64,000 nucleotides of DNA from Bacteroidota bacterium (GTDB lineage: Bacteria > Bacteroidota > Bacteroidia > Bacteroidales > NBLH01), in NCBI GenBank assembly GCA_025361565.1, contig JANYKN010000189.1:124001-188000 (forward strand), given 5' to 3'. The notes beneath the pieces were generated by a model that had not been told where the DNA came from, did no database searches, and saw only the letters and a program-made list of their open reading frames with translations. Shown here piece by piece: positions 1 through 64,000 of the stretch. Numbering within the stretch: position 1 is the stretch's first letter; each line of letters begins with the position of its first letter. The translations under genes were made by a program, and so were the position numbers.

Positions 1-2211
1 GTCATGCCGGTATTTATAACTTGCAAAATATTTATTGAGTGAAGAATCCGGTTCATTAACAAAAACAGTATACTCCGAAAACTTGAAACTTGACATCAAT
101 AAACTATCTGCTGGAATAAAATGACGTGTATTTTGTTCTGTTTCTTCAGAAACACCAATCGTAATAAATTTTAGGTGTTCTGAAAGAATTGTTTTGTGCC
201 TGAGAAATTCAGATTCATTTGAAATATCATTGGTATTCAAAAAACTTGTATTAGACTCAAACTTAAATCCTTTAAATTTTAGTTCTGAATCAAAAGATGC
301 TTTTTTACCAGCATAATTATTTGACCTAAGCATATAATTTCCAGTAAAATTAATAAAACCAAGATCTTTTTTTTGAAATATTATGCCGCCAGTTATGCGC
401 TGCTCCTGCCAGGAATTAATTTGAGCAGGCAAGTTCCAATCACGCTCAAATTCAACATCATAGAAATTCTCTATTGGTTTAAATTTTTTATCGCCCATCT
501 GATAATTCGCAAATACTTTGAATTGAATATTATTGGTATCCCTATTTAGTAATCCCTGTTCAATGTTAAGTTTTAATGCGTATCCTTTGTCATCACCGTT
601 ATCCTTTGATGAATAAGTATTTACATCATAGTTTGTGAAAGCCATCTCAAAACCACTTGAAGCAAATTTTCCTATCTTAAAATTGCCACCAATAGTTGCC
701 ATTGTGCTTTTTTTTGGAGTTATAAAGATTGCAATTGGTTCATAAGCTCCTTGCTTTATCCCATTTACAGGAGAAAACCATTCGTAAACTTTTCCATTAG
801 CGTTATTTAATATTGGTTTGTAATTTCCATTATTTTCGCCTACATACGAAAATCCCAATTGATAAATAGCATTTAAAGAATTGGTAGAATATTGATAAAT
901 ACTATCATAGATTTGTCCATTGATGACGGTATCTTTTTGTAGGTACAAAATTTTGTCATTTCCAAAATCAACTTGTTTTATATATGGAGCAATGGCCAAC
1001 TGAATACTATCTCCTACCGATGCCAAAAAAGATTTGGTTTTATTGTCATAATTTTCAGATAAAGGATCGTTATTATTGTCTTTTTCAGTATAAATGTTAA
1101 ACCAAAAAGAAGCATTTTTACCTTGTAAATAATTCGTTTGAAAAGCCTGAAGTCTGGGATAAAACTGTTGCGCATATTCAAATTCAACAATTATCCTCGA
1201 ATCTTTTGATATCGGTTGGTTGCTTGTAAAAACAATTTCGGCAGAATTATAATCAATTACATAATCGAATTTTTCACCTCGAGCAAGCAACCGTCCGTCC
1301 ATATAAACTTTTTCAGAATTCGATAAGATAATTATATAAGTCTCATTATTAGCCCCGAATAAACGATAAGGCCCTTGATTCCCTTCAATTCCTTGTATCT
1401 TTAGCCTTGTATATTTTCCTTTTGCCAAACCAGCGCTTAATTCAGATTTCAACGAGAATTGCTTTGATTTTCCTAAATCAAAGCCCGAATACATTTGAAG
1501 ACCTCTGGCTTGCTTTTTCAATTCCATAAAATATCCATGAGGTTTATCCAATTCAATATCACCGAGTTTGATGCCTGATTTTTTAGTAAACAAATGGATA
1601 TAGATTTTGTCAAATTCTTGGATCTGTTGCGTATTTCCTTCTGGTTGAATAGGTAAATTATTATCAGAAATGGCTGCAAGTATCGAAACTTCATCATTAA
1701 TCTTTCCGGATAACTGCAGGTTTAGGTTCGATAGACTTACCAAGTCACGTTGATTACCAAAAGCTAAACCGCGAGAAATACTTCCATTTTTATCTAGTTT
1801 ATCATCATCGGTAAAACCATTCCCTATTTCGGAATCATCAGCTTGATTTTTCTGCTTTAAATGAAAGTTGCCAATAATAAGCGCGGTATCTTTATGTTTA
1901 TACGTTTCCGAAATATCCATTGGTAATATTCTATACTTAAGATGAATGCTTTTAAAAGCATTTTCATTATTATGCTTCTTAATAATGAGTTGAGATTTAG
2001 GGTAATTAATCACAAAATCTTCGTCTGCTAAGCGGTAGCCCAAATCAGTATATATTTCAAGAGATCCAGGCACAATACTCAGACTGTCAATGTGGATTGT
2101 ATCAAATGAAAATATTAAAGTTTTTTGACGCAATGAATTTGGCAATGTTTGCGACCATAGAGCATTTGCAAAAAGCAGTAGAATAATTACTATATAGTTT
2201 TTAAAATTCAA
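1..2211 (-). CDS. Large outer-membrane beta-barrel-like protein, 3' end off the window
   Basis: This reading frame is open from 2211 down to base 1, so at least 737 residues are seen and the C-terminus is missing. The only sensible start is a TTG at 2211: in-frame stops lie just upstream and the first ATG is over 100 residues in, after the signal peptide. Residues 1-20 look like a Sec signal (IVIILLLFANALWSQ). Around residues 272-345 is a conserved-looking segment with the motifs EGNQGPYRLFG and DYVIDYNSAEIVF, which I associate with large Bacteroidota surface/outer-membrane proteins of unknown function. The rest is rich in alternating aromatic and polar residues, typical of beta-barrel strands. 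It is divergent from pruA. I do not recognise a named family; an outer-membrane location is inferred. Confidence 0.75.
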   Translation of the reverse strand, partial: MNFKNYIVIILLLFANALWSQTLPNSLRQKTLIFSFDTIHIDSLSIVPGSLEIYTDLGYRLADEDFVINYPKSQLIIKKHNNENAFKSIHLKYRILPMDISETYKHKDTALIIGNFHLKQKNQADDSEIGNGFTDDDKLDKNGSISRGLAFGNQRDLVSLSNLNLQLSGKINDEVSILAAISDNNLPIQPEGNTQQIQEFDKIYIHLFTKKSGIKLGDIELDKPHGYFMELKKQARGLQMYSGFDLGKSKQFSLKSELSAGLAKGKYTRLKIQGIEGNQGPYRLFGANNETYIIILSNSEKVYMDGRLLARGEKFDYVIDYNSAEIVFTSNQPISKDSRIIVEFEYAQQFYPRLQAFQTNYLQGKNASFWFNIYTEKDNNNDPLSENYDNKTKSFLASVGDSIQLAIAPYIKQVDFGNDKILYLQKDTVINGQIYDSIYQYSTNSLNAIYQLGFSYVGENNGNYKPILNNANGKVYEWFSPVNGIKQGAYEPIAIFITPKKSTMATIGGNFKIGKFASSGFEMAFTNYDVNTYSSKDNGDDKGYALKLNIEQGLLNRDTNNIQFKVFANYQMGDKKFKPIENFYDVEFERDWNLPAQINSWQEQRITGGIIFQKKDLGFINFTGNYMLRSNNYAGKKASFDSELKFKGFKFESNTSFLNTNDISNESEFLRHKTILSEHLKFITIGVSEETEQNTRHFIPADSLLMSSFKFSEYTVFVNEPDSSLNKYFASYKYRHD

Positions 2212-2505
2212 ATTGATACTTGGCTTAAATTTTCATTAAAAATACATATTGCCTTTATATAATGATAAATAATATGGAACAGGATTTATACAAAGAAAAT
2301 CTATTTCAGTAATTTTTTCATAAAATTATACATTTAGACTAAATAAATATAATTATTAGAGTCAATAATTATAGTACTTCCAGTCAATAAATATTAAATC
2401 ATTCTAAATTATCAACTTCATCTCAGCTTCCACTTCATAATTTTGTTAAATGAATTAAATGCAATTAGTTGTTAAAAAGTCATTTATTAATTAAAGCGAT
2501 ATGTT

Positions 2506-2513
2506 TATTTTTG
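2506..2513 (+). promoter_or_regulatory. Bacteroidota -7 promoter element of pruA
   Basis: TATTTTTG matches the TAnnTTTG consensus, 40 bases before the pruA ATG. No clear -33 TTTG is present at the usual spacing. The rest of the 341-base divergent gap 2212-2552 holds only AT-rich sequence and presumably the promoter of the leftward gene. Confidence 0.5.
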
Positions 2514-2552
2514 CATATCGAAAATTTATAAACATAACAAATAATATCTAAA

Positions 2553-4178
2553 ATGAATAATGCAATATTTACTTTTAAAGAGCCTGTAAATGAGCCGGCT
2601 ATGACATTTTTAAAAGGAAGCAAAGAGCGTTTGCTGCTCGAAAATGAGCTTAACCGACAAAGCAATTTGCAAGTTGAAATTCCTCTTATAATTGGTGGAA
2701 AAGAAATTAAAACTGGCAATATTGGAAAAGTGGTGATGCCACATAATCATAAGCATGTTCTTGCTACTTATCACAAAGCCGGCGAAAAAGAAGTTAAAGA
2801 TGCCATTGATGCAGCTTTGGCAGCAAAATTAGCATGGATGGAACTTTCATGGATCGAAAGAGCATCAATTATGTTCAAGGCTGCAGAATTGATTTCAAAA
2901 AAGTACAGGTATATGCTGAATGCCGCTACCATGTTAGGTCAAGACAAGAATGCATATCAAGCCGAAATTGATTCAGTTTGCGAAACGATAGATTATTTAA
3001 GGTTTAATGCATATTTTTCATCTCAAATAATCTCAAATCAGCCGGGAATTGGCTTAGGAAACATCAATAGGTTAGAATACAGGCCATTAGAAGGATTTGT
3101 ATATACCATCACTCCTTTTAATTTTACAGCCATTGCGTCAAATTTAAACACTTCCGTGGCCATTATGGGCAACACTACTGTATGGAAACCAGCTACAACC
3201 TCATTACTTTCAAGTTATTATTTAATGATGATTTTTAAAGAAGCTGGTCTGCCTGATGGCGTAATTAATTTTGTACCAGGCTCAGGATCAGTTTTAAGCA
3301 ACGTTGTATTGAAACATCCAGATTTAGCAGGCATTCATTTTACAGGATCAACAGGAGTGTTCAACTATTTATGGAAAACAGTGGGAGACAATCTTGAATT
3401 GTACAAATCCTATCCTAAACTAGTTGGCGAAACCGGAGGAAAAGATTTTATTTTTGCTCATAATTCTGCAAAAAAACGCGAATTAGCAACTGCAATAGTA
3501 AGCGGTGCTTTTGAATATCAGGGTCAAAAATGTTCTGCTGCTTCCCGCACTTATATTCCTAAATCCATTTGGAAGGAAACAAAAGAGCATATTCTACAGC
3601 TAGTTAGCGAAATTAAAGTTGGAGATGTAATTGATTTTAACAACTATATGAATGCAGTAATTGATGAAGATTCATTTGATAACATCATGAGTTATATCAA
3701 TTATGCTAAAAAATCGGATGATGCTCAAATTATAGCAGGTGGTGAAGGAGATAAATCAATCGGTTATTTTGTTCAACCAACTATAATTGTAACTACCAAT
3801 CCAAATTTCAAAAGCATGCAGGAAGAAATTTTTGGTCCTGTAATGACAATTTATGTGTATGAAGACGATAAATATGAAGAAACACTAAAAATTTGCGATC
3901 AAACTTCGCAATATGCATTAACCGGTGCTATTTTTTCTAATGACAAATACGCTACAGTATTAGCTTGTAGGCTTTTACGATATGCTGCCGGAAATTTCTA
4001 TTATAATGATAAACCATCGGGTGCTATGGTAGGGCAACAGCCGTTTGGTGGTGCGCGGATGTCGGGAACAAACGATAAGGCTGGCAGTTCATTAAATCTT
4101 TTGCGCTGGACAAGTCCAAGAACTATCAAAGAAACACTTGTCAGTCCTTCTGAAATAAAATATCCTTACATGGATTAG
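2553..4178 (+). CDS. pruA: L-glutamate gamma-semialdehyde dehydrogenase (1-pyrroline-5-carboxylate dehydrogenase)
   Basis: The enzyme oxidises glutamate semialdehyde (from proline or ornithine) to glutamate with NAD+ in the cytosol. The 541-residue protein is a complete aldehyde dehydrogenase of the stand-alone P5CDH type. The catalytic cysteine is C327 in GQKCSAASR, and the general-base glutamate is E293 in GETGGKDF. The NAD-binding region contains TPFNFTAIASN and FTGSTGVF, and the C-terminal QQPFGGARMSGTNDKAG segment is typical of P5CDH rather than other aldehyde dehydrogenases. It appears monocistronic, with its own promoter and a terminator right behind it. No proline dehydrogenase gene is in the window, so the pathway step before it must be encoded elsewhere. 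Confidence 0.95.
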   Translation: MNNAIFTFKEPVNEPAMTFLKGSKERLLLENELNRQSNLQVEIPLIIGGKEIKTGNIGKVVMPHNHKHVLATYHKAGEKEVKDAIDAALAAKLAWMELSWIERASIMFKAAELISKKYRYMLNAATMLGQDKNAYQAEIDSVCETIDYLRFNAYFSSQIISNQPGIGLGNINRLEYRPLEGFVYTITPFNFTAIASNLNTSVAIMGNTTVWKPATTSLLSSYYLMMIFKEAGLPDGVINFVPGSGSVLSNVVLKHPDLAGIHFTGSTGVFNYLWKTVGDNLELYKSYPKLVGETGGKDFIFAHNSAKKRELATAIVSGAFEYQGQKCSAASRTYIPKSIWKETKEHILQLVSEIKVGDVIDFNNYMNAVIDEDSFDNIMSYINYAKKSDDAQIIAGGEGDKSIGYFVQPTIIVTTNPNFKSMQEEIFGPVMTIYVYEDDKYEETLKICDQTSQYALTGAIFSNDKYATVLACRLLRYAAGNFYYNDKPSGAMVGQQPFGGARMSGTNDKAGSSLNLLRWTSPRTIKETLVSPSEIKYPYMD

Positions 4179-4204
4179 TATCTTTTCATTAAAACGAATA
4201 TTAG

Positions 4205-4237
4205 ATCAGGTAGTTTAGTAATTGCCTGATTTTTTTT
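4205..4237 (+). terminator. Rho-independent terminator of pruA
   Basis: ATCAGG (4205-4210) pairs with CCTGAT (4225-4230), followed by seven T. The loop is 14 bases. It lies 27 bases after the pruA stop. Confidence 0.7.
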
Positions 4238-4310
4238 ACAAAAATTCATGTTTTTTATCATGTTTTTATAGCTTCAATCGATTATTACAGACTGAAAACT
4301 AAGTATGTTT

Positions 4311-4318
4311 TACATTTG
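4311..4318 (+). promoter_or_regulatory. Bacteroidota -7 promoter element of waaA
   Basis: TACATTTG is an exact TAnnTTTG match 89 bases upstream of the chosen waaA ATG, between the pruA terminator and the gene. No strong -33 box is visible. Confidence 0.5.
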
Positions 4319-4406
4319 TTTATAAGCTGTTTATATTAGAATTCCTCCCAATTTTGATTATATCATAATTAGATCTACTTTCAACCTCCCATTTTTGAAT
4401 CTATTT

Positions 4407-5645
4407 ATGAATGTAATTTATCATTTAGGTTTGTATTTGTTTAATTTTCTGCTATTTATAGGTAAACCTTTTAACAAAAGAGCCAAACTGTGGATTAAAG
4501 GTAGACAAGGAATTTATGATCAAATTGCCGGAAAATTAATGGAAAATGAGCGGAGAATGTGGATTCATGCGGCTTCTTTGGGCGAATTCGAGCAAGGAAG
4601 ACCGGTTATTGAAGAAATTAAAAAACAATCTCCTCATTTAAAAATTGTACTCACTTTTTTTTCTCCTTCGGGTTACGAAATCAGAAAGGATTATCCACAT
4701 GTTGATTATGTTTTTTATCTGCCATTGGATACATCTGCAAATGCGAAGAAATTTATCAACTTGCTAAAACCTGAATTTGTTATTTTTATTAAGTACGAAT
4801 TTTGGCCTAATTTTTTGAATACCCTTAAAAATAGACGAATACCAACTTTCCTTATCTCAGCAATTTTTAGAAAGGACCAGGTATTTTTCCATTGGTACGG
4901 AAAATGGTACAGGAAAATACTTGAATCTTTTACCTGGTTTTTTGTTCAAAATGAAGAATCAAAAACATTACTCAACCAAATTGGTTATCAGAATATTACC
5001 ATTTCAGGTGATACCCGTTTCGACAGGGTTTCTGAAATTGCCCAACAAGTAAAATCATTTCCAGTTATAGAAAAATTTGCCAAAGATCATTATGTAATTA
5101 TTCTAGGTAGTAGTTGGAAAGCCGACGAGGATATTCTATGGGATTATATCAATAATGAATCTAATAATATTCGTTTTATCATTGCGCCCCACGAAATTCA
5201 CGAATCCAATATTCTAAGGATAATTAAAAATATTTCAAAAAAAACTATTAGATACTCACAGGCATTGGAGTCGATGGTTAATGAATATGAAATATTAATA
5301 ATTGACAATATTGGTATGCTTTCTTCGATATATCAATATGGAACAGTTGCTTATATTGGAGGAGGATTTGGTTCGGGAATACATAATATTTTAGAACCTG
5401 CCACATTTGGCCTCCCTGTTTTGTTTGGACCTGATTATCATAAATTTCAGGAAGCCATTGATTTAATTGAACAGGGCGGTGCATTTGAAGTAAGCAGCAA
5501 AACAATGGTTACCGAAAAATTGGAAAAACTTTTTATAGATGAAAAATATTGCAAAGAGGCAGGTAATATTTGCAGAAAATATGTAGGTGATAAAAAAGGG
5601 GCAACCTATGTTATTACTGAGCATATTCAGTCGTATCTTAAATAA
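4407..5645 (+). CDS. waaA: 3-deoxy-D-manno-octulosonic acid (Kdo) transferase
   Basis: This GT30 glycosyltransferase adds Kdo from CMP-Kdo to lipid A precursor at the inner face of the cytoplasmic membrane. The ATG at 4407 is chosen over an in-frame TTG at 4395 because the protein then begins with the usual short hydrophobic anchor (YHLGLYLFNFLLFIG). The N-domain motif HAASLGEFEQGRP places the likely catalytic glutamate at E60. The C-terminal nucleotide-sugar half contains GGGFGSGIHNILEPATFG and PVLFGPDYHKF, both diagnostic of KdtA/WaaA. At 412 residues the length is normal for Bacteroidota. It shows that the organism makes Kdo-containing lipopolysaccharide or lipooligosaccharide. The next gene starts 119 bases later and is probably separate. 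Confidence 0.95.
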   Translation: MNVIYHLGLYLFNFLLFIGKPFNKRAKLWIKGRQGIYDQIAGKLMENERRMWIHAASLGEFEQGRPVIEEIKKQSPHLKIVLTFFSPSGYEIRKDYPHVDYVFYLPLDTSANAKKFINLLKPEFVIFIKYEFWPNFLNTLKNRRIPTFLISAIFRKDQVFFHWYGKWYRKILESFTWFFVQNEESKTLLNQIGYQNITISGDTRFDRVSEIAQQVKSFPVIEKFAKDHYVIILGSSWKADEDILWDYINNESNNIRFIIAPHEIHESNILRIIKNISKKTIRYSQALESMVNEYEILIIDNIGMLSSIYQYGTVAYIGGGFGSGIHNILEPATFGLPVLFGPDYHKFQEAIDLIEQGGAFEVSSKTMVTEKLEKLFIDEKYCKEAGNICRKYVGDKKGATYVITEHIQSYLK

Positions 5646-5763
5646 GAAAAAACAAAATTAAAATTAAGCCAAACATGATAATCTAACAATGTATAATTAA
5701 ACAAATTGTATTACCATTGCAGAAATTTTTAAACTTCTAAATATTAACCAATCTAAATTATCA

Positions 5764-8394
5764 ATGAAAAAGAGGATTTTTAAGTTGTTTATTTCGGCAG
5801 CAATTCTACTCGCTGCTGTAAACGTCTTCGGACAAGGAACTACGGAACTTACCGGCAAGGTAATGAGCGGAAAAGACATACTGACTGGAGCAACAGTTGT
5901 TGCGATTCATTCGGAATCTGGAGAAAAATCCGGCGCTATTACGGATATTGACGGAGTGTTCAAAATTGGAAATTTGAAACCTGGTAATTACCATGTATCG
6001 ATTTCATTTATTGGATATGCAGTTTCAGAACAAAAACTTTCTTTAGCTGGGGGCACTAAAGATTTAGGTATTATCAATCTTGAAGGAGAAGACATTTCAA
6101 TTGCTGAAATCAGCGTAATGGCTTCTGTTGCAGTTGACAGAAAAACCCCTGTTGCAATATCTTCGATCAAACCAGAAATTATTCTTGAAAAATTAGGAAC
6201 CAAAGAATTTCCTGAAATATTAAAGAATACTCCATCAGTTTATGCAACTAAAAGAGGTGGTGCTTTTGGCGATTCACGTATTAACCTTCGTGGTTTTTCA
6301 TCAGAAAACATTGCGGTAATGATTAACGGTGTTCCAGTAAACGATATGGAATGGGGCGGTATTTACTGGTCAAATTGGGCAGGTTTATCAGATGTTACAC
6401 GTTCTATGCAGGTTCAGCGCGGTTTGGGTGCTTCTAAAATTGCAGTTCCTTCTGTTGGTGGTTCCATTAATATTGTAACAAATACTACCAATGCTAAACA
6501 AGGTGGTGCAATCTCAACAATGACAGGAAACGATGGTTACCAAAAAGTTTCATTTTCTGTTTCTACTGGCTTAACACCAAAAGGATGGGCTGTTACTTTA
6601 TTAGGTGCAAGAACCAAAGGTGATGGCTATATTCAGGGAACTGAATTTGAAGGTTATTCTTATTTCTTAAATATCTCTAAAAGAATTAACGAAAAGCATT
6701 TATTATCTTTTACAGGTTTTGGTGCGCCTCAGTGGCACAATCAAAGATATTCAGGTGATATGCAGACAATTGCTAAATGGCAAACCTTTAAAGATGGTTA
6801 CAAATTTAATCCAGCTTATGGATTTGGTGTAAATGGCCAAAGAGTAAACGTAAATAACAATTTTTACCACAAGCCACAATTCTCTTTAAACCATTTCTGG
6901 ACTATTGATCAAAACACTTCTTTATCTACTGCAGTTTATTATTCATTTGGAACAGGTGGTGGTAAAGGTGCATATGGTAACAGTTCAAGCAATTTGTATT
7001 CATCCAGTCCTTATAGAACTATTGAAGGTTATATGGATTTTGCTACTATTGAGAATGAAAATGCTGCTAATGTTAATGGATCACAAGCTGCACTATACAA
7101 TAACAATAATAACCATCAGTGGAGTGGTTTTATTTCGAACTTGAACAAACGTTTTTCAGATAAATTAAACTTTTCAGGAGGTATTGACTTAAGATACTAC
7201 GTTGGTGAACATAATGGCAAAATTGCAGACTTATTAGGCGGTCAGTTTTTAATTGATCCTGCAAGGGCAAATGTTGCATTTAGAGCCAATGATCCTAGCT
7301 ATGTTAATCAAAGATTATATGTTGGTGATAATGTAAGGAGAAATTATTATGGCCATGTACTTTGGGAAGGCGCCTTTGGACAGTTGGAGTATACTCCAGT
7401 ATCTAATTTAAGTACTTTTGTTGCTGCATCTATATCAAATACTACATACTGGAGAGTTGATAAAATGTATTATGATAAAGCCAATGAAAAATCTGCAAAT
7501 GTTAATTTCTTAGGCTATAGCGCCAAAGGAGGTGCCAATTACAATTTAAATGAAAATCACAATGTTTTTGCAAATGTTGGATTCTTTTCAAGAGCACCGT
7601 TCTTTGCTAATGTTTTTGTTGCATCTAATGTTAGCAATGTTATCAACCAAAAAGCTATTAATGAGGAAGTTACTTCTGCTGAAGTAGGTTATGGCATGCG
7701 TTATGATTTTATTTCTTTGAATTTGAACTTATACAATACTATTTGGAATAATAAATCTTTATCTGGAACTATTGTTTCCACAGATCCAAACAAAGGTACT
7801 TACAATGCACAGGGAATAAAAGCTATCCACAGAGGAGTAGAATTGGACTTTGTTATGAAACCATTTGACAAACTTGACATAAGGGGTATGGCTTCAGTAG
7901 GTGATTGGAAATGGGATCATAATGTTGAGGCTTATACTTATGATAAAGATGGTCAGGCTGTTGACAAAAATGGTAATGTTGTTGAACCTTTAAGCGATGC
8001 TCATAACAAAATTAGTTTATTAATTGCTAATGTACATGTAAGTGATGCAGCTCAGACCAGTGCTTCTCTAGGTTTTAACTATGAATTATTGAAAGGATTG
8101 AAATTCGGACTTGATGCCAACTATTTTGCAAGATTATTTGCTTATGCCAATGTTACAACTTTAAAAGGCAATGATACATGGCAAGTTCCTGATTATTATA
8201 CTATTGATGCAAACCTTGTTTATTATTTCAAATTTGCTAACTTAAATAGTACACTTTATTTTAATGTTGACAATGTGCTGGATGGCGAATATATTGCTGA
8301 TGCAAATAATGGTGCTAACAGTGATTGGCAAACATCTACTGTATACTACGGATTTGGTAGGACATGGTCTCTAGGTTTAAAAATTAACTTCTAA
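5764..8394 (+). CDS. TonB-dependent outer-membrane receptor with carboxypeptidase-regulatory domain
   Basis: This is an 876-residue outer-membrane active transporter. Residues 1-23 are a signal peptide (LLAAVNVFGQ). Residues about 27-110 form a CarboxypepD_reg-like beta-sandwich (ELTGKVMSGKD, SISFIGYAVSE), as usual in Bacteroidota receptors. The plug domain follows (LRGFSSENIAVMINGVPVND, then VQRGLGASKIAVPSVGGSIN), and the remainder is the 22-strand barrel, ending in an aromatic-containing strand (WSLGLKINF). Only 5 bases separate it from the next gene, a lipoprotein, so the two are an operon in the manner of SusC/SusD pairs, although the partner is not SusD-like. The substrate is not known from sequence. 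The secreted nuclease downstream suggests nucleic-acid breakdown products, but this is inference. Confidence 0.92.
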   Translation: MKKRIFKLFISAAILLAAVNVFGQGTTELTGKVMSGKDILTGATVVAIHSESGEKSGAITDIDGVFKIGNLKPGNYHVSISFIGYAVSEQKLSLAGGTKDLGIINLEGEDISIAEISVMASVAVDRKTPVAISSIKPEIILEKLGTKEFPEILKNTPSVYATKRGGAFGDSRINLRGFSSENIAVMINGVPVNDMEWGGIYWSNWAGLSDVTRSMQVQRGLGASKIAVPSVGGSINIVTNTTNAKQGGAISTMTGNDGYQKVSFSVSTGLTPKGWAVTLLGARTKGDGYIQGTEFEGYSYFLNISKRINEKHLLSFTGFGAPQWHNQRYSGDMQTIAKWQTFKDGYKFNPAYGFGVNGQRVNVNNNFYHKPQFSLNHFWTIDQNTSLSTAVYYSFGTGGGKGAYGNSSSNLYSSSPYRTIEGYMDFATIENENAANVNGSQAALYNNNNNHQWSGFISNLNKRFSDKLNFSGGIDLRYYVGEHNGKIADLLGGQFLIDPARANVAFRANDPSYVNQRLYVGDNVRRNYYGHVLWEGAFGQLEYTPVSNLSTFVAASISNTTYWRVDKMYYDKANEKSANVNFLGYSAKGGANYNLNENHNVFANVGFFSRAPFFANVFVASNVSNVINQKAINEEVTSAEVGYGMRYDFISLNLNLYNTIWNNKSLSGTIVSTDPNKGTYNAQGIKAIHRGVELDFVMKPFDKLDIRGMASVGDWKWDHNVEAYTYDKDGQAVDKNGNVVEPLSDAHNKISLLIANVHVSDAAQTSASLGFNYELLKGLKFGLDANYFARLFAYANVTTLKGNDTWQVPDYYTIDANLVYYFKFANLNSTLYFNVDNVLDGEYIADANNGANSDWQTSTVYYGFGRTWSLGLKINF

Positions 8395-8399
8395 TATTT

Positions 8400-10355
8400 A
8401 TGAAAATGAAGAAAATAATATTTTCGCTTTTGGCAGTAGCTCTGATTTTTACTGCTTGCAATAAATTCAACGATCAATTTGATGGGTTAGACGAATTGGC
8501 AGCGCCCACTAACCTTGCTAAATACAACTATACACTAGTAGCCGCTGACTATACTGATATTAGCAACAAAGCACTTAAAATTGCAACTAATGCTGATGAT
8601 TCCGCTAAAGCCAGAAGTATTAACACAAACAAATTCTTTTCGGCAACTGTTCCAGCCTCAAATTATGTAGGTCTTTTGTTAAATACAAAATATCCTTATG
8701 GTGATTATTTTACAAATGCTAATATTACCTATACTTTTGGCCAGAACTCACCAACTTTCAGTACTTTGAATACCGCAGATTATCAATATGTATGGAATGA
8801 TCCATATTGGTATGTGGAGGCTTTAACCCCTGCTACTGCTCCAGACATTAAAATGAATAGCATTCTTAAAAATAAGTATCCTACAGCAGCTGCAGGAGAA
8901 TATCGATTCATTGAATTCAATTACTCTGCAGCAGAGGCTGCGATACAAAGTGTTGATTCCAGTTATTTTTTCGATAATTTTGAAACTCACGCGTATACAA
9001 CCGTTGCTCCATATGTTCCAATTAGTGAAAATGGTTGGATGCAGAAGGATACCGCTTTGGGTAGTGTAAAAGGAATTTACAATTGTAGATTTTTCAGTGC
9101 AAACAGGTATGCACAAATAACTTCAAACGCAACAAACGAGAAAAACGATGTGTTTTTGATTACAAAACAGATAGATTTAACACTGGCAACAAATCCCGTT
9201 TTAAAATTTGATGTAAATGTGGGTTATTGGAATGCAACCTGTTTACAGGTTCTTGTTTCTGAGGATTTCGATGGTAATGTTGCAAATATCGGAGCAGCTA
9301 CATGGAATGATATAACCTCAAACTTTACTTTACCTGTAATACCAATTGCTGCCTATGGAACACTAGCGCCCGCAGGTATAGCTGATTTAACTTCTTATGC
9401 CGGTAAAAAAGTATATGTGGCTTATAAGTACAGTGGGGATAGCCGTACTGCTACTGTTACAAAAATTACTACCACCTACCAACTTGATAATATTAAGGTT
9501 TGCAAAACAACTCAAGGACTTACTATACCAAGTTCAGAGAAACAGTATCTTACTTATAATTTTGACGGTACCAATTGGGTTAAACTAAGTAGTGAAACCT
9601 ATTATGTACTTCAGCCTGCAGATTATACTGCAATGGGATTAACTTCAATTTCTGCATCCGATTTGGTTAATTATATTCCAAATTTCTTAAAGATTAAATA
9701 TCCATACGCATTAGAGGGTGCATCTAAAAATGTAGTTTATAAAACTTCTACTGGTGTTAATAATGCTACTCAATTTGTATTATCAGGAGGTGTTTGGTCA
9801 TCAAATACATTTAAAATCAGCAAAACGGAACAATTTGTTTTTACAGCTGATGGTTGGGTTTTTGATCCTACAATCAATATGGAAATGGCAAAAACTGATT
9901 ATCAGATTATGGTGGACTATGTTTTTGCAAACTCATCACTTTCAATTTTTGCTAATCCTGAATTTAAAAACGAGGAGTTTTATTACGGATTTGGAAGCAG
10001 ATATTCAAATGTTAGTTTCAGGTTAAGTTACCGCGATCCTTTCTATTTTATTGGTAAAACATATCAACAACCAGCATCTGCTGATGCTGAGTTATTTGCG
10101 CTAACATCTACTACCGATAAAGTTGCTTTACTTTGGACCAGAATGGAAGAAGGTATGAACATATTTTTACAGAAACGATTCCCTAATGCAATTCCACAGG
10201 TTAGTGGAGTAGATGTTTTCTACAATGTAAAGGTAAAAATTTATACTCCGGATGGTGTTACATCAACAGTTACAGATACTTACATTTATAAGTATCAATG
10301 TACTGGTGCTGGTTCTCCTCCAACATTTGTGTTTATTTCAAAAACAAAAGTGTAG
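8400..10355 (+). CDS. Surface lipoprotein with choice-of-anchor-J/DUF5017-like domain, receptor partner
   Basis: The 651-residue protein begins with a lipoprotein signal peptide ending at C20 (ALIFTAC), so it is probably lipidated and surface-exposed. Residues about 195-365 resemble the choice-of-anchor J / DUF5017 type of beta-sandwich: FFDNFETHAY, NGWMQKD, LTLATNPVLKFDVNVGYWNA and TYQLDNIKVCK. The remaining N- and C-terminal regions are rich in Tyr, Thr and Asp and contain repeated YPYG/YPYA-type motifs near KYPY. It is translationally close to the TonB receptor (5-base gap) and is followed by a strong terminator, so the operon ends here. It occupies the SusD-like position but has no visible TPR or SusD fold. 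A substrate-binding role is inferred from context. Confidence 0.75.
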   Translation: MKMKKIIFSLLAVALIFTACNKFNDQFDGLDELAAPTNLAKYNYTLVAADYTDISNKALKIATNADDSAKARSINTNKFFSATVPASNYVGLLLNTKYPYGDYFTNANITYTFGQNSPTFSTLNTADYQYVWNDPYWYVEALTPATAPDIKMNSILKNKYPTAAAGEYRFIEFNYSAAEAAIQSVDSSYFFDNFETHAYTTVAPYVPISENGWMQKDTALGSVKGIYNCRFFSANRYAQITSNATNEKNDVFLITKQIDLTLATNPVLKFDVNVGYWNATCLQVLVSEDFDGNVANIGAATWNDITSNFTLPVIPIAAYGTLAPAGIADLTSYAGKKVYVAYKYSGDSRTATVTKITTTYQLDNIKVCKTTQGLTIPSSEKQYLTYNFDGTNWVKLSSETYYVLQPADYTAMGLTSISASDLVNYIPNFLKIKYPYALEGASKNVVYKTSTGVNNATQFVLSGGVWSSNTFKISKTEQFVFTADGWVFDPTINMEMAKTDYQIMVDYVFANSSLSIFANPEFKNEEFYYGFGSRYSNVSFRLSYRDPFYFIGKTYQQPASADAELFALTSTTDKVALLWTRMEEGMNIFLQKRFPNAIPQVSGVDVFYNVKVKIYTPDGVTSTVTDTYIYKYQCTGAGSPPTFVFISKTKV

Positions 10356-10370
10356 TTGATCTGATAATAA

Positions 10371-10405
10371 AAAAACCCTGTCAGTTTTTGACAGGGTTTT
10401 TTTTT
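10371..10405 (+). terminator. Strong Rho-independent terminator closing the receptor operon
   Basis: A 13-bp perfect stem (10371-10383 with 10389-10401, core ACCCTGTCA / TGACAGGGT) has a 5-base loop and runs into a stretch of T. Confidence 0.9.
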
Positions 10406-10602
10406 CAGTTTTATCCTCCATATTTTTATTTATTCATTGAGTTGATACTACTGATTTCAGAAATTTAGATCTATTCGATAAAAACCATTTCCAAACCAAA
10501 CCAACGTTTTATTGCTGAATCATTTTCTCTGATATACTTATACATCTATACAGAATCCAGTAATAATTCTGATAATTAGAATGCAATGCAAAATATAAAT
10601 TC

Positions 10603-10610
10603 TAATTTTG
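10603..10610 (+). promoter_or_regulatory. Bacteroidota -7 promoter element of the nuclease gene
   Basis: TAATTTTG is an exact TAnnTTTG match 44 bases upstream of the nuclease ATG. It shows that the nuclease can be transcribed separately from the receptor operon. Confidence 0.55.
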
Positions 10611-10653
10611 AAGTCTCTAAAATTGAAAAAAAATCAATTAACAATTTATTAAG

Positions 10654-13479
10654 ATGATTAAAAAGACTAAATTATTTAGGCAATCCATCGGCATTTTTTT
10701 AATGTTGATTGCCTATTCCCTCCAGGCACAAATAGGAACGCCTTTAAATCCAACCTATGGAAATATTCAAAGCACAGCCGCAGGTAATTATTATGATCAA
10801 CTGATTGGCCTTAGTGGAGCAACATTAAAAAGTAAATTAAAAACGATAGTAGTTAATGCCAATACTAAAGGCCAAACCTATGGCGATGTTTGGCAAGTAC
10901 TAAAAGAAGCCGATGAAAATCCAGCTAATACTACACAAATTTGGCAAATTTATGTTGAAACAGGTTTAGCCAAAACCGATCAAAATACCGGAGGAAGTAC
11001 AGGCTGGAACCGCGAACACCTCTTCCCTCAAACCAGGGGCGGATTTAAAGATGGAACAAGTACTTCATCTGACGGGAAAGATGTATTTTTTTCAACGAGC
11101 TCTTCACAAATAACACATGCACATGGCGATGCTCACCACCTAAGAGCTTCAGATGTTGCAGAAAATTCAAGCCGTGGCGAATTGGATTTTGGTAACGTTA
11201 GTGGACCAAGAACAAAAAATTCTTCTTTCTATGAGCCACCGCTAAGTGCCAAAGGAGATATTGCCAGGTCACTTTTTTATATGGCTGTAAGATACGATGC
11301 GCTAAGCCTTGGTACAGGTGCTCAATCAGGACAGACAATTGGTGATTTAAATGCATTTCTTCAATGGAACAAACTTGATAAACCCGATGATTTTGAAATG
11401 CGAAGGAATAATGTAATTTATACCTGGCAAAATAACCGAAATCCGTTTATTGATAATCCAAATTTAGCTGATTACATTTATGGCGACAAACAAGGAATTC
11501 CCTGGCCTGGAAATACGAATGCTTCATTTACAGCAAACATTGACACCATTAATTTTAATTATATAGCATCTGGTGCAACTAGTACAACCAGCTATACAAT
11601 TACTGGAAATAATTTAGAAGCTGATATTAGTGTAACAACTGATGCCCCATTTGAACTTTCTACAGATAACGTATTGTGGCAAACTTCATTAACAATTCCC
11701 AAGGCTGACGCTACCGACAAACAAATTTTTGTTAAATATAGCCCTACTACAAACTATTTAGGTCAGTTAAAAGGTACCATCAAGCATACTAGCACCAATG
11801 CAAACAACTTACTCGTTAATTTGATTGTTGCTGAAAATCCTGCGATTATTGAAGATGCTACCACTCTTACAAAAGACAAAACGCTTGATGTAGTCACCTG
11901 GAATTTAGAATATTTTGGAATATCTGAAAAAAGCAATCCAGATTGGTCGGCAAAACTAGCAAGTGTTGCTACAACAATTTATAATTTAGATGCCGATATT
12001 TATGCCTTGCAGGAAGTAATTGTTGACGGTGTAAACGGAGATTTCCTTGCGCCTTTGGTTGATGCGTTGAATGCAAAAGCAGGATCTGCTGTATATACTG
12101 GAATTGTTGGCCCACGTTTTTCACTTGACGATCAAACACCTTCGTCTACCTGGCCTGCACAGCGGGTTTGCTATATTTATAGAACCGCTAATTTTACCAA
12201 TATCCAATCTGAATCCATGTTCGACGCTGTATATCCAATTGGGGGATCTAGTACTATTCCAGGTTATACAGGTACCGCCTCATTGTTTTGGTCTTCTGGT
12301 CGATTGCCATTCCGCCTCAAAGCAGATGTTACTATTGATGGAAAAACAGAAACAATTAATTTTGTAAATATTCATGCAAAGTGCTGTTCAGACAGTTATG
12401 ACAGGAAAAAAGCCGATGCTTTGTATTTGAAATCAAAACTGGACGAAACATTTGATACCGACAATGTAATTGTATTGGGCGATTATAACGATTATTATAT
12501 AGGCAGTATGACTTCCGGTAAAACAGATAGTCCCTATATTACATGGTTTGCAAACAGCAGCCAGGATTATTTGCGGGCTGTGGGTGCATCCATTGACCAT
12601 ATTTCGCTCTCAAACGAATTATATTTTGAACATCAGTCATTAACTAATAATATATTAATTGGCTCATCAAATGGTATGTCTGATCATAATCCGATTTTAA
12701 TCCGGCTAAAACTTGATCAGGAAAATTTCAATGGTCAAATCGTTAAATTAGATGATATCCCAAATAAACAATTAAGCTCTGGCCCATTTGCAGTTCATGC
12801 AGTATCTTCAAATGGTTTGCCAATTGATTATGAGATAGTTAGTGGCCCGGCATCGATAACTGGTAATATTTTAACAGTATCTGGCACAGGAACAGTAGTA
12901 GTAAAAGCCTCTAATCCAGGCAATATCAATACACTACCTGCTAGTGATACAAAACAATTTAATGTTACAAATCTTGCACAAACAATTACTTTTATTTTAC
13001 CGGCTCAAATAAACCTTTCAGCAGGAAGCCAACTTCTGTTAGCAAGTTCATCTGCAGGTTTACCAGTTAGCTTCAGGATTACGTCAGGCGTTGGAAGCAT
13101 CACCGGTAATCAGCTTTATTTTACACAAGCGGGAGACATTACTGTAGAAGCATATCAGGATGGTAATGCAGTTTACGGTGCTGTTGTAGTTCCAAAAACA
13201 ATAACTGTAATTGATGACAGTCCAACCTCAATTGAAGATTTAAATAAATTAACGTTTTCAATTTACCCAAATCCATCTGATGGAATTTTCAATATTAATA
13301 ATGAATTGATTTCAGCGGACGCTGGTGTAAAAGTATTCACAACTTCAGGAACATTTATTGAATCGTTTAAATTAAATAAATCAACACTGATTGATCTTTC
13401 GCATTTGAAATCAGGCGCTTATATCCTAACCATAGAGTCTGGTAAGAAATTTGGCAGCGAAATAATAATGATAAAATAA
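10654..13479 (+). CDS. Secreted double nuclease: endonuclease I domain plus EEP nuclease domain, T9SS sorting tail
   Basis: The 941-residue protein has a signal peptide (residues 1-25, ending SLQAQ). Residues about 30-285 are an endonuclease I (EndA/NucM, beta-beta-alpha-metal) domain with GWNREHLFPQTRGG (H122 the likely catalytic His) and HAHGDAHHLRASDVAENSSRG. A beta-sandwich spacer follows (about 290-400). Residues about 410-690 are an endonuclease/exonuclease/phosphatase domain with all motifs: TWNLEY (N417), LQEV (E454), NIHAKCC, GDYND (D610), IDHIS and SDHNP (D677, H678). Two Ig-like segments and a T9SS type A tail follow (FSIYPNPSDGIFNI). Known family roles imply extracellular, metal-dependent DNA/RNA hydrolysis; the EEP unit may remove phosphates or act as a second nuclease. 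Both catalytic sets look intact. Confidence 0.92.
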   Translation: MIKKTKLFRQSIGIFLMLIAYSLQAQIGTPLNPTYGNIQSTAAGNYYDQLIGLSGATLKSKLKTIVVNANTKGQTYGDVWQVLKEADENPANTTQIWQIYVETGLAKTDQNTGGSTGWNREHLFPQTRGGFKDGTSTSSDGKDVFFSTSSSQITHAHGDAHHLRASDVAENSSRGELDFGNVSGPRTKNSSFYEPPLSAKGDIARSLFYMAVRYDALSLGTGAQSGQTIGDLNAFLQWNKLDKPDDFEMRRNNVIYTWQNNRNPFIDNPNLADYIYGDKQGIPWPGNTNASFTANIDTINFNYIASGATSTTSYTITGNNLEADISVTTDAPFELSTDNVLWQTSLTIPKADATDKQIFVKYSPTTNYLGQLKGTIKHTSTNANNLLVNLIVAENPAIIEDATTLTKDKTLDVVTWNLEYFGISEKSNPDWSAKLASVATTIYNLDADIYALQEVIVDGVNGDFLAPLVDALNAKAGSAVYTGIVGPRFSLDDQTPSSTWPAQRVCYIYRTANFTNIQSESMFDAVYPIGGSSTIPGYTGTASLFWSSGRLPFRLKADVTIDGKTETINFVNIHAKCCSDSYDRKKADALYLKSKLDETFDTDNVIVLGDYNDYYIGSMTSGKTDSPYITWFANSSQDYLRAVGASIDHISLSNELYFEHQSLTNNILIGSSNGMSDHNPILIRLKLDQENFNGQIVKLDDIPNKQLSSGPFAVHAVSSNGLPIDYEIVSGPASITGNILTVSGTGTVVVKASNPGNINTLPASDTKQFNVTNLAQTITFILPAQINLSAGSQLLLASSSAGLPVSFRITSGVGSITGNQLYFTQAGDITVEAYQDGNAVYGAVVVPKTITVIDDSPTSIEDLNKLTFSIYPNPSDGIFNINNELISADAGVKVFTTSGTFIESFKLNKSTLIDLSHLKSGAYILTIESGKKFGSEIIMIK

Positions 13480-13505
13480 TCAATTTCTAAAATACATTCT
13501 TTATT

Positions 13506-13537
13506 AAAGGGAACTCTTTTGAGCTTCCCTTTTTTAT
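13506..13537 (+). terminator. Rho-independent terminator of the nuclease gene
   Basis: AAAGGGAA (13506-13513) pairs with TTCCCTTT (13525-13532), with an additional CTC/GAG pairing inside, followed by T residues. Confidence 0.75.
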
Positions 13538-13711
13538 TTTAAGCTTTGCAAATCATTTTTAATTTATTATTCAATTGCTTGATTTAAAAGATTAATTTGA
13601 AATAAAAGATGAATAAGGTTAGGAAACAATATTTGTATAATCATCACTAAAATCTTGTACATCATCTAATTTAATTCTAACTTTAATTATGTTTATAAAA
13701 TCAATTTCGTT

Positions 13712-13719
13712 TATCTTTG
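13712..13719 (+). promoter_or_regulatory. Bacteroidota -7 promoter element of the Imm53-like gene
   Basis: TATCTTTG is an exact TAnnTTTG match only 18 bases before the ATG at 13738. It overlaps an in-frame TTG at 13717, which therefore cannot be the translation start. Confidence 0.6.
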
Positions 13720-13737
13720 CTTTTAAACACAATATTA

Positions 13738-14526
13738 ATGAGCAATTTATTCTGGTTTCAGTCCTGGTATGTTAAACATTCTTTTGATGCAAATATTGAT
13801 GTGAGTTTCACTACAAATGCAGACAGAGGCTGGAAAGTTGTTATCAATCTCGAAAAAACAATTTATAATCAACTTGCTGATTATAAATATACGAATGAAT
13901 TATCCGGACTGGATTGGTACAGAATTGAATTAAAGGATCATGTTTTTACAGCCGAAGGTAATTTTACTCAATTGGATTTTTTGATTGGCAAATTCAGGGA
14001 TTTAGTTGGTGAAAGTGATTCTGAAAGGAAAAGACAAGACAATTTCTGGGATAAAGACATTCAAAATTTCATTTTTGAAGATAATAATGAATTGATAACT
14101 TTTCTACATTATACATGCAGTAAAGAAATCGCAGACCAAATAATAAAAACAGGGTTTCGGTTTTATGATTTTGATAAATCTGCCAATGAATCAAAAAATC
14201 AATCAACCGAGCTCAATTATTACCATTACATACTTAAACAATTTGGTGACTATATTGTTGTTATCTCATTTTCAAAAAGTCTATACCATAGGTATTTGAA
14301 TGAAATCAATTCCGTCAATTCTTCCTATACAAGGGTTGAAGAAATTCTAACCGAAGAACCAACCTTCCTCAATGACAACTCCGATAGTGTATACACGCTT
14401 CACAACAAATATATTAAAGGCTATTTTAATTATTACTCAAAAGAAATTGTAAAAAATGAATCATTTGATCCTTTTTATGATTCCGAAAAATTCTTGCAGA
14501 ATATTAAAAATGCATATTCAAACTGA
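13738..14526 (+). CDS. Two-domain cytosolic protein, Imm53-like N-terminus and ART-like C-terminus (tentative)
   Basis: This 262-residue protein has no signal peptide or membrane segment. Residues about 1-90 read like the polymorphic-toxin immunity family Imm53: FWFQSWYVKHSFDANIDVS near the N-terminus, then GWKVVINLEKTIYNQL, LDWYRIELKD and FTAEGNFTQLDFLIGKFRD, in the same order as the family's WY, GW, DW and G-x-G/L-x-F landmarks. Residues about 115-262 form a second domain beginning LHYTCSKEIADQIIKTGFRF, with an inner QFGDYIVVISFSKSLYHRY and a late YTLHNKYIKGYFNY. The His-Tyr-Thr opening followed by an I-x-x-x-GF helix is reminiscent of ADP-ribosyltransferase folds, but this is only a visual analogy. 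It stands alone with its own promoter between two secreted-protein genes. No cognate toxin is visible nearby. Confidence 0.5.
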   Translation: MSNLFWFQSWYVKHSFDANIDVSFTTNADRGWKVVINLEKTIYNQLADYKYTNELSGLDWYRIELKDHVFTAEGNFTQLDFLIGKFRDLVGESDSERKRQDNFWDKDIQNFIFEDNNELITFLHYTCSKEIADQIIKTGFRFYDFDKSANESKNQSTELNYYHYILKQFGDYIVVISFSKSLYHRYLNEINSVNSSYTRVEEILTEEPTFLNDNSDSVYTLHNKYIKGYFNYYSKEIVKNESFDPFYDSEKFLQNIKNAYSN

Positions 14527-14933
14527 TTTTTAAAAATCCAGTTAATCTTATCACTTTTCTACAAATTAAAAATTCCGAATTACTCTCATTTTGTTATAGA
14601 AAAAGATTTAGGCTTTTCATTCTTCAAACCTTCCAAAATTGAGTAATAAAAGTAAATTTCTGTTCATTTGTTTATTCAAATAAACTAAATTTGTTCCTGA
14701 TAATAAATAATCTAATTTTGTTATTTGGTAGGTTCTTTTTAATATTTTAGTTGATTTTGTTGTTTATTTTCAATTTAAAATTAACAATAAAAGCAATTCA
14801 TTAACAGCAGCTTGTGCATACCCTAAATAGTAACTAAATATTATTAAAATACTGGTATTATTGATTTTATACCTCTTTAAACAAATTTTGAAAATCAATG
14901 TATTATCTCATTTATTACTAACCTTTAATAACA
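14527..14933 (+). promoter_or_regulatory. 407-base leader region with two tandem -7 elements
   Basis: The gap before the large T9SS protein holds no convincing small gene. Two exact TAnnTTTG matches lie close together, TAAATTTG at 14686-14693 and TAATTTTG at 14713-14720, leaving an untranslated leader of roughly 210 bases before the ATG at 14934. No riboswitch fold was recognised. Confidence 0.4.
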
Positions 14934-17900
14934 ATGCGTATGAAATTAAGACTTTTACTCAAATCAATTATCCTCACCACACTTTTTCTAATTGCCGGTA
15001 AAGTAGGCTGGGGACAAGTATTACTTAATGAGAATTTCAACCATTCTGTTGGAACAAGCCTTATAAGCAATGGATGGACAGAACAAGGTGGTCCTTCAGC
15101 TGTAAATGTTGTTTCAGAAGTGGCAGGCAACTTATTCTATACCGACTACGCTGCTTCCAATTGGGGCAATATGGTGGCTATTGCAAACAATGGCCAGGAT
15201 GTGTACAAATCATTTGCTTCTCAAAATAGTGGAACAGTTTATCTTTCTGCTCTTATAAATATATCAGCCGCAAATACTGCTGGCGATTATTTTTTAAGTT
15301 TTGAACCTGTAGCAGCTAGCACGCTTTACAATACAAGAATATTTATCAAAAGAGATGCGACAACTAATTTAGCTTTTGGAATTTCAAAAGGATCAACATC
15401 TATTGTAACCTATACTGGTTTTACTTACAGTTTAAATACTACTTATTTAATAGTAGCTAAATATACCTTTGTAGCAGGATTGGCAAATGATAATGTTGAT
15501 TTATTTATTAGTCCTACAGTTGGTGTTGCAGAGCCGGCTGCAACTATTTCATATACAGATGTAGCATCAACCGATGCAACTGCAGAAGCTGCCGTTTTAT
15601 TAAGGCAAGGAAGTACTGCAAATGCTGCAACACTTACAATTGATGGATTAAGAGTTGGTACTACCTGGAACGATGTTGCAGGTATTGATTTAACTGCACC
15701 TACAAAAACTTTTACTCCTGCAAACCTAGCTACTTATATTGTTACAACCACCAATATAACAATCAATTACAATGAGGTTGTTAGAAACCTTGACAATTCA
15801 GTAATTAACAATGCTAATGTTGGCGCTTTATTGACGTTAAAAGAAACCAATTCCAGCGGAGCAGATGTAGCATTTACAGGAACTATAGATGTTGCAAGCC
15901 AGATCATAACAATAAACCCCGATGTTGATTTAATCGCTAACAAGGTTTATTATGTAGCAATTGCCGATGTGGAAGATATAAACAATAATTTAGCTGCCGG
16001 AAGCAACATTACATTTACTACAATTGATCCTACAGCACCATATATAGCTGATGTAACCATTGCAGAAACTTCTCCATACGTGGCTGGAAGTAACATTACT
16101 GTTAAATGGAAGTCTGCAAATGTTGATAATGTTAAAATTGACGAATGGGTGCCTTCATCAACTGCTTGGGTTGAAAAGAGTGCCTCAACAATCAACGATG
16201 GTTCTGAAGTTATCTCATTACCTGCTGATGCCATGTACAGTGCTGATTATAAAATTCGTGTTTCTTATGTAACCGATAATCTGGTAAATGCAGAAAGCGC
16301 TCCTTTTGCTATTATTGCGATACCAACAATCCATGATATTCAAAGCAAAACAATAGATGGCGATTTGAGTATTTATGATGGAAGTGTTGTTAGATTTAAT
16401 GGTATTGTAACTGCTAAAAAAGCATCAGGTAGCGGTTACTTTGTCCAATCCGGTGAAGGCGATTACAATGGAATTTATGTTTACGGTCCTGTAGCAGCTG
16501 TTACAGTTGGCGATAATGTAACAATTGAAGGTACAGTTGATGAGTATTTTAGCTTAACAGAAATAGCTAGTCCAAAAGTAACTGTAAATTCTTCTGGTAA
16601 TGCACTACCAGCTCCAAAAACTATCACAACCGGTGAAATGCTCGAAGCATACGAAGGAGTGTTGATAAAAATAGTAAACGCTGGATCAACAAGTATTAGT
16701 GATGGAAATGGAGTATTCACAATAGATGATGGTTCTGGTGTAACAAGTGTTGATAATGATTTTTATACTTTCAGTTCAGGAGGAGGAGAAAGGCTCACAA
16801 TCACTGGTTTAGGCTATTATTCTTTCGCATTCAAAATATTACCTCGTGATGCCTCAGATATTAAATCAGCATATTCAACTGTAAGTTCTTCTGCATATTT
16901 TGTAGATAATGACTATGGAATAATTTCAAGTGTTCCTTATGTAGTTACTGTTGCTGATTTTAAAGCAAACCTCACTCCAGCATTGGATGCAAGCTTTCAA
17001 GTATATGATGCTGATGGAACAACTCCTGCAACTGTAATTGACGATACTAAACTAGTAATCGTTACTGCCGGAGATGGTATAACAAAAAGAACTTATACCA
17101 TTATGAGAATTCCTTTGAAAACAGGTAAGGCTATATTAACTTTCAATTTTACAACTCCTTCAGCTGTTGGAACAGTAAATACAACTGACCATACTGTTGC
17201 TTTAACTGTGCCTTTCGGAACTGTTGTTACCGCTTTGGTTCCAACAATTACTATTTCTGATGGTGCTACAATTTCTCCATTAACAGGTGTTGCAGCAGAT
17301 TTTACTGCACCTGTAAAATATACAGTAACTGCAGAAGATTTATCAACACAGGATTGGATGGTTACTGTTACTGTAACTGCTGGAAAAACAGGCAAAGATA
17401 TTCTGACTTTCAACTTTGGAACACCATCTGTCGTTGGAACAGTAAATGCTTCAGCTCATACCGTAGCTTTAACAGTACCTTCAGGAACTGCTGTTACCGC
17501 TTTGATACCAACCATTACTTTATCTGATGGGGCTTCAATTTCACCGTTATCGGGTGTGGCACAAAATTTCACAGCCCCTGTAACCTACACTGTAACTGCA
17601 GAAGATTTAAGTACTCAAGATTGGGTTGCAACAGTTAATATCGCAACAGGTTTTGAAAATGGTTCTTTAGTTAAATTTAAAGTTTATCCAAACCCATTTA
17701 ACAATGAAATAATACTTGATGGAGTTGAAAAACAATGCAAAGTATTTATCCTTAGCTTAAATGGTCAGGTTTTAATTGAAAAACTGATTACAAAACAGGA
17801 CAATAAAATTAATACCAACTCACTAAAGAGTGGAGTATATATGATTACTATTGTTGAAGAAAAAGGTGAACGCAATTCGCAAAAAATGTTTAAGAAATAA
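14934..17900 (+). CDS. Large multidomain T9SS-secreted protein with OB-fold-like (DUF5689-type) domain
   Basis: The protein has 988 residues and a signal peptide (LIAGKVGWGQ). The domain order read from the sequence is: a beta-sandwich of about residues 30-245 (ENFNHSVGTS, LTIDGLRVGTTWND); a Big_5/SbsA-like Ig domain about 250-365 (TNITINYNEVVRNLDNS, ANKVYYVAIADVED); a Kre9-like sandwich about 370-460 (GSNITVKWKS); an OB-fold-like domain about 465-645 (VRFNGIVTAKKASGSGYFVQ, NVTIEGTVDEYFSLTEI), similar to those often paired with secreted endonucleases; two tandem 89-residue DUF5018-like repeats; and a T9SS type A tail (FKVYPNPFNNEIILDG). It ends at a strong terminator. A role in binding extracellular nucleic acid alongside the nuclease at 10654 is inferred from the OB-like domain and location only. 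Confidence 0.82.
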   Translation: MRMKLRLLLKSIILTTLFLIAGKVGWGQVLLNENFNHSVGTSLISNGWTEQGGPSAVNVVSEVAGNLFYTDYAASNWGNMVAIANNGQDVYKSFASQNSGTVYLSALINISAANTAGDYFLSFEPVAASTLYNTRIFIKRDATTNLAFGISKGSTSIVTYTGFTYSLNTTYLIVAKYTFVAGLANDNVDLFISPTVGVAEPAATISYTDVASTDATAEAAVLLRQGSTANAATLTIDGLRVGTTWNDVAGIDLTAPTKTFTPANLATYIVTTTNITINYNEVVRNLDNSVINNANVGALLTLKETNSSGADVAFTGTIDVASQIITINPDVDLIANKVYYVAIADVEDINNNLAAGSNITFTTIDPTAPYIADVTIAETSPYVAGSNITVKWKSANVDNVKIDEWVPSSTAWVEKSASTINDGSEVISLPADAMYSADYKIRVSYVTDNLVNAESAPFAIIAIPTIHDIQSKTIDGDLSIYDGSVVRFNGIVTAKKASGSGYFVQSGEGDYNGIYVYGPVAAVTVGDNVTIEGTVDEYFSLTEIASPKVTVNSSGNALPAPKTITTGEMLEAYEGVLIKIVNAGSTSISDGNGVFTIDDGSGVTSVDNDFYTFSSGGGERLTITGLGYYSFAFKILPRDASDIKSAYSTVSSSAYFVDNDYGIISSVPYVVTVADFKANLTPALDASFQVYDADGTTPATVIDDTKLVIVTAGDGITKRTYTIMRIPLKTGKAILTFNFTTPSAVGTVNTTDHTVALTVPFGTVVTALVPTITISDGATISPLTGVAADFTAPVKYTVTAEDLSTQDWMVTVTVTAGKTGKDILTFNFGTPSVVGTVNASAHTVALTVPSGTAVTALIPTITLSDGASISPLSGVAQNFTAPVTYTVTAEDLSTQDWVATVNIATGFENGSLVKFKVYPNPFNNEIILDGVEKQCKVFILSLNGQVLIEKLITKQDNKINTNSLKSGVYMITIVEEKGERNSQKMFKK
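17124..17650 (+). repeat. Two tandem 89-codon repeats inside the large T9SS protein
   Basis: Unit one begins GKAILTFNFTTPSAVGTVN at 17124 and unit two GKDILTFNFGTPSVVGTVN at 17391. They stay in register through TYTVTAEDLSTQDW. The DNA is also similar, so the duplication is fairly recent. Confidence 0.85.
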
Positions 17901-17922
17901 TGATTCATCTGTTTAAAAAAAG

Positions 17923-17953
17923 GAACCCCGGCAAATCACCGGGGTTTCTTTTT
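17923..17953 (+). terminator. Rho-independent terminator of the large T9SS gene
   Basis: AACCCCGG (17924-17931) pairs with CCGGGGTT (17939-17946) around a 7-base loop and is followed by a T-rich stretch. Confidence 0.9.
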
Positions 17954-18128
17954 GGTCCTAATTGAATCTCATCTTTTTGTTCTTACTTCCTAATATCTAA
18001 AAATGAATATGACTTTTAATTTCGAGGCTCAATAATGCAATATTCTGAAGTAATCTGCACTATTTGTAATATATTTCATCTTTTTAAGCTTTTCACCTTT
18101 GTTTTATGGTTTTGTAATATTAAACATA

Positions 18129-19499
18129 TCATTTAATATTAGGCAATTCCAACCCATAACCTTTTTTCTTATCTTCTGCTTTAAGCAAAAAACTGAAAAT
18201 CAAAGCCAATATTCCAAATAAAGTAAAAATTAACATAGGATATGTATAATCGTATGTAGGTCTTGTAAATCCATTTATTGCGATAGATCCAGTAATACAA
18301 TATTTGTCTAATACCCAACCAATTAAATAAGGCACGCCCATTAATCCCCAATTTTGAATCCAGAAAATTAATGAATAGGCAGTCCCCAATTGTCTTTCTG
18401 GAATTATGTTTGTAACCGAAGGCCACATAGCAGACGGCACAAGAGAAAGTGCAATTCCTAAAATAATGACCAACACAACTGCCACCATCCAGCTGGTTAC
18501 AGCAGGAATAGAGAATATTGTATATACTAAAATTAATAAAGCGGAACCAATAATCATAATGGTGGCGCCTTTTCCTTTTTTATCGTAGATTCCTCCAAAT
18601 ATCGGAGTCAAAAAAAGTGTTCCTAGGGGTAATAAGCTTGGTATGTATCCAGCAAATTCAGGTTCAAGCCCAAATTTGTTTACCATTAAATCTGATGCAT
18701 ATTTTAAAAAAGGAAAAACAGAAGAATAAAACAAAACACAAAGCGTTGCAATAATCCAAAAACCTCTATTTGTTAAAATAAAACCAATATCTTTAAAACG
18801 GAACTGTTCTTCAGTTTTCAACTCGCCCATGCTAGCATTAGAAGAGTCCAGCCTTTTATCCATTGCAATGTAAATGAAGAAAGTTAGCAATCCAATTATC
18901 AGAAGCAACAAACAAATAGCAAGAGGAGCTGAAATAGAACCAAAATAGGTAGCCAATGGAACTGGGGCAGCCATAGCTAGTAATGTTCCTATTCTCGCTA
19001 TAGCAACTTGCATGCCCATGGCTAGTGCCAATTCATGGCCTTTAAACCATTTTACAGTGATTTTTGTAACCGTAATTCCTGCAACTTCAATTCCTACACC
19101 AAAAATGGTGAAACCAATTGAAGCGAAAAAAACCTGGCTTTTTAAACCCAAAATCATTGCCCCTGCTGGAAAAGTTGTTGAAATTGCCCAATATTTAACT
19201 CCCGCACCAATTACCATTATAGCTGCAGACATAACTCCTGTAAATCGAACCCCAAGTTTATCAAGGATTATTCCTCCAATAATTAGCATACCAAAAAAAA
19301 CATTCAGCCAACCATAAGCACTTGTGAATATACCATAATCTTCACTAGACCAGCCCAATTGCTCTTCAAGCATGGGTTTTAATGGCGACATAATATCGGC
19401 AAAAATATATGCCGAAAACATTGTGATTGAGATAATTGCCAAAGCGGACCATCTTGCAACCTTTGAATCTCTCAGTGAAGTGCTTATTGCTTCAGTCAT
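18129..19499 (-). CDS. MFS transporter, first of a tandem pair
   Basis: This 456-residue inner-membrane protein has about 12 hydrophobic segments and typical major facilitator loops. These include GGIILDKLGVRFTG after TM2 (motif A-like), GVGIEVAGITVTKITVKWFK in the first half, and GGIYDKKGKGATIMIIGS after TM8. The N-terminus MTEAISTSLRDSKVARW is nearly the same as in its neighbour at 19791, and the two are alike along their whole length, so this is a tandem duplication. The central loop (about 215-245) carries charged residues. The substrate cannot be read from sequence. The nearby pepD gene suggests peptides or amino acids, but the MFS group could equally carry organic anions. Confidence 0.85.
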   Translation of the reverse strand: MTEAISTSLRDSKVARWSALAIISITMFSAYIFADIMSPLKPMLEEQLGWSSEDYGIFTSAYGWLNVFFGMLIIGGIILDKLGVRFTGVMSAAIMVIGAGVKYWAISTTFPAGAMILGLKSQVFFASIGFTIFGVGIEVAGITVTKITVKWFKGHELALAMGMQVAIARIGTLLAMAAPVPLATYFGSISAPLAICLLLLIIGLLTFFIYIAMDKRLDSSNASMGELKTEEQFRFKDIGFILTNRGFWIIATLCVLFYSSVFPFLKYASDLMVNKFGLEPEFAGYIPSLLPLGTLFLTPIFGGIYDKKGKGATIMIIGSALLILVYTIFSIPAVTSWMVAVVLVIILGIALSLVPSAMWPSVTNIIPERQLGTAYSLIFWIQNWGLMGVPYLIGWVLDKYCITGSIAINGFTRPTYDYTYPMLIFTLFGILALIFSFLLKAEDKKKGYGLELPNIK

Positions 19500-19740
19500 A
19501 ATAAATAATATAATTTTAATTGTTGATTAAAAATAGTATACCAAAAAAATATCAATAGTGCACAGAATATCTAGCTAAACTTTGTCAAAGGTCTATTAAC
19601 AGAAGACATTCTGCTTATTAAGTTCGACTTACACTGATTATAGCATCTAGATAAAATTATTGGAAATAAAGTGATTACAAAAGCATGCTGAACTATCGGT
19701 ATCAAAAATAAAATGAATTACTGAATTCAATTGGATAGAA

Positions 19741-19772
19741 TTAAAAAAAGCGCCCCATATTCGGAGCGCTTT
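19741..19772 (-). terminator. Rho-independent terminator of the second MFS gene
   Basis: Read on the minus strand, AAAGCGCTCC pairs with GGGGCGCTTT (one G-U pair), then a run of seven T. It separates the two MFS genes into different transcripts. Confidence 0.85.
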
Positions 19773-19790
19773 ATATATTAATTCATTATT

Positions 19791-21218
19791 TTATTTCTTT
19801 ATATTCGGTAATTCAAGACCGTATCCTTTAACTCTATCTTCTCTCTTTAACATAAATCCAACAATAAATGCAAGAACTCCAAAAGTAGTGAAAATCATCA
19901 TGGGATAGGTATAATCATACAAAGGTATTGCTGTTCCATTTGCTTTAGCCAAAGCTACTTCTGGATTTGTTTTATCTAAAACATAACCAATTAATAAAGG
20001 AACCCCCATTAAACCCCAATTTTGAATCCAGAAAATAAGAGAGAAAGCTGTTCCCAATTGATTTTCAGGAATAATTTTTGGAACAGATGGCCACATTGCT
20101 GAAGGAACCAGAGATAATGCTATTCCTAAAATTATAACCAAAACAACTGCTACAAACCAAGTATTTAGAATAGGCAATGAAAATACAAAATGAACTAAAA
20201 TAATAAGCAAAGAACCAATTATCATCATAGTAGCACCTTTTCCTTTTTTGTCGTAAATGCCTCCAAATAAAGGTGTCAAGAATAGAGTGCCTAAAGGCAA
20301 TAAACTTGGAATCAAACCAGCAATTTCCTGATCTAATCCATATTTGTTTACCATTAAATCAGAAGCATATTTAATAAATGGGAAAACTGATGAATAGAAC
20401 AATACGCAAAGTGTGGCAATTAACCAAAACCCTTTATTTGTAATAATACGGCCTATGTCGCTAATTTTAAAAGCTTCTTCAGTGTTAACCTCTCCTGAAC
20501 TAACAATTGAAGCGTCCAATTTTCTATCCATTGCTGCATATATGAAAAATGCTATAAAACCAATAACCAATAAAACAAGAGCAAATGCAATAGGTGCAGA
20601 AATACTTGGTCCCATTTTTTCAACCAATTGTCCATTTACAACAGCAGTATGTACATTCGCAAAATACATCGCTAATGGAACTGGGGCAGCCATAGCTAGC
20701 AAGGTTCCCATGCGGGCAACTGCCATTTGCATTCCCATGGCCAAAGCCATTTCGTAACCTTTAAACCATTTCACTATAATCTTGGAAACAGTAATACCTG
20801 AAATTTCAATACCAACTCCAAAAATAGCAAAACCAATGGCTGCCATTAATACTTGAGTATGAATACCTAAAGTTGTATCAGTTGCTAAGGTAGGGTTTGA
20901 AATGGCCCAATATTTTATACTTGCTCCAAGCACCATTGTTCCAGAAGCTAAAAGTCCGGTGAATCTAACTCCCATCTTGTCAAGGATAATTCCACCAAGT
21001 ATTAACATTAATAAAAATACATTTAACCAACCATATGCACTTGTGAAAATACCATAATTTGTACTTGACCATCCAAATTCAGATTCAAGCATTGGTTTCA
21101 AAGGCGACATAACATCGGCCAAGAAATACCCGGCAAACATTGTAATTGAGATTATTGCCAAAGCACCCCATCTGGCTGCCTTTGAATCTCTAAGAGAATT
21201 GCTAATTGCTTCAGTCAT
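19791..21218 (-). CDS. MFS transporter, second of a tandem pair
   Basis: This 475-residue paralogue of the protein at 18129 also has 12 predicted membrane segments. The start at 21218 is chosen over an upstream codon because the N-terminus MTEAISNSLRDSKAARW then aligns with its neighbour. It differs mainly in a longer loop near residues 180-200 (HTAVVNGQLVEKMGPSI) and a longer loop before the last helices (TNPEVALAKANGTAIP). The same motifs are present: GGIILDKMGVRFTG, ISGITVSKIIVKWFK and GGIYDKKGKGATMMIIGS. It has its own -7 promoter element and its own terminator, so the copies can be regulated separately. Substrate is unknown. Confidence 0.85.
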   Translation of the reverse strand: MTEAISNSLRDSKAARWGALAIISITMFAGYFLADVMSPLKPMLESEFGWSSTNYGIFTSAYGWLNVFLLMLILGGIILDKMGVRFTGLLASGTMVLGASIKYWAISNPTLATDTTLGIHTQVLMAAIGFAIFGVGIEISGITVSKIIVKWFKGYEMALAMGMQMAVARMGTLLAMAAPVPLAMYFANVHTAVVNGQLVEKMGPSISAPIAFALVLLVIGFIAFFIYAAMDRKLDASIVSSGEVNTEEAFKISDIGRIITNKGFWLIATLCVLFYSSVFPFIKYASDLMVNKYGLDQEIAGLIPSLLPLGTLFLTPLFGGIYDKKGKGATMMIIGSLLIILVHFVFSLPILNTWFVAVVLVIILGIALSLVPSAMWPSVPKIIPENQLGTAFSLIFWIQNWGLMGVPLLIGYVLDKTNPEVALAKANGTAIPLYDYTYPMMIFTTFGVLAFIVGFMLKREDRVKGYGLELPNIKK

Positions 21219-21285
21219 AATAAAAAATATAATTTTGAATGTTTGTATTATTAATTTGAGTATCAAATATTAGTGAATACCGTGT

Positions 21286-21293
21286 CAAATATA
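21286..21293 (-). promoter_or_regulatory. Bacteroidota -7 promoter element of the second MFS gene
   Basis: On the minus strand TATATTTG matches TAnnTTTG exactly, 67 bases upstream of the chosen ATG at 21218. Confidence 0.5.
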
Positions 21294-21360
21294 AAAATGA
21301 ATATTGAAAATTTCTATATATTATTATTAAAATCCGAAAGTTTTTAAATAATTGATAAGA

Positions 21361-21411
21361 AGGTGATAACAACTCAAGAAGCCATTATACTTCTGTGTGT
21401 TGCTATCACCT
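21361..21411 (-). terminator. Long imperfect hairpin downstream of pepD
   Basis: AGGTGATA (21361-21368) pairs with TATCACCT (21404-21411), and pairing continues inward with mismatches (AACAAC with GTTG, AGAAG with CTTCT). It lies between pepD and the next MFS gene. There is no good T-run on the minus strand, so it may be a weak terminator, an mRNA-stabilising hairpin or a decayed repeat. Confidence 0.45.
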
Positions 21412-21480
21412 GAATTTCAGATTAAAATTTGAATTATCCAGAAAAAAAAGATTATCGAATTTATTAGATTTTATAAACGA

Positions 21481-22941
21481 TTACTTATTGGGCACATTTT
21501 TTAAAGTTTCTATCATCCAATTATAAAATCTTTGAACTGATTCGATATGTACTTTTTCATCCGGTGAATGGGGAAATCGAATAGTTGGGCCAAAAGATAT
21601 CATATCCCAGTGAGGATAAACTCCGCCTAATAATCCACATTCCAAACCTGCATGAATGGCTTTTATCTCTGGTATTTTTCCAGTCATTTTTTGGAATGTA
21701 TTCTGCATGGTTTTTAAAATTTCAGATTGCATGTTGGGTTTCCATCCAGGGTAAGCTCCCGCAAAAACAGCTTTTGCTCCTGCAAGTTCAAAAATACTCC
21801 CAATTGAATTGGCCAAATCATCTTTGGCCGTGTCAACGGAGGAACGCAACAAACAATGAACTACGATTTGGTTATCATCAAATTTCACAACTGCCAAATT
21901 ACTAGAAGTTTCAACCAAACCAATCATATCTTGGCTCATTCTGATAACTCCGTTCATACAGCCATTAATCGCTTTGGTTAAGCGCTTTTGTAAATCGATG
22001 CTAATTACTTTTGCAGGCATTTCCGATGGTTTGGCTTCAAAAGAAAAGTTGGTTTCTACCCCAGAGTATTCCTTTTTAATAATTGCTTCAAACCTGCTTA
22101 CACTTTCAGCTAATTCTTCAACTTTATCAACAGGGAATAAAACTGTTGCAAATCCTTCGCGAGGAATAGCATTACGCAAATTACCACAGCTTAAGGTTGC
22201 TATGCGAATTCCAAGATGCTCTGTTGCATATTTGATAAATCGGAACATAATTTTATTGGCATTCCCTCTTTCTAAATTAATGTCAACGCCCGAATGACCT
22301 CCTTTTAAACCTTTTAAAATCAATTGATACGCTTTAAATCCAGCAGGAACAGCCTCATATTTTGCATCAAAATAAAAACTTCCATCAATTCCACCTGCAC
22401 AACCAACATATAATTCTCCTTCGTCTTCAGAATCCAGATTCATCAGAATATCACCTTTTAAAATACCTGACTTGAGTTCAAAAGCTCCAGTCATCCCTGT
22501 TTCTTCATCAATAGTAAATAATGCTTCAATTGGTCCATGTGCAATATCTTTCGATGCAAGAATTGCCATGGCTGTTGCAACACCTATTCCATTATCAGCT
22601 CCCAGCGTAGTTCCTTTTGCTGTAACCCAATCACCATCTACATAAGCATCAATCGGATCTTTTGTAAAATCATGAGTGCTGTCGCTATTGGCTTGTGGCA
22701 CCATATCAAGGTGTCCCTGAAAAACTACACCTTTTAATTTTTCGTATCCTGGTGTTGCCGGTTTTCGAATAATTACATTTCCTACACTATCAACAATAGT
22801 CTCCAAACCCAGACTCTCTCCAAATTTTTTGGTAAACTCAATTGCCTTGGCCTCATGTTTTGAAGGGCGAGGTATCTGTGTTAATTGATAAAAATATTCC
22901 CAAACAGCTTTAGGTTCTAATTTTCTTATTTCTGCACTCAT
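21481..22941 (-). CDS. pepD: Aminoacyl-histidine dipeptidase (M20C, Xaa-His/cytosol non-specific dipeptidase)
   Basis: The 486-residue enzyme is a zinc di-metallopeptidase that hydrolyses dipeptides, including Xaa-His, in the cytosol. The metal-site motifs are in order: QGHLDMVPQAN (His and Asp ligands), TTLGADNGIGVA (bridging Asp), DEETGMTGAFEL (catalytic Glu), NLDSEDEGELYVGCAGG (Asp ligand) and AIHAGLECGLLGG near the C-terminus. The lid-domain segment GLKGGHSGVDINLERGNA is present. Length and order match PepD of Bacteroidota. It has a canonical Shine-Dalgarno sequence, which is unusual in this window. It lies upstream of two MFS genes on the same strand but is separated from them by a hairpin and a promoter. 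Confidence 0.95.
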   Translation of the reverse strand: MSAEIRKLEPKAVWEYFYQLTQIPRPSKHEAKAIEFTKKFGESLGLETIVDSVGNVIIRKPATPGYEKLKGVVFQGHLDMVPQANSDSTHDFTKDPIDAYVDGDWVTAKGTTLGADNGIGVATAMAILASKDIAHGPIEALFTIDEETGMTGAFELKSGILKGDILMNLDSEDEGELYVGCAGGIDGSFYFDAKYEAVPAGFKAYQLILKGLKGGHSGVDINLERGNANKIMFRFIKYATEHLGIRIATLSCGNLRNAIPREGFATVLFPVDKVEELAESVSRFEAIIKKEYSGVETNFSFEAKPSEMPAKVISIDLQKRLTKAINGCMNGVIRMSQDMIGLVETSSNLAVVKFDDNQIVVHCLLRSSVDTAKDDLANSIGSIFELAGAKAVFAGAYPGWKPNMQSEILKTMQNTFQKMTGKIPEIKAIHAGLECGLLGGVYPHWDMISFGPTIRFPHSPDEKVHIESVQRFYNWMIETLKNVPNK

Positions 22942-22950
22942 TATATAGGT

Positions 22951-22957
22951 CCTCCTT
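22951..22957 (-). promoter_or_regulatory. Strong Shine-Dalgarno sequence before pepD
   Basis: On the minus strand AAGGAGG lies 9 bases before the pepD ATG. Canonical Shine-Dalgarno sites are rare in Bacteroidota and I saw no other one of this strength in the window. Confidence 0.7.
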
Positions 22958-23361
22958 ATAAATTTTTGTAAAATTCAAAACGTCTAATTTAGTAATTTAT
23001 ATTTTATTAACATAAGACAAATGTCATACATTGAACTCAAAGTTATTTTTTTAAATATTATTGCTTATTTAATCAGAAAAACCAATGGATCTAATAATTT
23101 ATCTTACCATTTACTGATTATGGAAAAGCATTTTATCTAAACTTTTTTTATACAGCTATTTAATTATCAAAATAATATACACTTTGTAAGTCAATAGTTT
23201 TTAATAATTGTATTTTAATTTGATTTCGATTTTGTATATTATTAAGTCATTTTTGAAGAAAGATTGTTATTGTTGCTAAATATTGTGCTCTTAGATAATA
23301 TTTGGTAATTTCGTTCCATTTTAAACTCAATTTTCATTAACCAATATTAATACAGTTTTAT
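22958..23361. other. 404-base divergent gap between pepD and prmA
   Basis: The stretch is AT-rich. TAATTTCG at 23306-23313 is a near match to the -7 consensus and could serve prmA. No small gene, riboswitch or repeat was recognised. Confidence 0.4.
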
Positions 23362-24207
23362 ATGAATTATATTGAACTTACTTGCAAAATTTCACCTTAC
23401 AATGCAACAATCAGCGAAATTTTAGTGGCACAATTGGGTGATATTGGTTTTGAGAGTTTTGTAGAACAACCTGATTCGCTTCAGGCTTATATTGTTGAAA
23501 ATGAATTTGATAATGATAAATTATCTTCAATTCATGCACATTTAGCTTTTGAATCGAAAGTCGAATTCAGTTCTAAAAAAATTGAGGAAGAAAATTGGAA
23601 CGAAACATGGGAAAAAAATTACTTTGAACCAATTGTTATAGCAGAACAATGTGTGATTCGCAGTTCTTTTCATCCAGATTTTCCAAAGATTAAATATAGA
23701 ATAACCATTGATCCGAAGATGTCATTTGGAACAGGACATCACGAAACGACCAGCCTGATGATTACAGAAATTCTTAAACTTGATTTAGAAGGTAAAAGTC
23801 TTTTAGACATGGGTTGTGGGACTGGTATTTTGGCCATTTTAAGTGCTTTAAAAGGTGCTCTGGATATTACTGCTGTTGATTTCGATGAATGGTCGTATAA
23901 AAACTGCCTTGAAAACATGGAGTTAAATGGAGCAATGAATATCAAAGCAATCCATGGCAACATATCTAGTGTGAAAGGACAAAAATTTGATATCATTTAT
24001 GCAAATATTAACAAAAATGTGCTTCTTTCTGATATTGGAGAATACACAAAAAACCTAAACTCAAGCGGATATCTTCTGTTGAGCGGATTCTACAGGTCTG
24101 ATTTTGATGATATTAATAAAGTAACTATAAAAAATGGTTTAATTCTTCAGAAAGAGGAAGAACTTAATAATTGGATGATGTTAAAATATTTGAAAGATTT
24201 AAAATAA
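23362..24207 (+). CDS. prmA: Ribosomal protein L11 methyltransferase
   Basis: This SAM-dependent enzyme methylates ribosomal protein L11 in the cytosol. The 281-residue protein has the small N-terminal substrate-recognition domain (about 1-60), the family motif SFGTGHHETT (121-130), the SAM-binding loop LLDMGCGTGILAIL (about 147-160) and the YANINKNVL active-site segment near residue 213. Length and layout are normal for Bacteroidota PrmA. Its stop codon overlaps the start of the next gene by one base (TAATG), so the two are translationally coupled. Confidence 0.95.
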   Translation: MNYIELTCKISPYNATISEILVAQLGDIGFESFVEQPDSLQAYIVENEFDNDKLSSIHAHLAFESKVEFSSKKIEEENWNETWEKNYFEPIVIAEQCVIRSSFHPDFPKIKYRITIDPKMSFGTGHHETTSLMITEILKLDLEGKSLLDMGCGTGILAILSALKGALDITAVDFDEWSYKNCLENMELNGAMNIKAIHGNISSVKGQKFDIIYANINKNVLLSDIGEYTKNLNSSGYLLLSGFYRSDFDDINKVTIKNGLILQKEEELNNWMMLKYLKDLK

Positions 24208-24668
24208 TGTATCCAAGGTTCTTTAGCCTATTGTTATCCCTGTTTTTCTTGATTCATTTTTGTTGTAACAAATCGACTGAGAAACCGCTAAAATGTATCT
24301 ATGTTGAAACGGGAATTGCAAGTTGGTATGGTCCAGGGTTACAAGGGAAAAATACGGCAAGCGGTTCAAAATTTAATATGAATTTACTAACCGCGGCACA
24401 CCGGAAGTTAGAATTCGGAACTTTAATAAGAGTTACGAATTTAAAAAATAACAAGCAAGTTGTTGCTGAAATAAATGACAGGGGGCCGGTTTCAAAAAGA
24501 AAAGTTTTGGATTTATCAAAAAAAGCAGCTCAAGTAATCGGTATTATAAAAACTGGTTCGGCCGAGGTTAAAATTGAAATTGTTGGATATAGGGAGATAA
24601 ATACAAAGGCTTTGATAAAACATTATAGAAATATACAAATAATAAAGCTCGGGAAAATTATTAATTAA
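24207..24668 (+). CDS. RlpA-like double-psi beta-barrel lipoprotein
   Basis: The start at 24207 gives a 153-residue protein beginning with a hydrophobic signal ending in HFCCNK, probably a lipoprotein (Cys 19 or 20). Residues about 35-125 are an RlpA-type double-psi beta-barrel: GIASWYGPGLQGKNTASG, NLLTAAHRKLEFGTLIRVTN and INDRGPVSKRKVLDLSKKAA, where the NDRGP aspartate is the residue expected for lytic transglycosylase activity. There is no SPOR domain after the barrel. Known members cleave peptidoglycan glycan strands lacking stem peptides during cell separation; activity here is inferred. It is coupled to prmA by a one-base overlap. Confidence 0.88.
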   Translation: MYPRFFSLLLSLFFLIHFCCNKSTEKPLKCIYVETGIASWYGPGLQGKNTASGSKFNMNLLTAAHRKLEFGTLIRVTNLKNNKQVVAEINDRGPVSKRKVLDLSKKAAQVIGIIKTGSAEVKIEIVGYREINTKALIKHYRNIQIIKLGKIIN

Positions 24669-24750
24669 TAAATCATAGAATTTGATTTGTACAAAAAAAA
24701 AAGCTAACAAAAAACACATTTATATTTTCACGATTTACTTAATTCAAAAC

Positions 24751-25377
24751 ATGGAAAAACCTAAAACACTCTTTTCGGAAATTATAACTTATTTATTTCA
24801 TCCATTATTGATGCCGACTTATGCATTAATCATCATGTTTAATTCAAACACACATTATTCTTTCTTGCCTTTTGCTGCCCAAAGATTAATATATATTCTT
24901 GTTTTCTCAACAACGTTTCTTTTACCAGTTAGTATCATTCCATTTTTAATCAATTTGAAAATAATTTCAAGTTTCGGCCTCGAAAAATCAAGTGAACGCA
25001 TTATTCCTCTGGCAATTACAGCTCTATTTTATTATTTTGGATATTATATTATTGGTAGATTGCCAGTAAGCACCTTAGTATTTATAAAAATAATAATTTT
25101 GGCATCGTTAATTTTAATCGTTATAAGTTTGATTATTACTATTAAATGGAAAATCAGTGCACATTTAATAGGAATTGGTGGTTTATTGGCAAGTATGTTT
25201 TTTTATGCTGTATATTTTGTGGCTAATTTCAGCATTCTACTAATTATTATATGTCTGATATCTGGCATTGTTGGATATGCCCGGTTAAATTTACAAGTTC
25301 ATACACCTGCCCAGGTTTATATTGGATTTTTAACTGGATTTGTAGGTATGTGGGTAGTTTTGTATTTGGGGATGTAA
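24751..25377 (+). CDS. Integral membrane protein, PAP2-like
   Basis: The ATG at 24751 is preferred to an upstream in-frame TTG because the upstream extension is lysine-rich and runs through an A-tract. The 208-residue protein has about six hydrophobic helices. Its second half carries KISAHLIGIGGL and ARLNLQVHTPAQVYIGF, which resemble the spaced His and Arg-His motifs of the PAP2 phosphatase superfamily in a degenerate form. The catalytic lysine-arginine motif of true PAP2 enzymes is not evident, so enzymatic activity is uncertain. It probably belongs to the prmA-rlpA operon (82-base gap) and is followed by a bidirectional terminator. Confidence 0.7.
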   Translation: MEKPKTLFSEIITYLFHPLLMPTYALIIMFNSNTHYSFLPFAAQRLIYILVFSTTFLLPVSIIPFLINLKIISSFGLEKSSERIIPLAITALFYYFGYYIIGRLPVSTLVFIKIIILASLILIVISLIITIKWKISAHLIGIGGLLASMFFYAVYFVANFSILLIIICLISGIVGYARLNLQVHTPAQVYIGFLTGFVGMWVVLYLGM

Positions 25378-25391
25378 TCTAATACGAAATG

Positions 25392-25426
25392 AAAAACGAT
25401 TCTATGCTTGTGATAGAATCGTTTTT
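25392..25426. terminator. Bidirectional terminator between convergent genes
   Basis: A 14-bp perfect stem (25392-25405 with 25413-25426, core ACGATTCTAT / ATAGAATCGT) has a 7-base loop and A/T tracts on both sides, serving the genes ending at 25377 (+) and 25444 (-). Confidence 0.92.
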
Positions 25427-25443
25427 AGTTTATTAACGACAAT

Positions 25444-26235
25444 TTATTTTTTTGAAAATTGCCCCATATTATTATCATAATTAATAAAATAATCTCCTTT
25501 TTTATACTTTGTAATATCCACAATATTACTCCGTCCTTTGGTAATAAGCCTTCCATAAAAGTCATAAATTTCGTAACTCGTAATTGCCGAAAACTTAATT
25601 TCATTTTTAGGTTTTTCAGGTGAAAAAGTTACCTCTGGATCAAGAGATCGATATGTGGCTTCAGGCGAATATCTGGGTTTTTGAGAATAATCGACCTGTT
25701 TTACTCTGAATTTATTAAGTCCGCTGTGGGCGTTAATTTCAATTGAATAGCTATTAGTTGTTGAAGTTCCTTTACCATTAACAGTTCCAACATTTACCCA
25801 TTTTTTCCATTTAAATTGCTCTACCTGATATGGAAGCGCACCTTTTTCACTGGTTGTGGTCCATTTTAACAAATTATTCTTTCTATCAACTATAATTTCA
25901 GTTACCTTAAAAGTACTCTTTGATTGTAGAACTTCTTGATTAAGTATTTTAGGAAGGCATCCTTCTTTATGCTTGATAACAACCGCAACCTTATCCCCTA
26001 TTTCCAATTGGAAAACACTCAAATCGATTTCAAAAGCACTAGAATTAATCTCATCAGTTGTAATCTGGCCGTTCACTGTTACTTCGTATACACAAAATCC
26101 AACACCTGTGGCTGCAAAAGGATTCATCACAAAAAGATTCTCACCTTGATATATCCCATTTACAGTAATTTCCTGAGCCAATGCTGTGTTTGCAGTTAGA
26201 ATGAAAATAACTAATGCGCCAAATAATCTTCTCAT
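25444..26235 (-). CDS. Secreted hypothetical protein with a T9SS-like C-terminal domain
   Basis: The ATG at 26235 puts a clean signal peptide at the N-terminus (LFGALVIFILTANTALAQ), so it is preferred to a longer form. The 263-residue mature region has an N-terminal beta domain (ITVNGIYQGENLFVMNPFA, GFCVYEVTVNG), a fibronectin-like middle (LLKWTTTSEKGALPYQVEQ, GLNKFRVKQVDYS) and a C-terminal segment resembling a T9SS sorting domain (YEIYDFYGRLITKGR, KKGDYFINYDN). The function is not recognised. It shares a bidirectional terminator with the convergent membrane protein gene. Confidence 0.75.
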   Translation of the reverse strand: MRRLFGALVIFILTANTALAQEITVNGIYQGENLFVMNPFAATGVGFCVYEVTVNGQITTDEINSSAFEIDLSVFQLEIGDKVAVVIKHKEGCLPKILNQEVLQSKSTFKVTEIIVDRKNNLLKWTTTSEKGALPYQVEQFKWKKWVNVGTVNGKGTSTTNSYSIEINAHSGLNKFRVKQVDYSQKPRYSPEATYRSLDPEVTFSPEKPKNEIKFSAITSYEIYDFYGRLITKGRSNIVDITKYKKGDYFINYDNNMGQFSKK

Positions 26236-26389
26236 TATTAAAAATGGTATAATTTTAACTTGTAAAGGTATAGCTGAAAATTCAAATTTCAAAAATTATG
26301 CACCCAGTTTAAAATAAACGAACAAATATACACTCATTTCGTTATAAATTAATCATTATTTTATATTTATGAAAAATCGTGCCAAAAAT

Positions 26390-28312
26390 TTAAACTACAT
26401 CTTTCCAATCACCTTTATCTTTAATCAATTGTATTAATTCATCTAATGCATTTTCAGATGCAATATTTTTTTTGACAACTTCTTTTCCCTTATACAAAGA
26501 AATCTTTCCGGTTCCTGCTCCAACATATCCGTAATCAGCATCGGCCATTTCACCTGGCCCGTTTACAATACAACCCATTACCGCAATTTTCAATCCTTTT
26601 AAATGTCCTGTACGATTTTTAATTTTTTCTGTTACTTTTTGAATTTCAAATAATGTTCTCCCACACGAAGGACATGAAATATACTCAGTCTTGGTCATTC
26701 TGGTCCGACTTGCCTGTAATATTGCAAAAGAAGTATTAACTACTAAAGCGCAGTCATTTTCAGCCTTATTGTAGAGCAATATTCCATCAACATATCCATC
26801 AATTAGCATGGGGCCAGTATCACAGGCACTTTCAATTTGAAATTTTATATGGTCAGATTCATTATATTGTCTTTTTAAAACAACCGGAAAAAGTATATCA
26901 TTTTTAAACAAATGTTGCATAAAAGCTCTTTGGTCAGCAAATGGATTATCATGATTTGATTCCAGAAGCAAAACAATTGAGCTATCTTCCTTCAAATTTA
27001 TCAATTCCTGAATATTTAGGACTGTATTATTCACCGAAATAAAGTTCATTCTGTCCGAATGTCTTTTACTGCTAATATATTTTTGAATATTTGAAAAATA
27101 TGGAAATAAGTTTTTTTTATCTTCCCAATCTTCAGCACTACATATAAATTTAATTCCAAAGGACGGATCTATAGAAATAATGGCATTGCCCGTAAATAAA
27201 AAATCAGGGGAAGAATCGGAACGCTGCCATTTATTATCGCCCTCTAATTTATAACCAAGTTTAATTACATCTGCATTAATGATTGAAGCTTTATCCGAAA
27301 GATCTGCAATAACTTTTACAATTTTTTCAGAACCAAAATCAGTTTTATTGTGCGTAAGCCTTCTGGAATACTCAAAAGGGTTTTTCAACAACTCTTCTGC
27401 ACCATTTATTGATTCATCACTTTTTCTGCCAACACAATAATCTACAATCTGTTTTGCCACCGGAACTTCTTTTTCAGGATCTTCAGTTAAAGAAACACGC
27501 ACTGTATCACCAATTCCATCGCTTAATAAGGTTCCAATTCCAATAGCCGATTTAATACGTCCGTCTTCGCCATCGCCAGCTTCAGTTACTCCAAGGTGAA
27601 GCGGATAATTCATGCCCTCTTTTATCATTTTGTTCATTAAAGTCCTGTAGGCGGAAACCATAACCCTTGTGTTACTGGCTTTTAATGAAATAACCAATTG
27701 GTGAAAATTGTTCTTTTGTGCAATGCGTAAAAATTCTAAAACAGATTGAGCCATACCTTCAGCAGTATCACCATATCGATTCACCAAACGTCCTGAAAGT
27801 GAACCATGGTTGGAACCTATTCGAATGGCAGTATTATTTTTTTTACAGATTTCGATTAAACTGCTGAATTGTTCGTCAATTTTGGCAAGTTCCTCATCAT
27901 ATTGCTCTTGGGTTTCAATGTTTTTAGCATTCTTCCTGTCTACAAAATTTCCTGGGTTAACTCTAACTTTTTCTACAATTCCAGCTGCGATCTCAGCAAC
28001 TTTGGGATTAAAGTGAATATCGGCAATCAACGGATTGGTATATCCTTTTCTATGAAGTTCACTTTTTATATTTGCCAAATTTTCGGCATGCCTGGCACTT
28101 TGGGCTGTCAACCTCACATAATCAGCCCCGGCATCAAAAATCAGAATACATTGCTCTACACTCTTCGTCGTATCAAGTGTATCAGTAGTGGTCATAGATT
28201 GAATACGAATCGGGTTTTCACCACCCAAAGGAATGTTTCCTACTTTAACCTCGCGAGTTTTAAATCGCTCATACTTATTGATATTATCGCAATATTTATA
28301 ATCGTTTTTCAT
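26390..28312 (-). CDS. ispG: 4-hydroxy-3-methylbut-2-enyl diphosphate synthase, long form
   Basis: The enzyme reduces MEcPP to HMBPP in the non-mevalonate isoprenoid pathway, using a [4Fe-4S] cluster. The 640-residue protein is the long, plant/Bacteroidota-type form: an N-terminal TIM-barrel (VGNIPLGGENPIRIQSMTT, GADYVRLTAQ, LIADIHFNP, VRVNPGNFVDR), a large inserted domain from about residue 295 to 540, and the C-terminal cluster domain with SCPSCGRTLFEIQKV and VMGCIVNGPGEMADADYG, which supply the three Cys and one Glu cluster ligands. The cluster motif is intact. dxr of the same pathway is at 42315. The gene is divergent from gldA. Confidence 0.97.
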   Translation of the reverse strand: MKNDYKYCDNINKYERFKTREVKVGNIPLGGENPIRIQSMTTTDTLDTTKSVEQCILIFDAGADYVRLTAQSARHAENLANIKSELHRKGYTNPLIADIHFNPKVAEIAAGIVEKVRVNPGNFVDRKNAKNIETQEQYDEELAKIDEQFSSLIEICKKNNTAIRIGSNHGSLSGRLVNRYGDTAEGMAQSVLEFLRIAQKNNFHQLVISLKASNTRVMVSAYRTLMNKMIKEGMNYPLHLGVTEAGDGEDGRIKSAIGIGTLLSDGIGDTVRVSLTEDPEKEVPVAKQIVDYCVGRKSDESINGAEELLKNPFEYSRRLTHNKTDFGSEKIVKVIADLSDKASIINADVIKLGYKLEGDNKWQRSDSSPDFLFTGNAIISIDPSFGIKFICSAEDWEDKKNLFPYFSNIQKYISSKRHSDRMNFISVNNTVLNIQELINLKEDSSIVLLLESNHDNPFADQRAFMQHLFKNDILFPVVLKRQYNESDHIKFQIESACDTGPMLIDGYVDGILLYNKAENDCALVVNTSFAILQASRTRMTKTEYISCPSCGRTLFEIQKVTEKIKNRTGHLKGLKIAVMGCIVNGPGEMADADYGYVGAGTGKISLYKGKEVVKKNIASENALDELIQLIKDKGDWKDVV

Positions 28313-28452
28313 TATATATTTATTTGTTTATTGGGGATGCTAATCCTTCATTGAAAATAACTAAAATAGCCTCAAAACTAGCATTTGTTTTTATAAATTT
28401 CAGGACATTATATAGAAATTTGATAAAAGATAGACTTTCAAATTTAAATTTA

Positions 28453-28460
28453 TAATTTTG
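28453..28460 (+). promoter_or_regulatory. Bacteroidota -7 promoter element of gldA
   Basis: TAATTTTG is an exact TAnnTTTG match 21 bases before the ATG at 28482. It overlaps an in-frame TTG at 28458, excluding that codon as the start. Confidence 0.6.
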
Positions 28461-28481
28461 TTCAACAGAAATAACAACAAG

Positions 28482-29396
28482 ATGTCAATAAAAGTTCAGG
28501 AGATTACAAAAATATACGGAAAACAGAAAGCATTGGATCAAGTTTCATTCGAAATAAATTCGGGTGAAATAGTTGGCTTTCTTGGGCCAAATGGAGCAGG
28601 AAAGTCTACCCTAATGAAAATAATGACTGGATTTATCCCACCAAACAACGGAGATGTGACAATTAATGGTAAAAGTATACTTGAACAAACCATTGAAGTG
28701 AAAAGAATTATTGGCTATCTTCCTGAAAACAATCCGCTTTACCTGGAGATGTATGTTAAAGAATACTTGTATTTTATGGCTTCGATACATTTACCTGCAA
28801 AACTGCTTAAAAACAGGGTGAAAGAAATTATTGAGCTTACAGGTCTTACCGTTGAACAAAATAAAAAAATAGGATCCTTGTCAAAGGGTTACCGACAGCG
28901 CACAGGACTGGCTCAAGCTCTTATTCACAATCCCGAAGTTCTAATTTTAGACGAACCCACAACTGGTTTAGATCCCAATCAAATTGTAGAAATCAGAAAT
29001 TTGATTGCCAAAATTGGAAAAGAAAAAACTGTAATTTTATCAACACATATAATGCAGGAAGTTAATGCAATTTGTGATCGGGTAATAATCATCAACAATG
29101 GCCGCGTAGTTGCCGATGAGCGGCCAGAAACGATACAAAGTACTGTAAAAGAACAATCAGCGATTGTAATTGTAGAATTTGACAAAGATATTGATTATCA
29201 ATTGTTTGATGAAATTTCTGGTCTTATTAAGGCAATAAAACATAAAGAAAATACCTGGCTGCTCGAAAGTCCAATTCAAATTGATATTCGGGCAAACATT
29301 TTCAATTTTGCAGTAAAACATGGCATAACTGTCCTTTCAATGCAAAAACAGGAAAAAAGTTTGGAAGATGTATTTAAGTTTTTGACTAAAGGTTAA
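28482..29396 (+). CDS. gldA: ABC transporter ATP-binding protein GldA
   Basis: The 304-residue ATPase has Walker A GPNGAGKST (35-43), signature LSKGYRQR (133-140) and Walker B LILDEPTTGLD (154-164), followed by a switch His in LSTHIMQEV. The C-terminal extension of about 85 residues and the overall sequence match GldA, the ATP-binding subunit of the gliding-associated GldAFG transporter in Bacteroidota. GldF and GldG are not adjacent, which is normal because gldA is often unlinked. In flavobacteria the complex is needed for gliding; in other Bacteroidota its cargo is not established. It is transcribed alone from a promoter close to its start. Confidence 0.87.
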   Translation: MSIKVQEITKIYGKQKALDQVSFEINSGEIVGFLGPNGAGKSTLMKIMTGFIPPNNGDVTINGKSILEQTIEVKRIIGYLPENNPLYLEMYVKEYLYFMASIHLPAKLLKNRVKEIIELTGLTVEQNKKIGSLSKGYRQRTGLAQALIHNPEVLILDEPTTGLDPNQIVEIRNLIAKIGKEKTVILSTHIMQEVNAICDRVIIINNGRVVADERPETIQSTVKEQSAIVIVEFDKDIDYQLFDEISGLIKAIKHKENTWLLESPIQIDIRANIFNFAVKHGITVLSMQKQEKSLEDVFKFLTKG

Positions 29397-29818
29397 TTTT
29401 TATCAACCAGATTTTAATAGAAATAAATAATGAATTTTAGAAAAAGTAGAACCGATTATATTTCGAAAGGAATAATTTGGACTAAAAACTTATATATTCA
29501 AAGTGTTTATTAGTATTTTCAAAAGGAATGAAATTCAAATCTTCAAGGATATTTTATGATAACTAATTCACCTCCATTATTTTATTATAATTATCAGTCG
29601 AATAAACAATTTTATTAACCTCATGTTTTCTTCCATTAAAGGCTTCGAATCTAAGCTGTTAAGTGTTAAAATATTTAACATATAGGTACCGTTTAATTTG
29701 TAATTTTTAATTCATACTTGTCAATTCAAATTTGTTTTTGCGATTTTTTGTTAATAACTTGTTATTAACGTAAAATCTTTTTAACTTGTGTCTCCACAAT
29801 TAATTTAAATTTGAAAAT
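29397..29818. other. 422-base gap between gldA and the ankyrin gene
   Basis: Nothing convincing is encoded here. A 27-codon frame begins at 29430 but has no support. Several T-tracts occur before the next gene, and no clear terminator for gldA or exact -7 consensus was found. Confidence 0.4.
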
Positions 29819-30250
29819 ATGAAAACGGGATACCAAAGTCACCAATGGGATATTGTACATTTTGGGTCTTTCCCAAGTGTTAATCCTATGGTTAAAGCCA
29901 AAACAGAATCTTCTTTTAAATTAATTAAAACTGAATCACCCTTATGCATAGCATGTTCTCAGGGTAATTTTGATGTGGTTAAACACCTTGCTGAAAGCGG
30001 ATTGGATGTTAACCAAAAAGATCATGGCAATTTTACTCCAATTATGAGGGCTGCAGAAAACGGCCATAAAAATATTGTTGAATTTTTAATAAGTAGAGGT
30101 GCAAAAATAAGTTACCCACTTTTGTGTTCAATTAAAGTTAAAATAGAAATTCTTGAAGAAAATGCTAAAGCGGGATATGAAGATCCTTATTCAGTGGTAA
30201 GTTGGAAAAACTTCCTTGATTATCTAATTGCAGAAGGGAAAAAACAATAA
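29819..30250 (+). CDS. Small ankyrin-repeat protein
   Basis: The 143-residue protein has no signal peptide and is presumably cytosolic. Residues about 38-105 form two ankyrin repeats: SPLCIACSQGNFDVVKHLAE then SGLDVNQKDHGNFTPIMRAA and ENGHKNIVEFLISRGAKIS, with the usual helix-turn-helix and beta-hairpin spacing. The N-terminal 35 residues (HQWDIVHFGSFPSVNP) and the C-terminal segment (EDPYSVVSWKNFLDYLIAEG) are specific to this protein. Two repeats suggest a protein-binding role, but no partner is apparent. It is monocistronic with a strong terminator. Confidence 0.82.
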   Translation: MKTGYQSHQWDIVHFGSFPSVNPMVKAKTESSFKLIKTESPLCIACSQGNFDVVKHLAESGLDVNQKDHGNFTPIMRAAENGHKNIVEFLISRGAKISYPLLCSIKVKIEILEENAKAGYEDPYSVVSWKNFLDYLIAEGKKQ

Positions 30251-30311
30251 GTCCTTCTTATGCATTGACTTGTGTTAGCAATTTAAGTGATTATTATTAA
30301 GGATTACGAAA

Positions 30312-30344
30312 AAAGAGAGGAATGGACTATTCCTCTCTTTTTTT
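30312..30344 (+). terminator. Rho-independent terminator of the ankyrin gene
   Basis: AAAGAGAGGAAT (30312-30323) pairs perfectly with ATTCCTCTCTTT (30329-30340) and is followed by T residues; it may work on both strands. Confidence 0.9.
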
Positions 30345-30474
30345 ATCTATTTAATCATCTTTATGTCCTAACTTCTACAAAATTTATGATTCCGATTTTT
30401 GTTATATAAGTTTGTGTTTACCTTGGTTTTTCTTCATGTGTTAAAACAAAAATAAACTAGTTTTAAAACATGTT

Positions 30475-30506
30475 CAAAAAAAAAGCCTTACTCAAAAAGT
30501 AAGGCT
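30475..30506 (-). terminator. Rho-independent terminator of the cold-shock gene
   Basis: On the minus strand AGCCTTACT pairs with AGTAAGGCT around a 5-base loop, followed by a run of eight or nine T. Confidence 0.92.
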
Positions 30507-30531
30507 CAAACTCTTAAATGTATAATATTAA

Positions 30532-30723
30532 CTAAACTAGTTTAACATTTACTGCATTTAATCCCTTTTTACCTTCTTTTAATTCGAAAGTTACTTCATC
30601 GTCTTCACGAATTTCATCAACTAAACCTGAAACGTGTACGAAATACTCTTTGTTTGATTGATTGTCTTTAATAAAACCGAAACCTTTGGTGTTGTTAAAG
30701 AATTTTACTGTGCCATTGTTCAT
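30532..30723 (-). CDS. Cold-shock domain protein (CspA family)
   Basis: The 63-residue protein is a single cold-shock OB-fold. The RNA-binding motifs RNP1 (KGFGFIKD) and RNP2 (YFVHVSG, a variant of the usual VFVHFS) are visible, and the end EGKKGLNAVNVKLV matches the family. These proteins bind single-stranded RNA or DNA and act as RNA chaperones. It is transcribed alone from a -7 element close to its ATG, with no long cold-shock-type leader, so it may not be regulated like E. coli cspA. Confidence 0.95.
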   Translation of the reverse strand: MNNGTVKFFNNTKGFGFIKDNQSNKEYFVHVSGLVDEIREDDEVTFELKEGKKGLNAVNVKLV

Positions 30724-30746
30724 ATTACTATATTATAAAATTTCGG

Positions 30747-30754
30747 CAAATATA
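30747..30754 (-). promoter_or_regulatory. Bacteroidota -7 promoter element of the cold-shock gene
   Basis: On the minus strand TATATTTG is an exact TAnnTTTG match 23 bases before the ATG at 30723. Confidence 0.6.
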
Positions 30755-30939
30755 CAATAATTTTTTAATCTGAAAACTATATGTAATAAATATTTAATCT
30801 TTTTTATGGATTCTATGAAAAAAAGATCATTCTATTGCCATTTCCAGATTATCCTAATAAATTATTTGTTTAATTTTCTAAATATTGCATTATCTACCTT
30901 TAAAAAAAAAAATTGATAATTATGAAATATTTCGGAGAT

Positions 30940-32034
30940 TTATATATAAGATTCCCCTTTCTTTATTTTAACATCATTTACAAATTGCCTGATTTTTTGT
31001 TCCTCTTTCTTTTTACATATTAAAAGTATGCCTTCAGATTCAACAACAATATAATCTTTTAAGCCTTGAATAACAGCAAGCTTATTATTTGAAATATTAA
31101 TGATACAATCTTTTGTATCATATGTCAAAATATTTTCGCCAATAACAGAGTTATTTTGATCATCTTTTGCACTATTTTCATAAAGCGACCCCCAAGTACC
31201 TAAGTCAGACCAGCCAAAATCAGCACAAAGTACAAAAACATTCTTTGCTTTTTCTATAATTCCATAGTCAATTGAAATATTTCTACATTCGCTATATGCT
31301 TTATCAATAAAATCATCGTCAAAAGCAGCGGAAGATTCGGACAAACCTTTTTTAAATATATCGTTTACATCAGGCAAATAAGTTTCAAATGCTTTAGTTA
31401 TTGCGCTCAAAGACCAAATAAAAATCCCTGAATTCCAATAAAATTCACCACTTTCGAAAAATATTTTAGCCATTTCAAAATCAGGTTTTTCTGTAAAAGT
31501 TTTAACCTTGGTAATTTCGGTAATTTCTGAATTTTTTTTATTGATGTTATTGATTTGAATATATCCATATCCTGTTTCTGGCCTATTTGGCTTTATTCCA
31601 AGTGTCAATAATGCGTCATTGTGTTTCGAAAATTCAAGCGCATTAAAAATAACACGCCTAAATTCCTGTTCGTTTAAAATCAAATGATCAGAAGGAGCAA
31701 CAATTATATTCGCATTTTTGTTTTTTTGTAAAATACTATAATTTGCATAAGCAATACATGGAGCAGTATTTCTCCTCAAAGGTTCGAGGAGTACGTTTTC
31801 AGGAAAAACTTCCGGAATTTGCGATAAAACCAGGTCTTGGTACTTTCTGTTCGTAACAACAAAGATATTTTCAATTTGACATATTGATTTAAATCGCTCG
31901 AAGGTTTGTTGCAGCAGGGTATTCCCTGTACCTAAGATATCAATAAATTGTTTAGGCTTTTCGTTTTTACTTAGAGGCCAGAATCTGCTTCCAATCCCCC
32001 CTGCCATAATTACACAATAATTATTTTTATCCAT
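30940..32034 (-). CDS. Mannose-1-phosphate guanylyltransferase
   Basis: The enzyme makes GDP-mannose from mannose-1-phosphate and GTP in the cytosol, feeding polysaccharide or GDP-sugar synthesis. The start at 32034 gives 364 residues opening with MDKNNYCVIMAGGIGSRFWP, in which the nucleotide-binding signature is followed by EKPKQF. An upstream ATG at 32076 is rejected because a -7 element sits on top of it. Further family segments are VAPSDHLI, FTEKPDFEMA, WNSGIFIWS and CADFGWSDLGTWGSLYE. There is no fused phosphomannose isomerase domain, so this is the short, single-function form common in Bacteroidota. It is close to rfbB and other envelope genes. Confidence 0.93.
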   Translation of the reverse strand: MDKNNYCVIMAGGIGSRFWPLSKNEKPKQFIDILGTGNTLLQQTFERFKSICQIENIFVVTNRKYQDLVLSQIPEVFPENVLLEPLRRNTAPCIAYANYSILQKNKNANIIVAPSDHLILNEQEFRRVIFNALEFSKHNDALLTLGIKPNRPETGYGYIQINNINKKNSEITEITKVKTFTEKPDFEMAKIFFESGEFYWNSGIFIWSLSAITKAFETYLPDVNDIFKKGLSESSAAFDDDFIDKAYSECRNISIDYGIIEKAKNVFVLCADFGWSDLGTWGSLYENSAKDDQNNSVIGENILTYDTKDCIINISNNKLAVIQGLKDYIVVESEGILLICKKKEEQKIRQFVNDVKIKKGESYI

Positions 32035-32063
32035 TTTATAAATTTGTTTCCTGTTTGGGCTGA

Positions 32064-32071
32064 CAAAATTA
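32064..32071 (-). promoter_or_regulatory. Bacteroidota -7 promoter element of the guanylyltransferase gene
   Basis: On the minus strand TAATTTTG matches TAnnTTTG exactly, 29 bases before the ATG at 32034 and overlapping the alternative upstream ATG frame. Confidence 0.6.
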
Positions 32072-32322
32072 TACATAATTTTCCAATATAATTGACTTTT
32101 AATAAGTCGGATAGAAAGTGGTTTTTGTTAAAGTCTCAAAATTATTAATTTAGCATATTATTATGTAAATCGTAAATTATCAAAAACTGAAGTAAACAGA
32201 ATTATCAAGCTCTGATTTTAACTCAAGCTAAGCGATTTTTAGCTAAGTAGGTTTCTTATCATCCATCACACTTTTGAGTTTGATATAAATTGGTAATAAT
32301 TATTTAGGTTAACTTACTATAA

Positions 32323-33063
32323 ATGAATATATTCTATAATATTGGGAGATATTTTGTCCTTTTAAACAAAGTATTTTCGAAACCGGAAAAACACAAAATT
32401 TTTGTACGATTAATTATCAGGGAAATGAATAGCCTTGGTATTAATTCTATTGGAATTGTTGTTATTATTTCTGTTTTTATGGGGGCGGTAATCACTCTGC
32501 AAACTGCCTATAATCTTGAAAATCCTTTAATTCCTGCTTATTTAATTGGGCTAACAGCAAGGGATTCCATGATTCTAGAATTTTCGTCTACCATTGTTGG
32601 TCTAATCCTTGCGGGCAAAGTAGGCTCAAGTATTGCTTCAGAAATTGGAACCATGCGAATTACAGAACAAATTGATGCTCTTGAAATTATGGGCGTAAAT
32701 TCTGCCAGCTACCTAATATTGCCTAAAATTGTTGCTGCAGTTTTAATCAATCCTTTTTTAACCATAATCAGCATTTTTGTTGGAATATTTGGAGGATATT
32801 TGGCTTCAGTGTTTACAGGTGCAGTTGCTCCTGCCAGCTTTATCCAAGGACTTCATTATGCATTTATACCCTTTTATATTACCTATACTTTGATAAAAAC
32901 CGTTTTCTTTGCATTTATCATCACTTCTGTTCCAGCATATCATGGTTATTATTCTTCTGGAGGAGCACTTGAAGTTGGCAGATCAAGCACAATGGCAGTA
33001 GTTTATAGCAGTATTCTAATCTTACTTTTTAATGTTTTGTTAACCCAATTGTTGCTAGCATGA
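32323..33063 (+). CDS. mlaE: MlaE-type lipid transport permease
   Basis: The 246-residue inner-membrane protein has about five or six hydrophobic helices and the MlaE/YrbE family segments: GIVVIISVFMGAVITLQTAY, FSSTIVGLILAGKVGSSIAS, EIGTMRITEQIDALEIMGVN and SVPAYHGYYSSGGALEVGRS. In the Mla system the permease works with MlaF and MlaD to move phospholipids between the inner and outer membrane. The stop overlaps the start of the ATPase gene by four bases, so they are translationally coupled. Confidence 0.93.
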   Translation: MNIFYNIGRYFVLLNKVFSKPEKHKIFVRLIIREMNSLGINSIGIVVIISVFMGAVITLQTAYNLENPLIPAYLIGLTARDSMILEFSSTIVGLILAGKVGSSIASEIGTMRITEQIDALEIMGVNSASYLILPKIVAAVLINPFLTIISIFVGIFGGYLASVFTGAVAPASFIQGLHYAFIPFYITYTLIKTVFFAFIITSVPAYHGYYSSGGALEVGRSSTMAVVYSSILILLFNVLLTQLLLA

Positions 33064-33809
33064 TTGAATTAAAAAATGTAAACAAATCATTTAATGGTAA
33101 GGTAGTTTTAAATGATATTTCGGTTACTTTTGAGCGAGGTAAAACCAATTTAATTATTGGAAAAAGCGGATCTGGAAAAACAGTTTTACTCAAATCAATT
33201 ATAGGTCTGCACCCAATTGACAGTGGCGAAATTATTTATGGCGACAAGGAATTTTCAAGAATGCATCTGAATGAAAAAAAACTGATTCGTCGCGAAATTG
33301 GAATGCTTTTTCAGGGTGGGGCGTTATTTGATTCGGCTACTGTTGAAGAAAATGTTATGTTTCCTTTAGAAATGTTTACAAACAAAACAAGACAGGAAAT
33401 GCTTGACCGGGTAAATTTTTGCCTTTCTAAGGTAAATCTGTTTAATGCAAACAAATTGTACCCTGCTGAGATAAGTGGAGGAATGCAAAAAAGAGTTGCA
33501 ATAGCACGAGCGATTGCATTAAACCCAAGATATTTGTTTTGCGATGAACCAAATTCAGGGCTCGATCCACAGACTTCAATTGTAATTGATAAACTTATCA
33601 AAGAATTAACTCTTGAATTTAATATGACTACTGTTATTAACACCCACGATATGAATTCAGTGATTGAAATTGGTGATAAAATCGTTTACATCCACGAAGG
33701 AAATAAATGGTGGGAAGGCAATAAGGACGAAATATTGACAGTCGAAAATAAAGAGCTTGAAGATTTTGTATTTGCCACAGATTTAATGCGAAAATTCAGA
33801 CATCAGTAA
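33060..33809 (+). CDS. mlaF: MlaF-type ABC transporter ATP-binding protein
   Basis: The 249-residue ATPase partners the permease before it. It has Walker A GKSGSGKT (34-41), Q-loop FQGGALFDS, signature ISGGMQKR (138-145) and Walker B CDEPNSGLDP (161-170), with NTHDMNSV holding the switch His. The GGALFDSATVEEN segment after the Q-loop is typical of MlaF. No mlaD (MCE-domain) gene follows: the next gene is on the other strand. The substrate-binding subunit must therefore be encoded elsewhere. Confidence 0.93.
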   Translation: MIELKNVNKSFNGKVVLNDISVTFERGKTNLIIGKSGSGKTVLLKSIIGLHPIDSGEIIYGDKEFSRMHLNEKKLIRREIGMLFQGGALFDSATVEENVMFPLEMFTNKTRQEMLDRVNFCLSKVNLFNANKLYPAEISGGMQKRVAIARAIALNPRYLFCDEPNSGLDPQTSIVIDKLIKELTLEFNMTTVINTHDMNSVIEIGDKIVYIHEGNKWWEGNKDEILTVENKELEDFVFATDLMRKFRHQ

Positions 33810-33828
33810 TTTGTCACTTTTTAACAAG

Positions 33829-34344
33829 TTACTTGTTTATTATTTTTAACAAATCTTTTTCAAGACTTATTTCCGGACTTTCAATTATCCTTCCAATTTC
33901 ATGCTTTTGCTTAAACACAATAATCGTTGGTATTTTTGTAATATTCAATTGATTAACTATTGTTCCTTCTGCTTGTTTTTGTGAATCTACATTAATTATT
34001 ACAATTGAATTTACAGGATAATCCAGACCTTCTAATATTTTAATTAACCGAGGTACTTCTCTCTGACTATCGCTGCACCAGCTTCCCATAACAATATTAA
34101 TTTTGAATTTCTTTTTTAAATCCGCTTTATTAATCTGATTTAAAGTTTCAATATCCGGATTATAACTTTTATATTCAGCATTGAACCATTCACCGAATGG
34201 CATTTTCTTTAATCCATCTAAATTGGTGTATCCAACCAGTATATCTGAATTCTGCTTTTGGTCAAATTTTATTTGATTCATCAATTTCGTTTCGCCACAA
34301 CTTACTATTAAAAATAAGCCTAAAATGAACATTAATTTTCGCAT
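33829..34344 (-). CDS. Thioredoxin-fold lipoprotein with a single active-site cysteine
   Basis: The start at 34344 gives 171 residues beginning with a lipoprotein signal (MFILGLFLIVSCGE), so the protein is probably anchored in the periplasm. Residues about 75-165 have the thioredoxin-fold order: INIVMGSWCSDSQREVPRL, then VIINVDSQ and the cis-Pro loop NITKIPTIIVF. The active site is WCSDS, so the second Cys of CxxC is replaced by Ser. Such proteins cannot form the normal intramolecular disulfide and may act as a monothiol reductant or a peroxiredoxin-like partner. It lies 45 bases downstream of rfbB on the same strand and is probably cotranscribed. Confidence 0.82.
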   Translation of the reverse strand: MRKLMFILGLFLIVSCGETKLMNQIKFDQKQNSDILVGYTNLDGLKKMPFGEWFNAEYKSYNPDIETLNQINKADLKKKFKINIVMGSWCSDSQREVPRLIKILEGLDYPVNSIVIINVDSQKQAEGTIVNQLNITKIPTIIVFKQKHEIGRIIESPEISLEKDLLKIINK

Positions 34345-34389
34345 TCTGAAAAACTTTAATAGATTTAAAATCATAAGGATATAAAAAAA

Positions 34390-35445
34390 TTAACGATCAT
34401 TATATTGATCATTATAATACAACTGATATTGGCCAGTAACAATCTGCTCTAGCCATTTTTCATTTTCGAGATACCATTTTACTGTTAATTCCAGTCCCTT
34501 CTTAAAATCTACAGATGGTTTCCATTTGTAAGCTTGATTTATTTTAGAAAAATCAATGGCATATCTTAAATCATGTCCTGCTCTATCTGTAACAAATGTG
34601 ATCAATTTACTTGAAGTGCCTTCTTTTCTATTTAGTTTTGAATCCATAATTGAACATAGCATTTCAATCAAATCCAGGTTTGTCCATTCGTTATCGCCAC
34701 CAATGTTATAAGTTTCGCCGGGTAAAGCATTATGGAACAATAAATCAATAGCTATAGCATGATCAATCACAAAAAGCCAATCTCTAACATTTTCTCCTTT
34801 CCCATAAACAGGTATAGGCCTATTGTTTTTTATGTTATTAATTGCCAAAGGAATAAGTTTTTCGGGAAACTGATTTGGCCCGTAATTATTGGAACAGTTC
34901 GATATAATAGTTGGCATTTTATAAGTATGAAAATAAGCCCGAACCAAATGATCTGATGATGCTTTTGATGCTGAATAAGGGCTACGCGGATCATAGGAAG
35001 TAGTTTCAGTGAAAAATCCTTCCTTGCCCAATGAGCCAAATACTTCATCGGTTGAAATATGATAAAAAAGTTTATTTGAAAAATCTTTCGACCAGGATTG
35101 TTTTGCAATGTTTAAAAGATTAGCTGTTCCAACTACATTGGTGTGAATAAATTCCAATGGATTTGTAATTGATCGATCTACATGCGATTCTGCAGCTAAA
35201 TGTATAACTCCATCAAAATTGAATTGCTCAAAAATCGACTTTAATAATTCAGTATCCAGAATATCGCCTTTAATGAATTTATAATTTGGCCTGGATTCGA
35301 TATCAGTTAAATTCTGTAAATTGCCAGCATAGGTAAGTTTGTCAAGATTAACAATAAGATAATCAGGATATTTGTTTACGAAAAGCCTAATAACATGAGA
35401 ACCAATAAACCCTGCACCACCGGTAATTAAAATTGTTTTTACCAT
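34390..35445 (-). CDS. rfbB: dTDP-glucose 4,6-dehydratase
   Basis: This 351-residue extended short-chain dehydrogenase converts dTDP-glucose to dTDP-4-keto-6-deoxyglucose, the first committed step to dTDP-rhamnose and related sugars. It has the NAD-binding motif TGGAGFIGSH near the N-terminus, HLAAESHVDRSI, STDEVFGSL and the catalytic YSASKASSDH. The C-terminal half includes NCSNNYGPNQFPEKLIPL and GKGENVRDWLFV, diagnostic for RmlB/RfbB. Other rml genes are not adjacent, so this copy is split from the usual rml cluster. Confidence 0.95.
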   Translation of the reverse strand: MVKTILITGGAGFIGSHVIRLFVNKYPDYLIVNLDKLTYAGNLQNLTDIESRPNYKFIKGDILDTELLKSIFEQFNFDGVIHLAAESHVDRSITNPLEFIHTNVVGTANLLNIAKQSWSKDFSNKLFYHISTDEVFGSLGKEGFFTETTSYDPRSPYSASKASSDHLVRAYFHTYKMPTIISNCSNNYGPNQFPEKLIPLAINNIKNNRPIPVYGKGENVRDWLFVIDHAIAIDLLFHNALPGETYNIGGDNEWTNLDLIEMLCSIMDSKLNRKEGTSSKLITFVTDRAGHDLRYAIDFSKINQAYKWKPSVDFKKGLELTVKWYLENEKWLEQIVTGQYQLYYNDQYNDR

Positions 35446-35780
35446 TTGAACCTGAATTTTTATAAAATTAATAGCTTATTTTGATACTTTCACTAAATTT
35501 ATTTTAATACAAAGATGCTCAATTTTTTAATATTTTTTGATTGAATATTTAAATAATGAATAAGTCTGGATGTTATATAGAAAATAGCATTACCGTTTTA
35601 AAATAATTTAAAAAAAATAGAAAACCATTTTTTATTTCTACTTTGGTAAATTGAATAATCATATTAAAACATATATTTATATGCCAATCAATGGATACAT
35701 CAAGGCAGGCTTAAGAACTTCAGGTAATTTTAAATAAATAAATCATTGATTAACAATTGAATGATATTAAAATATTGTGA

Positions 35781-35809
35781 TTGATTATCAGAAAATAATT
35801 ATATCTTTG
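35781..35809 (+). promoter_or_regulatory. Promoter of the HU-SPOR gene with both -33 and -7 elements
   Basis: TTG at 35781-35783 and TATCTTTG at 35802-35809 are separated by 18 bases, fitting the Bacteroidota promoter. The start codon is about 95 bases downstream. The rest of the 458-base gap 35446-35903 shows nothing further; an 18-codon frame at 35680 has no support. Confidence 0.6.
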
Positions 35810-35903
35810 TAAACAAAACGTGTCATTTTGTTTTAATATTTCTAATGGCATTGAATTTGAAGTACAATATTAGTAAGCTAGTGTTTATTTAAATTTTGAA
35901 AAA

Positions 35904-36980
35904 GTGGAACTTAGCAAGTACATCAAGGATATTCTAATTAGTAGGGATAATGTAATTATTCCAAACTTTGGAGCATTTGAAAAAACAATGTTGTCTGCCA
36001 GAATTGATCCCAAAACCGGCGAAATGCACCCTCCTCAAGTTGGTGTTATATTTAGAAGTGATCTCAAAATCGACAGCGGTATTTTAATTAAATATATTGC
36101 CGAGAAAGAAGGTATCAGCGAAGATAAAGTGCTTGACGAAATTAAAGGCCAGGTAACATCATGGGAAGATGCTCTTAATCAGGGTCAGCAAATACTTCTT
36201 ATTGGAATTGGTACATTAGTGAAAGACAGTTCAGGTATTCTTATTTTTGAATCGACAATTACAGCTTCTGATTTTCCGGAAACATATGGTTTACCTGTTA
36301 TTAATATTAAGGAAAAATCAACTGTTGGACAACCCATTGAAAAAAAGAAGGAAGAGGTTCAGCCTGAGAAGAAAAAAGTAGAAATTAAAAAAGCTCCGAT
36401 CAAGCAAAAAGAGACCATAATTCCAGAAACAAAAATTGCAAAAAAAAGCAATAAAAAGCTTGTAACTACATTACTTATAGTTGTTCCAATAATTGCTATT
36501 GGAATATTGGTTTATTTAAATATGAATTTCGTAAAGGGAAAATTAACCGATACATCACAATTTGTAAGTGGAATATTTACAAAAAATAATCAATCAGATA
36601 CTTTAAATAATAAACAGATAGCTACCGCAGATAGTTTAAATTTAAAAGATAGTACTGAAAATGAAACAAAAACAATGCTTGAGAATTATACAATCATTGA
36701 TGAATCAACAAATACAAAAGTTGCTCTGAATGCTGAAAATCTAAATACCTTTAAAAAAGTACATATCATTTCGGGTAGTTTCAAAACAAAGAGTTTTGCA
36801 AACCGACAACGCAATCATTTACTCAAAAAAGGATTTAAAGCAGAGGTTTTACCTGAAAATAATGGAATGTTTAGAGTATCTGTAGCCTCATTTGAAAATG
36901 TAGAAAGCGCTGCAAAAGATTTTGACAGAATAAAAGCAATGGATGAAAGTATGAATTACTGGATATTGGTGAACAAATAG
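35904..36980 (+). CDS. HU-like / SPOR-domain membrane protein
   Basis: The protein (358 residues, GTG start) combines an N-terminal HU-like domain (about 1-100: KYIKDILISRDNVIIPNFGA, GVIFRSDLKIDSG, ILLIGIGTLVKDSSG), a lysine-rich linker (about 140-185), one membrane helix (about 188-206, VTTLLIVVPIIAIGILVYL) and a C-terminal SPOR domain (about 280-358: VHIISGSFKTKSFANRQRNH, GMFRVSVASF). SPOR domains bind peptidoglycan at division sites. The HU-like domain faces the cytosol and could contact DNA or protein, so the protein may link the nucleoid or division apparatus to the wall. This layout is common but little studied in Bacteroidota. Confidence 0.85.
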   Translation: MELSKYIKDILISRDNVIIPNFGAFEKTMLSARIDPKTGEMHPPQVGVIFRSDLKIDSGILIKYIAEKEGISEDKVLDEIKGQVTSWEDALNQGQQILLIGIGTLVKDSSGILIFESTITASDFPETYGLPVINIKEKSTVGQPIEKKKEEVQPEKKKVEIKKAPIKQKETIIPETKIAKKSNKKLVTTLLIVVPIIAIGILVYLNMNFVKGKLTDTSQFVSGIFTKNNQSDTLNNKQIATADSLNLKDSTENETKTMLENYTIIDESTNTKVALNAENLNTFKKVHIISGSFKTKSFANRQRNHLLKKGFKAEVLPENNGMFRVSVASFENVESAAKDFDRIKAMDESMNYWILVNK

Positions 36981-37004
36981 ATAATAAATTAATTACCGTT
37001 TAAA

Positions 37005-37048
37005 GATGCCATTTTCTGATAAAATTAGAGATGGCATTTTTCTTTTTT
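37005..37048 (+). terminator. Terminator of the HU-SPOR gene
   Basis: ATGCCAT (37006-37012) pairs with ATGGCAT (37031-37037) around an 18-base loop with possible internal ATTTT/AAAAT pairing, then T-rich sequence. Confidence 0.65.
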
Positions 37049-37243
37049 AGCTTTCCCTGCTATATAATAAAATATAACGGGTTTTGCTTTCAATTCAAAT
37101 AAAATGAAACATTCTAATTTGAGACTCTGTATCAATAGTTGTTTTAAACTTCATTTAAGTCATTCATAATCCATCATATTCATTAAAATGAATAAAAAAA
37201 AAATTTGGAACGTTAAATAATCGTTAATTTTAGCTTAATATTT

Positions 37244-37251
37244 TACTTTTG
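37244..37251 (+). promoter_or_regulatory. Bacteroidota -7 promoter element of the HlyD-VTC-DUF4956 operon
   Basis: TACTTTTG is an exact TAnnTTTG match 35 bases before the ATG at 37286. No other promoter is seen within the operon. Confidence 0.6.
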
Positions 37252-37285
37252 CGCTGTTCTAAAAATTAAGTTTAGATTGGCTAGC

Positions 37286-38356
37286 ATGAGGCAAATTATT
37301 ATTCTAAGTTTTCTTATAGTTTCACTTATCATTTCAGCTTTTTTTATTCGATTGCCTTATACAATAAACTGTTCAGGGAAAATACTTCCAACCAGAGAAT
37401 GGATTGTAAGGAATGCAGATGGCGGTGACATAATAAGCGTATACAACAATCATAAAACAAACCCTGTTTACAATTTCACCAATTATAAATTTGACCGAGG
37501 AGAAATTGCTTCTTTCAATTTCAATGAAAATTTTGAAGATAGAATAACCGTAAATAAAGGCGACACAATTGGTTATATTACATCATTTCTACTTTCGGAA
37601 AGGTTAACGCAATTAAAAAGCGGATTAAATGAAGAACAGGCATATTTATTGGCTCTTAATTCCGGCGAAAAAAGTTCTTTAATCGAAGGTGCCAAAAATC
37701 AGTATCTATTGGCAACACAAAAATTTGATCAGCAAGAGAAAAATTTCGAAAGGCAAAAGAAACTTTTTGATAATGGTGTAATACCAGAAGCAGAATACGA
37801 AATTGCGCTAAAAGATTATGAATTGGCAAAAACGGATATTGATTTGGCAAAGAATAATCAAATCTCTTTGCAAACAGGCGAAAAACCTGAACTTATCAAT
37901 TATACCAATGTTAAAATCAGTTCGTTTGAAAATGAGATAAAACTCTTAGAAAATAAGCAAAAACAATACATCCTGATTGCACCTTTTGATGGCAAAATTA
38001 TTACTAAAAAAGTTGCATTAAATAATCCAGAGGCTACTACATATCACATATTTCATCTTATTGATACAACCGAATATGTTGTATTGTTGCCAATTGAATT
38101 GTTTCAAAGAAAATATATTACTAAAGATATTTCAATTGAGGCAAACATATTACAAGGAGAACAAATTGAAACAGGAAATTACATTGGAGAAGATCAAGAT
38201 GTAGAATTGACGGGAGCTTATAAACAAGTTTTTATAGTTAAAGGTTGTCTAAAATCTTCACATAAAGAAATCCCATATGGGATTTATGCCACATGTACTA
38301 TCAATTGTGGTGATGTTACTTTATTTGAATATCTTAAACGGAAATTGAAGATTTAG
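37286..38356 (+). CDS. HlyD-like membrane-fusion protein
   Basis: The ATG at 37286 is chosen over a TTG nine bases earlier. The 356-residue protein starts with a membrane anchor (IIILSFLIVSLIISAFFI). A split barrel-sandwich region follows, with NCSGKILPTREWIV and, after a long alpha-helical coiled coil (about 105-235, including KNFERQKKLFDNGVIPEAEY), YILIAPFDGKIITKK, the lipoyl-like signature of HlyD/RND adaptor proteins. A beta-barrel domain (about 265-350) ends the protein. It directly abuts the VTC-domain gene (stop TAG followed immediately by ATG), so the two are coupled. No ABC or RND pump is encoded nearby, and its partner is therefore unclear. Confidence 0.87.
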   Translation: MRQIIILSFLIVSLIISAFFIRLPYTINCSGKILPTREWIVRNADGGDIISVYNNHKTNPVYNFTNYKFDRGEIASFNFNENFEDRITVNKGDTIGYITSFLLSERLTQLKSGLNEEQAYLLALNSGEKSSLIEGAKNQYLLATQKFDQQEKNFERQKKLFDNGVIPEAEYEIALKDYELAKTDIDLAKNNQISLQTGEKPELINYTNVKISSFENEIKLLENKQKQYILIAPFDGKIITKKVALNNPEATTYHIFHLIDTTEYVVLLPIELFQRKYITKDISIEANILQGEQIETGNYIGEDQDVELTGAYKQVFIVKGCLKSSHKEIPYGIYATCTINCGDVTLFEYLKRKLKI

Positions 38357-39118
38357 ATGAATTTAAGGTATGAATATAAATATTTCGTTCCTATAAGCAA
38401 GGAATCTGAACTACGAAAATTGCTTAGCCCCTTTGTCGGTATTGATAAATATGCAAAAGGAAGGGCAAATAATGAATATACAGTTCGCAGCATTTATTTC
38501 GATACACCTGATTTTCAGTTTTATCACGATAAGGTAGATGGCTTATCATATAGGAAAAAGGTTAGGCTGAGGGGATATAATTCAGTAAATTGCTCTAATC
38601 CTGTGTTTCTGGAAATTAAAAACAAAATTCAGGTTCCACTGTATAAAACAAGGGCAAAAGCAACTTTTGAAGATACGATAGAAAGTTTCAAATCAGGAGA
38701 TCTTAATAAAATTCTAAACAAAAATTCTAAAGATCATTCGAGTGCCAGAAGTTTTTTTTACCAGATTCTAATTAAAAATCTCAGAGCTGTTATTCTTATT
38801 ATTTATGAAAGAGTACCATTTGTCGAAAAAACTGATACACCAAATCAATTGAGGATTACATTTGATAAAAATTTAAGAAGTTCAATCTTTCCTAAAATAA
38901 ATGATCTTTATGATGAAAAAAAAACTTTAAATTCATTACAGGGATATTTTATTCTTGAAGTAAAATTCAACAAATATTACCCAGACTGGATGAAGTCAAT
39001 AGTGGCCTCATTTGAACTAAAACAAGAATCTGCATCAAAATATGTAATTTCATTGGATACGCACAGGGCAGTTTTAAAGTTTAACAGATATCAGGTTCTG
39101 GAACAGAAATTTATCTAA
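38357..39118 (+). CDS. VTC-domain (polyphosphate polymerase-like) protein
   Basis: The 253-residue soluble protein belongs to the triphosphate-tunnel-metalloenzyme fold of the VTC type. Seen motifs are RYEYKYFVP (4-12), YTVRSIYFDTPDF (41-53), GLSYRKKVRLRGYN (62-75), FLEIKNK (84-90), VILIIYERVPF, LRITFDKNLRSS and GYFILEVKFN. These supply the Arg/Lys and Glu residues that line the tunnel in yeast Vtc4, where the domain makes polyphosphate from ATP. Bacterial members are annotated polyphosphate polymerase domain proteins, but activity is not established for all. It sits between an HlyD-like gene (no gap) and a DUF4956 gene (9-base gap). Confidence 0.9.
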   Translation: MNLRYEYKYFVPISKESELRKLLSPFVGIDKYAKGRANNEYTVRSIYFDTPDFQFYHDKVDGLSYRKKVRLRGYNSVNCSNPVFLEIKNKIQVPLYKTRAKATFEDTIESFKSGDLNKILNKNSKDHSSARSFFYQILIKNLRAVILIIYERVPFVEKTDTPNQLRITFDKNLRSSIFPKINDLYDEKKTLNSLQGYFILEVKFNKYYPDWMKSIVASFELKQESASKYVISLDTHRAVLKFNRYQVLEQKFI

Positions 39119-39127
39119 TTACTCATT

Positions 39128-39814
39128 ATGTTTAACGAATTCCAGTTTATTGATCCTATTCCGCTAACATTTTCTGATGTTATGCTAAACCTGTTTGTTG
39201 CATTACTCTGTGGCTTAATTATTTCAATCGTTTATCGGCTGGTATATAATGGCGCAAGTTATTCTCCAAATTTTGTTAATTCTATAACATTGCTCACTCT
39301 TATTACTGCTTTAGTAATAATGGTAATTGGCAACAATCTTGCACGCGCATTTGGACTGGTAGGTGCTATGTCTATTATCCGATTTAGAACTGCAGTAAGA
39401 GATACGCTTGATATTGTATTTATTTTTTATGCATTGGCAATTGGAATGGCAAGCGGGGTTGGACTTCATGGAATTGCCATAGGAGGTACAATTATTGTGA
39501 GTGTTCTTATTTATGTCTTGGTAAAATCAAGATTTGCAAACCCACAAAAAAAACATTTCTTACTTCAATTAAGTTATTTATCAACATTGGATTACGAAAG
39601 TGAAATAAACAAACCTTTACAAAAATTTTGCAAAAATGTGAAGTTGGTCAGTATTAAAAATATCGAGGGAACGCTCATGGTAGAGGCTTTCTATCATGTA
39701 AACCTAAAAAAGAATGAAGATGCGAATATAATAATGAATGTCTTTAATAAAAATCAAGGCATAACCAACATTAATTTGTTTTTTGATGAAGTAGAATCTA
39801 ATTCAATCATTTAA
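39128..39814 (+). CDS. DUF4956 membrane protein
   Basis: The 228-residue protein has about four hydrophobic helices in residues 15-145 and a cytosolic C-terminal domain (about 155-228). The family signature GLVGAMSIIRFRTAVRDTLD (76-95) followed by IVFIFYALAIGMASG is clear. DUF4956 proteins are repeatedly found beside VTC-domain proteins in bacteria, and here the two genes are 9 bases apart. A plausible role is a membrane partner or channel for the VTC enzyme's product, by analogy with yeast VTC where the polymer passes through the membrane, but this is inference. Confidence 0.9.
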   Translation: MFNEFQFIDPIPLTFSDVMLNLFVALLCGLIISIVYRLVYNGASYSPNFVNSITLLTLITALVIMVIGNNLARAFGLVGAMSIIRFRTAVRDTLDIVFIFYALAIGMASGVGLHGIAIGGTIIVSVLIYVLVKSRFANPQKKHFLLQLSYLSTLDYESEINKPLQKFCKNVKLVSIKNIEGTLMVEAFYHVNLKKNEDANIIMNVFNKNQGITNINLFFDEVESNSII

Positions 39815-39982
39815 AATAAACACCAATTTGAAGCATATCCTGTATCAGAAAATTATAAATTGATTAGTCCTTGTAGTCAATATTTTAAGGTAATATTGAA
39901 CCAAATCAATTTCAGGGTTAACCCTCACGAAATCAATGATTCATTATTTGAAAACTAGTAATTATTAATTAGAGCTAAAAAA

Positions 39983-40010
39983 GAAAAACCCTGAAATTGA
40001 AAATCAGGGT
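39983..40010 (-). terminator. Terminator downstream of the tatA cluster
   Basis: On the minus strand ACCCTGA pairs with TCAGGGT around a 9-base loop, followed by T residues. It lies 138 bases past the last tatA stop. The 333-base gap 39815-40147 shows no gene and no other structure. Confidence 0.7.
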
Positions 40011-40147
40011 AAGATTAAAACTCAATAAGTAAAATTACAACTTATAAAGTGGTTATAACATAAAAATTACAAAATGAAACTGTAATTTCAATACTGAACA
40101 ACATAGACATCCATTAGAGATAATTCAACAAAAAATACGAGAAATGT

Positions 40148-40324
40148 TTATTCTTTCTCAATCGTATTTTTAGTTTCTGTTTCAGGTTCGTCCTTAATCG
40201 CTTTTTTGAATTCTTTCATTCCCTGGCCAACACCTTTCATTAATTCAGGAATTTTTTTCCCGCCAAAAAGTAAAACTGCAATACCAAGAATAAGCAATAT
40301 GTGCATTGGTGCAAAAAGATCCAT
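40148..40324 (-). CDS. tatA: Twin-arginine translocase subunit TatA, copy 1 of 3
   Basis: This 58-residue protein has one short membrane helix ([13 protein letters not shown]), the FGGKKIPEL hinge and an amphipathic helix ([17 protein letters not shown]), then an acidic tail. TatA forms the protein-conducting part of the Tat pathway that exports folded, often cofactor-bearing proteins. It is nearly identical to copy 2, 103 bases upstream on the same strand. Confidence 0.93.
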
Positions 40325-40427
40325 AATGATTTTTATTAAATTATAACAAATATGAATTATAATAAATTCAACTGTAAATTATTGAATTGAAATCCTTTAC
40401 CAGTAAAACCTCAAGATTTTTGGGGTT

Positions 40428-40610
40428 TTATTCTTTCTCAATCGTATTTTTGGTTTTATCTTCTGTTTCAGGTTCCTCTTTAATTGCCTTTTTAAATTCT
40501 TTCATTCCCTGGCCTACGCCCTTCATTAATTCAGGAATTTTTTTTCCTCCAAAAAGTAAAACTGCAATAACAAGAATAAGCAATATGTGCATTGGTGCAA
40601 AAAGATCCAT
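40428..40610 (-). CDS. tatA: Twin-arginine translocase subunit TatA, copy 2 of 3
   Basis: The 60-residue protein shares its N-terminus [13 protein letters not shown] and the [20 protein letters not shown] segment with copy 1; only the acidic tail and one helix residue differ. The upstream non-coding DNA is also shared with copy 1 (a 19-base identical block at 40369-40387 and 40659-40677), showing a tandem duplication of about 290 bases that includes the promoter region. Confidence 0.93.
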
Positions 40611-40727
40611 AATAATCTTTATTTAGTTAATTTATGACAAATATAAATACAATAAGGTCAACTGTAAATTATTGAATCTAACCTTTATTTAACAGCAATT
40701 CAATAATAAACGCAAGACATTTTTTAT

Positions 40728-40934
40728 TTATTCTTTCTCTATAGTTTTTTTGGTTTCAGTTTTGGTTTCGGTTTCAGGATCTTCTTTAATTGCATTTTTA
40801 AATTCTTTCATTCCCTGTCCAACACCTTTCATTAATTCAGGAATTTTTTTTCCTCCAAAAAGTAAAACTGCAATAACAAGAATAACTAAAACTTGCCAAG
40901 GTCCTACAACACCTAATAAAATTGATAATTCCAT
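40728..40934 (-). CDS. tatA: Twin-arginine translocase subunit TatA, copy 3 of 3
   Basis: At 68 residues this copy has a different N-terminus ([19 protein letters not shown]) but the same hinge and amphipathic helix, with a longer acidic and Thr-rich tail. It is closer to a standard TatA and is probably the ancestral copy, from which copies 1 and 2 arose. None of the three has the longer helical tail or specific features of TatB, and tatC is not in the window. The rseP gene ends 59 bases upstream. Confidence 0.93.
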
Positions 40935-40993
40935 TATATTTTTTTTTAAGTTAATATCAAATTCCGGTACAAAATTACAAAAAATAGCAATAC

Positions 40994-42304
40994 CTATTTG
41001 AATAATCTGAAAATATCATTCCCATTAACATAAATAAGCAAAGCAAATAATAACACCAAGCCTACAATTTGGGCATATTCTAGAAATTTTTCACTTGGTT
41101 TTCGGCCTGAAATCATTTCTACGAGCAAAAATAGCACATGTCCACCATCGAGCGCAGGTATTGGGAGTAAATTTAATACTGCCAACATTACTGAAAGCAT
41201 GGCTGTGAGCCCCCAAAACCTTTCCCAATCCCAGGTTTTTGGAAATATTTTTCCAATTGTAATAAAGCCTCCTAATTGATCTGCATGACGTGGAATAAGC
41301 TTCAATTGCTTTATCTGATCACTAATTGCCTGATAACCTATAACTCCGCCAGCAGGTATTGCTTCAAAAAAAGAATATTTAATAGTTTTTAGTCCAAATT
41401 CTTTTTCAATATCAATAGAATTGTAAACACCAATAATACCTTTATCACTTACTTTGATATCAAAAACCTTTTCCTCAGTGCCTCTAAGAACTTTAATTTT
41501 AACACTTTGACCTTTATAAGATTTTATTAAAGCAGCAAATTCATCAAAATAATTTAAACTTGAATCATTAATTCCAATTATTTTATCATCTATTAATAAA
41601 CCAGCCTTTTCTGCCGACGATCCTTTTTCAAAACTACCTACAAAAAATGGGGTACGAAGAAAAATAAACTGTTTGCTATTTTTAACGATACGATCTTCCT
41701 GTGCAGAATTAACAGGAATATTAACAATTTGATCTCCACGTTTAACTTGTATTGATTTAGGATCATTTAAAATAAGCTCTGGAATAACCCTGGAAAAATC
41801 TTCTATTTTACGATTACATACTGAGACAATTTTATCACCATTTCTAAGGCCAAGATCCTGTCCAAGAGAATCAACCATTATTCCATATTTCAAGTTATCG
41901 GTTGGTAAGTATTGTTTACCCCAAACTGTCAATATCATAACATAAATGAAAAAAGCAAGAATAAAATTAACAGTAACTCCGCCAACCATAATCAATAGCC
42001 TTTGCCAGCCTGGTTTTGACCTGAATTCCCATGGTTGGGGTGGTAATTTCATTTGTTCTTTATCCATAGACTCATCAATCATCCCAGAAATTTTGACGTA
42101 ACCGCCAAGAGGCAACCATCCCACACCATATTCAGTTTCGCCCCATTTTGTTTTGAACAATGAAAACCATGGATTGAAAAATAAATAAAACTTTTCGACC
42201 CTTGTTTTAAACAATTTTGCAAAGGCGAAATGTCCCATTTCGTGAAATATCACCAATATTGATAAACTTAATAATAATTGTCCTACTCTAACTAAAATAT
42301 CCAT
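40994..42304 (-). CDS. rseP: RIP metalloprotease RseP (site-2 protease family)
   Basis: This 436-residue intramembrane zinc protease cleaves membrane-bound anti-sigma factors and remnant signal peptides. The zinc-binding motif [10 protein letters not shown] is in the first helix and the third ligand is in [15 protein letters not shown] near the C-terminus. Between them lie PDZ-like segments ([18 protein letters not shown] and [19 protein letters not shown]). Helices and length match Bacteroidota RseP. It follows dxr by 10 bases, a common arrangement, and is the last clear member of the M23-dxr-rseP transcript. Confidence 0.95.
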
Positions 42305-42314
42305 TATTTAAAAT

Positions 42315-43487
42315 TTAATTTTTTTTAATAATCTGCCCTGCAATTTCTCTTGCTCTGGCATTAAAATAAACATAATCATCATAACCCGGGCTTTTCATAA
42401 ATTCAACCCGATTAATTGTTTCTTCAATAATGTCGGACATTTCAAGAAACCCCACTTCCCCTTTTAGGAAAGCATCAACAGCAATTTCATTCGCAGCATT
42501 CATCACACAAGGAGCATTTCCTCCCCGTTTTAACATTTCGAAAGAAATTGCAAGATTACGGAATTTTTTTGCATCGACTGGTTCAAAATTTAGATTTGGA
42601 TAGTCCAAAAAGCTAAACCTTTTAAAATCTGACTTAACCCGGTATGGGAAAGATAAAGCATAGTGAATGGGTAGTTTCATGTCTGGTAGGCCCATTTGAG
42701 CTTTCATAGAACCATCATTGAACTGCACAATGGAATGTATAATTGATTGAGGATGCACTATTACATCAATTTGATGATGATTTATATTGAATAACCATTT
42801 TGCTTCAATTACTTCCAATCCTTTATTCATTAAACTGGCAGAATCGATGGTTATTTTTGCACCCATATTCCAGGTTGGATGCTTTAAAGCTTGTTGTGGT
42901 GTTACATTTTTCAGATCTTCATTAGAAAAATTTCTGAATGGCCCACCTGAAGCAGTAAGATATATTTTTTCAATTATGTTGTGGAATTCACCAGCAAGGC
43001 ATTGAAATATTGCCGAATGTTCAGAATCAACCGGAATAATTTCAACTTTATGCTCAAGAGCAAGCTTAGTAATTAATTCGCCTGCAATTACTAGAGTTTC
43101 TTTGTTAGCAAGTGCTATGTTTTTTCCTGCCTTTATTGCATTTATCGTTGGCAATAATCCAGAATAGCCCACCATAGCAGTTAATACCATTTCAACATCA
43201 GAATGCTCAACAATCTGAACCAGTGCATCTTTACCTGCATAAACCTTAATTGGCTCATTGGCTAAAGCTTTAACAACTTCCTGGTATTTATCTTCGTTAC
43301 CAATAACCACACTATCAGGTAAAAAGTATTTGGCTTGCTCAATAAGTAAAGAAGCATTATTTTCGGCACTTAAAACTACAACATCAAACAAATCAGGGTT
43401 CGATTTTACAACGTCAAGAGCCTGGGTTCCAATTGAACCTGTTGATCCCAATATTGCTATTCCTTTTTTATTTGGTGTTAAACTCAC
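42315..43487 (-). CDS. dxr: 1-deoxy-D-xylulose-5-phosphate reductoisomerase
   Basis: The 390-residue enzyme converts DXP to MEP with NADPH in the non-mevalonate isoprenoid pathway, in the cytosol. Motifs seen are the NADPH-binding GSTGSIGTQALDVV near the N-terminus, LANKETLVIAGE, PVDSEHSAIFQCLAG (metal-binding Asp and Glu), TASGGPFRN and HPTWNMGAKITIDSASLMNK. Length and order are normal. With ispG in the same window, the MEP pathway is clearly used here. It lies between the M23 gene (19-base gap) and rseP (10-base gap). Confidence 0.96.
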   Translation of the reverse strand: MSLTPNKKGIAILGSTGSIGTQALDVVKSNPDLFDVVVLSAENNASLLIEQAKYFLPDSVVIGNEDKYQEVVKALANEPIKVYAGKDALVQIVEHSDVEMVLTAMVGYSGLLPTINAIKAGKNIALANKETLVIAGELITKLALEHKVEIIPVDSEHSAIFQCLAGEFHNIIEKIYLTASGGPFRNFSNEDLKNVTPQQALKHPTWNMGAKITIDSASLMNKGLEVIEAKWLFNINHHQIDVIVHPQSIIHSIVQFNDGSMKAQMGLPDMKLPIHYALSFPYRVKSDFKRFSFLDYPNLNFEPVDAKKFRNLAISFEMLKRGGNAPCVMNAANEIAVDAFLKGEVGFLEMSDIIEETINRVEFMKSPGYDDYVYFNARAREIAGQIIKKN

Positions 43488-43506
43488 AAGTTAGGTTTGA
43501 ATTAAA

Positions 43507-44382
43507 TTAAAAAGCAATATAGTCTTCGGGGTTGATAGGTGAACCATTGTACCATACTTCAAAGTGCAAGTGAGGTCCGGTTGAAAGTTCTCCAGTATTT
43601 CCGATAATTGCTATAGGCTCACCCGCTGTAACATGATCTCCTTCTTTTTTAAGTAGAGAGGAATTGTGTTTATACATGGATATCAAATTATGTGCGTGCT
43701 GAACCTGAATAATATATCCTGTTGTAAGACTCCATGTGGCAATTGTAACAGTCCCTTCAAGGGTTGCCAATACTGGTTCATTGGGCTCAGAAACAATATC
43801 AATTCCTGCGTGACCGCCTTCAATATCAAATTTATTGGTTACTATTCCTTTAACAGGCATAAAAAAGTGAAGATTTTTCAAACTTGTGCTTCTGCTTGCA
43901 GGATCACCAATTACAGAAAGATTTTGCTGTTCTTCCATTTCAATTTGCTTCCTTAAAACAGAATCGTGTTTTGAGCGGGTAAATTCTAGTTTTTGGTGGC
44001 GAAGGCTTGTATCATAAGTAGTTTCAAAATTATCCAATTTTCTGCCATGCATGATATTTTGAATATTTTCGAAATATTTGTCACGGATTGAAATTGCATT
44101 GCGCAGCGAATCAAGTTTGTAGGCATTGCTTACCAATTGTCTGGATAACTTGCTATTTTGTTGAGCTGGAATAAGCAAGCCAAGAGGAGAATATACAAAT
44201 AGCGCTCCCACCATAAAAGCAATCAGAATACTAAAAACACCAACATAAGCAAATACATTTAAACGGGTAAGACTGAAAGTTAACACCTGTTCAAGTGTAT
44301 TTTTATTGTAAATGGTTAATTGGTATTTGTTTTTTAACTTCTGAACAATCTTTTCTTTTTTTTCTTTACTTATCAGCGCCAT
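43507..44382 (-). CDS. M23 family membrane-anchored metallopeptidase
   Basis: The 291-residue protein has an N-terminal cytosolic segment, one membrane helix (about 38-60, NVFAYVGVFSILIAFMVGALFV), a helical periplasmic region and a C-terminal LytM/M23 domain. The zinc and catalytic motifs are HAGIDIVSEPNEP (H-x(3)-D) and GPHLHFEVWYNG (H-x-H). It is predicted to cut peptidoglycan peptide cross-links or to act as an activator of amidases. All key residues are present, so an active enzyme is likely. It heads a leftward transcript with dxr and rseP. Confidence 0.92.
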   Translation of the reverse strand: MALISKEKKEKIVQKLKNKYQLTIYNKNTLEQVLTFSLTRLNVFAYVGVFSILIAFMVGALFVYSPLGLLIPAQQNSKLSRQLVSNAYKLDSLRNAISIRDKYFENIQNIMHGRKLDNFETTYDTSLRHQKLEFTRSKHDSVLRKQIEMEEQQNLSVIGDPASRSTSLKNLHFFMPVKGIVTNKFDIEGGHAGIDIVSEPNEPVLATLEGTVTIATWSLTTGYIIQVQHAHNLISMYKHNSSLLKKEGDHVTAGEPIAIIGNTGELSTGPHLHFEVWYNGSPINPEDYIAF

Positions 44383-44741
44383 TCTACTTTAAAATAAGGT
44401 TTTGATTTATACGGTTTTATTCAGCCTGCAAATGTAGAAAGAAAACATTAAAAACTGGATTAAACTATTAAAAAGCTTATTTTTTTTGATCGATTTAACT
44501 TTTATTAATAAATAAACATTTTAAATTATTGATATGAAACAACTTTAAAGTATTATTTATCCTGAATTAAGAAATGAAATTTCTTAAAATTAGGAATAAA
44601 GGTTATAACGAAAATATTTTATACTGATGCAAATATATTGATTTGGAAAGCATTTGATTGTTCATGCATATCAAAACTCTATTTTAAAGAAATTATAAAT
44701 TTTTTTGCATAGTTTTTTTAGAATTATATAAGCAGATCATG

Positions 44742-44749
44742 TAACTTTG
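44742..44749 (+). promoter_or_regulatory. Bacteroidota -7 promoter element of the coiled-coil gene
   Basis: TAACTTTG matches TAnnTTTG exactly, 25 bases before the ATG at 44775. The remaining divergent gap 44383-44741 is AT-rich with no other visible feature. Confidence 0.6.
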
Positions 44750-44774
44750 CGTTGTAAAAAGAAAATAAAAAACT

Positions 44775-45665
44775 ATGGAAACCGAAACTAAAAAAAAATC
44801 TAAACTTCAACTAATTATTCTCCTTCTTCTGGCTGTATTTGTGATTTTCTTGTTGGTTGACAAGGTATTACAAAAGAAAAAAACGGATGGTATTATTGTG
44901 CAACTAACCGAAAGTAATACTGAAAAGCAGAACATCAGTGATGAACTAAAAGGACTGTATCAACAATATGAAGGCCTTAAAACAGATAATGACTCCATTA
45001 ATGAAAAACTGAATGTGGAGCAAACAAAAATCAAAGGTTTAATGGAGAAGCTTAAATATGTTCAAATTTCAAATGAATCGAAAATTAAAGAGTATAAACA
45101 AGAAGTAAGTACTTTGCGAACTATTATGCGTAGCTATATTGTTCAAATTGATTCATTGAACACTAAAAATCAAATGTTAACAGCTGAAAATAAAGATGTT
45201 AGAAATAAATATCAATCGGTTCTTACTGAAAAGCAAGGATTAAGCTCTGAAAGGGATAGTTTGGCTGGAACAGTTCAAAAGGCTTCAACCCTTAAGGCTG
45301 TAAATATGATTGCAACAGGGATTAACATTAGAGGAAAAGAGACTAACCATATCAGCAATCTTGATAAAATAAAAGTATGTTTTACCATTGACGAAAATAT
45401 TATTGCTACAAAAGGAAATAAGATCGTATATCTTCGGATTGCAAAACCTGATAAATATGTTTTAAAGGAATCGGAATATGATTTATTTGAATTTGAAGGA
45501 AAAGAAATAGCATTTACAGCTAAGCGCGAAGTAAATTATAAAGGAGATCAGGCAGATATCTGCATTTATTGGAAAAAAAGCGAAGAACTTTTGCCTGGCC
45601 TGTATTATGTTGATGTTTTCACTGATGGAAAGCGAATTGGAACAATGGCGTTTTCGCTTAAATAA
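44775..45665 (+). CDS. Membrane-anchored coiled-coil protein
   Basis: The 296-residue protein has a short lysine-rich N-terminus, one membrane helix (about 10-28, LQLIILLLLAVFVIFLLVD) and a long coiled coil (about 35-165) rich in Leu, Lys and Glu (for example QISNESKIKEYKQEVSTLR). The C-terminal domain (about 180-296) is beta-rich (INIRGKETNHISNLDKIKVC, YYVDVFTDGKRIGTMAFSL). Similar proteins of unknown function are common in Bacteroidota, and I cannot name the family. It is followed by a terminator and does not appear to belong to the two-component operon. Confidence 0.75.
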   Translation: METETKKKSKLQLIILLLLAVFVIFLLVDKVLQKKKTDGIIVQLTESNTEKQNISDELKGLYQQYEGLKTDNDSINEKLNVEQTKIKGLMEKLKYVQISNESKIKEYKQEVSTLRTIMRSYIVQIDSLNTKNQMLTAENKDVRNKYQSVLTEKQGLSSERDSLAGTVQKASTLKAVNMIATGINIRGKETNHISNLDKIKVCFTIDENIIATKGNKIVYLRIAKPDKYVLKESEYDLFEFEGKEIAFTAKREVNYKGDQADICIYWKKSEELLPGLYYVDVFTDGKRIGTMAFSLK

Positions 45666-45698
45666 AAAATATCAATTTCATTTTCAAATTACATTTAT

Positions 45699-45720
45699 GC
45701 CTGCTTCTGCGGGCTTTTTT
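45699..45720 (+). terminator. Rho-independent terminator of the coiled-coil gene
   Basis: GCCTGC (45699-45704) pairs with GCGGGC (45709-45714, one G-U pair) around TTCT, followed by six T. Confidence 0.75.
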
Positions 45721-45749
45721 ATTATATAGATAGCCAAAGTTATACACTG

Positions 45750-45914
45750 ATGGAAATTATCCAAATTTTACACAATCCAAACGATGAAAATCTAGGTCCT
45801 TGGTTTGCTGCTGATTTTGAAGATCCTTTAAGGCTACCTTTGTGGAACTTTGTAATAAAAGATTTGAGACGGCTTAAATTATCCTTACTTTTGAAAAGAA
45901 TAAAAATATTTTGA
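45750..45914 (+). CDS. 54-residue small protein just upstream of the sensor kinase gene
   Basis: An ATG at 45750 opens a frame of 54 codons ending with TGA at 45912-45914, one base before the kinase ATG at 45916. The product is MEIIQILHNPNDENLGPWFA followed by a segment with DFEDPLRLPLWNF and a basic leucine-rich end. The composition looks protein-like, with a Trp/Pro-rich centre and a helical basic tail, and the tight spacing suggests translational coupling with the kinase. There is no signal peptide. The function is unknown; a leader peptide or small regulator of the kinase are both possible. Confidence 0.55.
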   Translation: MEIIQILHNPNDENLGPWFAADFEDPLRLPLWNFVIKDLRRLKLSLLLKRIKIF

Positions 45915-45915
45915 A

Positions 45916-46980
45916 ATGAAAATTGCTTCAACAAAGCTAATTTCAATTGTAATTGCATTGATATTTGCTGTGATTAGCGGAATTCTTTTACTTTATAGCC
46001 GTTTGGTAGATAGCCCAAACTATTTGGCTTACCTTATTTTTGATGTGCTTATTAGTTTTTCATTGACGTATATTGCTCTATATTATACATTTAATAATTT
46101 TATAATTAAAAAACTCAAACCAATTTTCGATACCATCGATACTTTACAAATGCCAGTGGATAAGTTGTATGAAAGTATTGAAAATGGTAGCCTTTTGACT
46201 GAAATAGATAATAGAGTAATGGAATGGGCAAAAATTAAAATTGCCGAAATTGCTGTATTAAAAGCCAATGAAAAGTATAGGAAAGAGTTTCTGGGCGATG
46301 TTTCGCACGAATTAAAAACCCCGTTATTCAATATCCAGGGATATATACTGACATTGATTGAAAGTGGCCTGGAAGATGAAGAAATTAACATGAAATATCT
46401 GAAAAGAACAGATAAAAATATTAATCGTCTGATTTCCATCGTTAAAGATCTCGAAACCATTGCAAAACTTGAAACAGGTGAACGATTGCTCGAATACGAG
46501 AACTTTGATATTGCAAAATTGATTATGGAAGTTTTTGATATGTTGGACATTAAGGCTGCTGAAAAAAATATAAAATTGAAATTTGATAAAAAATATATTT
46601 CGCCTGTTATTGTCAGAGCCGATAAAAAAAGAATTTCGGATGTATTAAACAACCTCATTATCAATTCTATTGTTTATGGCAGAGAAAATGGAACAACAAT
46701 GGCAAGAATAGAGCAATCTGAAAAAAATATTCTTATACACATTGAAGATAATGGGATTGGAATTGCCGAACAATATCAACAAAGGATTTTTGAAAGATTT
46801 TTCAGGGTTGATAAAAGCCGGTCTAAAATACAGGGAGGAACAGGATTGGGGCTTTCCATAGTAAAACATACCATTGAAGCCCATAAACAAAGTATTAAAG
46901 TAAAGAGTCAACTCAATATTGGTACAAAATTTACATTTTCACTAGAAAAAGTTAAAACAGATGGAAAACAAAAAACATAA
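45916..46980 (+). CDS. PhoR-like sensor histidine kinase
   Basis: The 354-residue kinase has two membrane helices (about 8-28 and 37-58) with almost no periplasmic loop, so it probably senses membrane or cytosolic signals or works with partners. A short linker follows, then the HisKA domain with phospho-acceptor H131 in GDVSHELKTPL, and the ATPase domain with N box LNNLIINSIVYG, G1 box EDNGIGIAEQ, F box IFERFFRVDKSRS and G2 box GGTGLGLSIVKHTIEAH. The stop overlaps the response regulator start by 20 bases, so they are a cognate pair. Confidence 0.93.
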   Translation: MKIASTKLISIVIALIFAVISGILLLYSRLVDSPNYLAYLIFDVLISFSLTYIALYYTFNNFIIKKLKPIFDTIDTLQMPVDKLYESIENGSLLTEIDNRVMEWAKIKIAEIAVLKANEKYRKEFLGDVSHELKTPLFNIQGYILTLIESGLEDEEINMKYLKRTDKNINRLISIVKDLETIAKLETGERLLEYENFDIAKLIMEVFDMLDIKAAEKNIKLKFDKKYISPVIVRADKKRISDVLNNLIINSIVYGRENGTTMARIEQSEKNILIHIEDNGIGIAEQYQQRIFERFFRVDKSRSKIQGGTGLGLSIVKHTIEAHKQSIKVKSQLNIGTKFTFSLEKVKTDGKQKT

Positions 46981-47659
46981 AATTTTGATTGTTGATGATG
47001 AAGCAGATATCCTGGAATTTGTTGGATATAATCTTAAAAAAGAAGGCTTTACAGTTTTTACGGCATTTAATGGCCTTGATGCTATAAAAAAAGCGAAAGA
47101 AAATCGCCCACACCTCATTTTAATGGATGTGATGATGCCCGAAATGGATGGAATTGAAGCCTGCGAAAAAATTAAAGAAATGCCGGATTTAAAAAATACT
47201 ATTATTGCATTTTTAACAGCCAGGAGCGAAGATTACTCTCAAATTGCAGGATTTGATGCCGGAGGAGATGATTATATTTCAAAACCAATTAAGCCTAAGG
47301 TATTGATTAGTAGAATTAAAGCATTGCTTAAAAGATATAGAGCAGATGAAACACCTGAATCAAAAGCAATAGATAATATTATAGAAAAAGGTGAATTGAA
47401 AATTGATGTTGAAAGATATATGGTTTACAAAGGAGGAGAAGAGATTATTCTTCCTAAAAAAGAATTTACATTGCTGCTTCTTTTGGTTTCAAAACCTCAT
47501 AAAGTTTTTATGCGCGAAGAAATTTTCTCAAAAGTATGGGGCGATGACATTATTGTGGGTGACCGAACTATTGATGTCCATATTCGTAAACTAAGAGAAA
47601 AAATCGGGGAAGATTTAATACAGACAGTAAAAGGGGTTGGTTATAAATATGTAATGTAA
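46961..47659 (+). CDS. PhoB-like response regulator (OmpR/PhoB family)
   Basis: The 232-residue regulator has an N-terminal receiver with acidic pocket VDDEADILEF, phospho-acceptor D56 in LILMDVMMPEMDG and the conserved Lys in DDYISKPIKPKVL. The C-terminal winged-helix DNA-binding domain includes ILPKKEFTLLLLLVSKP and VGDRTIDVHIRKLREKIGED with VKGVGYKY. It overlaps the kinase gene by 20 bases. The pair resembles the PhoR/PhoB system for phosphate control, but no phosphate-transport gene is nearby to confirm that role. Confidence 0.94.
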   Translation: MENKKHKILIVDDEADILEFVGYNLKKEGFTVFTAFNGLDAIKKAKENRPHLILMDVMMPEMDGIEACEKIKEMPDLKNTIIAFLTARSEDYSQIAGFDAGGDDYISKPIKPKVLISRIKALLKRYRADETPESKAIDNIIEKGELKIDVERYMVYKGGEEIILPKKEFTLLLLLVSKPHKVFMREEIFSKVWGDDIIVGDRTIDVHIRKLREKIGEDLIQTVKGVGYKYVM

Positions 47660-47707
47660 CAATCAACATCAAACTAACGCCAGTAATTATAGTATCGATA
47701 GATTAAT

Positions 47708-48832
47708 ATGAAAAAGATAAATTTAATTCTAATTGTTATTCAGTTGATTTGTTTAAGTAAAATTTATTCTCAAATTTATGTCAAACTAAATGGACTACCT
47801 GCAAATACCCCACCAAATGCAAGAGTTTTCATTGCCGGAAATTTTAATGGCTGGAATCCTGAAAATGAAAACTTTGAACTTAAAAAAAATGAGGATAACT
47901 TTTATACAATAAGTTTTTATACTGATTTAAAAGAAATAGAATACAAATTTACCCTTGGCAGCTGGGAGAAAGAGGAATGTTCGATAGATGGAATCTCAAT
48001 ACAAAACAGAAAATGCGAAATCAAAGGTAATGACACCATTTTTGCAGAAATTAAAGCATGGAAATTTGGGACAAAAAAACATACAGCAAGCAGTAATGTT
48101 TCCATTTTGAAAGAAGATTTCTACATTCCACAGATGAATAGAAAAAGAAGAATTTGGATTTATCTGCCTCCTGATTATAAGCATTCAAATAAATCATATC
48201 CGGTATTTTATGCACATGACGGTCAGAATTTATTCGATGCAGCAACTTCTTTTTCAGGTGAATGGGGAATTGATGAAAGCATGGATTCTCTTTTTGTCTT
48301 AGGCTCAAAATCATCTATTATTGTAGGAATTGACAACGGTGGCGAGTATCGGCTGGAAGAACTAACTCCTTGGTCTAATGCTAAATATGGAGGAGGAAAA
48401 GCAGGATTATATGCCGATTTTATCATAAAAACTTTAAAACCCTATATCGATAGTGCTTTTCGCACACTTCCAGAACAGAAAAATACAGGAGTCTTTGGAT
48501 CATCATTAGGTGGGTTAACTTCATTATACATGGCACTTCAATACCCCAATATATTTGGAAAAGTTGGTGTTTTTTCTCCTTCGTTTTGGTTTTCGGAAGA
48601 GGTATACAAAATGGCAGAAAACTTGAACAAAAAGCAGGATTGTAAAATTTATATTCTTGCTGGAAGAACCGAAGATAAAGACTTAGAAAATGAAGTGTTA
48701 AGAATGAAGCAAATACTGGAAACAAAAAAATTCAAAAAAAATTTAAAAGTTGAAATTTTGCCAGACGGTCAACATAATGAATGGTTTTGGCGGAGGGAGT
48801 TTCCAAAAGTTTATCAATGGCTAATGGATTGA
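47708..48832 (+). CDS. Secreted alpha/beta-hydrolase esterase with N-terminal CBM48-like domain
   Basis: The 374-residue protein has a signal peptide (LIVIQLICLSKIYSQ). Residues about 22-115 form an early-set/CBM48-like domain (VFIAGNFNGWNPENENF, EIEYKFTLGSWEKEE). Residues about 120-374 form an esterase D-type hydrolase: RKRRIWIYLPPDY, YAHDGQNLFDA, the nucleophile elbow GSSLGG (S266), and a C-terminal DGQHNEWFW giving H356. Known relatives remove acyl groups from sugars, siderophores or plant polymers, and the CBM48-like part suggests a carbohydrate or glycan substrate. It starts 48 bases after the response regulator and may be cotranscribed. Confidence 0.87.
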   Translation: MKKINLILIVIQLICLSKIYSQIYVKLNGLPANTPPNARVFIAGNFNGWNPENENFELKKNEDNFYTISFYTDLKEIEYKFTLGSWEKEECSIDGISIQNRKCEIKGNDTIFAEIKAWKFGTKKHTASSNVSILKEDFYIPQMNRKRRIWIYLPPDYKHSNKSYPVFYAHDGQNLFDAATSFSGEWGIDESMDSLFVLGSKSSIIVGIDNGGEYRLEELTPWSNAKYGGGKAGLYADFIIKTLKPYIDSAFRTLPEQKNTGVFGSSLGGLTSLYMALQYPNIFGKVGVFSPSFWFSEEVYKMAENLNKKQDCKIYILAGRTEDKDLENEVLRMKQILETKKFKKNLKVEILPDGQHNEWFWRREFPKVYQWLMD

Positions 48833-48977
48833 CAATATTCCGCTTATCCTTCTCAATCTGAACATATCAACAATCCTACAAAAAATACCTTTGATAATCA
48901 CTAAAATGAACGATGTTGGATTAGAAATATAGCTTTTTAAAAAGGCTAAAACATAATTCGCACATTATCGGTGGACT

Positions 48978-50102
48978 TTAAAAGGATCTTATTGCCCTTA
49001 CCCTGTAAGTGCTCGGTCTAAAAAAATATTCTGACTTGCCATAACTAAAATCATAATACCAAGCTCCATCGTTGGCATATTCCGTTGAGCTCCAATATTT
49101 TCCATAAGTTGGAGACATAAACTCCGGGTGCAGCGGATTGGTGTTGGCATCTCCGTCATTTGCAAGCACATTGTATATTGAAAGCAGTGCTTCATCCATA
49201 TGACGCAATTCAATGGTACTGGGCAAATACCAATCGGAAAAACCCCCAGATGTATAATTTTTACAAAGATTTGCGGCACTATTTGTATGACCAGGTTGGT
49301 TAACAATTGCCATGGTATTTAGTGCACCATCATAAAAATTCTGTGCCCCAGAAGCCGGTGAAACTACATTGCTCCAGGCCACTCCGTTTCCGCCATCAAG
49401 ATCGTCAAGACTGGCTATGAGTCCATGTTTCCCTGTTTTGTCAACAAAATATACAATTCCACCTCCAAAAAGTTCCCCTACATAATGGATGATTGGAATA
49501 ATTCCATCCTGTGCAATTATTTGCCACACAGAACCATCCCAAATATAAGATTTCTTATCCACTGTGTTATAATATCCGTTGTTCAGAACAGGACTGGCAG
49601 GAGCACTCATCAAACTTCCAAGCCAAATTATTGATATTCCATTAGTTCCATCTTTGCCAGGTAATCCATCTAAACCATCCACACCATTAGTTCCAGGATC
49701 ACCTTTATCTCCTTTTGGCCCTGAGCCGGAGGTTTGAGCGTAAAGTGCATAAGGTACGCTAAGTAATTGACTTGTACCCATTTCTATTCCTCCAACCGTA
49801 ATTCTGATATAATATGTACCTGATGACCAGTTTATTGAAGCTATTCCTGCTGTATTTTTGCTTCCAATATTCAGGTTTATAATTCCCTGTGCTGTTGTAG
49901 TTACATCATGCGATTCAGTAAACACAATAGTTCCACTAGTGCCTCCTTCAAAAATATCAATGAGCACAGTTTTATCTTGAGAAGCAATAATATTTCCACC
50001 TGCATCGCGCAAAACTGCCTGATATTTAAATTGACCAGGAGCTTGGGAATAAATCAAATTTGTGGTGATAACGAATAAAAATAGAAATAAAGAGGTTTTC
50101 AT
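48978..50102 (-). CDS. Secreted collagen-like repeat protein with Lcl/DUF1566 domain
   Basis: This 374-residue protein has a signal peptide (LFLFVITTNLIYSQ). An N-terminal beta domain (about 20-125: FKYQAVLRDAGGNIIASQD, GIINLNIGS, QLLSVPYALYA) is followed by a short collagen-like segment (GPKGDKGDPGTNGVDGLDGL and onward), then a hinge with YIWDGSVWQIIAQDG, and a C-terminal DUF1566/Lcl domain (GGIVYFVDKTGKHGLIAS, GGFSDWYLPSTIEL, YWSSTEYANDGAWYYDFSYG). Lcl domains are found in adhesins and surface lectin-like proteins. Its start codon overlaps the upstream gene's stop by four bases, so the two secreted proteins are made together. Confidence 0.85.
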   Translation of the reverse strand: MKTSLFLFLFVITTNLIYSQAPGQFKYQAVLRDAGGNIIASQDKTVLIDIFEGGTSGTIVFTESHDVTTTAQGIINLNIGSKNTAGIASINWSSGTYYIRITVGGIEMGTSQLLSVPYALYAQTSGSGPKGDKGDPGTNGVDGLDGLPGKDGTNGISIIWLGSLMSAPASPVLNNGYYNTVDKKSYIWDGSVWQIIAQDGIIPIIHYVGELFGGGIVYFVDKTGKHGLIASLDDLDGGNGVAWSNVVSPASGAQNFYDGALNTMAIVNQPGHTNSAANLCKNYTSGGFSDWYLPSTIELRHMDEALLSIYNVLANDGDANTNPLHPEFMSPTYGKYWSSTEYANDGAWYYDFSYGKSEYFFRPSTYRVRAIRSF

Positions 50103-50590
50103 CTTATCGAATTTTTAATAATGATAAAAGACTGAAGCTGGATCTCACTTTTCCTGACAGTTAAAATATAGGAGCCACATTCAAAATTTGATAAGTTTAT
50201 TTGTTGCTTTGCTGCAAAAAGTTTGGATTTGAGCAATATGAAGCCTGATAAATCAGTGATTTGAAATTCAAATTTACCAAATTCTAAATCATTCACTTCC
50301 AATAGAATAAAATCATTAGCAGGATTTGGATAAGCATAAATTTTTAGATCCATACCTTCATTCTGCGCCAAAGCAGTTATAGAATAGTTTCCCTGATTAA
50401 AACCTTGGCTAAGAATATTTTGACCACTTATATAAGTTTCAGTTTCGATCTCTCCTATTGACCAATCTAATTGATAATTAGAATTGATAAACTTTTCGCC
50501 CGCTGTGGAAAAAAGCTGTGGGCATAAATTTTGGCTAGAAGCCAGTGAGAATAATAAAAGCATTTCTGCAATAACCAGAATAGTTTTCAT
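50099..50590 (-). CDS. Small T9SS type A sorting-domain protein
   Basis: The ATG at 50590 gives 163 residues with a signal peptide (LVIAEMLLLFSLASSQ). A short beta region (SNYQLDWSIGEIETETYI, GFNQGNYS) leads to a T9SS sorting domain occupying more than half of the protein: KIYAYPNPANDFILLEV, FEFQITDLSGFILLKSK and ECGSYILTVRK. It carries almost no cargo domain, so it may be a minimal secreted partner for the Lcl protein whose gene overlaps its stop by four bases. T9SS export is inferred from the tail. Confidence 0.82.
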   Translation of the reverse strand: MKTILVIAEMLLLFSLASSQNLCPQLFSTAGEKFINSNYQLDWSIGEIETETYISGQNILSQGFNQGNYSITALAQNEGMDLKIYAYPNPANDFILLEVNDLEFGKFEFQITDLSGFILLKSKLFAAKQQINLSNFECGSYILTVRKSEIQLQSFIIIKNSIR

Positions 50591-50972
50591 CAAAAAAAGT
50601 AATTTGATTCAAATTTATAAGATTTGAAAAATTGGCATGTAAACAATCCAGCACAAGAAAATTTATTATCCAATATCTTCCATGCCAAAAAATCAGGCTA
50701 TTTTTGAGGTTAAAATTTAGGAATAAAACATTTTGTTTATATTCTAAATTTACGAAAATTTTTTGACATTTAATAGTGGAAAAAGTCAATTTTGGGGCCT
50801 ATCTGAAAATTAACAACCCAAATGGATAATGAGTTCTGTATAATTAAACTGTTATTGCATATAAAGCATTGTTATACAAAATTATATGAATTTCAAATTT
50901 TAAAATAAATGCAGATAAGTATTTATTTTCTCATCAGCAAACGATAGAAATAACTTAGTTAATTTCAATCCT
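50591..50972. other. 382-base gap before the CPBP gene
   Basis: The stretch is AT-rich. Weak open frames exist on the minus strand but have unusual, Phe- and Asn-rich composition and no start context. No terminator or repeat was recognised. Confidence 0.4.
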
Positions 50973-51923
50973 TCAATCTACGTTTAATTCGGTAGGTAGA
51001 ATTTCTATTTTTTTGCTTAAAATCCCAAATTTCCAATTATAAATATAGGCAAGAATAAAAATAAACACCGCACTTATTAAAATTAAACCAACTAAATCGG
51101 CTTTGGAATCAATATTTTGCTGTATAAGTAAGGCTGGTGTTTGCAATACCGAAGATTTACTGGTTAAAAAAACACTCAAAAAGATGTTGTTTGCGGTGTG
51201 CGCTCCCATGGCTAATTCGACACCATCATCAAGAACACTGATTAGTCCGAATACGAAGCCGAAGATTATATATTGTGGCATAACAAGCCAGAATCCATAT
51301 TCAGAAACTTCGGGATTTAACGAATGCATCAATCCAAAAAGAATGGATGGGATTAAAATAACAAGCATCCGGTTTTTTGTCCAAACCCCTATACCTTGCG
51401 CCAGATAGCCCCTAAACATAATTTCTTCATATGAAGCTTGGAAAGGGATCATACAGAAAGAGACCAAGATTAAAATGATAAATGAAACTGCATTGAAATT
51501 AAAAGTAAAATTATCAGGATGTTGAATATAATCGCTCAACAGATAAATACCGCTTAATACAGTCCAAATTGCGGCTGACATAAAAAAACGGTTCCATCTG
51601 ATGGATTCTGCTCCAGTGATAAGAACTTTGTAGTTCCTTTTATGTAGCGGTTTATATAGAAACAATAAGATAAGCAAACTTGCAACGAATGGTAAAATCA
51701 TTAGAAAGAAACCAAAATTTGCATCAATTCCAAATACAGACAAATCAGCCAGATTTTCAGGATTGGGTTGAATGGTTCCTCCGCTCTGCGCTACTTTAAA
51801 ACCAATTACCAAAATCAGCGGAATGCCTCCAATGGTTTGCCCACCTATGAAAGATGCCAAAAACACAACCAAGTATCTCCACCAATGATTATGTCCAGTT
51901 AATGCATTTGAAAGTTGTTTCAT
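50973..51923 (-). CDS. CPBP-family intramembrane glutamic endopeptidase
   Basis: The 316-residue membrane protein has about eight helices and the CPBP (CAAX protease and bacteriocin-processing) motifs: SYEEIMFRGYLAQG (catalytic EE and R), a middle GLMHSLNP (His) and a late MGAHTANNIFLSV (His and Asn). Known members process prenylated proteins or bacteriocin precursors or act in stress responses; the substrate here is unknown. The gene is 50 bases downstream of the DUF3267 gene on the same strand, and the two putative membrane peptidases are likely cotranscribed. Confidence 0.9.
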   Translation of the reverse strand: MKQLSNALTGHNHWWRYLVVFLASFIGGQTIGGIPLILVIGFKVAQSGGTIQPNPENLADLSVFGIDANFGFFLMILPFVASLLILLFLYKPLHKRNYKVLITGAESIRWNRFFMSAAIWTVLSGIYLLSDYIQHPDNFTFNFNAVSFIILILVSFCMIPFQASYEEIMFRGYLAQGIGVWTKNRMLVILIPSILFGLMHSLNPEVSEYGFWLVMPQYIIFGFVFGLISVLDDGVELAMGAHTANNIFLSVFLTSKSSVLQTPALLIQQNIDSKADLVGLILISAVFIFILAYIYNWKFGILSKKIEILPTELNVD

Positions 51924-51973
51924 AATAAATTATTGAGGATATGAGTATTATACAATTATTTTGTTTTTCAAAT

Positions 51974-52549
51974 TCATTTAGCTAAATGATCCAAATCTTT
52001 AGAAATAAAACAGCCAATTTTATCGGGATGATCCTGCACCCAATCATTGCGATTTTCGTTACGCATCATCCAAATCATCAGCAAATCGCCACCTGCAGCA
52101 ATACTGAAAAAAATCCCAAAAACCAATATTCCCAAACTTCCTGTAAATAAAGATATTACAGCAGGAATGAAGCCCAATAAAATTGCGGGCATAATTCCAC
52201 CAATACGGTAATGTTTAAGTTTCATTGGTTCTTTGCTATGGCAATAGGGTGTAAGATGTGTCCACATAATCCCAAATCTGATTGCCCGAAATCCCTTTTT
52301 AAGATAAAACGACCAAAACAAACCATGAATCAATTCATGAAGAATTACACCAATAAATATAATGAATAAAGTGAAAAAGATATTATTAAAAAGGATGTCA
52401 AATAGGCCACCTGAGTGTCCATTCGGCCATAATAGAAAATAGGGCACCGCAAAAATGAAAAGAATAATAGGTACAAATATAAGCGCTTTGGTATTGACCA
52501 TGCTGGCATCCATGGTTATTTCTTTCATTTCTGTTTTGGTTGTTTCCAT
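51974..52549 (-). CDS. DUF3267-type putative membrane metalloprotease
   Basis: The 191-residue membrane protein has about four helices. The HELIHGLFWSFYL motif (HExxH) and the later THLTPYCHSKEPMKLKHYRI segment are typical of DUF3267 proteins, which resemble zinc metallopeptidases. Whether it is an active protease cannot be told. It is just upstream of the CPBP gene, with a 50-base gap. Confidence 0.8.
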   Translation of the reverse strand: METTKTEMKEITMDASMVNTKALIFVPIILFIFAVPYFLLWPNGHSGGLFDILFNNIFFTLFIIFIGVILHELIHGLFWSFYLKKGFRAIRFGIMWTHLTPYCHSKEPMKLKHYRIGGIMPAILLGFIPAVISLFTGSLGILVFGIFFSIAAGGDLLMIWMMRNENRNDWVQDHPDKIGCFISKDLDHLAK

Positions 52550-52706
52550 AAAATAAATCTTTAATTAAAGTGTGTTGTATTGAGATACAAAATAAATGAG
52601 AATTATTGAATGATGTTAACGTAATTATCACAAAATCAATAAATAATTTTAATTATCATGAATTGGGGAAATTGTATATCATTTTAATTTATTAATGCTA
52701 ATCTGC

Positions 52707-52714
52707 TATATTTG
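52707..52714 (+). promoter_or_regulatory. Bacteroidota -7 promoter element
   Basis: TATATTTG is an exact TAnnTTTG match 29 bases upstream of the ATG at 52744. Confidence 0.55.
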
Positions 52715-52743
52715 TGTCAATAAAAGGAAAAAGACATTGAAAT

Positions 52744-53532
52744 ATGGCCAAAAAAAATCAACAAAATGCAACAGCAACTGTCGAAATCCTAATAAAAGGC
52801 TATGCACCAAAAGATATGGCCTTACCTGTTCGCTGGATTTATATTTCTTTTCGCTTGGTTCATTTATTGGCAACAGCCGCTACACTGCCTTTGGCGCTTC
52901 TTTATGGAAAAAGCAGTGCAAGCGGGCTTCCTTATTTCCCAGGTTGGATTGGATGGTTAATGGCCTTTGGTGCAATTATCTGGGTTTTGATGTATATCGG
53001 ACTTGAACAATACTCCTATCCTACTCAATTGACTGGTGCACTTCTCTTTACCGGGGCTTTTTCGCTTAATGCGCTGTCCGGATTATCGCTATCTGATTTT
53101 ATTAATACTTATACTGCATACCAGGTTTTTATCAGTGCTCTTTTGGCACAGTTTCTTTTTATATTGGGGATTTTCGTCAGGTATTCGTATCTGAAAATAA
53201 CAAACAAACCTGAAGGTAATGATCTTGAAAACTGGTATATGATTTTTCTGATTGCGATAATTACTGGATTAGGATTGCTAATTTATGCGCTGAGCAAGCC
53301 TTTGATAATGCAATTTATGAATGAAAAAAATTCGCTGGTTCTGATTCTTGCAATTGTCTTTTTCCTTTATCACACTTTTTCCGATGGAAAAGTACTTTGG
53401 AATGGAAGCGTTTTTAACAAAAGATTATACGAAAATAAAGTGCAAAGCCAATTACACGATAAATGGTCTGCTTTTTCTGCAATTGCAATCATTGTGTCAT
53501 TACTGGCTTCATTGATTATTGGAATCTGGTAA
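52744..53532 (+). CDS. Seven-helix integral membrane protein of unknown function
   Basis: The 262-residue protein has a short polar N-terminus (KNQQNATATVEILIKGYAPK) and about seven hydrophobic segments. Between segments five and six is a short loop (YALSKPLIMQFMNEKNS), and a charged region before the last helix contains KVLWNGSVFNKRLYENKV. I recognise no domain or catalytic motif. It has its own promoter close to the start. The spacing to the following DUF2179 gene (129 bases with a separate -7 element) argues for separate transcription. Confidence 0.75.
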   Translation: MAKKNQQNATATVEILIKGYAPKDMALPVRWIYISFRLVHLLATAATLPLALLYGKSSASGLPYFPGWIGWLMAFGAIIWVLMYIGLEQYSYPTQLTGALLFTGAFSLNALSGLSLSDFINTYTAYQVFISALLAQFLFILGIFVRYSYLKITNKPEGNDLENWYMIFLIAIITGLGLLIYALSKPLIMQFMNEKNSLVLILAIVFFLYHTFSDGKVLWNGSVFNKRLYENKVQSQLHDKWSAFSAIAIIVSLLASLIIGIW

Positions 53533-53627
53533 ACCGTTCAGAAAACCATCAAGATATTGTATATCTATAGTTTGTAAATTAGTTTGGATTTTTATAGCTT
53601 CGTTTTAATAGTTCCTTAATAACTTCA

Positions 53628-53635
53628 TACCTTTG
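53628..53635 (+). promoter_or_regulatory. Bacteroidota -7 promoter element of the DUF2179 gene
   Basis: TACCTTTG is an exact TAnnTTTG match 26 bases before the ATG at 53662. Confidence 0.55.
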
Positions 53636-53661
53636 CAGCATTATTCATTTATTCTTTCATA

Positions 53662-54264
53662 ATGTTCGATGCTGCATTTATAAGTTCACCCTTATTTTTA
53701 TATTTTGTACTTCCTTTTTTGATATTTGCCACAAGGATTGTTGATGTAACCATGGACACTTTGCGAATTGTATTTATTTCGCGTGGAAATAAAATTGTAG
53801 CTCCAATTTTGGGATTTTTCGGAGTTTTGGTTTGGCTTATGGCAATTACTCAAATTATGCAGCATCTCGACAATTTTATTTGTTATGTTGCCTATGCCGG
53901 AGGTTTTGCCACAGGAAACTATATTGGCCTTATTCTCGAAGAAAAAATGGCTATTGGTTTTCAAGTAGTTCGGGTAATTACAAGTAAAGATTCAAGCCCA
54001 TTGATTGAAGATTTGCGGACCAAAGGCTACGGCGTTACCTCTATTTGGGCCGAAGGAAAATCGGGCGACGTACATATAATATACTCTATTGTTAAACGCA
54101 GCAATGTAAAAGATGTGATAGAGATTATCAACTTTTTTAATCCAAAAGCATTTTATTCAATCGAAGATATCAGGTCTTTGAATGCCCAACATAGCTTGTT
54201 CAGTCCTGATTTTAAGAAAAACAACCGTTATAGATGGTTGAGGAGGGGTAGGCAGCAGGTATAA
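53662..54264 (+). CDS. DUF5698/DUF2179 membrane protein
   Basis: The 200-residue protein has three hydrophobic segments near its N-terminus (residues about 8-85, including RIVDVTMDTLRIVFISRGNK) and a cytosolic C-terminal DUF2179 domain of about 100 residues (GFQVVRVITSKDSSPLIEDL, GYGVTSIWAEGKSGDVHIIY). The layout matches the UPF0316/DUF5698-DUF2179 family, whose role is not established. The extreme C-terminus is very basic (NNRYRWLRRGRQQV). Confidence 0.88.
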   Translation: MFDAAFISSPLFLYFVLPFLIFATRIVDVTMDTLRIVFISRGNKIVAPILGFFGVLVWLMAITQIMQHLDNFICYVAYAGGFATGNYIGLILEEKMAIGFQVVRVITSKDSSPLIEDLRTKGYGVTSIWAEGKSGDVHIIYSIVKRSNVKDVIEIINFFNPKAFYSIEDIRSLNAQHSLFSPDFKKNNRYRWLRRGRQQV

Positions 54265-54357
54265 GGTTTCATTATTCCTAAAATGTAAGAATAAAGAAAT
54301 TTTCATACCTTAGCTTATCTGATAATTGTTATATCCAAAACCCTTTGCATTTAAGCT

Positions 54358-54903
54358 ATGAATTTCATTATCTTTGATTTAGAAGCAACCTGCTGGCCCG
54401 AAACTATAGGAACCACACGAGAAATTATAGAAATTGGCGCCGTTAAAATTAATGACAAACAACAAATAATCAGCGAATTCGATTCATTTGTAAAACCAGA
54501 CCTCCACCCTATTCTTTCTGATTTTTGTAAAGACTTAACTTCAATTAACCAACATGAAATTGATAATGCTGAGTATTTTCCGCATGTTATAGCTCAATTC
54601 AGGAAATGGATAAATCTTGAACATGGTGATTATCTGCTATGCAGCTGGGGTTTTTACGATAGAAAACAAATAATTGAAGATTGTAATTTGCACAATCTTG
54701 AATTTGAGTGGGTAAAAAAACACATAAGCTTAAAACACCAACATGCAAAATTGACAAATCAAAATCGGCCATTGGGACTTGGGACTGCGTTGAAAATAGA
54801 AAATATGCAATTTGAAGGAACAGCCCATCGGGGTATTGATGATGCAAGAAATATTTCACGGATTTTTTTGAAGTATTTTGTCAAGTGGGAAATTAGCTAT
54901 TAG
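54358..54903 (+). CDS. DEDDh-type 3'-5' exonuclease
   Basis: The 181-residue protein has the exonuclease motifs FIIFDLEATCW (ExoI: D-x-E), CSWGFYDRKQIIEDC (ExoII region) and HRGIDDARNISRIF (ExoIII: H-x(4)-D). The form resembles ERI-1/KapD-type RNA exonucleases (IGTTREIIEIGAVKIND, FVKPDLHPILSDFCKDLTSI), which trim structured RNA ends. There is no signal peptide, so it is cytosolic. It may be transcribed alone; TACCTTAG near 54305 is only a weak match to the -7 consensus. Confidence 0.92.
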   Translation: MNFIIFDLEATCWPETIGTTREIIEIGAVKINDKQQIISEFDSFVKPDLHPILSDFCKDLTSINQHEIDNAEYFPHVIAQFRKWINLEHGDYLLCSWGFYDRKQIIEDCNLHNLEFEWVKKHISLKHQHAKLTNQNRPLGLGTALKIENMQFEGTAHRGIDDARNISRIFLKYFVKWEISY

Positions 54904-54936
54904 AAATTAGTATATTGTTGAATTAATGAGAATTAT

Positions 54937-55002
54937 ATCCCTTCAACGCGGTTATATTAGAGCACCCTCTTCAAGGGTTTTCAACCACTTGATGGGGTTT
55001 AT
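54937..55002. repeat. Cluster of short GC-richer hairpins (dispersed-repeat-like)
   Basis: The block holds ACCCT/AGGGT (ACCCTCTTCAAGGGT) and a second potential hairpin in ACCACTTGATGGGGT, with an ATAT-flanked GC-richer segment CCCTTCAACGCGG before them. It stands out from the AT-rich surroundings and lies just before the PLP decarboxylase gene. It resembles small dispersed repeats, but this cannot be confirmed from one copy. Confidence 0.4.
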
Positions 55003-55107
55003 TTCTGAGTTTTTAAAACGGTATACATATATAAATTAATTATTACTTCCTTTTAGATTTAAAGAAAGATTCCTAAATTAGAGGGATAAAAACCTTAATC
55101 CACATAC

Positions 55108-56538
55108 ATGCATCCAACATTCGATTTAACCGCTGATGAACGACAAAAACTCTGGAACCAGCTTTTTGAAAAATTTGAAAATTATTATTCAAACACCTCA
55201 TCGTTGGCTGTTTCACCTGATTTAAATTTGGAAAATATTCAAAATTTTATTTCAAAATGTCCAATTGGTGATGCAATTGAGCCACACCTGGCAATGGATT
55301 TTGTAATAGAAGGCCTCAGCAAATTTGCGGTACATACACCTCATCCTATGTATTACGGACTTTATAATCCACGAACCACTTTTCCATCTATTTTGGGAGA
55401 TGCTATTGGTGCTGCCTTTAATCCGCAATTAGCTGCCTGGAGCCATGCCCCTTTTGCCAATGAAGTGGAAAATTACGTGATTAGGGAGTTTGGTGAAAAA
55501 TTTGGATTCACTGATAACTGCGATGGAACATTTGCTTCGGGTGGTGCAGAAGCCAATTTAACTGCCGTATTGGTTGCCTTGTGTTCAAAATTTCCGGATT
55601 ATTTAAACAATGGCTTGCAAAGTTTAAGTAAAATCCCTGTTTTTTATGCTTCGTCCGAAAGCCACCACTCATTTGTAAAAGCAGCAAGGACAGCCGGATT
55701 AGGAATTCATGCTTTAAAATTTATTCCTGTTAATGGCAAATATAAGATGGATATTGAAAAACTTAAAAGCCAAATTCAATCTGATATTTCAGATGGATTT
55801 GAACCTTTTATGGTAATTGCCACAGCAGGAACAACGGGAGCAGGAATAATTGATCCAATAAATGAAATTGGGAAAATTGCTAATCAATATAAAATTTGGT
55901 TCCATGTTGATGCAGCTTATGGAGGAGCAGCCATTCTCAATACAAATATCAAACATGTTCTTTCAGGGATTGAAAAAGCCGATTCCATTACTTTTGACGC
56001 CCACAAATGGCTTTCGGTGCCAATGGCTGCGAGTTTGTTTTTAACTTCACATCAACAGATTCTCGACCAAACCTTTAGAATCAGTACCCACTATATGCCA
56101 AAAGACGCTGAAGGAATGGAAGTTATTGATCCTTATACACATTCTATTCAATGGTCGCGGAGATTTACAGGGCTTAAACTTTATATGTCGCTACTCACTT
56201 TTGGCTGGGATGGTTACGATAAAGTGATTCAACATCAGATTGATATGGGTAATTTATTGCGATTGGAACTGATTAAAAATAACTGGACAATATATAATGA
56301 AACAGAACTACCTGTTATATGTTTCAGCGATAAAAGCCTGAATCATAAGCAAGATTTTGCACGATTTTTCTGTTCAAAAATAATCGAATCAGGAAAAGCC
56401 TGGATTTCGGCTTATAAAATTGGCAATGATGAAACCTTGAGAGCCTGCATAACCAACTATAGCACAACCGAATATCATATCAAAGAAATGATTGAATTAT
56501 TAAATCAGTTTAGAAATGAGTTTGTGAAATTAATGTAG
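55108..56538 (+). CDS. Pyridoxal-phosphate-dependent decarboxylase (group II family)
   Basis: This 476-residue cytosolic enzyme is a fold-type I PLP protein of the group II amino-acid decarboxylase family. The family segments are HPMYYGLYNPRTTFPSILGD, GTFASGGAEANLTAVLVAL, ESHHSFVKAARTAGLG, VIATAGTTGAGIIDP, WFHVDAAYGGAA (cofactor Asp) and SITFDAHKWLS with the Schiff-base lysine K300. The substrate could be aspartate, glutamate, an aromatic amino acid or a related compound, and cannot be told from the active site alone. It ends 115 bases before the TetR gene and has no obvious operator, so it may not be part of the TetR-FabF unit. Confidence 0.88.
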   Translation: MHPTFDLTADERQKLWNQLFEKFENYYSNTSSLAVSPDLNLENIQNFISKCPIGDAIEPHLAMDFVIEGLSKFAVHTPHPMYYGLYNPRTTFPSILGDAIGAAFNPQLAAWSHAPFANEVENYVIREFGEKFGFTDNCDGTFASGGAEANLTAVLVALCSKFPDYLNNGLQSLSKIPVFYASSESHHSFVKAARTAGLGIHALKFIPVNGKYKMDIEKLKSQIQSDISDGFEPFMVIATAGTTGAGIIDPINEIGKIANQYKIWFHVDAAYGGAAILNTNIKHVLSGIEKADSITFDAHKWLSVPMAASLFLTSHQQILDQTFRISTHYMPKDAEGMEVIDPYTHSIQWSRRFTGLKLYMSLLTFGWDGYDKVIQHQIDMGNLLRLELIKNNWTIYNETELPVICFSDKSLNHKQDFARFFCSKIIESGKAWISAYKIGNDETLRACITNYSTTEYHIKEMIELLNQFRNEFVKLM

Positions 56539-56602
56539 CTGAAAAATACATTTTAAAAATTCATTCGTAAAAAATAATTGCTATTTAATCCAATCATTTG
56601 CT

Positions 56603-56622
56603 TACTTACTTACAAGTAAGTA
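56603..56622 (+). promoter_or_regulatory. Perfect inverted repeat, probable TetR operator
   Basis: TACTTACTT and AAGTAAGTA are perfect 9-base arms separated by two bases. The repeat ends on the first two bases of the -7 element at 56621, so a bound repressor would block the promoter of the tetR-type gene. Confidence 0.8.
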
Positions 56623-56628
56623 TCTTTG
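56621..56628 (+). promoter_or_regulatory. Bacteroidota -7 promoter element of the TetR gene
   Basis: TATCTTTG is an exact TAnnTTTG match 25 bases before the GTG start and overlaps the operator-like inverted repeat. Confidence 0.7.
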
Positions 56629-56653
56629 TGTAGAATTAATCTAAAGTCTAATT

Positions 56654-57214
56654 GTGTCATTAACCCGTGAAAAAATACTGGAATTAGGTGAAGAACTAAT
56701 ACTTAAAAGAGGTTACAATGCTTTTAGTTATCAGGATATTTCAAGCGAACTGGGTATAAAAAATGCTGCAGTGCACTATTATTTTCCTGCAAAAGAAAAC
56801 CTAGGTACCAGCATCATCAAAAACAATATTCTTCGTTTTGAAGAAATGCTGGATAACATGAATACCCGCGAATTTGATGAATGGGGACAGCTTGAAGCCT
56901 TTTTCAAATTTTATCTTAAAAGCAACCGCGAAGACAAAATCTGCATTTTAGGTTCATTGGGCTCTGAGTTTCAATCACTTTCAGAATCGACAAAAAGAGA
57001 ACTCCAAAAAATGACAGGAATGATCATTGAATGGCTTAGCTCTATATTGGACAAAGGTAGAAACAAAGGCCTGTTTAAGTATATTGGCGATGCCAAAAGC
57101 AGGGCATTACTCATTCTTTCGTGTTTGGTAGCCGGGCTGCAACTTGCCAGACTAATGGATAAATCGGATTTTAAAGCTATTCATTTACAGCTTCTTGACG
57201 ATTTAAAACCATAA
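56654..57214 (+). CDS. TetR/AcrR-family transcriptional regulator
   Basis: The 186-residue regulator (GTG start) has an N-terminal TetR helix-turn-helix: ILELGEELILKRGYNAFSYQ, DISSELGIKNAAVHYYFPAK and ENLGTSIIKNNILRF. The C-terminal ligand domain is helical (WLSSILDKGRNKGLFKYIGD, ALLILSCLVAGLQLARLMD). It is preceded by a perfect inverted repeat on its own promoter, so autorepression is likely. The fabF gene starts 47 bases downstream and would be under the same control. The ligand is unknown, but a fatty-acid or acyl compound is a reasonable inference from that pairing. Confidence 0.92.
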   Translation: MSLTREKILELGEELILKRGYNAFSYQDISSELGIKNAAVHYYFPAKENLGTSIIKNNILRFEEMLDNMNTREFDEWGQLEAFFKFYLKSNREDKICILGSLGSEFQSLSESTKRELQKMTGMIIEWLSSILDKGRNKGLFKYIGDAKSRALLILSCLVAGLQLARLMDKSDFKAIHLQLLDDLKP

Positions 57215-57261
57215 AAATGAATGCACATTAAACCTAAATTTTAATAACCCAAGAACAAAAC

Positions 57262-58506
57262 ATGAGAAGAGTAGTTGTTACAGGAATCGGAACAGTAAAC
57301 CCATTGGGAAATAACACCAATGATTTTTGGAATAATTTAATTAATGGATACAGCGGTGCATCACTTATTGATAGTTTCGATACTACTCATTTTAAAACTA
57401 AATTTGCTTGCCAGATTAAAAATCTTGATGTTACTCAATATATCGAAAAAGCCGAAGCTCGCAAATTGGATTTATTTACCCAATATGCCCTTGTAGCTAC
57501 AGATCAATGTACTAAGGATGCAGGATTTGACAAGGAAAGTTGGGATTTAGAGCGAATGGGTGTTATTTGGGCAACCGGAATTGGAGGGGTAAGAACAATC
57601 GATGAAGGATTGATAGATTACGCCCAAAATAATTCTATTCCGAGATTCAGTCCCTTTTTTATCACCAAGACTATTCCCAATATGGCATCCGGACACATCA
57701 CCATCAGGTATGGGATTTTGGGTTTAAGCTATACCATTATAAGTGCTTGTGCATCATCAAACAGCGCTATAGCCGATGCATATAATTATATTTTGCTCGG
57801 AAAAGCAAATGCCATTATTGCAGGAGGCTCCGAAGCAGCAATTTGCGAATCGCCAATTGGCGGTTTTAGCGGAGCAAGAGCACTTTCAACAAACAACGAG
57901 AATTATCAAAGTGCATCAAAACCTTTTGATAAAGACCGCGATGGTTTTGTGATGGGCGAAGGTGCCGGCGCCATTATGCTCGAAGAATACGAACATGCCA
58001 TAAAAAGAGGGGCTAAAATATATTGCGAATTGGTTGGAACCGGCATGGCGTCTGACGCTTTTCACGTTACAGCCACACATCCCGATGGACTGGGAGCCAT
58101 TAGAGCAATGAAGGAAGCATTGAAAGAAGCACATTTGAAACCAGAAGATGTGGATTACATCAATGCACACGCTACTGCAACACCATTGGGCGATCCGTGC
58201 GAATGTAAAGCCATTGAAACAGTTTTTAACGGATCAATAGACACACTGCATATAAGTGCCACCAAATCTATGACCGGACATTTATTGGGTGCAGCAGGGG
58301 TTGTTGAGGCCATTGCCTGTATCCTGGCAATTAAGCACAACAAAATACCACCAACCATCAATTTCAATGAATTAGATCCTGCTATTAATCCCAAACTAAA
58401 TCTTACACCAAACAATGCGGTGGATAAAGAGGTTAAAGTGGCCATGAACAATACATTTGGCTTTGGAGGGCATATTGCGGTTACTATTTTTAAAAAGATA
58501 GAATAA
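57262..58506 (+). CDS. fabF: Beta-ketoacyl-ACP synthase II (FabF-like)
   Basis: The 414-residue condensing enzyme elongates acyl-ACP with malonyl-ACP in the cytosol. Catalytic residues fall at the same positions as in E. coli FabF: C163 (IISACASSNS), H303 (NAHATATPLGD) and H340 with K335 (TKSMTGHLLGAAG). GFGGHIAV near the end completes the pattern. It lies 47 bases after the TetR gene without a visible promoter and is probably cotranscribed with it. Genes for ACP and other fab enzymes are absent, so this may be a second, regulated FabF rather than the housekeeping one. Confidence 0.94.
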   Translation: MRRVVVTGIGTVNPLGNNTNDFWNNLINGYSGASLIDSFDTTHFKTKFACQIKNLDVTQYIEKAEARKLDLFTQYALVATDQCTKDAGFDKESWDLERMGVIWATGIGGVRTIDEGLIDYAQNNSIPRFSPFFITKTIPNMASGHITIRYGILGLSYTIISACASSNSAIADAYNYILLGKANAIIAGGSEAAICESPIGGFSGARALSTNNENYQSASKPFDKDRDGFVMGEGAGAIMLEEYEHAIKRGAKIYCELVGTGMASDAFHVTATHPDGLGAIRAMKEALKEAHLKPEDVDYINAHATATPLGDPCECKAIETVFNGSIDTLHISATKSMTGHLLGAAGVVEAIACILAIKHNKIPPTINFNELDPAINPKLNLTPNNAVDKEVKVAMNNTFGFGGHIAVTIFKKIE

Positions 58507-58548
58507 TTATCAGAAAAAAGACTAATCTTTTTGAATAAAATGAAAATA

Positions 58549-58586
58549 GTGTACACCTTAGTTGACTGCGAAGTAAGCGTGTACAC
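58549..58586. repeat. Paired GTGTACAC palindromes spaced by 30 bases
   Basis: GTGTACAC occurs at 58549-58556 and again at 58579-58586. The block as a whole is also an imperfect inverted repeat (GTGTACACCTTA against GTGTACACGCTTA on the other strand). It sits between fabF and the start of the accessory-looking stretch, so it may be a transposon-end remnant or a dimer-binding site. Confidence 0.6.
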
Positions 58587-58657
58587 TAGTTTGTTAATAC
58601 AGATAAATAGCTTTGACTATATTTGAAATTTGATTTTTGAAAATTGGATTTTAAATT

Positions 58658-58996
58658 TTATGTATTCTGATATTCCTTCAACAGATATTCGCCAACCTCT
58701 TTTTCCAAAGCTTTAAATTTGCCATGAAAAGCTGCAAAATAAATAATAAGTGGAATTACAAATCCCAATAAAACCACGCATAAGGTAAAAAGCATTTGCA
58801 ATCCCATGGATGGGAAGTTTCCAACAATAATTATTTTTTCTTTTTTTAACAAAATATTGGCGCCTATGGTTCCTGATTTTGCGCATACTAAAAAGTTCTT
58901 ACTGCGGACAGAAAACTTATAGGCAGGAAATTGGGTTTCAAGTTTTGATTTCAAGGTATCAAAAACCACCGAATCTGCTTTAATTTTTACATTCAT
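58658..58996 (-). CDS. Small membrane protein of unknown function
   Basis: The ATG at 58996 gives 112 residues. The N-terminal half (about 1-70) is soluble-looking with alternating beta strands (VKIKADSVVFDTLKSKLETQ, FPAYKFSVRSKNFLVCAKS). A hydrophobic segment of about 25 residues follows (about 70-95: LQMLFTLCVVLLGFVIPLIIY), then a basic helix (KFKALEKEVGEYLLKEYQN). No domain is recognised. It seems to stand alone, and a role cannot be suggested from the sequence. Confidence 0.65.
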   Translation of the reverse strand: MNVKIKADSVVFDTLKSKLETQFPAYKFSVRSKNFLVCAKSGTIGANILLKKEKIIIVGNFPSMGLQMLFTLCVVLLGFVIPLIIYFAAFHGKFKALEKEVGEYLLKEYQNT

Positions 58997-59107
58997 AGCT
59001 TTAAATTTTGAGGTTATGGAAAAATTAGTTTGTTCTAACAAATATACTGAATTTTAGTCTTTTATAGATATGATGGATCTAAGAATTGAAAATTAGTTTT
59101 CAGATAA

Positions 59108-59593
59108 TCAAGATATAATTCCCTTATTTTCTACTAGTTGAATATTATCAACAATTTTACTGATGCAGCCTAACAAATCATTTTTAATCTCTTTTTCCCA
59201 AAAACGCAACACATGCCAGCCTTTTTCCATAAGCAATCTGTTGTTCTTCCTGTCTCGTTGCATATTTCTTTCAATTTTAGGAATCCAAAAATCGCGGTTT
59301 GTTTTTATATCCAGCTTTTTTTCTTCCCAATTATAGCCGTGCCAAAACTCGCCATCCACAAAAATAGCCAATTTGAACTTGGCAAAAACAATATCCGGGC
59401 TGCCGGGAAGCTTTTTCACGTTTTTGCGGTAGCGGTAACCCAACTTCCACAAGACTTTTCTAAGCTTTAATTCCGGTTTTGTCCCTTTTGATTTGATCTT
59501 GCTCATCATTTCGGAACGTTGCTTGGTGGTGTAAAAGCCATTTTCCTCGCTAAATTTGGGCACAATTATATCAATTTCGGGATATGGTTTCAA
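59108..59593 (-). CDS. vsr: Very short patch repair endonuclease (Vsr), orphan
   Basis: The 161-residue protein uses a TTG start at 59593, since there is no ATG before the conserved part. It has the Vsr landmarks QRSEMMSKIKSKGTKPEL, KLPGSPDIVFAKFKLAIFVD, GEFWHGYNW and KGWHVLRFWEKEI. Vsr nicks T:G mismatches that arise from deamination of 5-methylcytosine. It normally sits next to a cytosine-5 DNA methyltransferase, but no methylase or restriction gene is nearby. It lies beside a Bro-N gene in an accessory-looking stretch, suggesting horizontal acquisition. Confidence 0.93.
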   Translation of the reverse strand: MKPYPEIDIIVPKFSEENGFYTTKQRSEMMSKIKSKGTKPELKLRKVLWKLGYRYRKNVKKLPGSPDIVFAKFKLAIFVDGEFWHGYNWEEKKLDIKTNRDFWIPKIERNMQRDRKNNRLLMEKGWHVLRFWEKEIKNDLLGCISKIVDNIQLVENKGIIS

Positions 59594-59672
59594 TTTGACT
59601 TTTGTTTTGCTTTACAAATTTAAATCAAAAAATAATAGGGTTTATTGGGTTTCATTATTTGTGATACATTTA

Positions 59673-59690
59673 ATGGAGCATTTACTCCAT
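59673..59690. repeat. Short inverted repeat before the Bro-N gene
   Basis: ATGGAG and CTCCAT are six-base arms around a six-base centre, 68 bases before the Bro-N ATG. An operator is possible. Confidence 0.45.
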
Positions 59691-59757
59691 AAACACGAAA
59701 TTCTCAAAAAACTAAAGAGTAATTTTAATTACTTTTACATCCGAAGCAACAGAATAC

Positions 59758-60600
59758 ATGACTAAAGAAACCGCTATAAAATTATTTGAGCAGAAGCAAG
59801 TCCGCTCTATTTGGAACAATGAAGAAGAAAAATGGTATTTTTCAATTGTTGATGTAGTTGGAGTATTAACTGAAAGTATTGACTCACACGCTTACTGGAG
59901 AAAGCTGAAACAAAGACTTAAAGAAGAAGGAAATGAAACCGTGACGAATTGTCACGCTTTGAAAATGGAAGCTGCCGATGGAAAAATGAGAAAGACCGAT
60001 GTTGCCAGTACGGAGCAACTATTCCGACTTATCCAATCAATTCCATCAAAAAAAGCTGAACCATTTAAACTTTGGCTGGCTCGAATAGGAAGTGAAAGAA
60101 TTGATGAAATTGAAGACCCCGAACTTGGAATTGACCGCTTAATGGAAACCTATCTGAGAAAAGGTTATTCAAAAGAATGGATTAACCAGCGGTTAAAAAG
60201 CATTGAAGTCCGGAAAGAACTTACGGATGAATGGGATAATCGTGGAATACAGAAAGGACAAGAATATGCAATTCTTACTGATGAGATTACTAAAGCATGG
60301 AGTGGATTTTCTACCAAGCAATATAAAGTATTCAAGGAATTAAAAAAAGAAAATCTCCGAGATCATATGACGAATTTGGAATTGGTTTTAAATATGCTCG
60401 CAGAAGCCACAACTACCGAGATCTCAAAGGAAAAAAACCCAAAAACATTTGAAGATAGCCGCATCATTGCAAACCAAGGCGGCACTATTGCAGGCAATAC
60501 CAGAAAAGAAATTGAAGAAAAAACAGGAAAAAAAGTAGTAAGCAGACAAAATGCCAAACAAATAGCCGCAAAAAAAATTAAGGAAATAGGTAAAAAGTGA
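59758..60600 (+). CDS. Bro-N / DinD-like antirepressor-type protein
   Basis: The 280-residue protein has a Bro-N-like N-terminal domain (about 1-115: IWNNEEEKWYFSIVDVVGVL, AYWRKLKQRLKEEGNETVTN, STEQLFRLIQSIPSKKAEPF). The middle part (about 120-200) resembles DNA-damage-inducible protein D and phage antirepressor proteins (KLWLARIGSERIDEIEDPEL, GYSKEWINQRLKSIEVRKEL), with an LTDEW segment. The C-terminal tail is lysine-rich. Relatives are found on phages and mobile elements and in SOS regulons; no other phage gene is present here. It is downstream of a small inverted repeat. Confidence 0.85.
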   Translation: MTKETAIKLFEQKQVRSIWNNEEEKWYFSIVDVVGVLTESIDSHAYWRKLKQRLKEEGNETVTNCHALKMEAADGKMRKTDVASTEQLFRLIQSIPSKKAEPFKLWLARIGSERIDEIEDPELGIDRLMETYLRKGYSKEWINQRLKSIEVRKELTDEWDNRGIQKGQEYAILTDEITKAWSGFSTKQYKVFKELKKENLRDHMTNLELVLNMLAEATTTEISKEKNPKTFEDSRIIANQGGTIAGNTRKEIEEKTGKKVVSRQNAKQIAAKKIKEIGKK

Positions 60601-60653
60601 AAATTACTAAAGGGACCTCCTGAAAATTCATTATTTTACAGTCTTAGTCTCAT

Positions 60654-60670
60654 AATTGATGGCATCAATT
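60654..60670. repeat. 17-base near-perfect palindrome between Bro-N and cheD genes
   Basis: AATTGATG and CATCAATT are perfect eight-base arms around one base. A partial second copy of the core (TTGACGGCATCAT) follows about 18 bases on. It resembles an operator or a terminator stem without a T-run. Confidence 0.5.
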
Positions 60671-60742
60671 ACCTCCATTGACGGCATCATTTATTAAAAT
60701 TGTCGGGATTCGAGATTCTTTGTTCCTAAATCTATTTGAAGA

Positions 60743-61312
60743 TTACCTCAACAAGCTGGTGTGTCGCACATCCTGTAATTCAAATTTTTCTATTTCCGGA
60801 TGCCTATTGATAAATAATTTGTTGCTACCCGAATAATACCATATTGATATTCCGTTATTACCACCAACAAGTTCGCGATTTATGATAATATTATATTGAG
60901 CCAGTTTCTTTTTGGCCATAATAACATTTTGATTACCAATGGTATTGTTATTGATTTCTAACACAGATGCACCACCCACAATTGTGGTATGAATTTTTCT
61001 TAAACTTATTCCTTTTTTCAATAATTCTTTCACCATAAAGTCAATAGAACAGCTAACAAACTTAAAATCAATGGTATCAGGTTGATGTATGAAACATGGA
61101 TCAGGACATGTATCGGAACATTTAGATTCATATTTTGATCTGTCAGGCATTTGTGCATGGCATATTAACGACAATCGTTTAGGTACATGAAATATTACAG
61201 ACAAACAAGAGCCTAATACTGTCCATATCCTATCATTGGGATTTCTTAAAATTTCTAATTCACCTATGTTTAAAAATTTAAAGTTCTTCGAATTATCCAG
61301 CTCTTGATTCAT
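60743..61312 (-). CDS. cheD: CheD-like chemoreceptor glutamine deamidase, orphan
   Basis: The 189-residue protein has the CheD active-site pattern: the catalytic Cys C36 in VLGSCLSVIF and His H52 in CHAQMPD, then KKGISLRKIHTTIVGGASVL, NTIGNQNVIMAKKKL, ELVGGNNGISIWYYSG and NKLFINR. CheD deamidates or de-esterifies glutamines in chemoreceptors and feeds back on CheC. The insert after H52 is unusual for its cysteines (C65, C69, C73 in KCSDTCPDPCF). No other chemotaxis gene is in the window, which is notable in a non-flagellated group, so its target is unknown. Confidence 0.85.
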   Translation of the reverse strand: MNQELDNSKNFKFLNIGELEILRNPNDRIWTVLGSCLSVIFHVPKRLSLICHAQMPDRSKYESKCSDTCPDPCFIHQPDTIDFKFVSCSIDFMVKELLKKGISLRKIHTTIVGGASVLEINNNTIGNQNVIMAKKKLAQYNIIINRELVGGNNGISIWYYSGSNKLFINRHPEIEKFELQDVRHTSLLR

Positions 61313-61557
61313 CTATCATTCTCCATTATTGAAATTAAGTTTTACTCTAATTGATTCTCACTATAAAATCATCAATTAAAAACTGAATGAATATTTTATT
61401 ATATCCTTAGCAATTAACAGGTTGTACGTATTATTATAAATGAAAAACGTGCAACGTTACAAAGATAAAAATAAGATTGTCGAATTAAAAATGGGTTTGA
61501 TCAAATGTGATTGTTATTCTATAAAGTTGGACAATTAAATATCCAACAATATTTTTA

Positions 61558-61586
61558 GATAAAAAAAGCAAGGCATAAACCTTGCT
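61558..61586 (-). terminator. Rho-independent terminator of the double-rhodanese gene
   Basis: On the minus strand AGCAAGG pairs with CCTTGCT around a six-base loop, then seven T. It ends 13 bases past the stop codon. Confidence 0.88.
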
Positions 61587-61598
61587 CCATATCTATCA

Positions 61599-62732
61599 TC
61601 AGCAACCTCCGCCACCACCCGCTTTTTGTTTCTTCTTAACTGGTGGTGCTTTGCTTTCTTTATCAGTAGCTTGGCTTGTATTGCCGGCAACTGTTGTTGC
61701 CGTTTTCAAACTTGGATTCATACCTTCAACCAATTCGTAATCAGCAATATCCCTTGATGGTGTAAATACTTTATCGTTAAAGCTTTGGGTAAAATTGTGC
61801 ATAAACCCACTAGCGCCAAATGACAATGATTGCGCATTGTAGCCCAAAACCCTAAGATATGCCACAACTGATGCACTGGTCTGCCCGCTTAGGCAATACA
61901 CCACAATGGGCTTGTCGGTGGGCAGGTTTTTCAGCATTTTGTCTTTGGAAAACGATTTTTTGGGTTCAAACATAATGGCGCCAGGCAAATGACCTTTGTT
62001 ATAATGTTGTGATGGCCAATAATTAACAATATAATAGTTGGCTGGATTTTTCATCAGCGTATCCACTTTTATCCTAGCAGGATCAAATCCTTCACCGGCA
62101 ATGGTTTTGGCTCGGTTTAGCATAATTGAATATCCACCAATTTCATTGGTTGTAATCTGCGGAAAATCGTATGTTTTTGGGCTGGTGTAGCTTGTTTTTT
62201 CAAGGATGGAAGTGTATTTATCCGAAATATTGTCCACTATTTTATTGGGTGTTATTTTTTTGCTCCATCCGGACATGCCGAATTTTAAAGCATATACATT
62301 GCTGTGCCCTATCAGGTGCAGTAATGTTGTATAATAAGATGCAGTCTGACCTGTGTGGCATGCAATTACCACTTTTTCATATGCACTTGTATTAACAGAT
62401 TTATCGAGGTAATCGATTAAATTCTTTGGATTTACGAGTATAGCGCCATCAATATGTCCAGCTTCATATTCAGAAGTATCGCGGATATCGAGGATTAGAT
62501 AATTGGATTTGTTTTCCCAAACATCTGCAGCAGGAACCAAAAATGGTGCTTGCTCGGAATTGATAATGTCGCCCGATTTTTGGATAAAATCGTATAATTG
62601 GGCGGTCTCATTCAGGTTGGAAGAGCTATCTTGTTGCGAGGCTTCCTTTTCCGTTTGTTTGTTTCCGCAGGAAGAAAGGAAAAATAAGCTTCCGGCTATG
62701 ATGATGGTTAAAAGTAAATTGAATTGCTTCAT
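61599..62732 (-). CDS. Double rhodanese-domain lipoprotein with GGGGGC C-terminal tail
   Basis: The 377-residue protein has a lipoprotein signal (SLFFLSSC, Cys22) and is predicted to be periplasmic or outer-membrane anchored. Two rhodanese domains follow: about 65-160 with active-site loop ACHTGQTAS (C125) and about 205-320 with YCLSGQTSA (C280). Both active cysteines are present, so persulfide transfer is feasible. The linker (about 345-362) is rich in Ser, Thr and Asp, and the last 12 residues are KKKQKAGGGGGC. The same style of tail occurs in the next two genes. It is the last of three leftward genes and ends at a terminator. Confidence 0.9.
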   Translation of the reverse strand: MKQFNLLLTIIIAGSLFFLSSCGNKQTEKEASQQDSSSNLNETAQLYDFIQKSGDIINSEQAPFLVPAADVWENKSNYLILDIRDTSEYEAGHIDGAILVNPKNLIDYLDKSVNTSAYEKVVIACHTGQTASYYTTLLHLIGHSNVYALKFGMSGWSKKITPNKIVDNISDKYTSILEKTSYTSPKTYDFPQITTNEIGGYSIMLNRAKTIAGEGFDPARIKVDTLMKNPANYYIVNYWPSQHYNKGHLPGAIMFEPKKSFSKDKMLKNLPTDKPIVVYCLSGQTSASVVAYLRVLGYNAQSLSFGASGFMHNFTQSFNDKVFTPSRDIADYELVEGMNPSLKTATTVAGNTSQATDKESKAPPVKKKQKAGGGGGC

Positions 62733-62840
62733 TTTATATGGATTTTGAATATTCTGACTGAATTTCTATGGATATTATTCTTTAGAGCAAATGATATGTG
62801 ATTTGTAAATCCTTTTGGCAATAATTATGTTAGATGTTTT

Positions 62841-62918
62841 CAGGCTTACAGCCTGATTATCAATCGTATTATTTTAGTAGGGCGTTGCCCTATTCTATTA
62901 CTTTCAGGCTTTCAGCCT
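62841..62918. repeat. Three short hairpins, REP-like
   Basis: CAGGCT-TAC-AGCCTG (62841-62855), TAGGGC-GTT-GCCCTA (62878-62892) and AGGCT-TTC-AGCCT (62906-62918) lie in the gap between the two rhodanese genes. The first and third share the same core. Each has a three-base loop. They resemble dispersed REP-type repeats. Confidence 0.65.
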
Positions 62919-62946
62919 ATTTAATTTCTATGTTCTAAGTTCAAAA

Positions 62947-63600
62947 TCAACACCCGCCACCAGCTTTTGCTTCTTTCTTTTTCTTTACAACCGGTGTTGT
63001 TCCTGCTTTGTCGGTTTCACTACCAACTGAACTTACTTTGCCACCCGAAGTTTCGCCGATTATTTTAGCAAAATCGAATTTTGCTTTTTCGTCACGGTAA
63101 TTTCCTGACAAAGGGGCATATTTCTTTATAATATATTCATTTACATAATCATATCCGCCCAACATGATTTTATTGTTTTTATAACCAAGTTGGTTTAAAA
63201 TCATCCAAGAACCGCAAGCACCGGCATGATCGGAATAATAAAGCAAATTGGTTTTATCGTTTTGCTTCCATATTTTTTCATTTTCCTTGTCCAAAATATG
63301 ATTTACTGGAATATTAATGGCGTTGAGCAAATGACCTTTCAGATAGTCAGGTGCACTTCGCAAATCAATAAACTGAAACTTATCACTTGGTTTATATATC
63401 TGATCAACAATTATTTCAGGACCGGCAACACCATCAAAGCTCAATATTTTTGCTAGCATTTGTTCCTCTGTCATTTTATAGTGCTTTTGTGGCTTGGGCA
63501 TAAAAATTAAACCAAGAAAAATAACAGCTGCAAAAATGATAATTCCGTTAAATAAGGTTTTGGAAATTCCCCCTTGTTCTTTTTCTTGTTGTGTGTCCAT
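62947..63600 (-). CDS. Membrane-anchored degenerate rhodanese with GGGC C-terminal tail
   Basis: The 217-residue protein has one membrane helix (about 17-34, LFNGIIIFAAVIFLGLIFM) and a single rhodanese-like domain (about 60-160: KFQFIDLRSAPDYLKGHLLN, KTNLLYYSDHAGACGSWMIL, NNKIMLGGYDYVNEYI). The position of the catalytic Cys appears to be Ser (S123) and the only nearby Cys is C129, so classical sulfurtransferase activity is doubtful. A Ser/Gly-rich linker leads to PVVKKKKEAKAGGGC at the C-terminus. The tail would lie in the periplasm if the helix is N-in. It is separated from the previous gene by REP-like hairpins. Confidence 0.87.
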   Translation of the reverse strand: MDTQQEKEQGGISKTLFNGIIIFAAVIFLGLIFMPKPQKHYKMTEEQMLAKILSFDGVAGPEIIVDQIYKPSDKFQFIDLRSAPDYLKGHLLNAINIPVNHILDKENEKIWKQNDKTNLLYYSDHAGACGSWMILNQLGYKNNKIMLGGYDYVNEYIIKKYAPLSGNYRDEKAKFDFAKIIGETSGGKVSSVGSETDKAGTTPVVKKKKEAKAGGGC

Positions 63601-63786
63601 TTTGTGTTGTGTTAAACTTGTTGTATTTAATTATTTCACTATAAGCCTATTAACAAACCTCTTAAATTGAGTTTATCGATTCTCCCTTCTCCATGGGGGA
63701 ATGGGACTTCAAGTTTCTTTTCAATTCTATTGATTCACTTATAGCTCATTAGCTTAAGTTCTAATAGCAAATTACTATCTTCAAAA

Positions 63787-64000
63787 CTAGCATCCCCCAC
63801 CCGATTTAGCCTCTTTCTTCTTTTTTACCACAGGTGTTCCATCACCGCTTTTTGCATCAGTTGTAGCTGTAGAAATGCTTCCACCGCCACCAAAATACAT
63901 GGCTACTGCTTTTCTGAAACTGTACAAATCAATTTCGCTTTGTGGAGCACTTGCAAGAGGTGCTTTGGCTTTTATGATGTTTTCAAAAAATGCATTAAGC
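63787..64000 (-). CDS. C-terminal part of a third GGGC-tailed protein
   Basis: The frame is open from the right edge and stops at 63787-63789. The visible 70 residues read AFFENIIKAKAPLASAPQSE, then SFRKAVAMYFGGGGSIS, a Thr/Ser-rich linker and the tail PVVKKKKEAKSGGGC. The tail and linker are like those of the two preceding paralogues, while the visible globular part does not look like a rhodanese, so the shared part may be the tail only. The N-terminus is beyond the window. Confidence 0.85.
   Translation of the reverse strand, partial: LNAFFENIIKAKAPLASAPQSEIDLYSFRKAVAMYFGGGGSISTATTDAKSGDGTPVVKKKKEAKSGGGC

Follow-up and report, generated by a model that had tools for sequence, protein, structure and literature searches.

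Rhodanese-fold proteins lacking the catalytic cysteine bear a conserved Gly-Gly-Cys tail beside a split YeeE-type channel: candidate sulfur carriers in Bacteroidota and other bacteria

Three tandem genes at the end of the window, by which we mean the whole 64,000-nucleotide stretch of Bacteroidota DNA analysed here, encode products with similar Gly-Gly-Cys tails, raising the question of what such a tail does and on what kind of protein it sits. Translation bears out the preliminary description in finding all three tails, on the minus strand (Table 1), but that description had taken the third protein to be unrelated and the domains upstream of the tails to be different passengers; all three are in fact rhodaneses, with PF00581 the sole Pfam family above cutoff in RhdA (E 6.5e-13), RhdB (E 1e-11) and RhdD (E 2e-29, in two stretches). 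Full-length RhdA (L003:3787-4446, 219 aa) is a transmembrane (TM)-anchored rhodanese lacking the catalytic Cys. Flanking DNA shows that the operon runs beyond the window end, in the order PhsA/PsrA-like molybdoenzyme, FeS subunit, NrfD, two half-size YeeE proteins, RhdA, RhdB and the lipoprotein RhdD.

Table 1. Tailed rhodanese genes and their tail codons, in window coordinates
Feature	Position	Strand	Basis or remark
RhdD, 377-aa lipoprotein, two rhodanese domains, tail KKKQKAGGGGGC	61599..62732	-	translation, Pfam, 23 orthologues
RhdD tail codons, KKKQKAGGGGGC	61602..61637	-	translation
RhdB, 217 aa, N-terminal TM helix, rhodanese fold without catalytic Cys, tail KKKKEAKAGGGC	62947..63600	-	
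RhdB tail codons, KKKKEAKAGGGC	62950..62985	-	translation
RhdA, 3' part only, tail KKKKEAKSGGGC	63787..64000	-	gene extends past window to G000:C99:188446
RhdA tail codons, KKKKEAKSGGGC	63790..63825	-	translation

We collected 80 loci from Bacteroidota, Ignavibacteria and Neomarinimicrobiota by YeeE2 similarity, not by the tail, and counted in them 76 complete RhdA, 38 RhdB and 23 RhdD, the RhdB count being a lower bound (the RhdB-like protein of L085, for example, was missed by the query). The terminal Cys is present in 76/76 RhdA, 37/38 RhdB and 18/23 RhdD, and the lone RhdB without it (L132) comes from a shortened, apparently disrupted gene. The preliminary description had named absence of the tail from orthologues, or poor conservation of its Cys, as the mark of a local duplication artefact; neither was found. 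Duplication without function would account for three similar tails on tandem genes, but the tail is kept across all three groups of bacteria while the domains diverge, and the orthologue survey thus refutes this explanation, whose probability we regard as negligible. Alignment of the tailed orthologues shows that the conserved part is the terminal GGC, followed by zero or one residue. Exceptions occur: five of the 23 RhdD have no tail, including both RhdD of the isolate Lutimonas, as do both RhdD of L221 in the phylum survey, and tails without GG or without Cys are found in the RhdB of L046 and L074, in the RhdD of L052, and in L068 and L069.

The tail also goes beyond what chance would give. 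No Cys falls within the last four residues of any of 177 neighbouring nonrhodanese proteins (75 YeeE1, 37 molybdoenzymes, 40 NrfD and 25 octaheme cytochromes), and only one of 624 open reading frames (ORFs) unmatched by the operon queries across the 80 loci, overlaps removed, ends in G[GSA]C plus zero to two residues, this being the missed RhdB-like protein of L085. Of the 10 rhodanese ORFs in the source genome, 4 finish with GGC and zero or one further residue, all 4 beside YeeE halves, and in three relatives all 10 rhodanese ORFs read on YeeE-bearing contigs are tailed, as against 3 of 13 elsewhere. A further 20/20 RhdA from the phylum survey end in the same way, in a set biased toward this outcome, since 18 of the 20 were chosen among matches reaching the profile end and at least 3 were already among the 80 loci; in the RhdA of L224, picked without that bias, the rhodanese part is no longer recognised by Pfam and GGC remains. 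A tail profile run over the source genome gave no match at E ≤ 10 besides the three window genes, a search that is not sensitive, as its failure to recover L160, the fourth tailed protein, shows. Selenocysteine at the tail was considered and rejected: the stop codons that immediately follow the terminal Cys codon in the three genes are TGA, TGA and TAG, and therefore no TGA is conserved. The excerpted text of a selenoproteome review describes selenocysteine forms of rhodaneses and YeeE and, within that excerpt, no such tail (PMC13188914), and we found no described system with such a tail in the open-licence literature.

Two of the three tailed proteins lack the catalytic Cys of the family. A Cys in the catalytic column occurs in 0/76 RhdA (57 Ser, 12 Ala and 7 Gly) and 0/38 RhdB, and no other column holds Cys in more than 9/76 RhdA or 8/38 RhdB; because the classical catalytic Cys is absent throughout, the terminal Cys is the only conserved thiol of both proteins. 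RhdD keeps the catalytic Cys in 20/23 for each domain, at about residues 125 and 280 in the window protein, whose lipobox Cys is residue 22. An AlphaFold2 model of RhdB (mean pLDDT 83) has a rhodanese domain above 90 and a TM helix at residues 12 to 32, with the tail predicted to be disordered (block means 44 to 49 across residues 191 to 217), and Foldseek matches the model to solved rhodanese-like proteins, supporting the fold; no close solved structure was found by sequence, RhdA giving weak rhodanese matches alone (best E 0.00059) and RhdD a single one.

Hydropathy identifies a TM helix in 47/47 unfused RhdA and 38/38 RhdB, and RhdD has a lipobox by pattern in 17/23, with the aligned Cys in 21/23. 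With these helices, and with a lipobox in most RhdD, the anchoring role that had been among the suggested functions is redundant. In sorting tags of the CTERM kind, the motif is followed by a hydrophobic helix and basic residues. A short conserved C-terminal motif on several apparently exported proteins does bring a sorting, anchoring or processing signal to mind, but here at most one residue follows the Cys, so the tail is not of that kind, and it is absent from the 177 other operon proteins examined; we therefore think such a signal very improbable. The membrane side of the tail is less plain. Lys and Arg before the helix exceed, equal or fall below those after it in 15, 13 and 19 RhdA (n = 47) and in 20, 9 and 9 RhdB (n = 38), giving no clear topology, and in 17, 7 and 5 fusions of RhdA to a YeeE half (n = 29; rough helix placement); net charge and the fusions only lean toward a periplasmic tail.

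The operon context is one of sulfur transport and redox. The preliminary description had advised looking for a conserved enzyme or transporter beside the tails, and both occur there: a YeeE pair and, in most loci, a molybdoenzyme or an octaheme cytochrome. Both YeeE halves match Sulf_transp (PF04143), and the channel Cys is invariant in 29/29 fusions, 11/11 aligned YeeE2 and 75/75 YeeE1. In loci with the octaheme cytochrome in place of the molybdoenzyme, RhdA and a YeeE half form one protein (29 YeeE2-RhdA fusions), in which the only invariant cysteines are that of the channel (GGxCPGT) and the terminal one, which is kept; the structural model of a fusion is of low confidence (mean pLDDT 65) and carries no information on tail-channel contact. 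All four Sulf_transp matches in the source genome form two pairs, each adjoining a GGC-tailed RhdA. Two closely related loci (L099 and L123) encode YeeE1, YeeE2 and RhdA with no respiratory enzyme on the DNA read, and no rhodanese was detected within 18.6 kb of the YeeE pair of L148. The molybdoenzyme best matches PhsA among NCBIfam models, at 470 bits against a cutoff of 694, and has an invariant Cys (37/37) in the context AQCKGP, which we take to be the likely Mo-ligand site. The second operon type has the octaheme cytochrome together with a cytochrome b; the former is identified as an octaheme tetrathionate reductase by PF11783 (Cytochrome_cB) in L063 and contains eight CxxC pairs whose Cys are invariant in 25/25 (CxxCH in the reference row). 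A search for it in the source genome gave no match, and the same search matched in 0/14 control genomes, so the negative is no evidence of absence. No further conserved partner gene was found outside the core, the recurrent neighbours being lineage specific and present in at most 14/80 loci.

Among the functions first offered for the tail, a carrier is the best supported, because the terminal Cys is near-invariant, the catalytic Cys is lost, the tail is predicted to be flexible, and the setting is one of sulfur transport and redox. We consider it probable that the tail makes dead rhodaneses into sulfur carriers with a SoxY-like swinging arm, which serve both a periplasmic sulfur oxidoreductase and a split channel of the YeeE/PmpAB type. 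The rhodanese domain of the membrane-tethered RhdA and RhdB would then be a scaffold or docking domain and no longer a catalyst, and the working thiol would be the tip Cys of a flexible C-terminal arm made of a linker (often Lys-rich), Gly-Gly-Cys and at most one residue. This Cys would carry sulfane sulfur (Cys-S-S-) among three partners: RhdD, a lipoprotein with two catalytically complete rhodanese domains, in the loci that have it; the periplasmic oxidoreductase, either the PhsA/PsrA-like molybdoenzyme complex or the octaheme cytochrome with cytochrome b; and the mouth of the two-piece YeeE/PmpAB-type channel, with one invariant Cys per half. We infer the persulfide on the tip Cys and its handover to YeeE from this arrangement, and the membrane side and direction of flow are likewise conjectural.

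Several known systems offer partial parallels. The GGCGG of SoxY binds the sulfur substrate, a role called well established (PMC6067878), and a relay that starts at the Cys of SoxY and runs along the Cys of the SoxT channel is called conceivable (PMC11582611). The arm proposed here would act like the SoxY C-terminal swinging arm, on an unrelated fold. Like SoxY, the tailed proteins present a glycine-flanked Cys at the extreme C terminus of an exported protein; unlike SoxY, RhdA and RhdB have a rhodanese fold, are membrane tethered and contain no SoxY domain, and the tails end in GGC plus zero or one residue, not GGCGG, making the arms similar but not identical. A Pfam scan of eight operon proteins revealed no Sox protein among them. 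The two half-size Sulf_transp proteins of the operon, each with one invariant Cys, resemble the split PmpA/PmpB, described as two half-size Sulf_transp proteins with one Cys each (PMC11582611). Unlike YeeE/TsuA with the TusA-like YeeD, the channel here has a tailed rhodanese as its neighbour, even fused to one half. TusA (PF01206), the family to which the known YeeE partner in the cytoplasm belongs, was not found in the source genome, which is 97.99% complete, whereas the same search matched in 11/14 control genomes, and simple import to TusA is therefore not supported here. In its molybdoenzyme, FeS and NrfD subunits, the operon is like the thiosulfate or polysulfide reductases PhsABC/PsrABC, but its molybdoenzyme scores below the PhsA cutoff and it adds the tailed rhodaneses and the YeeE pair; in Wolinella, polysulfide sulfur reaches Psr through the rhodanese Sud. 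Cytoplasmic sulfur carriers include DsrC/TusE, with a C-terminal Cys arm, and LbpA/sHdr. Both share with the tailed proteins a Cys near the C terminus, but the folds of both groups are unrelated to theirs. The LbpA carrier Cys is often Gly flanked (PMC6067878).

The Lys-rich stretch admits a different account, in which the tail is a docking tag whose basic residues bind the oxidoreductase or channel at an acidic site and whose terminal Cys is structural or engaged in a stable disulfide. Scored as at least three K/R in the last 20 residues, basic tails occur in 41/41 RhdA and 19/19 RhdB of molybdoenzyme-type loci versus 15/29 and 2/17 in octaheme-type loci (6/6 and 1/1 where no enzyme is visible); the shared Lys-rich linker first described thus holds for its terminal GGC, and its Lys is not universal. 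RhdA and RhdB tails of the same locus are more alike than in any of 2,000 permutations within operon type (37 loci). Where the RhdA domain of the nearest relative is <60% identical, 14 loci have an RhdA tail closer to the RhdB tail of the same locus, 4 have one farther from it and 2 are tied. Recent gene conversion was rejected as the source of this likeness: tail codons match at 142/282 positions, little above the 122 expected from codon usage. The resemblance is missing, however, in many octaheme-type loci (0 to 1 of 12 identical in L094 to L097 and L108 to L110), GGC persists where the basic stretch is gone (L095, L116 and L145), and docking leaves the loss of the catalytic Cys in every RhdA and RhdB unexplained. 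We judge a docking tag unlikely as the explanation of the tail as a whole, and, because the stretch tracks operon type, the Lys-rich part may still have a docking role. A regulator, in which redox-controlled disulfides (RhdA-RhdA, RhdA-RhdB or RhdA-YeeE) gate or sense sulfur, would suit proteins with one conserved thiol each, and the YeeE-family SoxT1B has been linked to signalling (PMC11582611). Yet RhdA is the sole rhodanese detected in 38/76 loci (partly owing to contig ends, and with RhdB detection a lower bound), and the Pfam scan found no sensor domain in the window operon, so we rate regulation as rather improbable.

A broader proposal, which to us seems evenly poised, is that the sulfur carriers envisaged here form a new class: extracytoplasmic proteins in which a rhodanese has lost its catalytic Cys in evolution and bears the working thiol at the end of a swinging GGC arm, with a split YeeE channel to which they are tethered or fused. 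In Bacteroidota, Ignavibacteria and Neomarinimicrobiota they would provide a protein-bound sulfur relay across the membrane that two unrelated respiratory sulfur enzymes have in common. One study describes it as an open question by what means YeeE-type channels receive sulfane sulfur from outside (PMC11582611). Tailed dead rhodaneses next to a sulfur channel suggest an undescribed sulfur handover across the bacterial membrane, with a candidate donor encoded beside or fused to the YeeE channel and one conserved thiol as the target for mutation. The system can be tested because named-strain records carry it (Lutimonas saemankumensis DP2N0-7 and Ancylomarina sp. DW003). It is also present in Neomarinimicrobiota that have not been cultured, a group with an unsettled sulfur metabolism (PMC8359478). 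The system is also common: across the phylum, the fusion profile matches 65/395 genomes at E ≤ 1e-20, and in 40 of these a match extends at least to position 392 of the 406 in the profile, the others matching the channel part or stopping earlier; RhdB matches at E ≤ 1e-5, some untailed rhodaneses included, occur in 78/198 genomes of the order.

The minus-strand operon is interrupted by the end of the window, and its remainder was read from flanking DNA on the same contig. Transcription runs from a PhsA/PsrA-like molybdoenzyme to the rhodanese RhdD, in the order tabulated here. In the preliminary description the upstream domains of the three tailed products differed; a double rhodanese lipoprotein (RhdD) and a membrane-anchored rhodanese without catalytic cysteine (RhdB) are indeed present, but all three are rhodaneses, and the product thought unrelated is RhdA, which seemed so because the window cuts it.

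Gene products of the operon in order of transcription
Product	Length (aa)	Strand	Assignment
Molybdoenzyme, PhsA/PsrA-like	745	minus	Pfam, NCBIfam
FeS protein	177	minus	Pfam, NCBIfam
NrfD	337	minus	Pfam, NCBIfam
YeeE1, half-size sulfur transport protein	186	minus	Pfam, NCBIfam
YeeE2, half-size sulfur transport protein	199	minus	Pfam, NCBIfam
RhdA, membrane helix at the N terminus, single rhodanese domain lacking the catalytic Cys	219	minus	
RhdB, membrane helix at the N terminus, single rhodanese domain lacking the catalytic Cys	217	minus	
RhdD, lipoprotein, two rhodanese domains, catalytic Cys kept in both	377	minus	

We surveyed a genome collection with a YeeE2 profile, blind to the tail, and examined the best 80 of at least 523 confirmed relatives; these loci come from Bacteroidota, Ignavibacteria, and Neomarinimicrobiota, plus a single contig from Kapabacteria. 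Most are metagenome assemblies, and two records carry strain names (Ancylomarina and Lutimonas). RhdA is complete in 76 of the 80 and cut by a contig end in two, the Kapabacteria contig (L149) stops inside YeeE2, and no RhdA was detected in locus L148. With copies truncated at contig ends excluded (two RhdB, one RhdD), a cysteine lies within the last four residues of 76/76 RhdA, 37/38 RhdB, and 18/23 RhdD, and GGC followed by at most one residue ends 75/76, 37/38, and 18/23, respectively; the tail singled out in the preliminary description is thus present in orthologues, with its cysteine conserved. The sole RhdB without it is a shortened gene. Among 177 adjacent non-rhodanese proteins (YeeE1, molybdoenzyme, NrfD, and octaheme cytochrome), none has a cysteine in the last four residues.

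A second operon type emerged, in which an octaheme cytochrome (Cytochrome_cB family) and cytochrome b561 substitute for the molybdoenzyme subunits and RhdA is fused to the C terminus of YeeE2 (29 fusions); just two cysteines are invariant in these fusions, that of the channel and the terminal one. In two closely related loci (L099 and L123), YeeE1-YeeE2-RhdA stands without a respiratory enzyme across the DNA covered. The constant neighbor of the tail is therefore the channel, not one respiratory enzyme. The split YeeE1/YeeE2 channel fits the description, in PMC11582611, of PmpA and PmpB as YeeE halves with one conserved cysteine each. The octaheme cytochrome (L100:5115-6710 and 24 orthologues) has eight CxxC pairs and, in 25/25, a further invariant cysteine at about residue 118 (NFCTG), which could be a sulfur-binding or heme-ligating thiol.

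A survey by RhdB similarity (match at E ≤ 1e-5 in 78/198 genomes of the order; 41 loci read, some the same records as in the best 80) agrees with the YeeE2 survey but has exceptions: the tail is absent from RhdB of L046 and L074 and from RhdD of L035, L036, L062, and L074, and a cysteine without GGC occurs in L052 RhdD (VCD), L068 (GSCG), and both genes of L069 (EGC). A fusion profile run against the phylum matched 65/395 genomes (E ≤ 1e-20), and in 40 the match extends to profile position 392 or further. In 20 of the 65, 20/20 RhdA end in GGC with at most one further residue, in a set biased by the choice of 18 from matches reaching the profile end and sharing at least three records with the best 80; both RhdD of L221 lack the tail.

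At the position equivalent to the catalytic cysteine, located by aligning the RhdD catalytic domains onto RhdA and RhdB, the 76 RhdA have serine (57), alanine (12), or glycine (7), and none of the 38 RhdB has cysteine. No other column reaches more than 9/76 cysteines in RhdA or 8/38 in RhdB. The simplest reading of these alignments is that RhdA and RhdB would work through the tip cysteine. The fused C-terminal part in L224 has no rhodanese match in Pfam (E ≤ 0.001) and ends in SGGC. The RhdB structure model places a transmembrane helix at 12-32 and a confidently modeled rhodanese domain (block means exceeding 90; Foldseek matches are solved rhodanese-like proteins) before tail residues 191-217, with block means of 44-49; the YeeE2-RhdA fusion gave a weak model (mean pLDDT 65) whose tail has low confidence.

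Because a sulfur redox enzyme, a sulfur channel, an active rhodanese, and dead Gly-Gly-Cys rhodaneses occur together, the most economical reading is that RhdA and RhdB may act as swinging-arm sulfur carriers. The analogy is with SoxY, in which, according to PMC6067878, the cysteine of a C-terminal GGCGG binds the sulfur substrate; here a Gly-Gly-Cys arm on dead rhodaneses would carry sulfur on its tip cysteine. TusA has no match in the source genome, an argument against taking over the import scheme of YeeE-YeeD here; sulfane sulfur could equally be exported to the arm or have another cytoplasmic acceptor. As a guide to the side of the membrane on which the tail lies, K+R counts flanking the helix are equivocal in both RhdA and RhdB. 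A gene in the flanking DNA (L003:10332-11513), divergent from that of the molybdoenzyme, looks by eye like a PLP-dependent enzyme of Cys/Met metabolism, which could accept sulfur in the cytoplasm. Each component has precedents (rhodaneses, YeeE channels, and carriers with a swinging arm); their combination, in rhodaneses that have lost the catalytic cysteine and conserve a terminal one, did not turn up in the open-licence literature searched.

The lysine-rich linker of the preliminary description holds for molybdoenzyme-type loci, where at least three K/R lie in the last 20 residues of 41/41 RhdA and 19/19 RhdB, and is less frequent in the octaheme type (15/29 and 2/17); loci without a visible enzyme have 6/6 and 1/1. 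Tails of RhdA and RhdB from the same locus are alike (mean BLOSUM score 17.65 versus 6.05 ± 1.28 on permutation within operon type; 0/2000; 37 loci). This holds chiefly for the molybdoenzyme type; among octaheme-type pairs, many share 0-2 of 12 positions. Across 18 loci each, permutation gave 0/2000 for RhdB-RhdD and 20/2000 for RhdA-RhdD pairs. Recent gene conversion was rejected, since codons at identical RhdA-RhdB residues agree in 142/282 cases versus 122 expected from codon usage. We read the likeness as probable adaptation to a common surface, although permutation leaves some relatedness; a lysine-rich docking element is also compatible with the carrier model.

In the source genome, 4/10 rhodanese ORFs are tailed, all within the two YeeE loci, and two of the six untailed ones lie in the second. 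That locus (L074, G000:C99:44000-63500) has a YeeE1-YeeE2-RhdA(GGCG)-RhdB-like cluster at 8209-11671 and an RhdD-like gene on the opposite strand, the RhdB-like and RhdD-like proteins being untailed; no molybdoenzyme of the window operon's type lies on the 19.5 kb covered. For three relatives, the analysis took in 23 of the 24 distinct ORFs for rhodaneses, the remaining one lacking a locus; tails occur in 10/10 on YeeE-bearing contigs and 3/13 elsewhere. One of those three adjoins another octaheme cytochrome (L203:3371-7809, a tailed double rhodanese, the cytochrome, and cytochrome b561 fused to PAS domains), and in L070 a small tailed lipoprotein-like rhodanese adjoins TusA, DsrE, and Hdr-like genes, so the tail is not confined to the YeeE operon and is common to several apparently exported sulfur-handling rhodaneses. 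The L070 cluster (10610-17740; tail SSGGCGD; Hdr-like flavoprotein with FeS sites) is possibly a second sulfur relay with the same kind of tail. Double rhodaneses adjoin a porin-like outer-membrane protein in L151:11393-14517 (Pfam Porin_O_P) and, by eye, in L070, L201, and L204.

Immediately downstream of the operon, on the same strand, lies a CheD gene (PF03975; window 60743-61312), and a small ORF at 59108-59593 is, by its motif, a candidate Vsr-type very-short-patch endonuclease.
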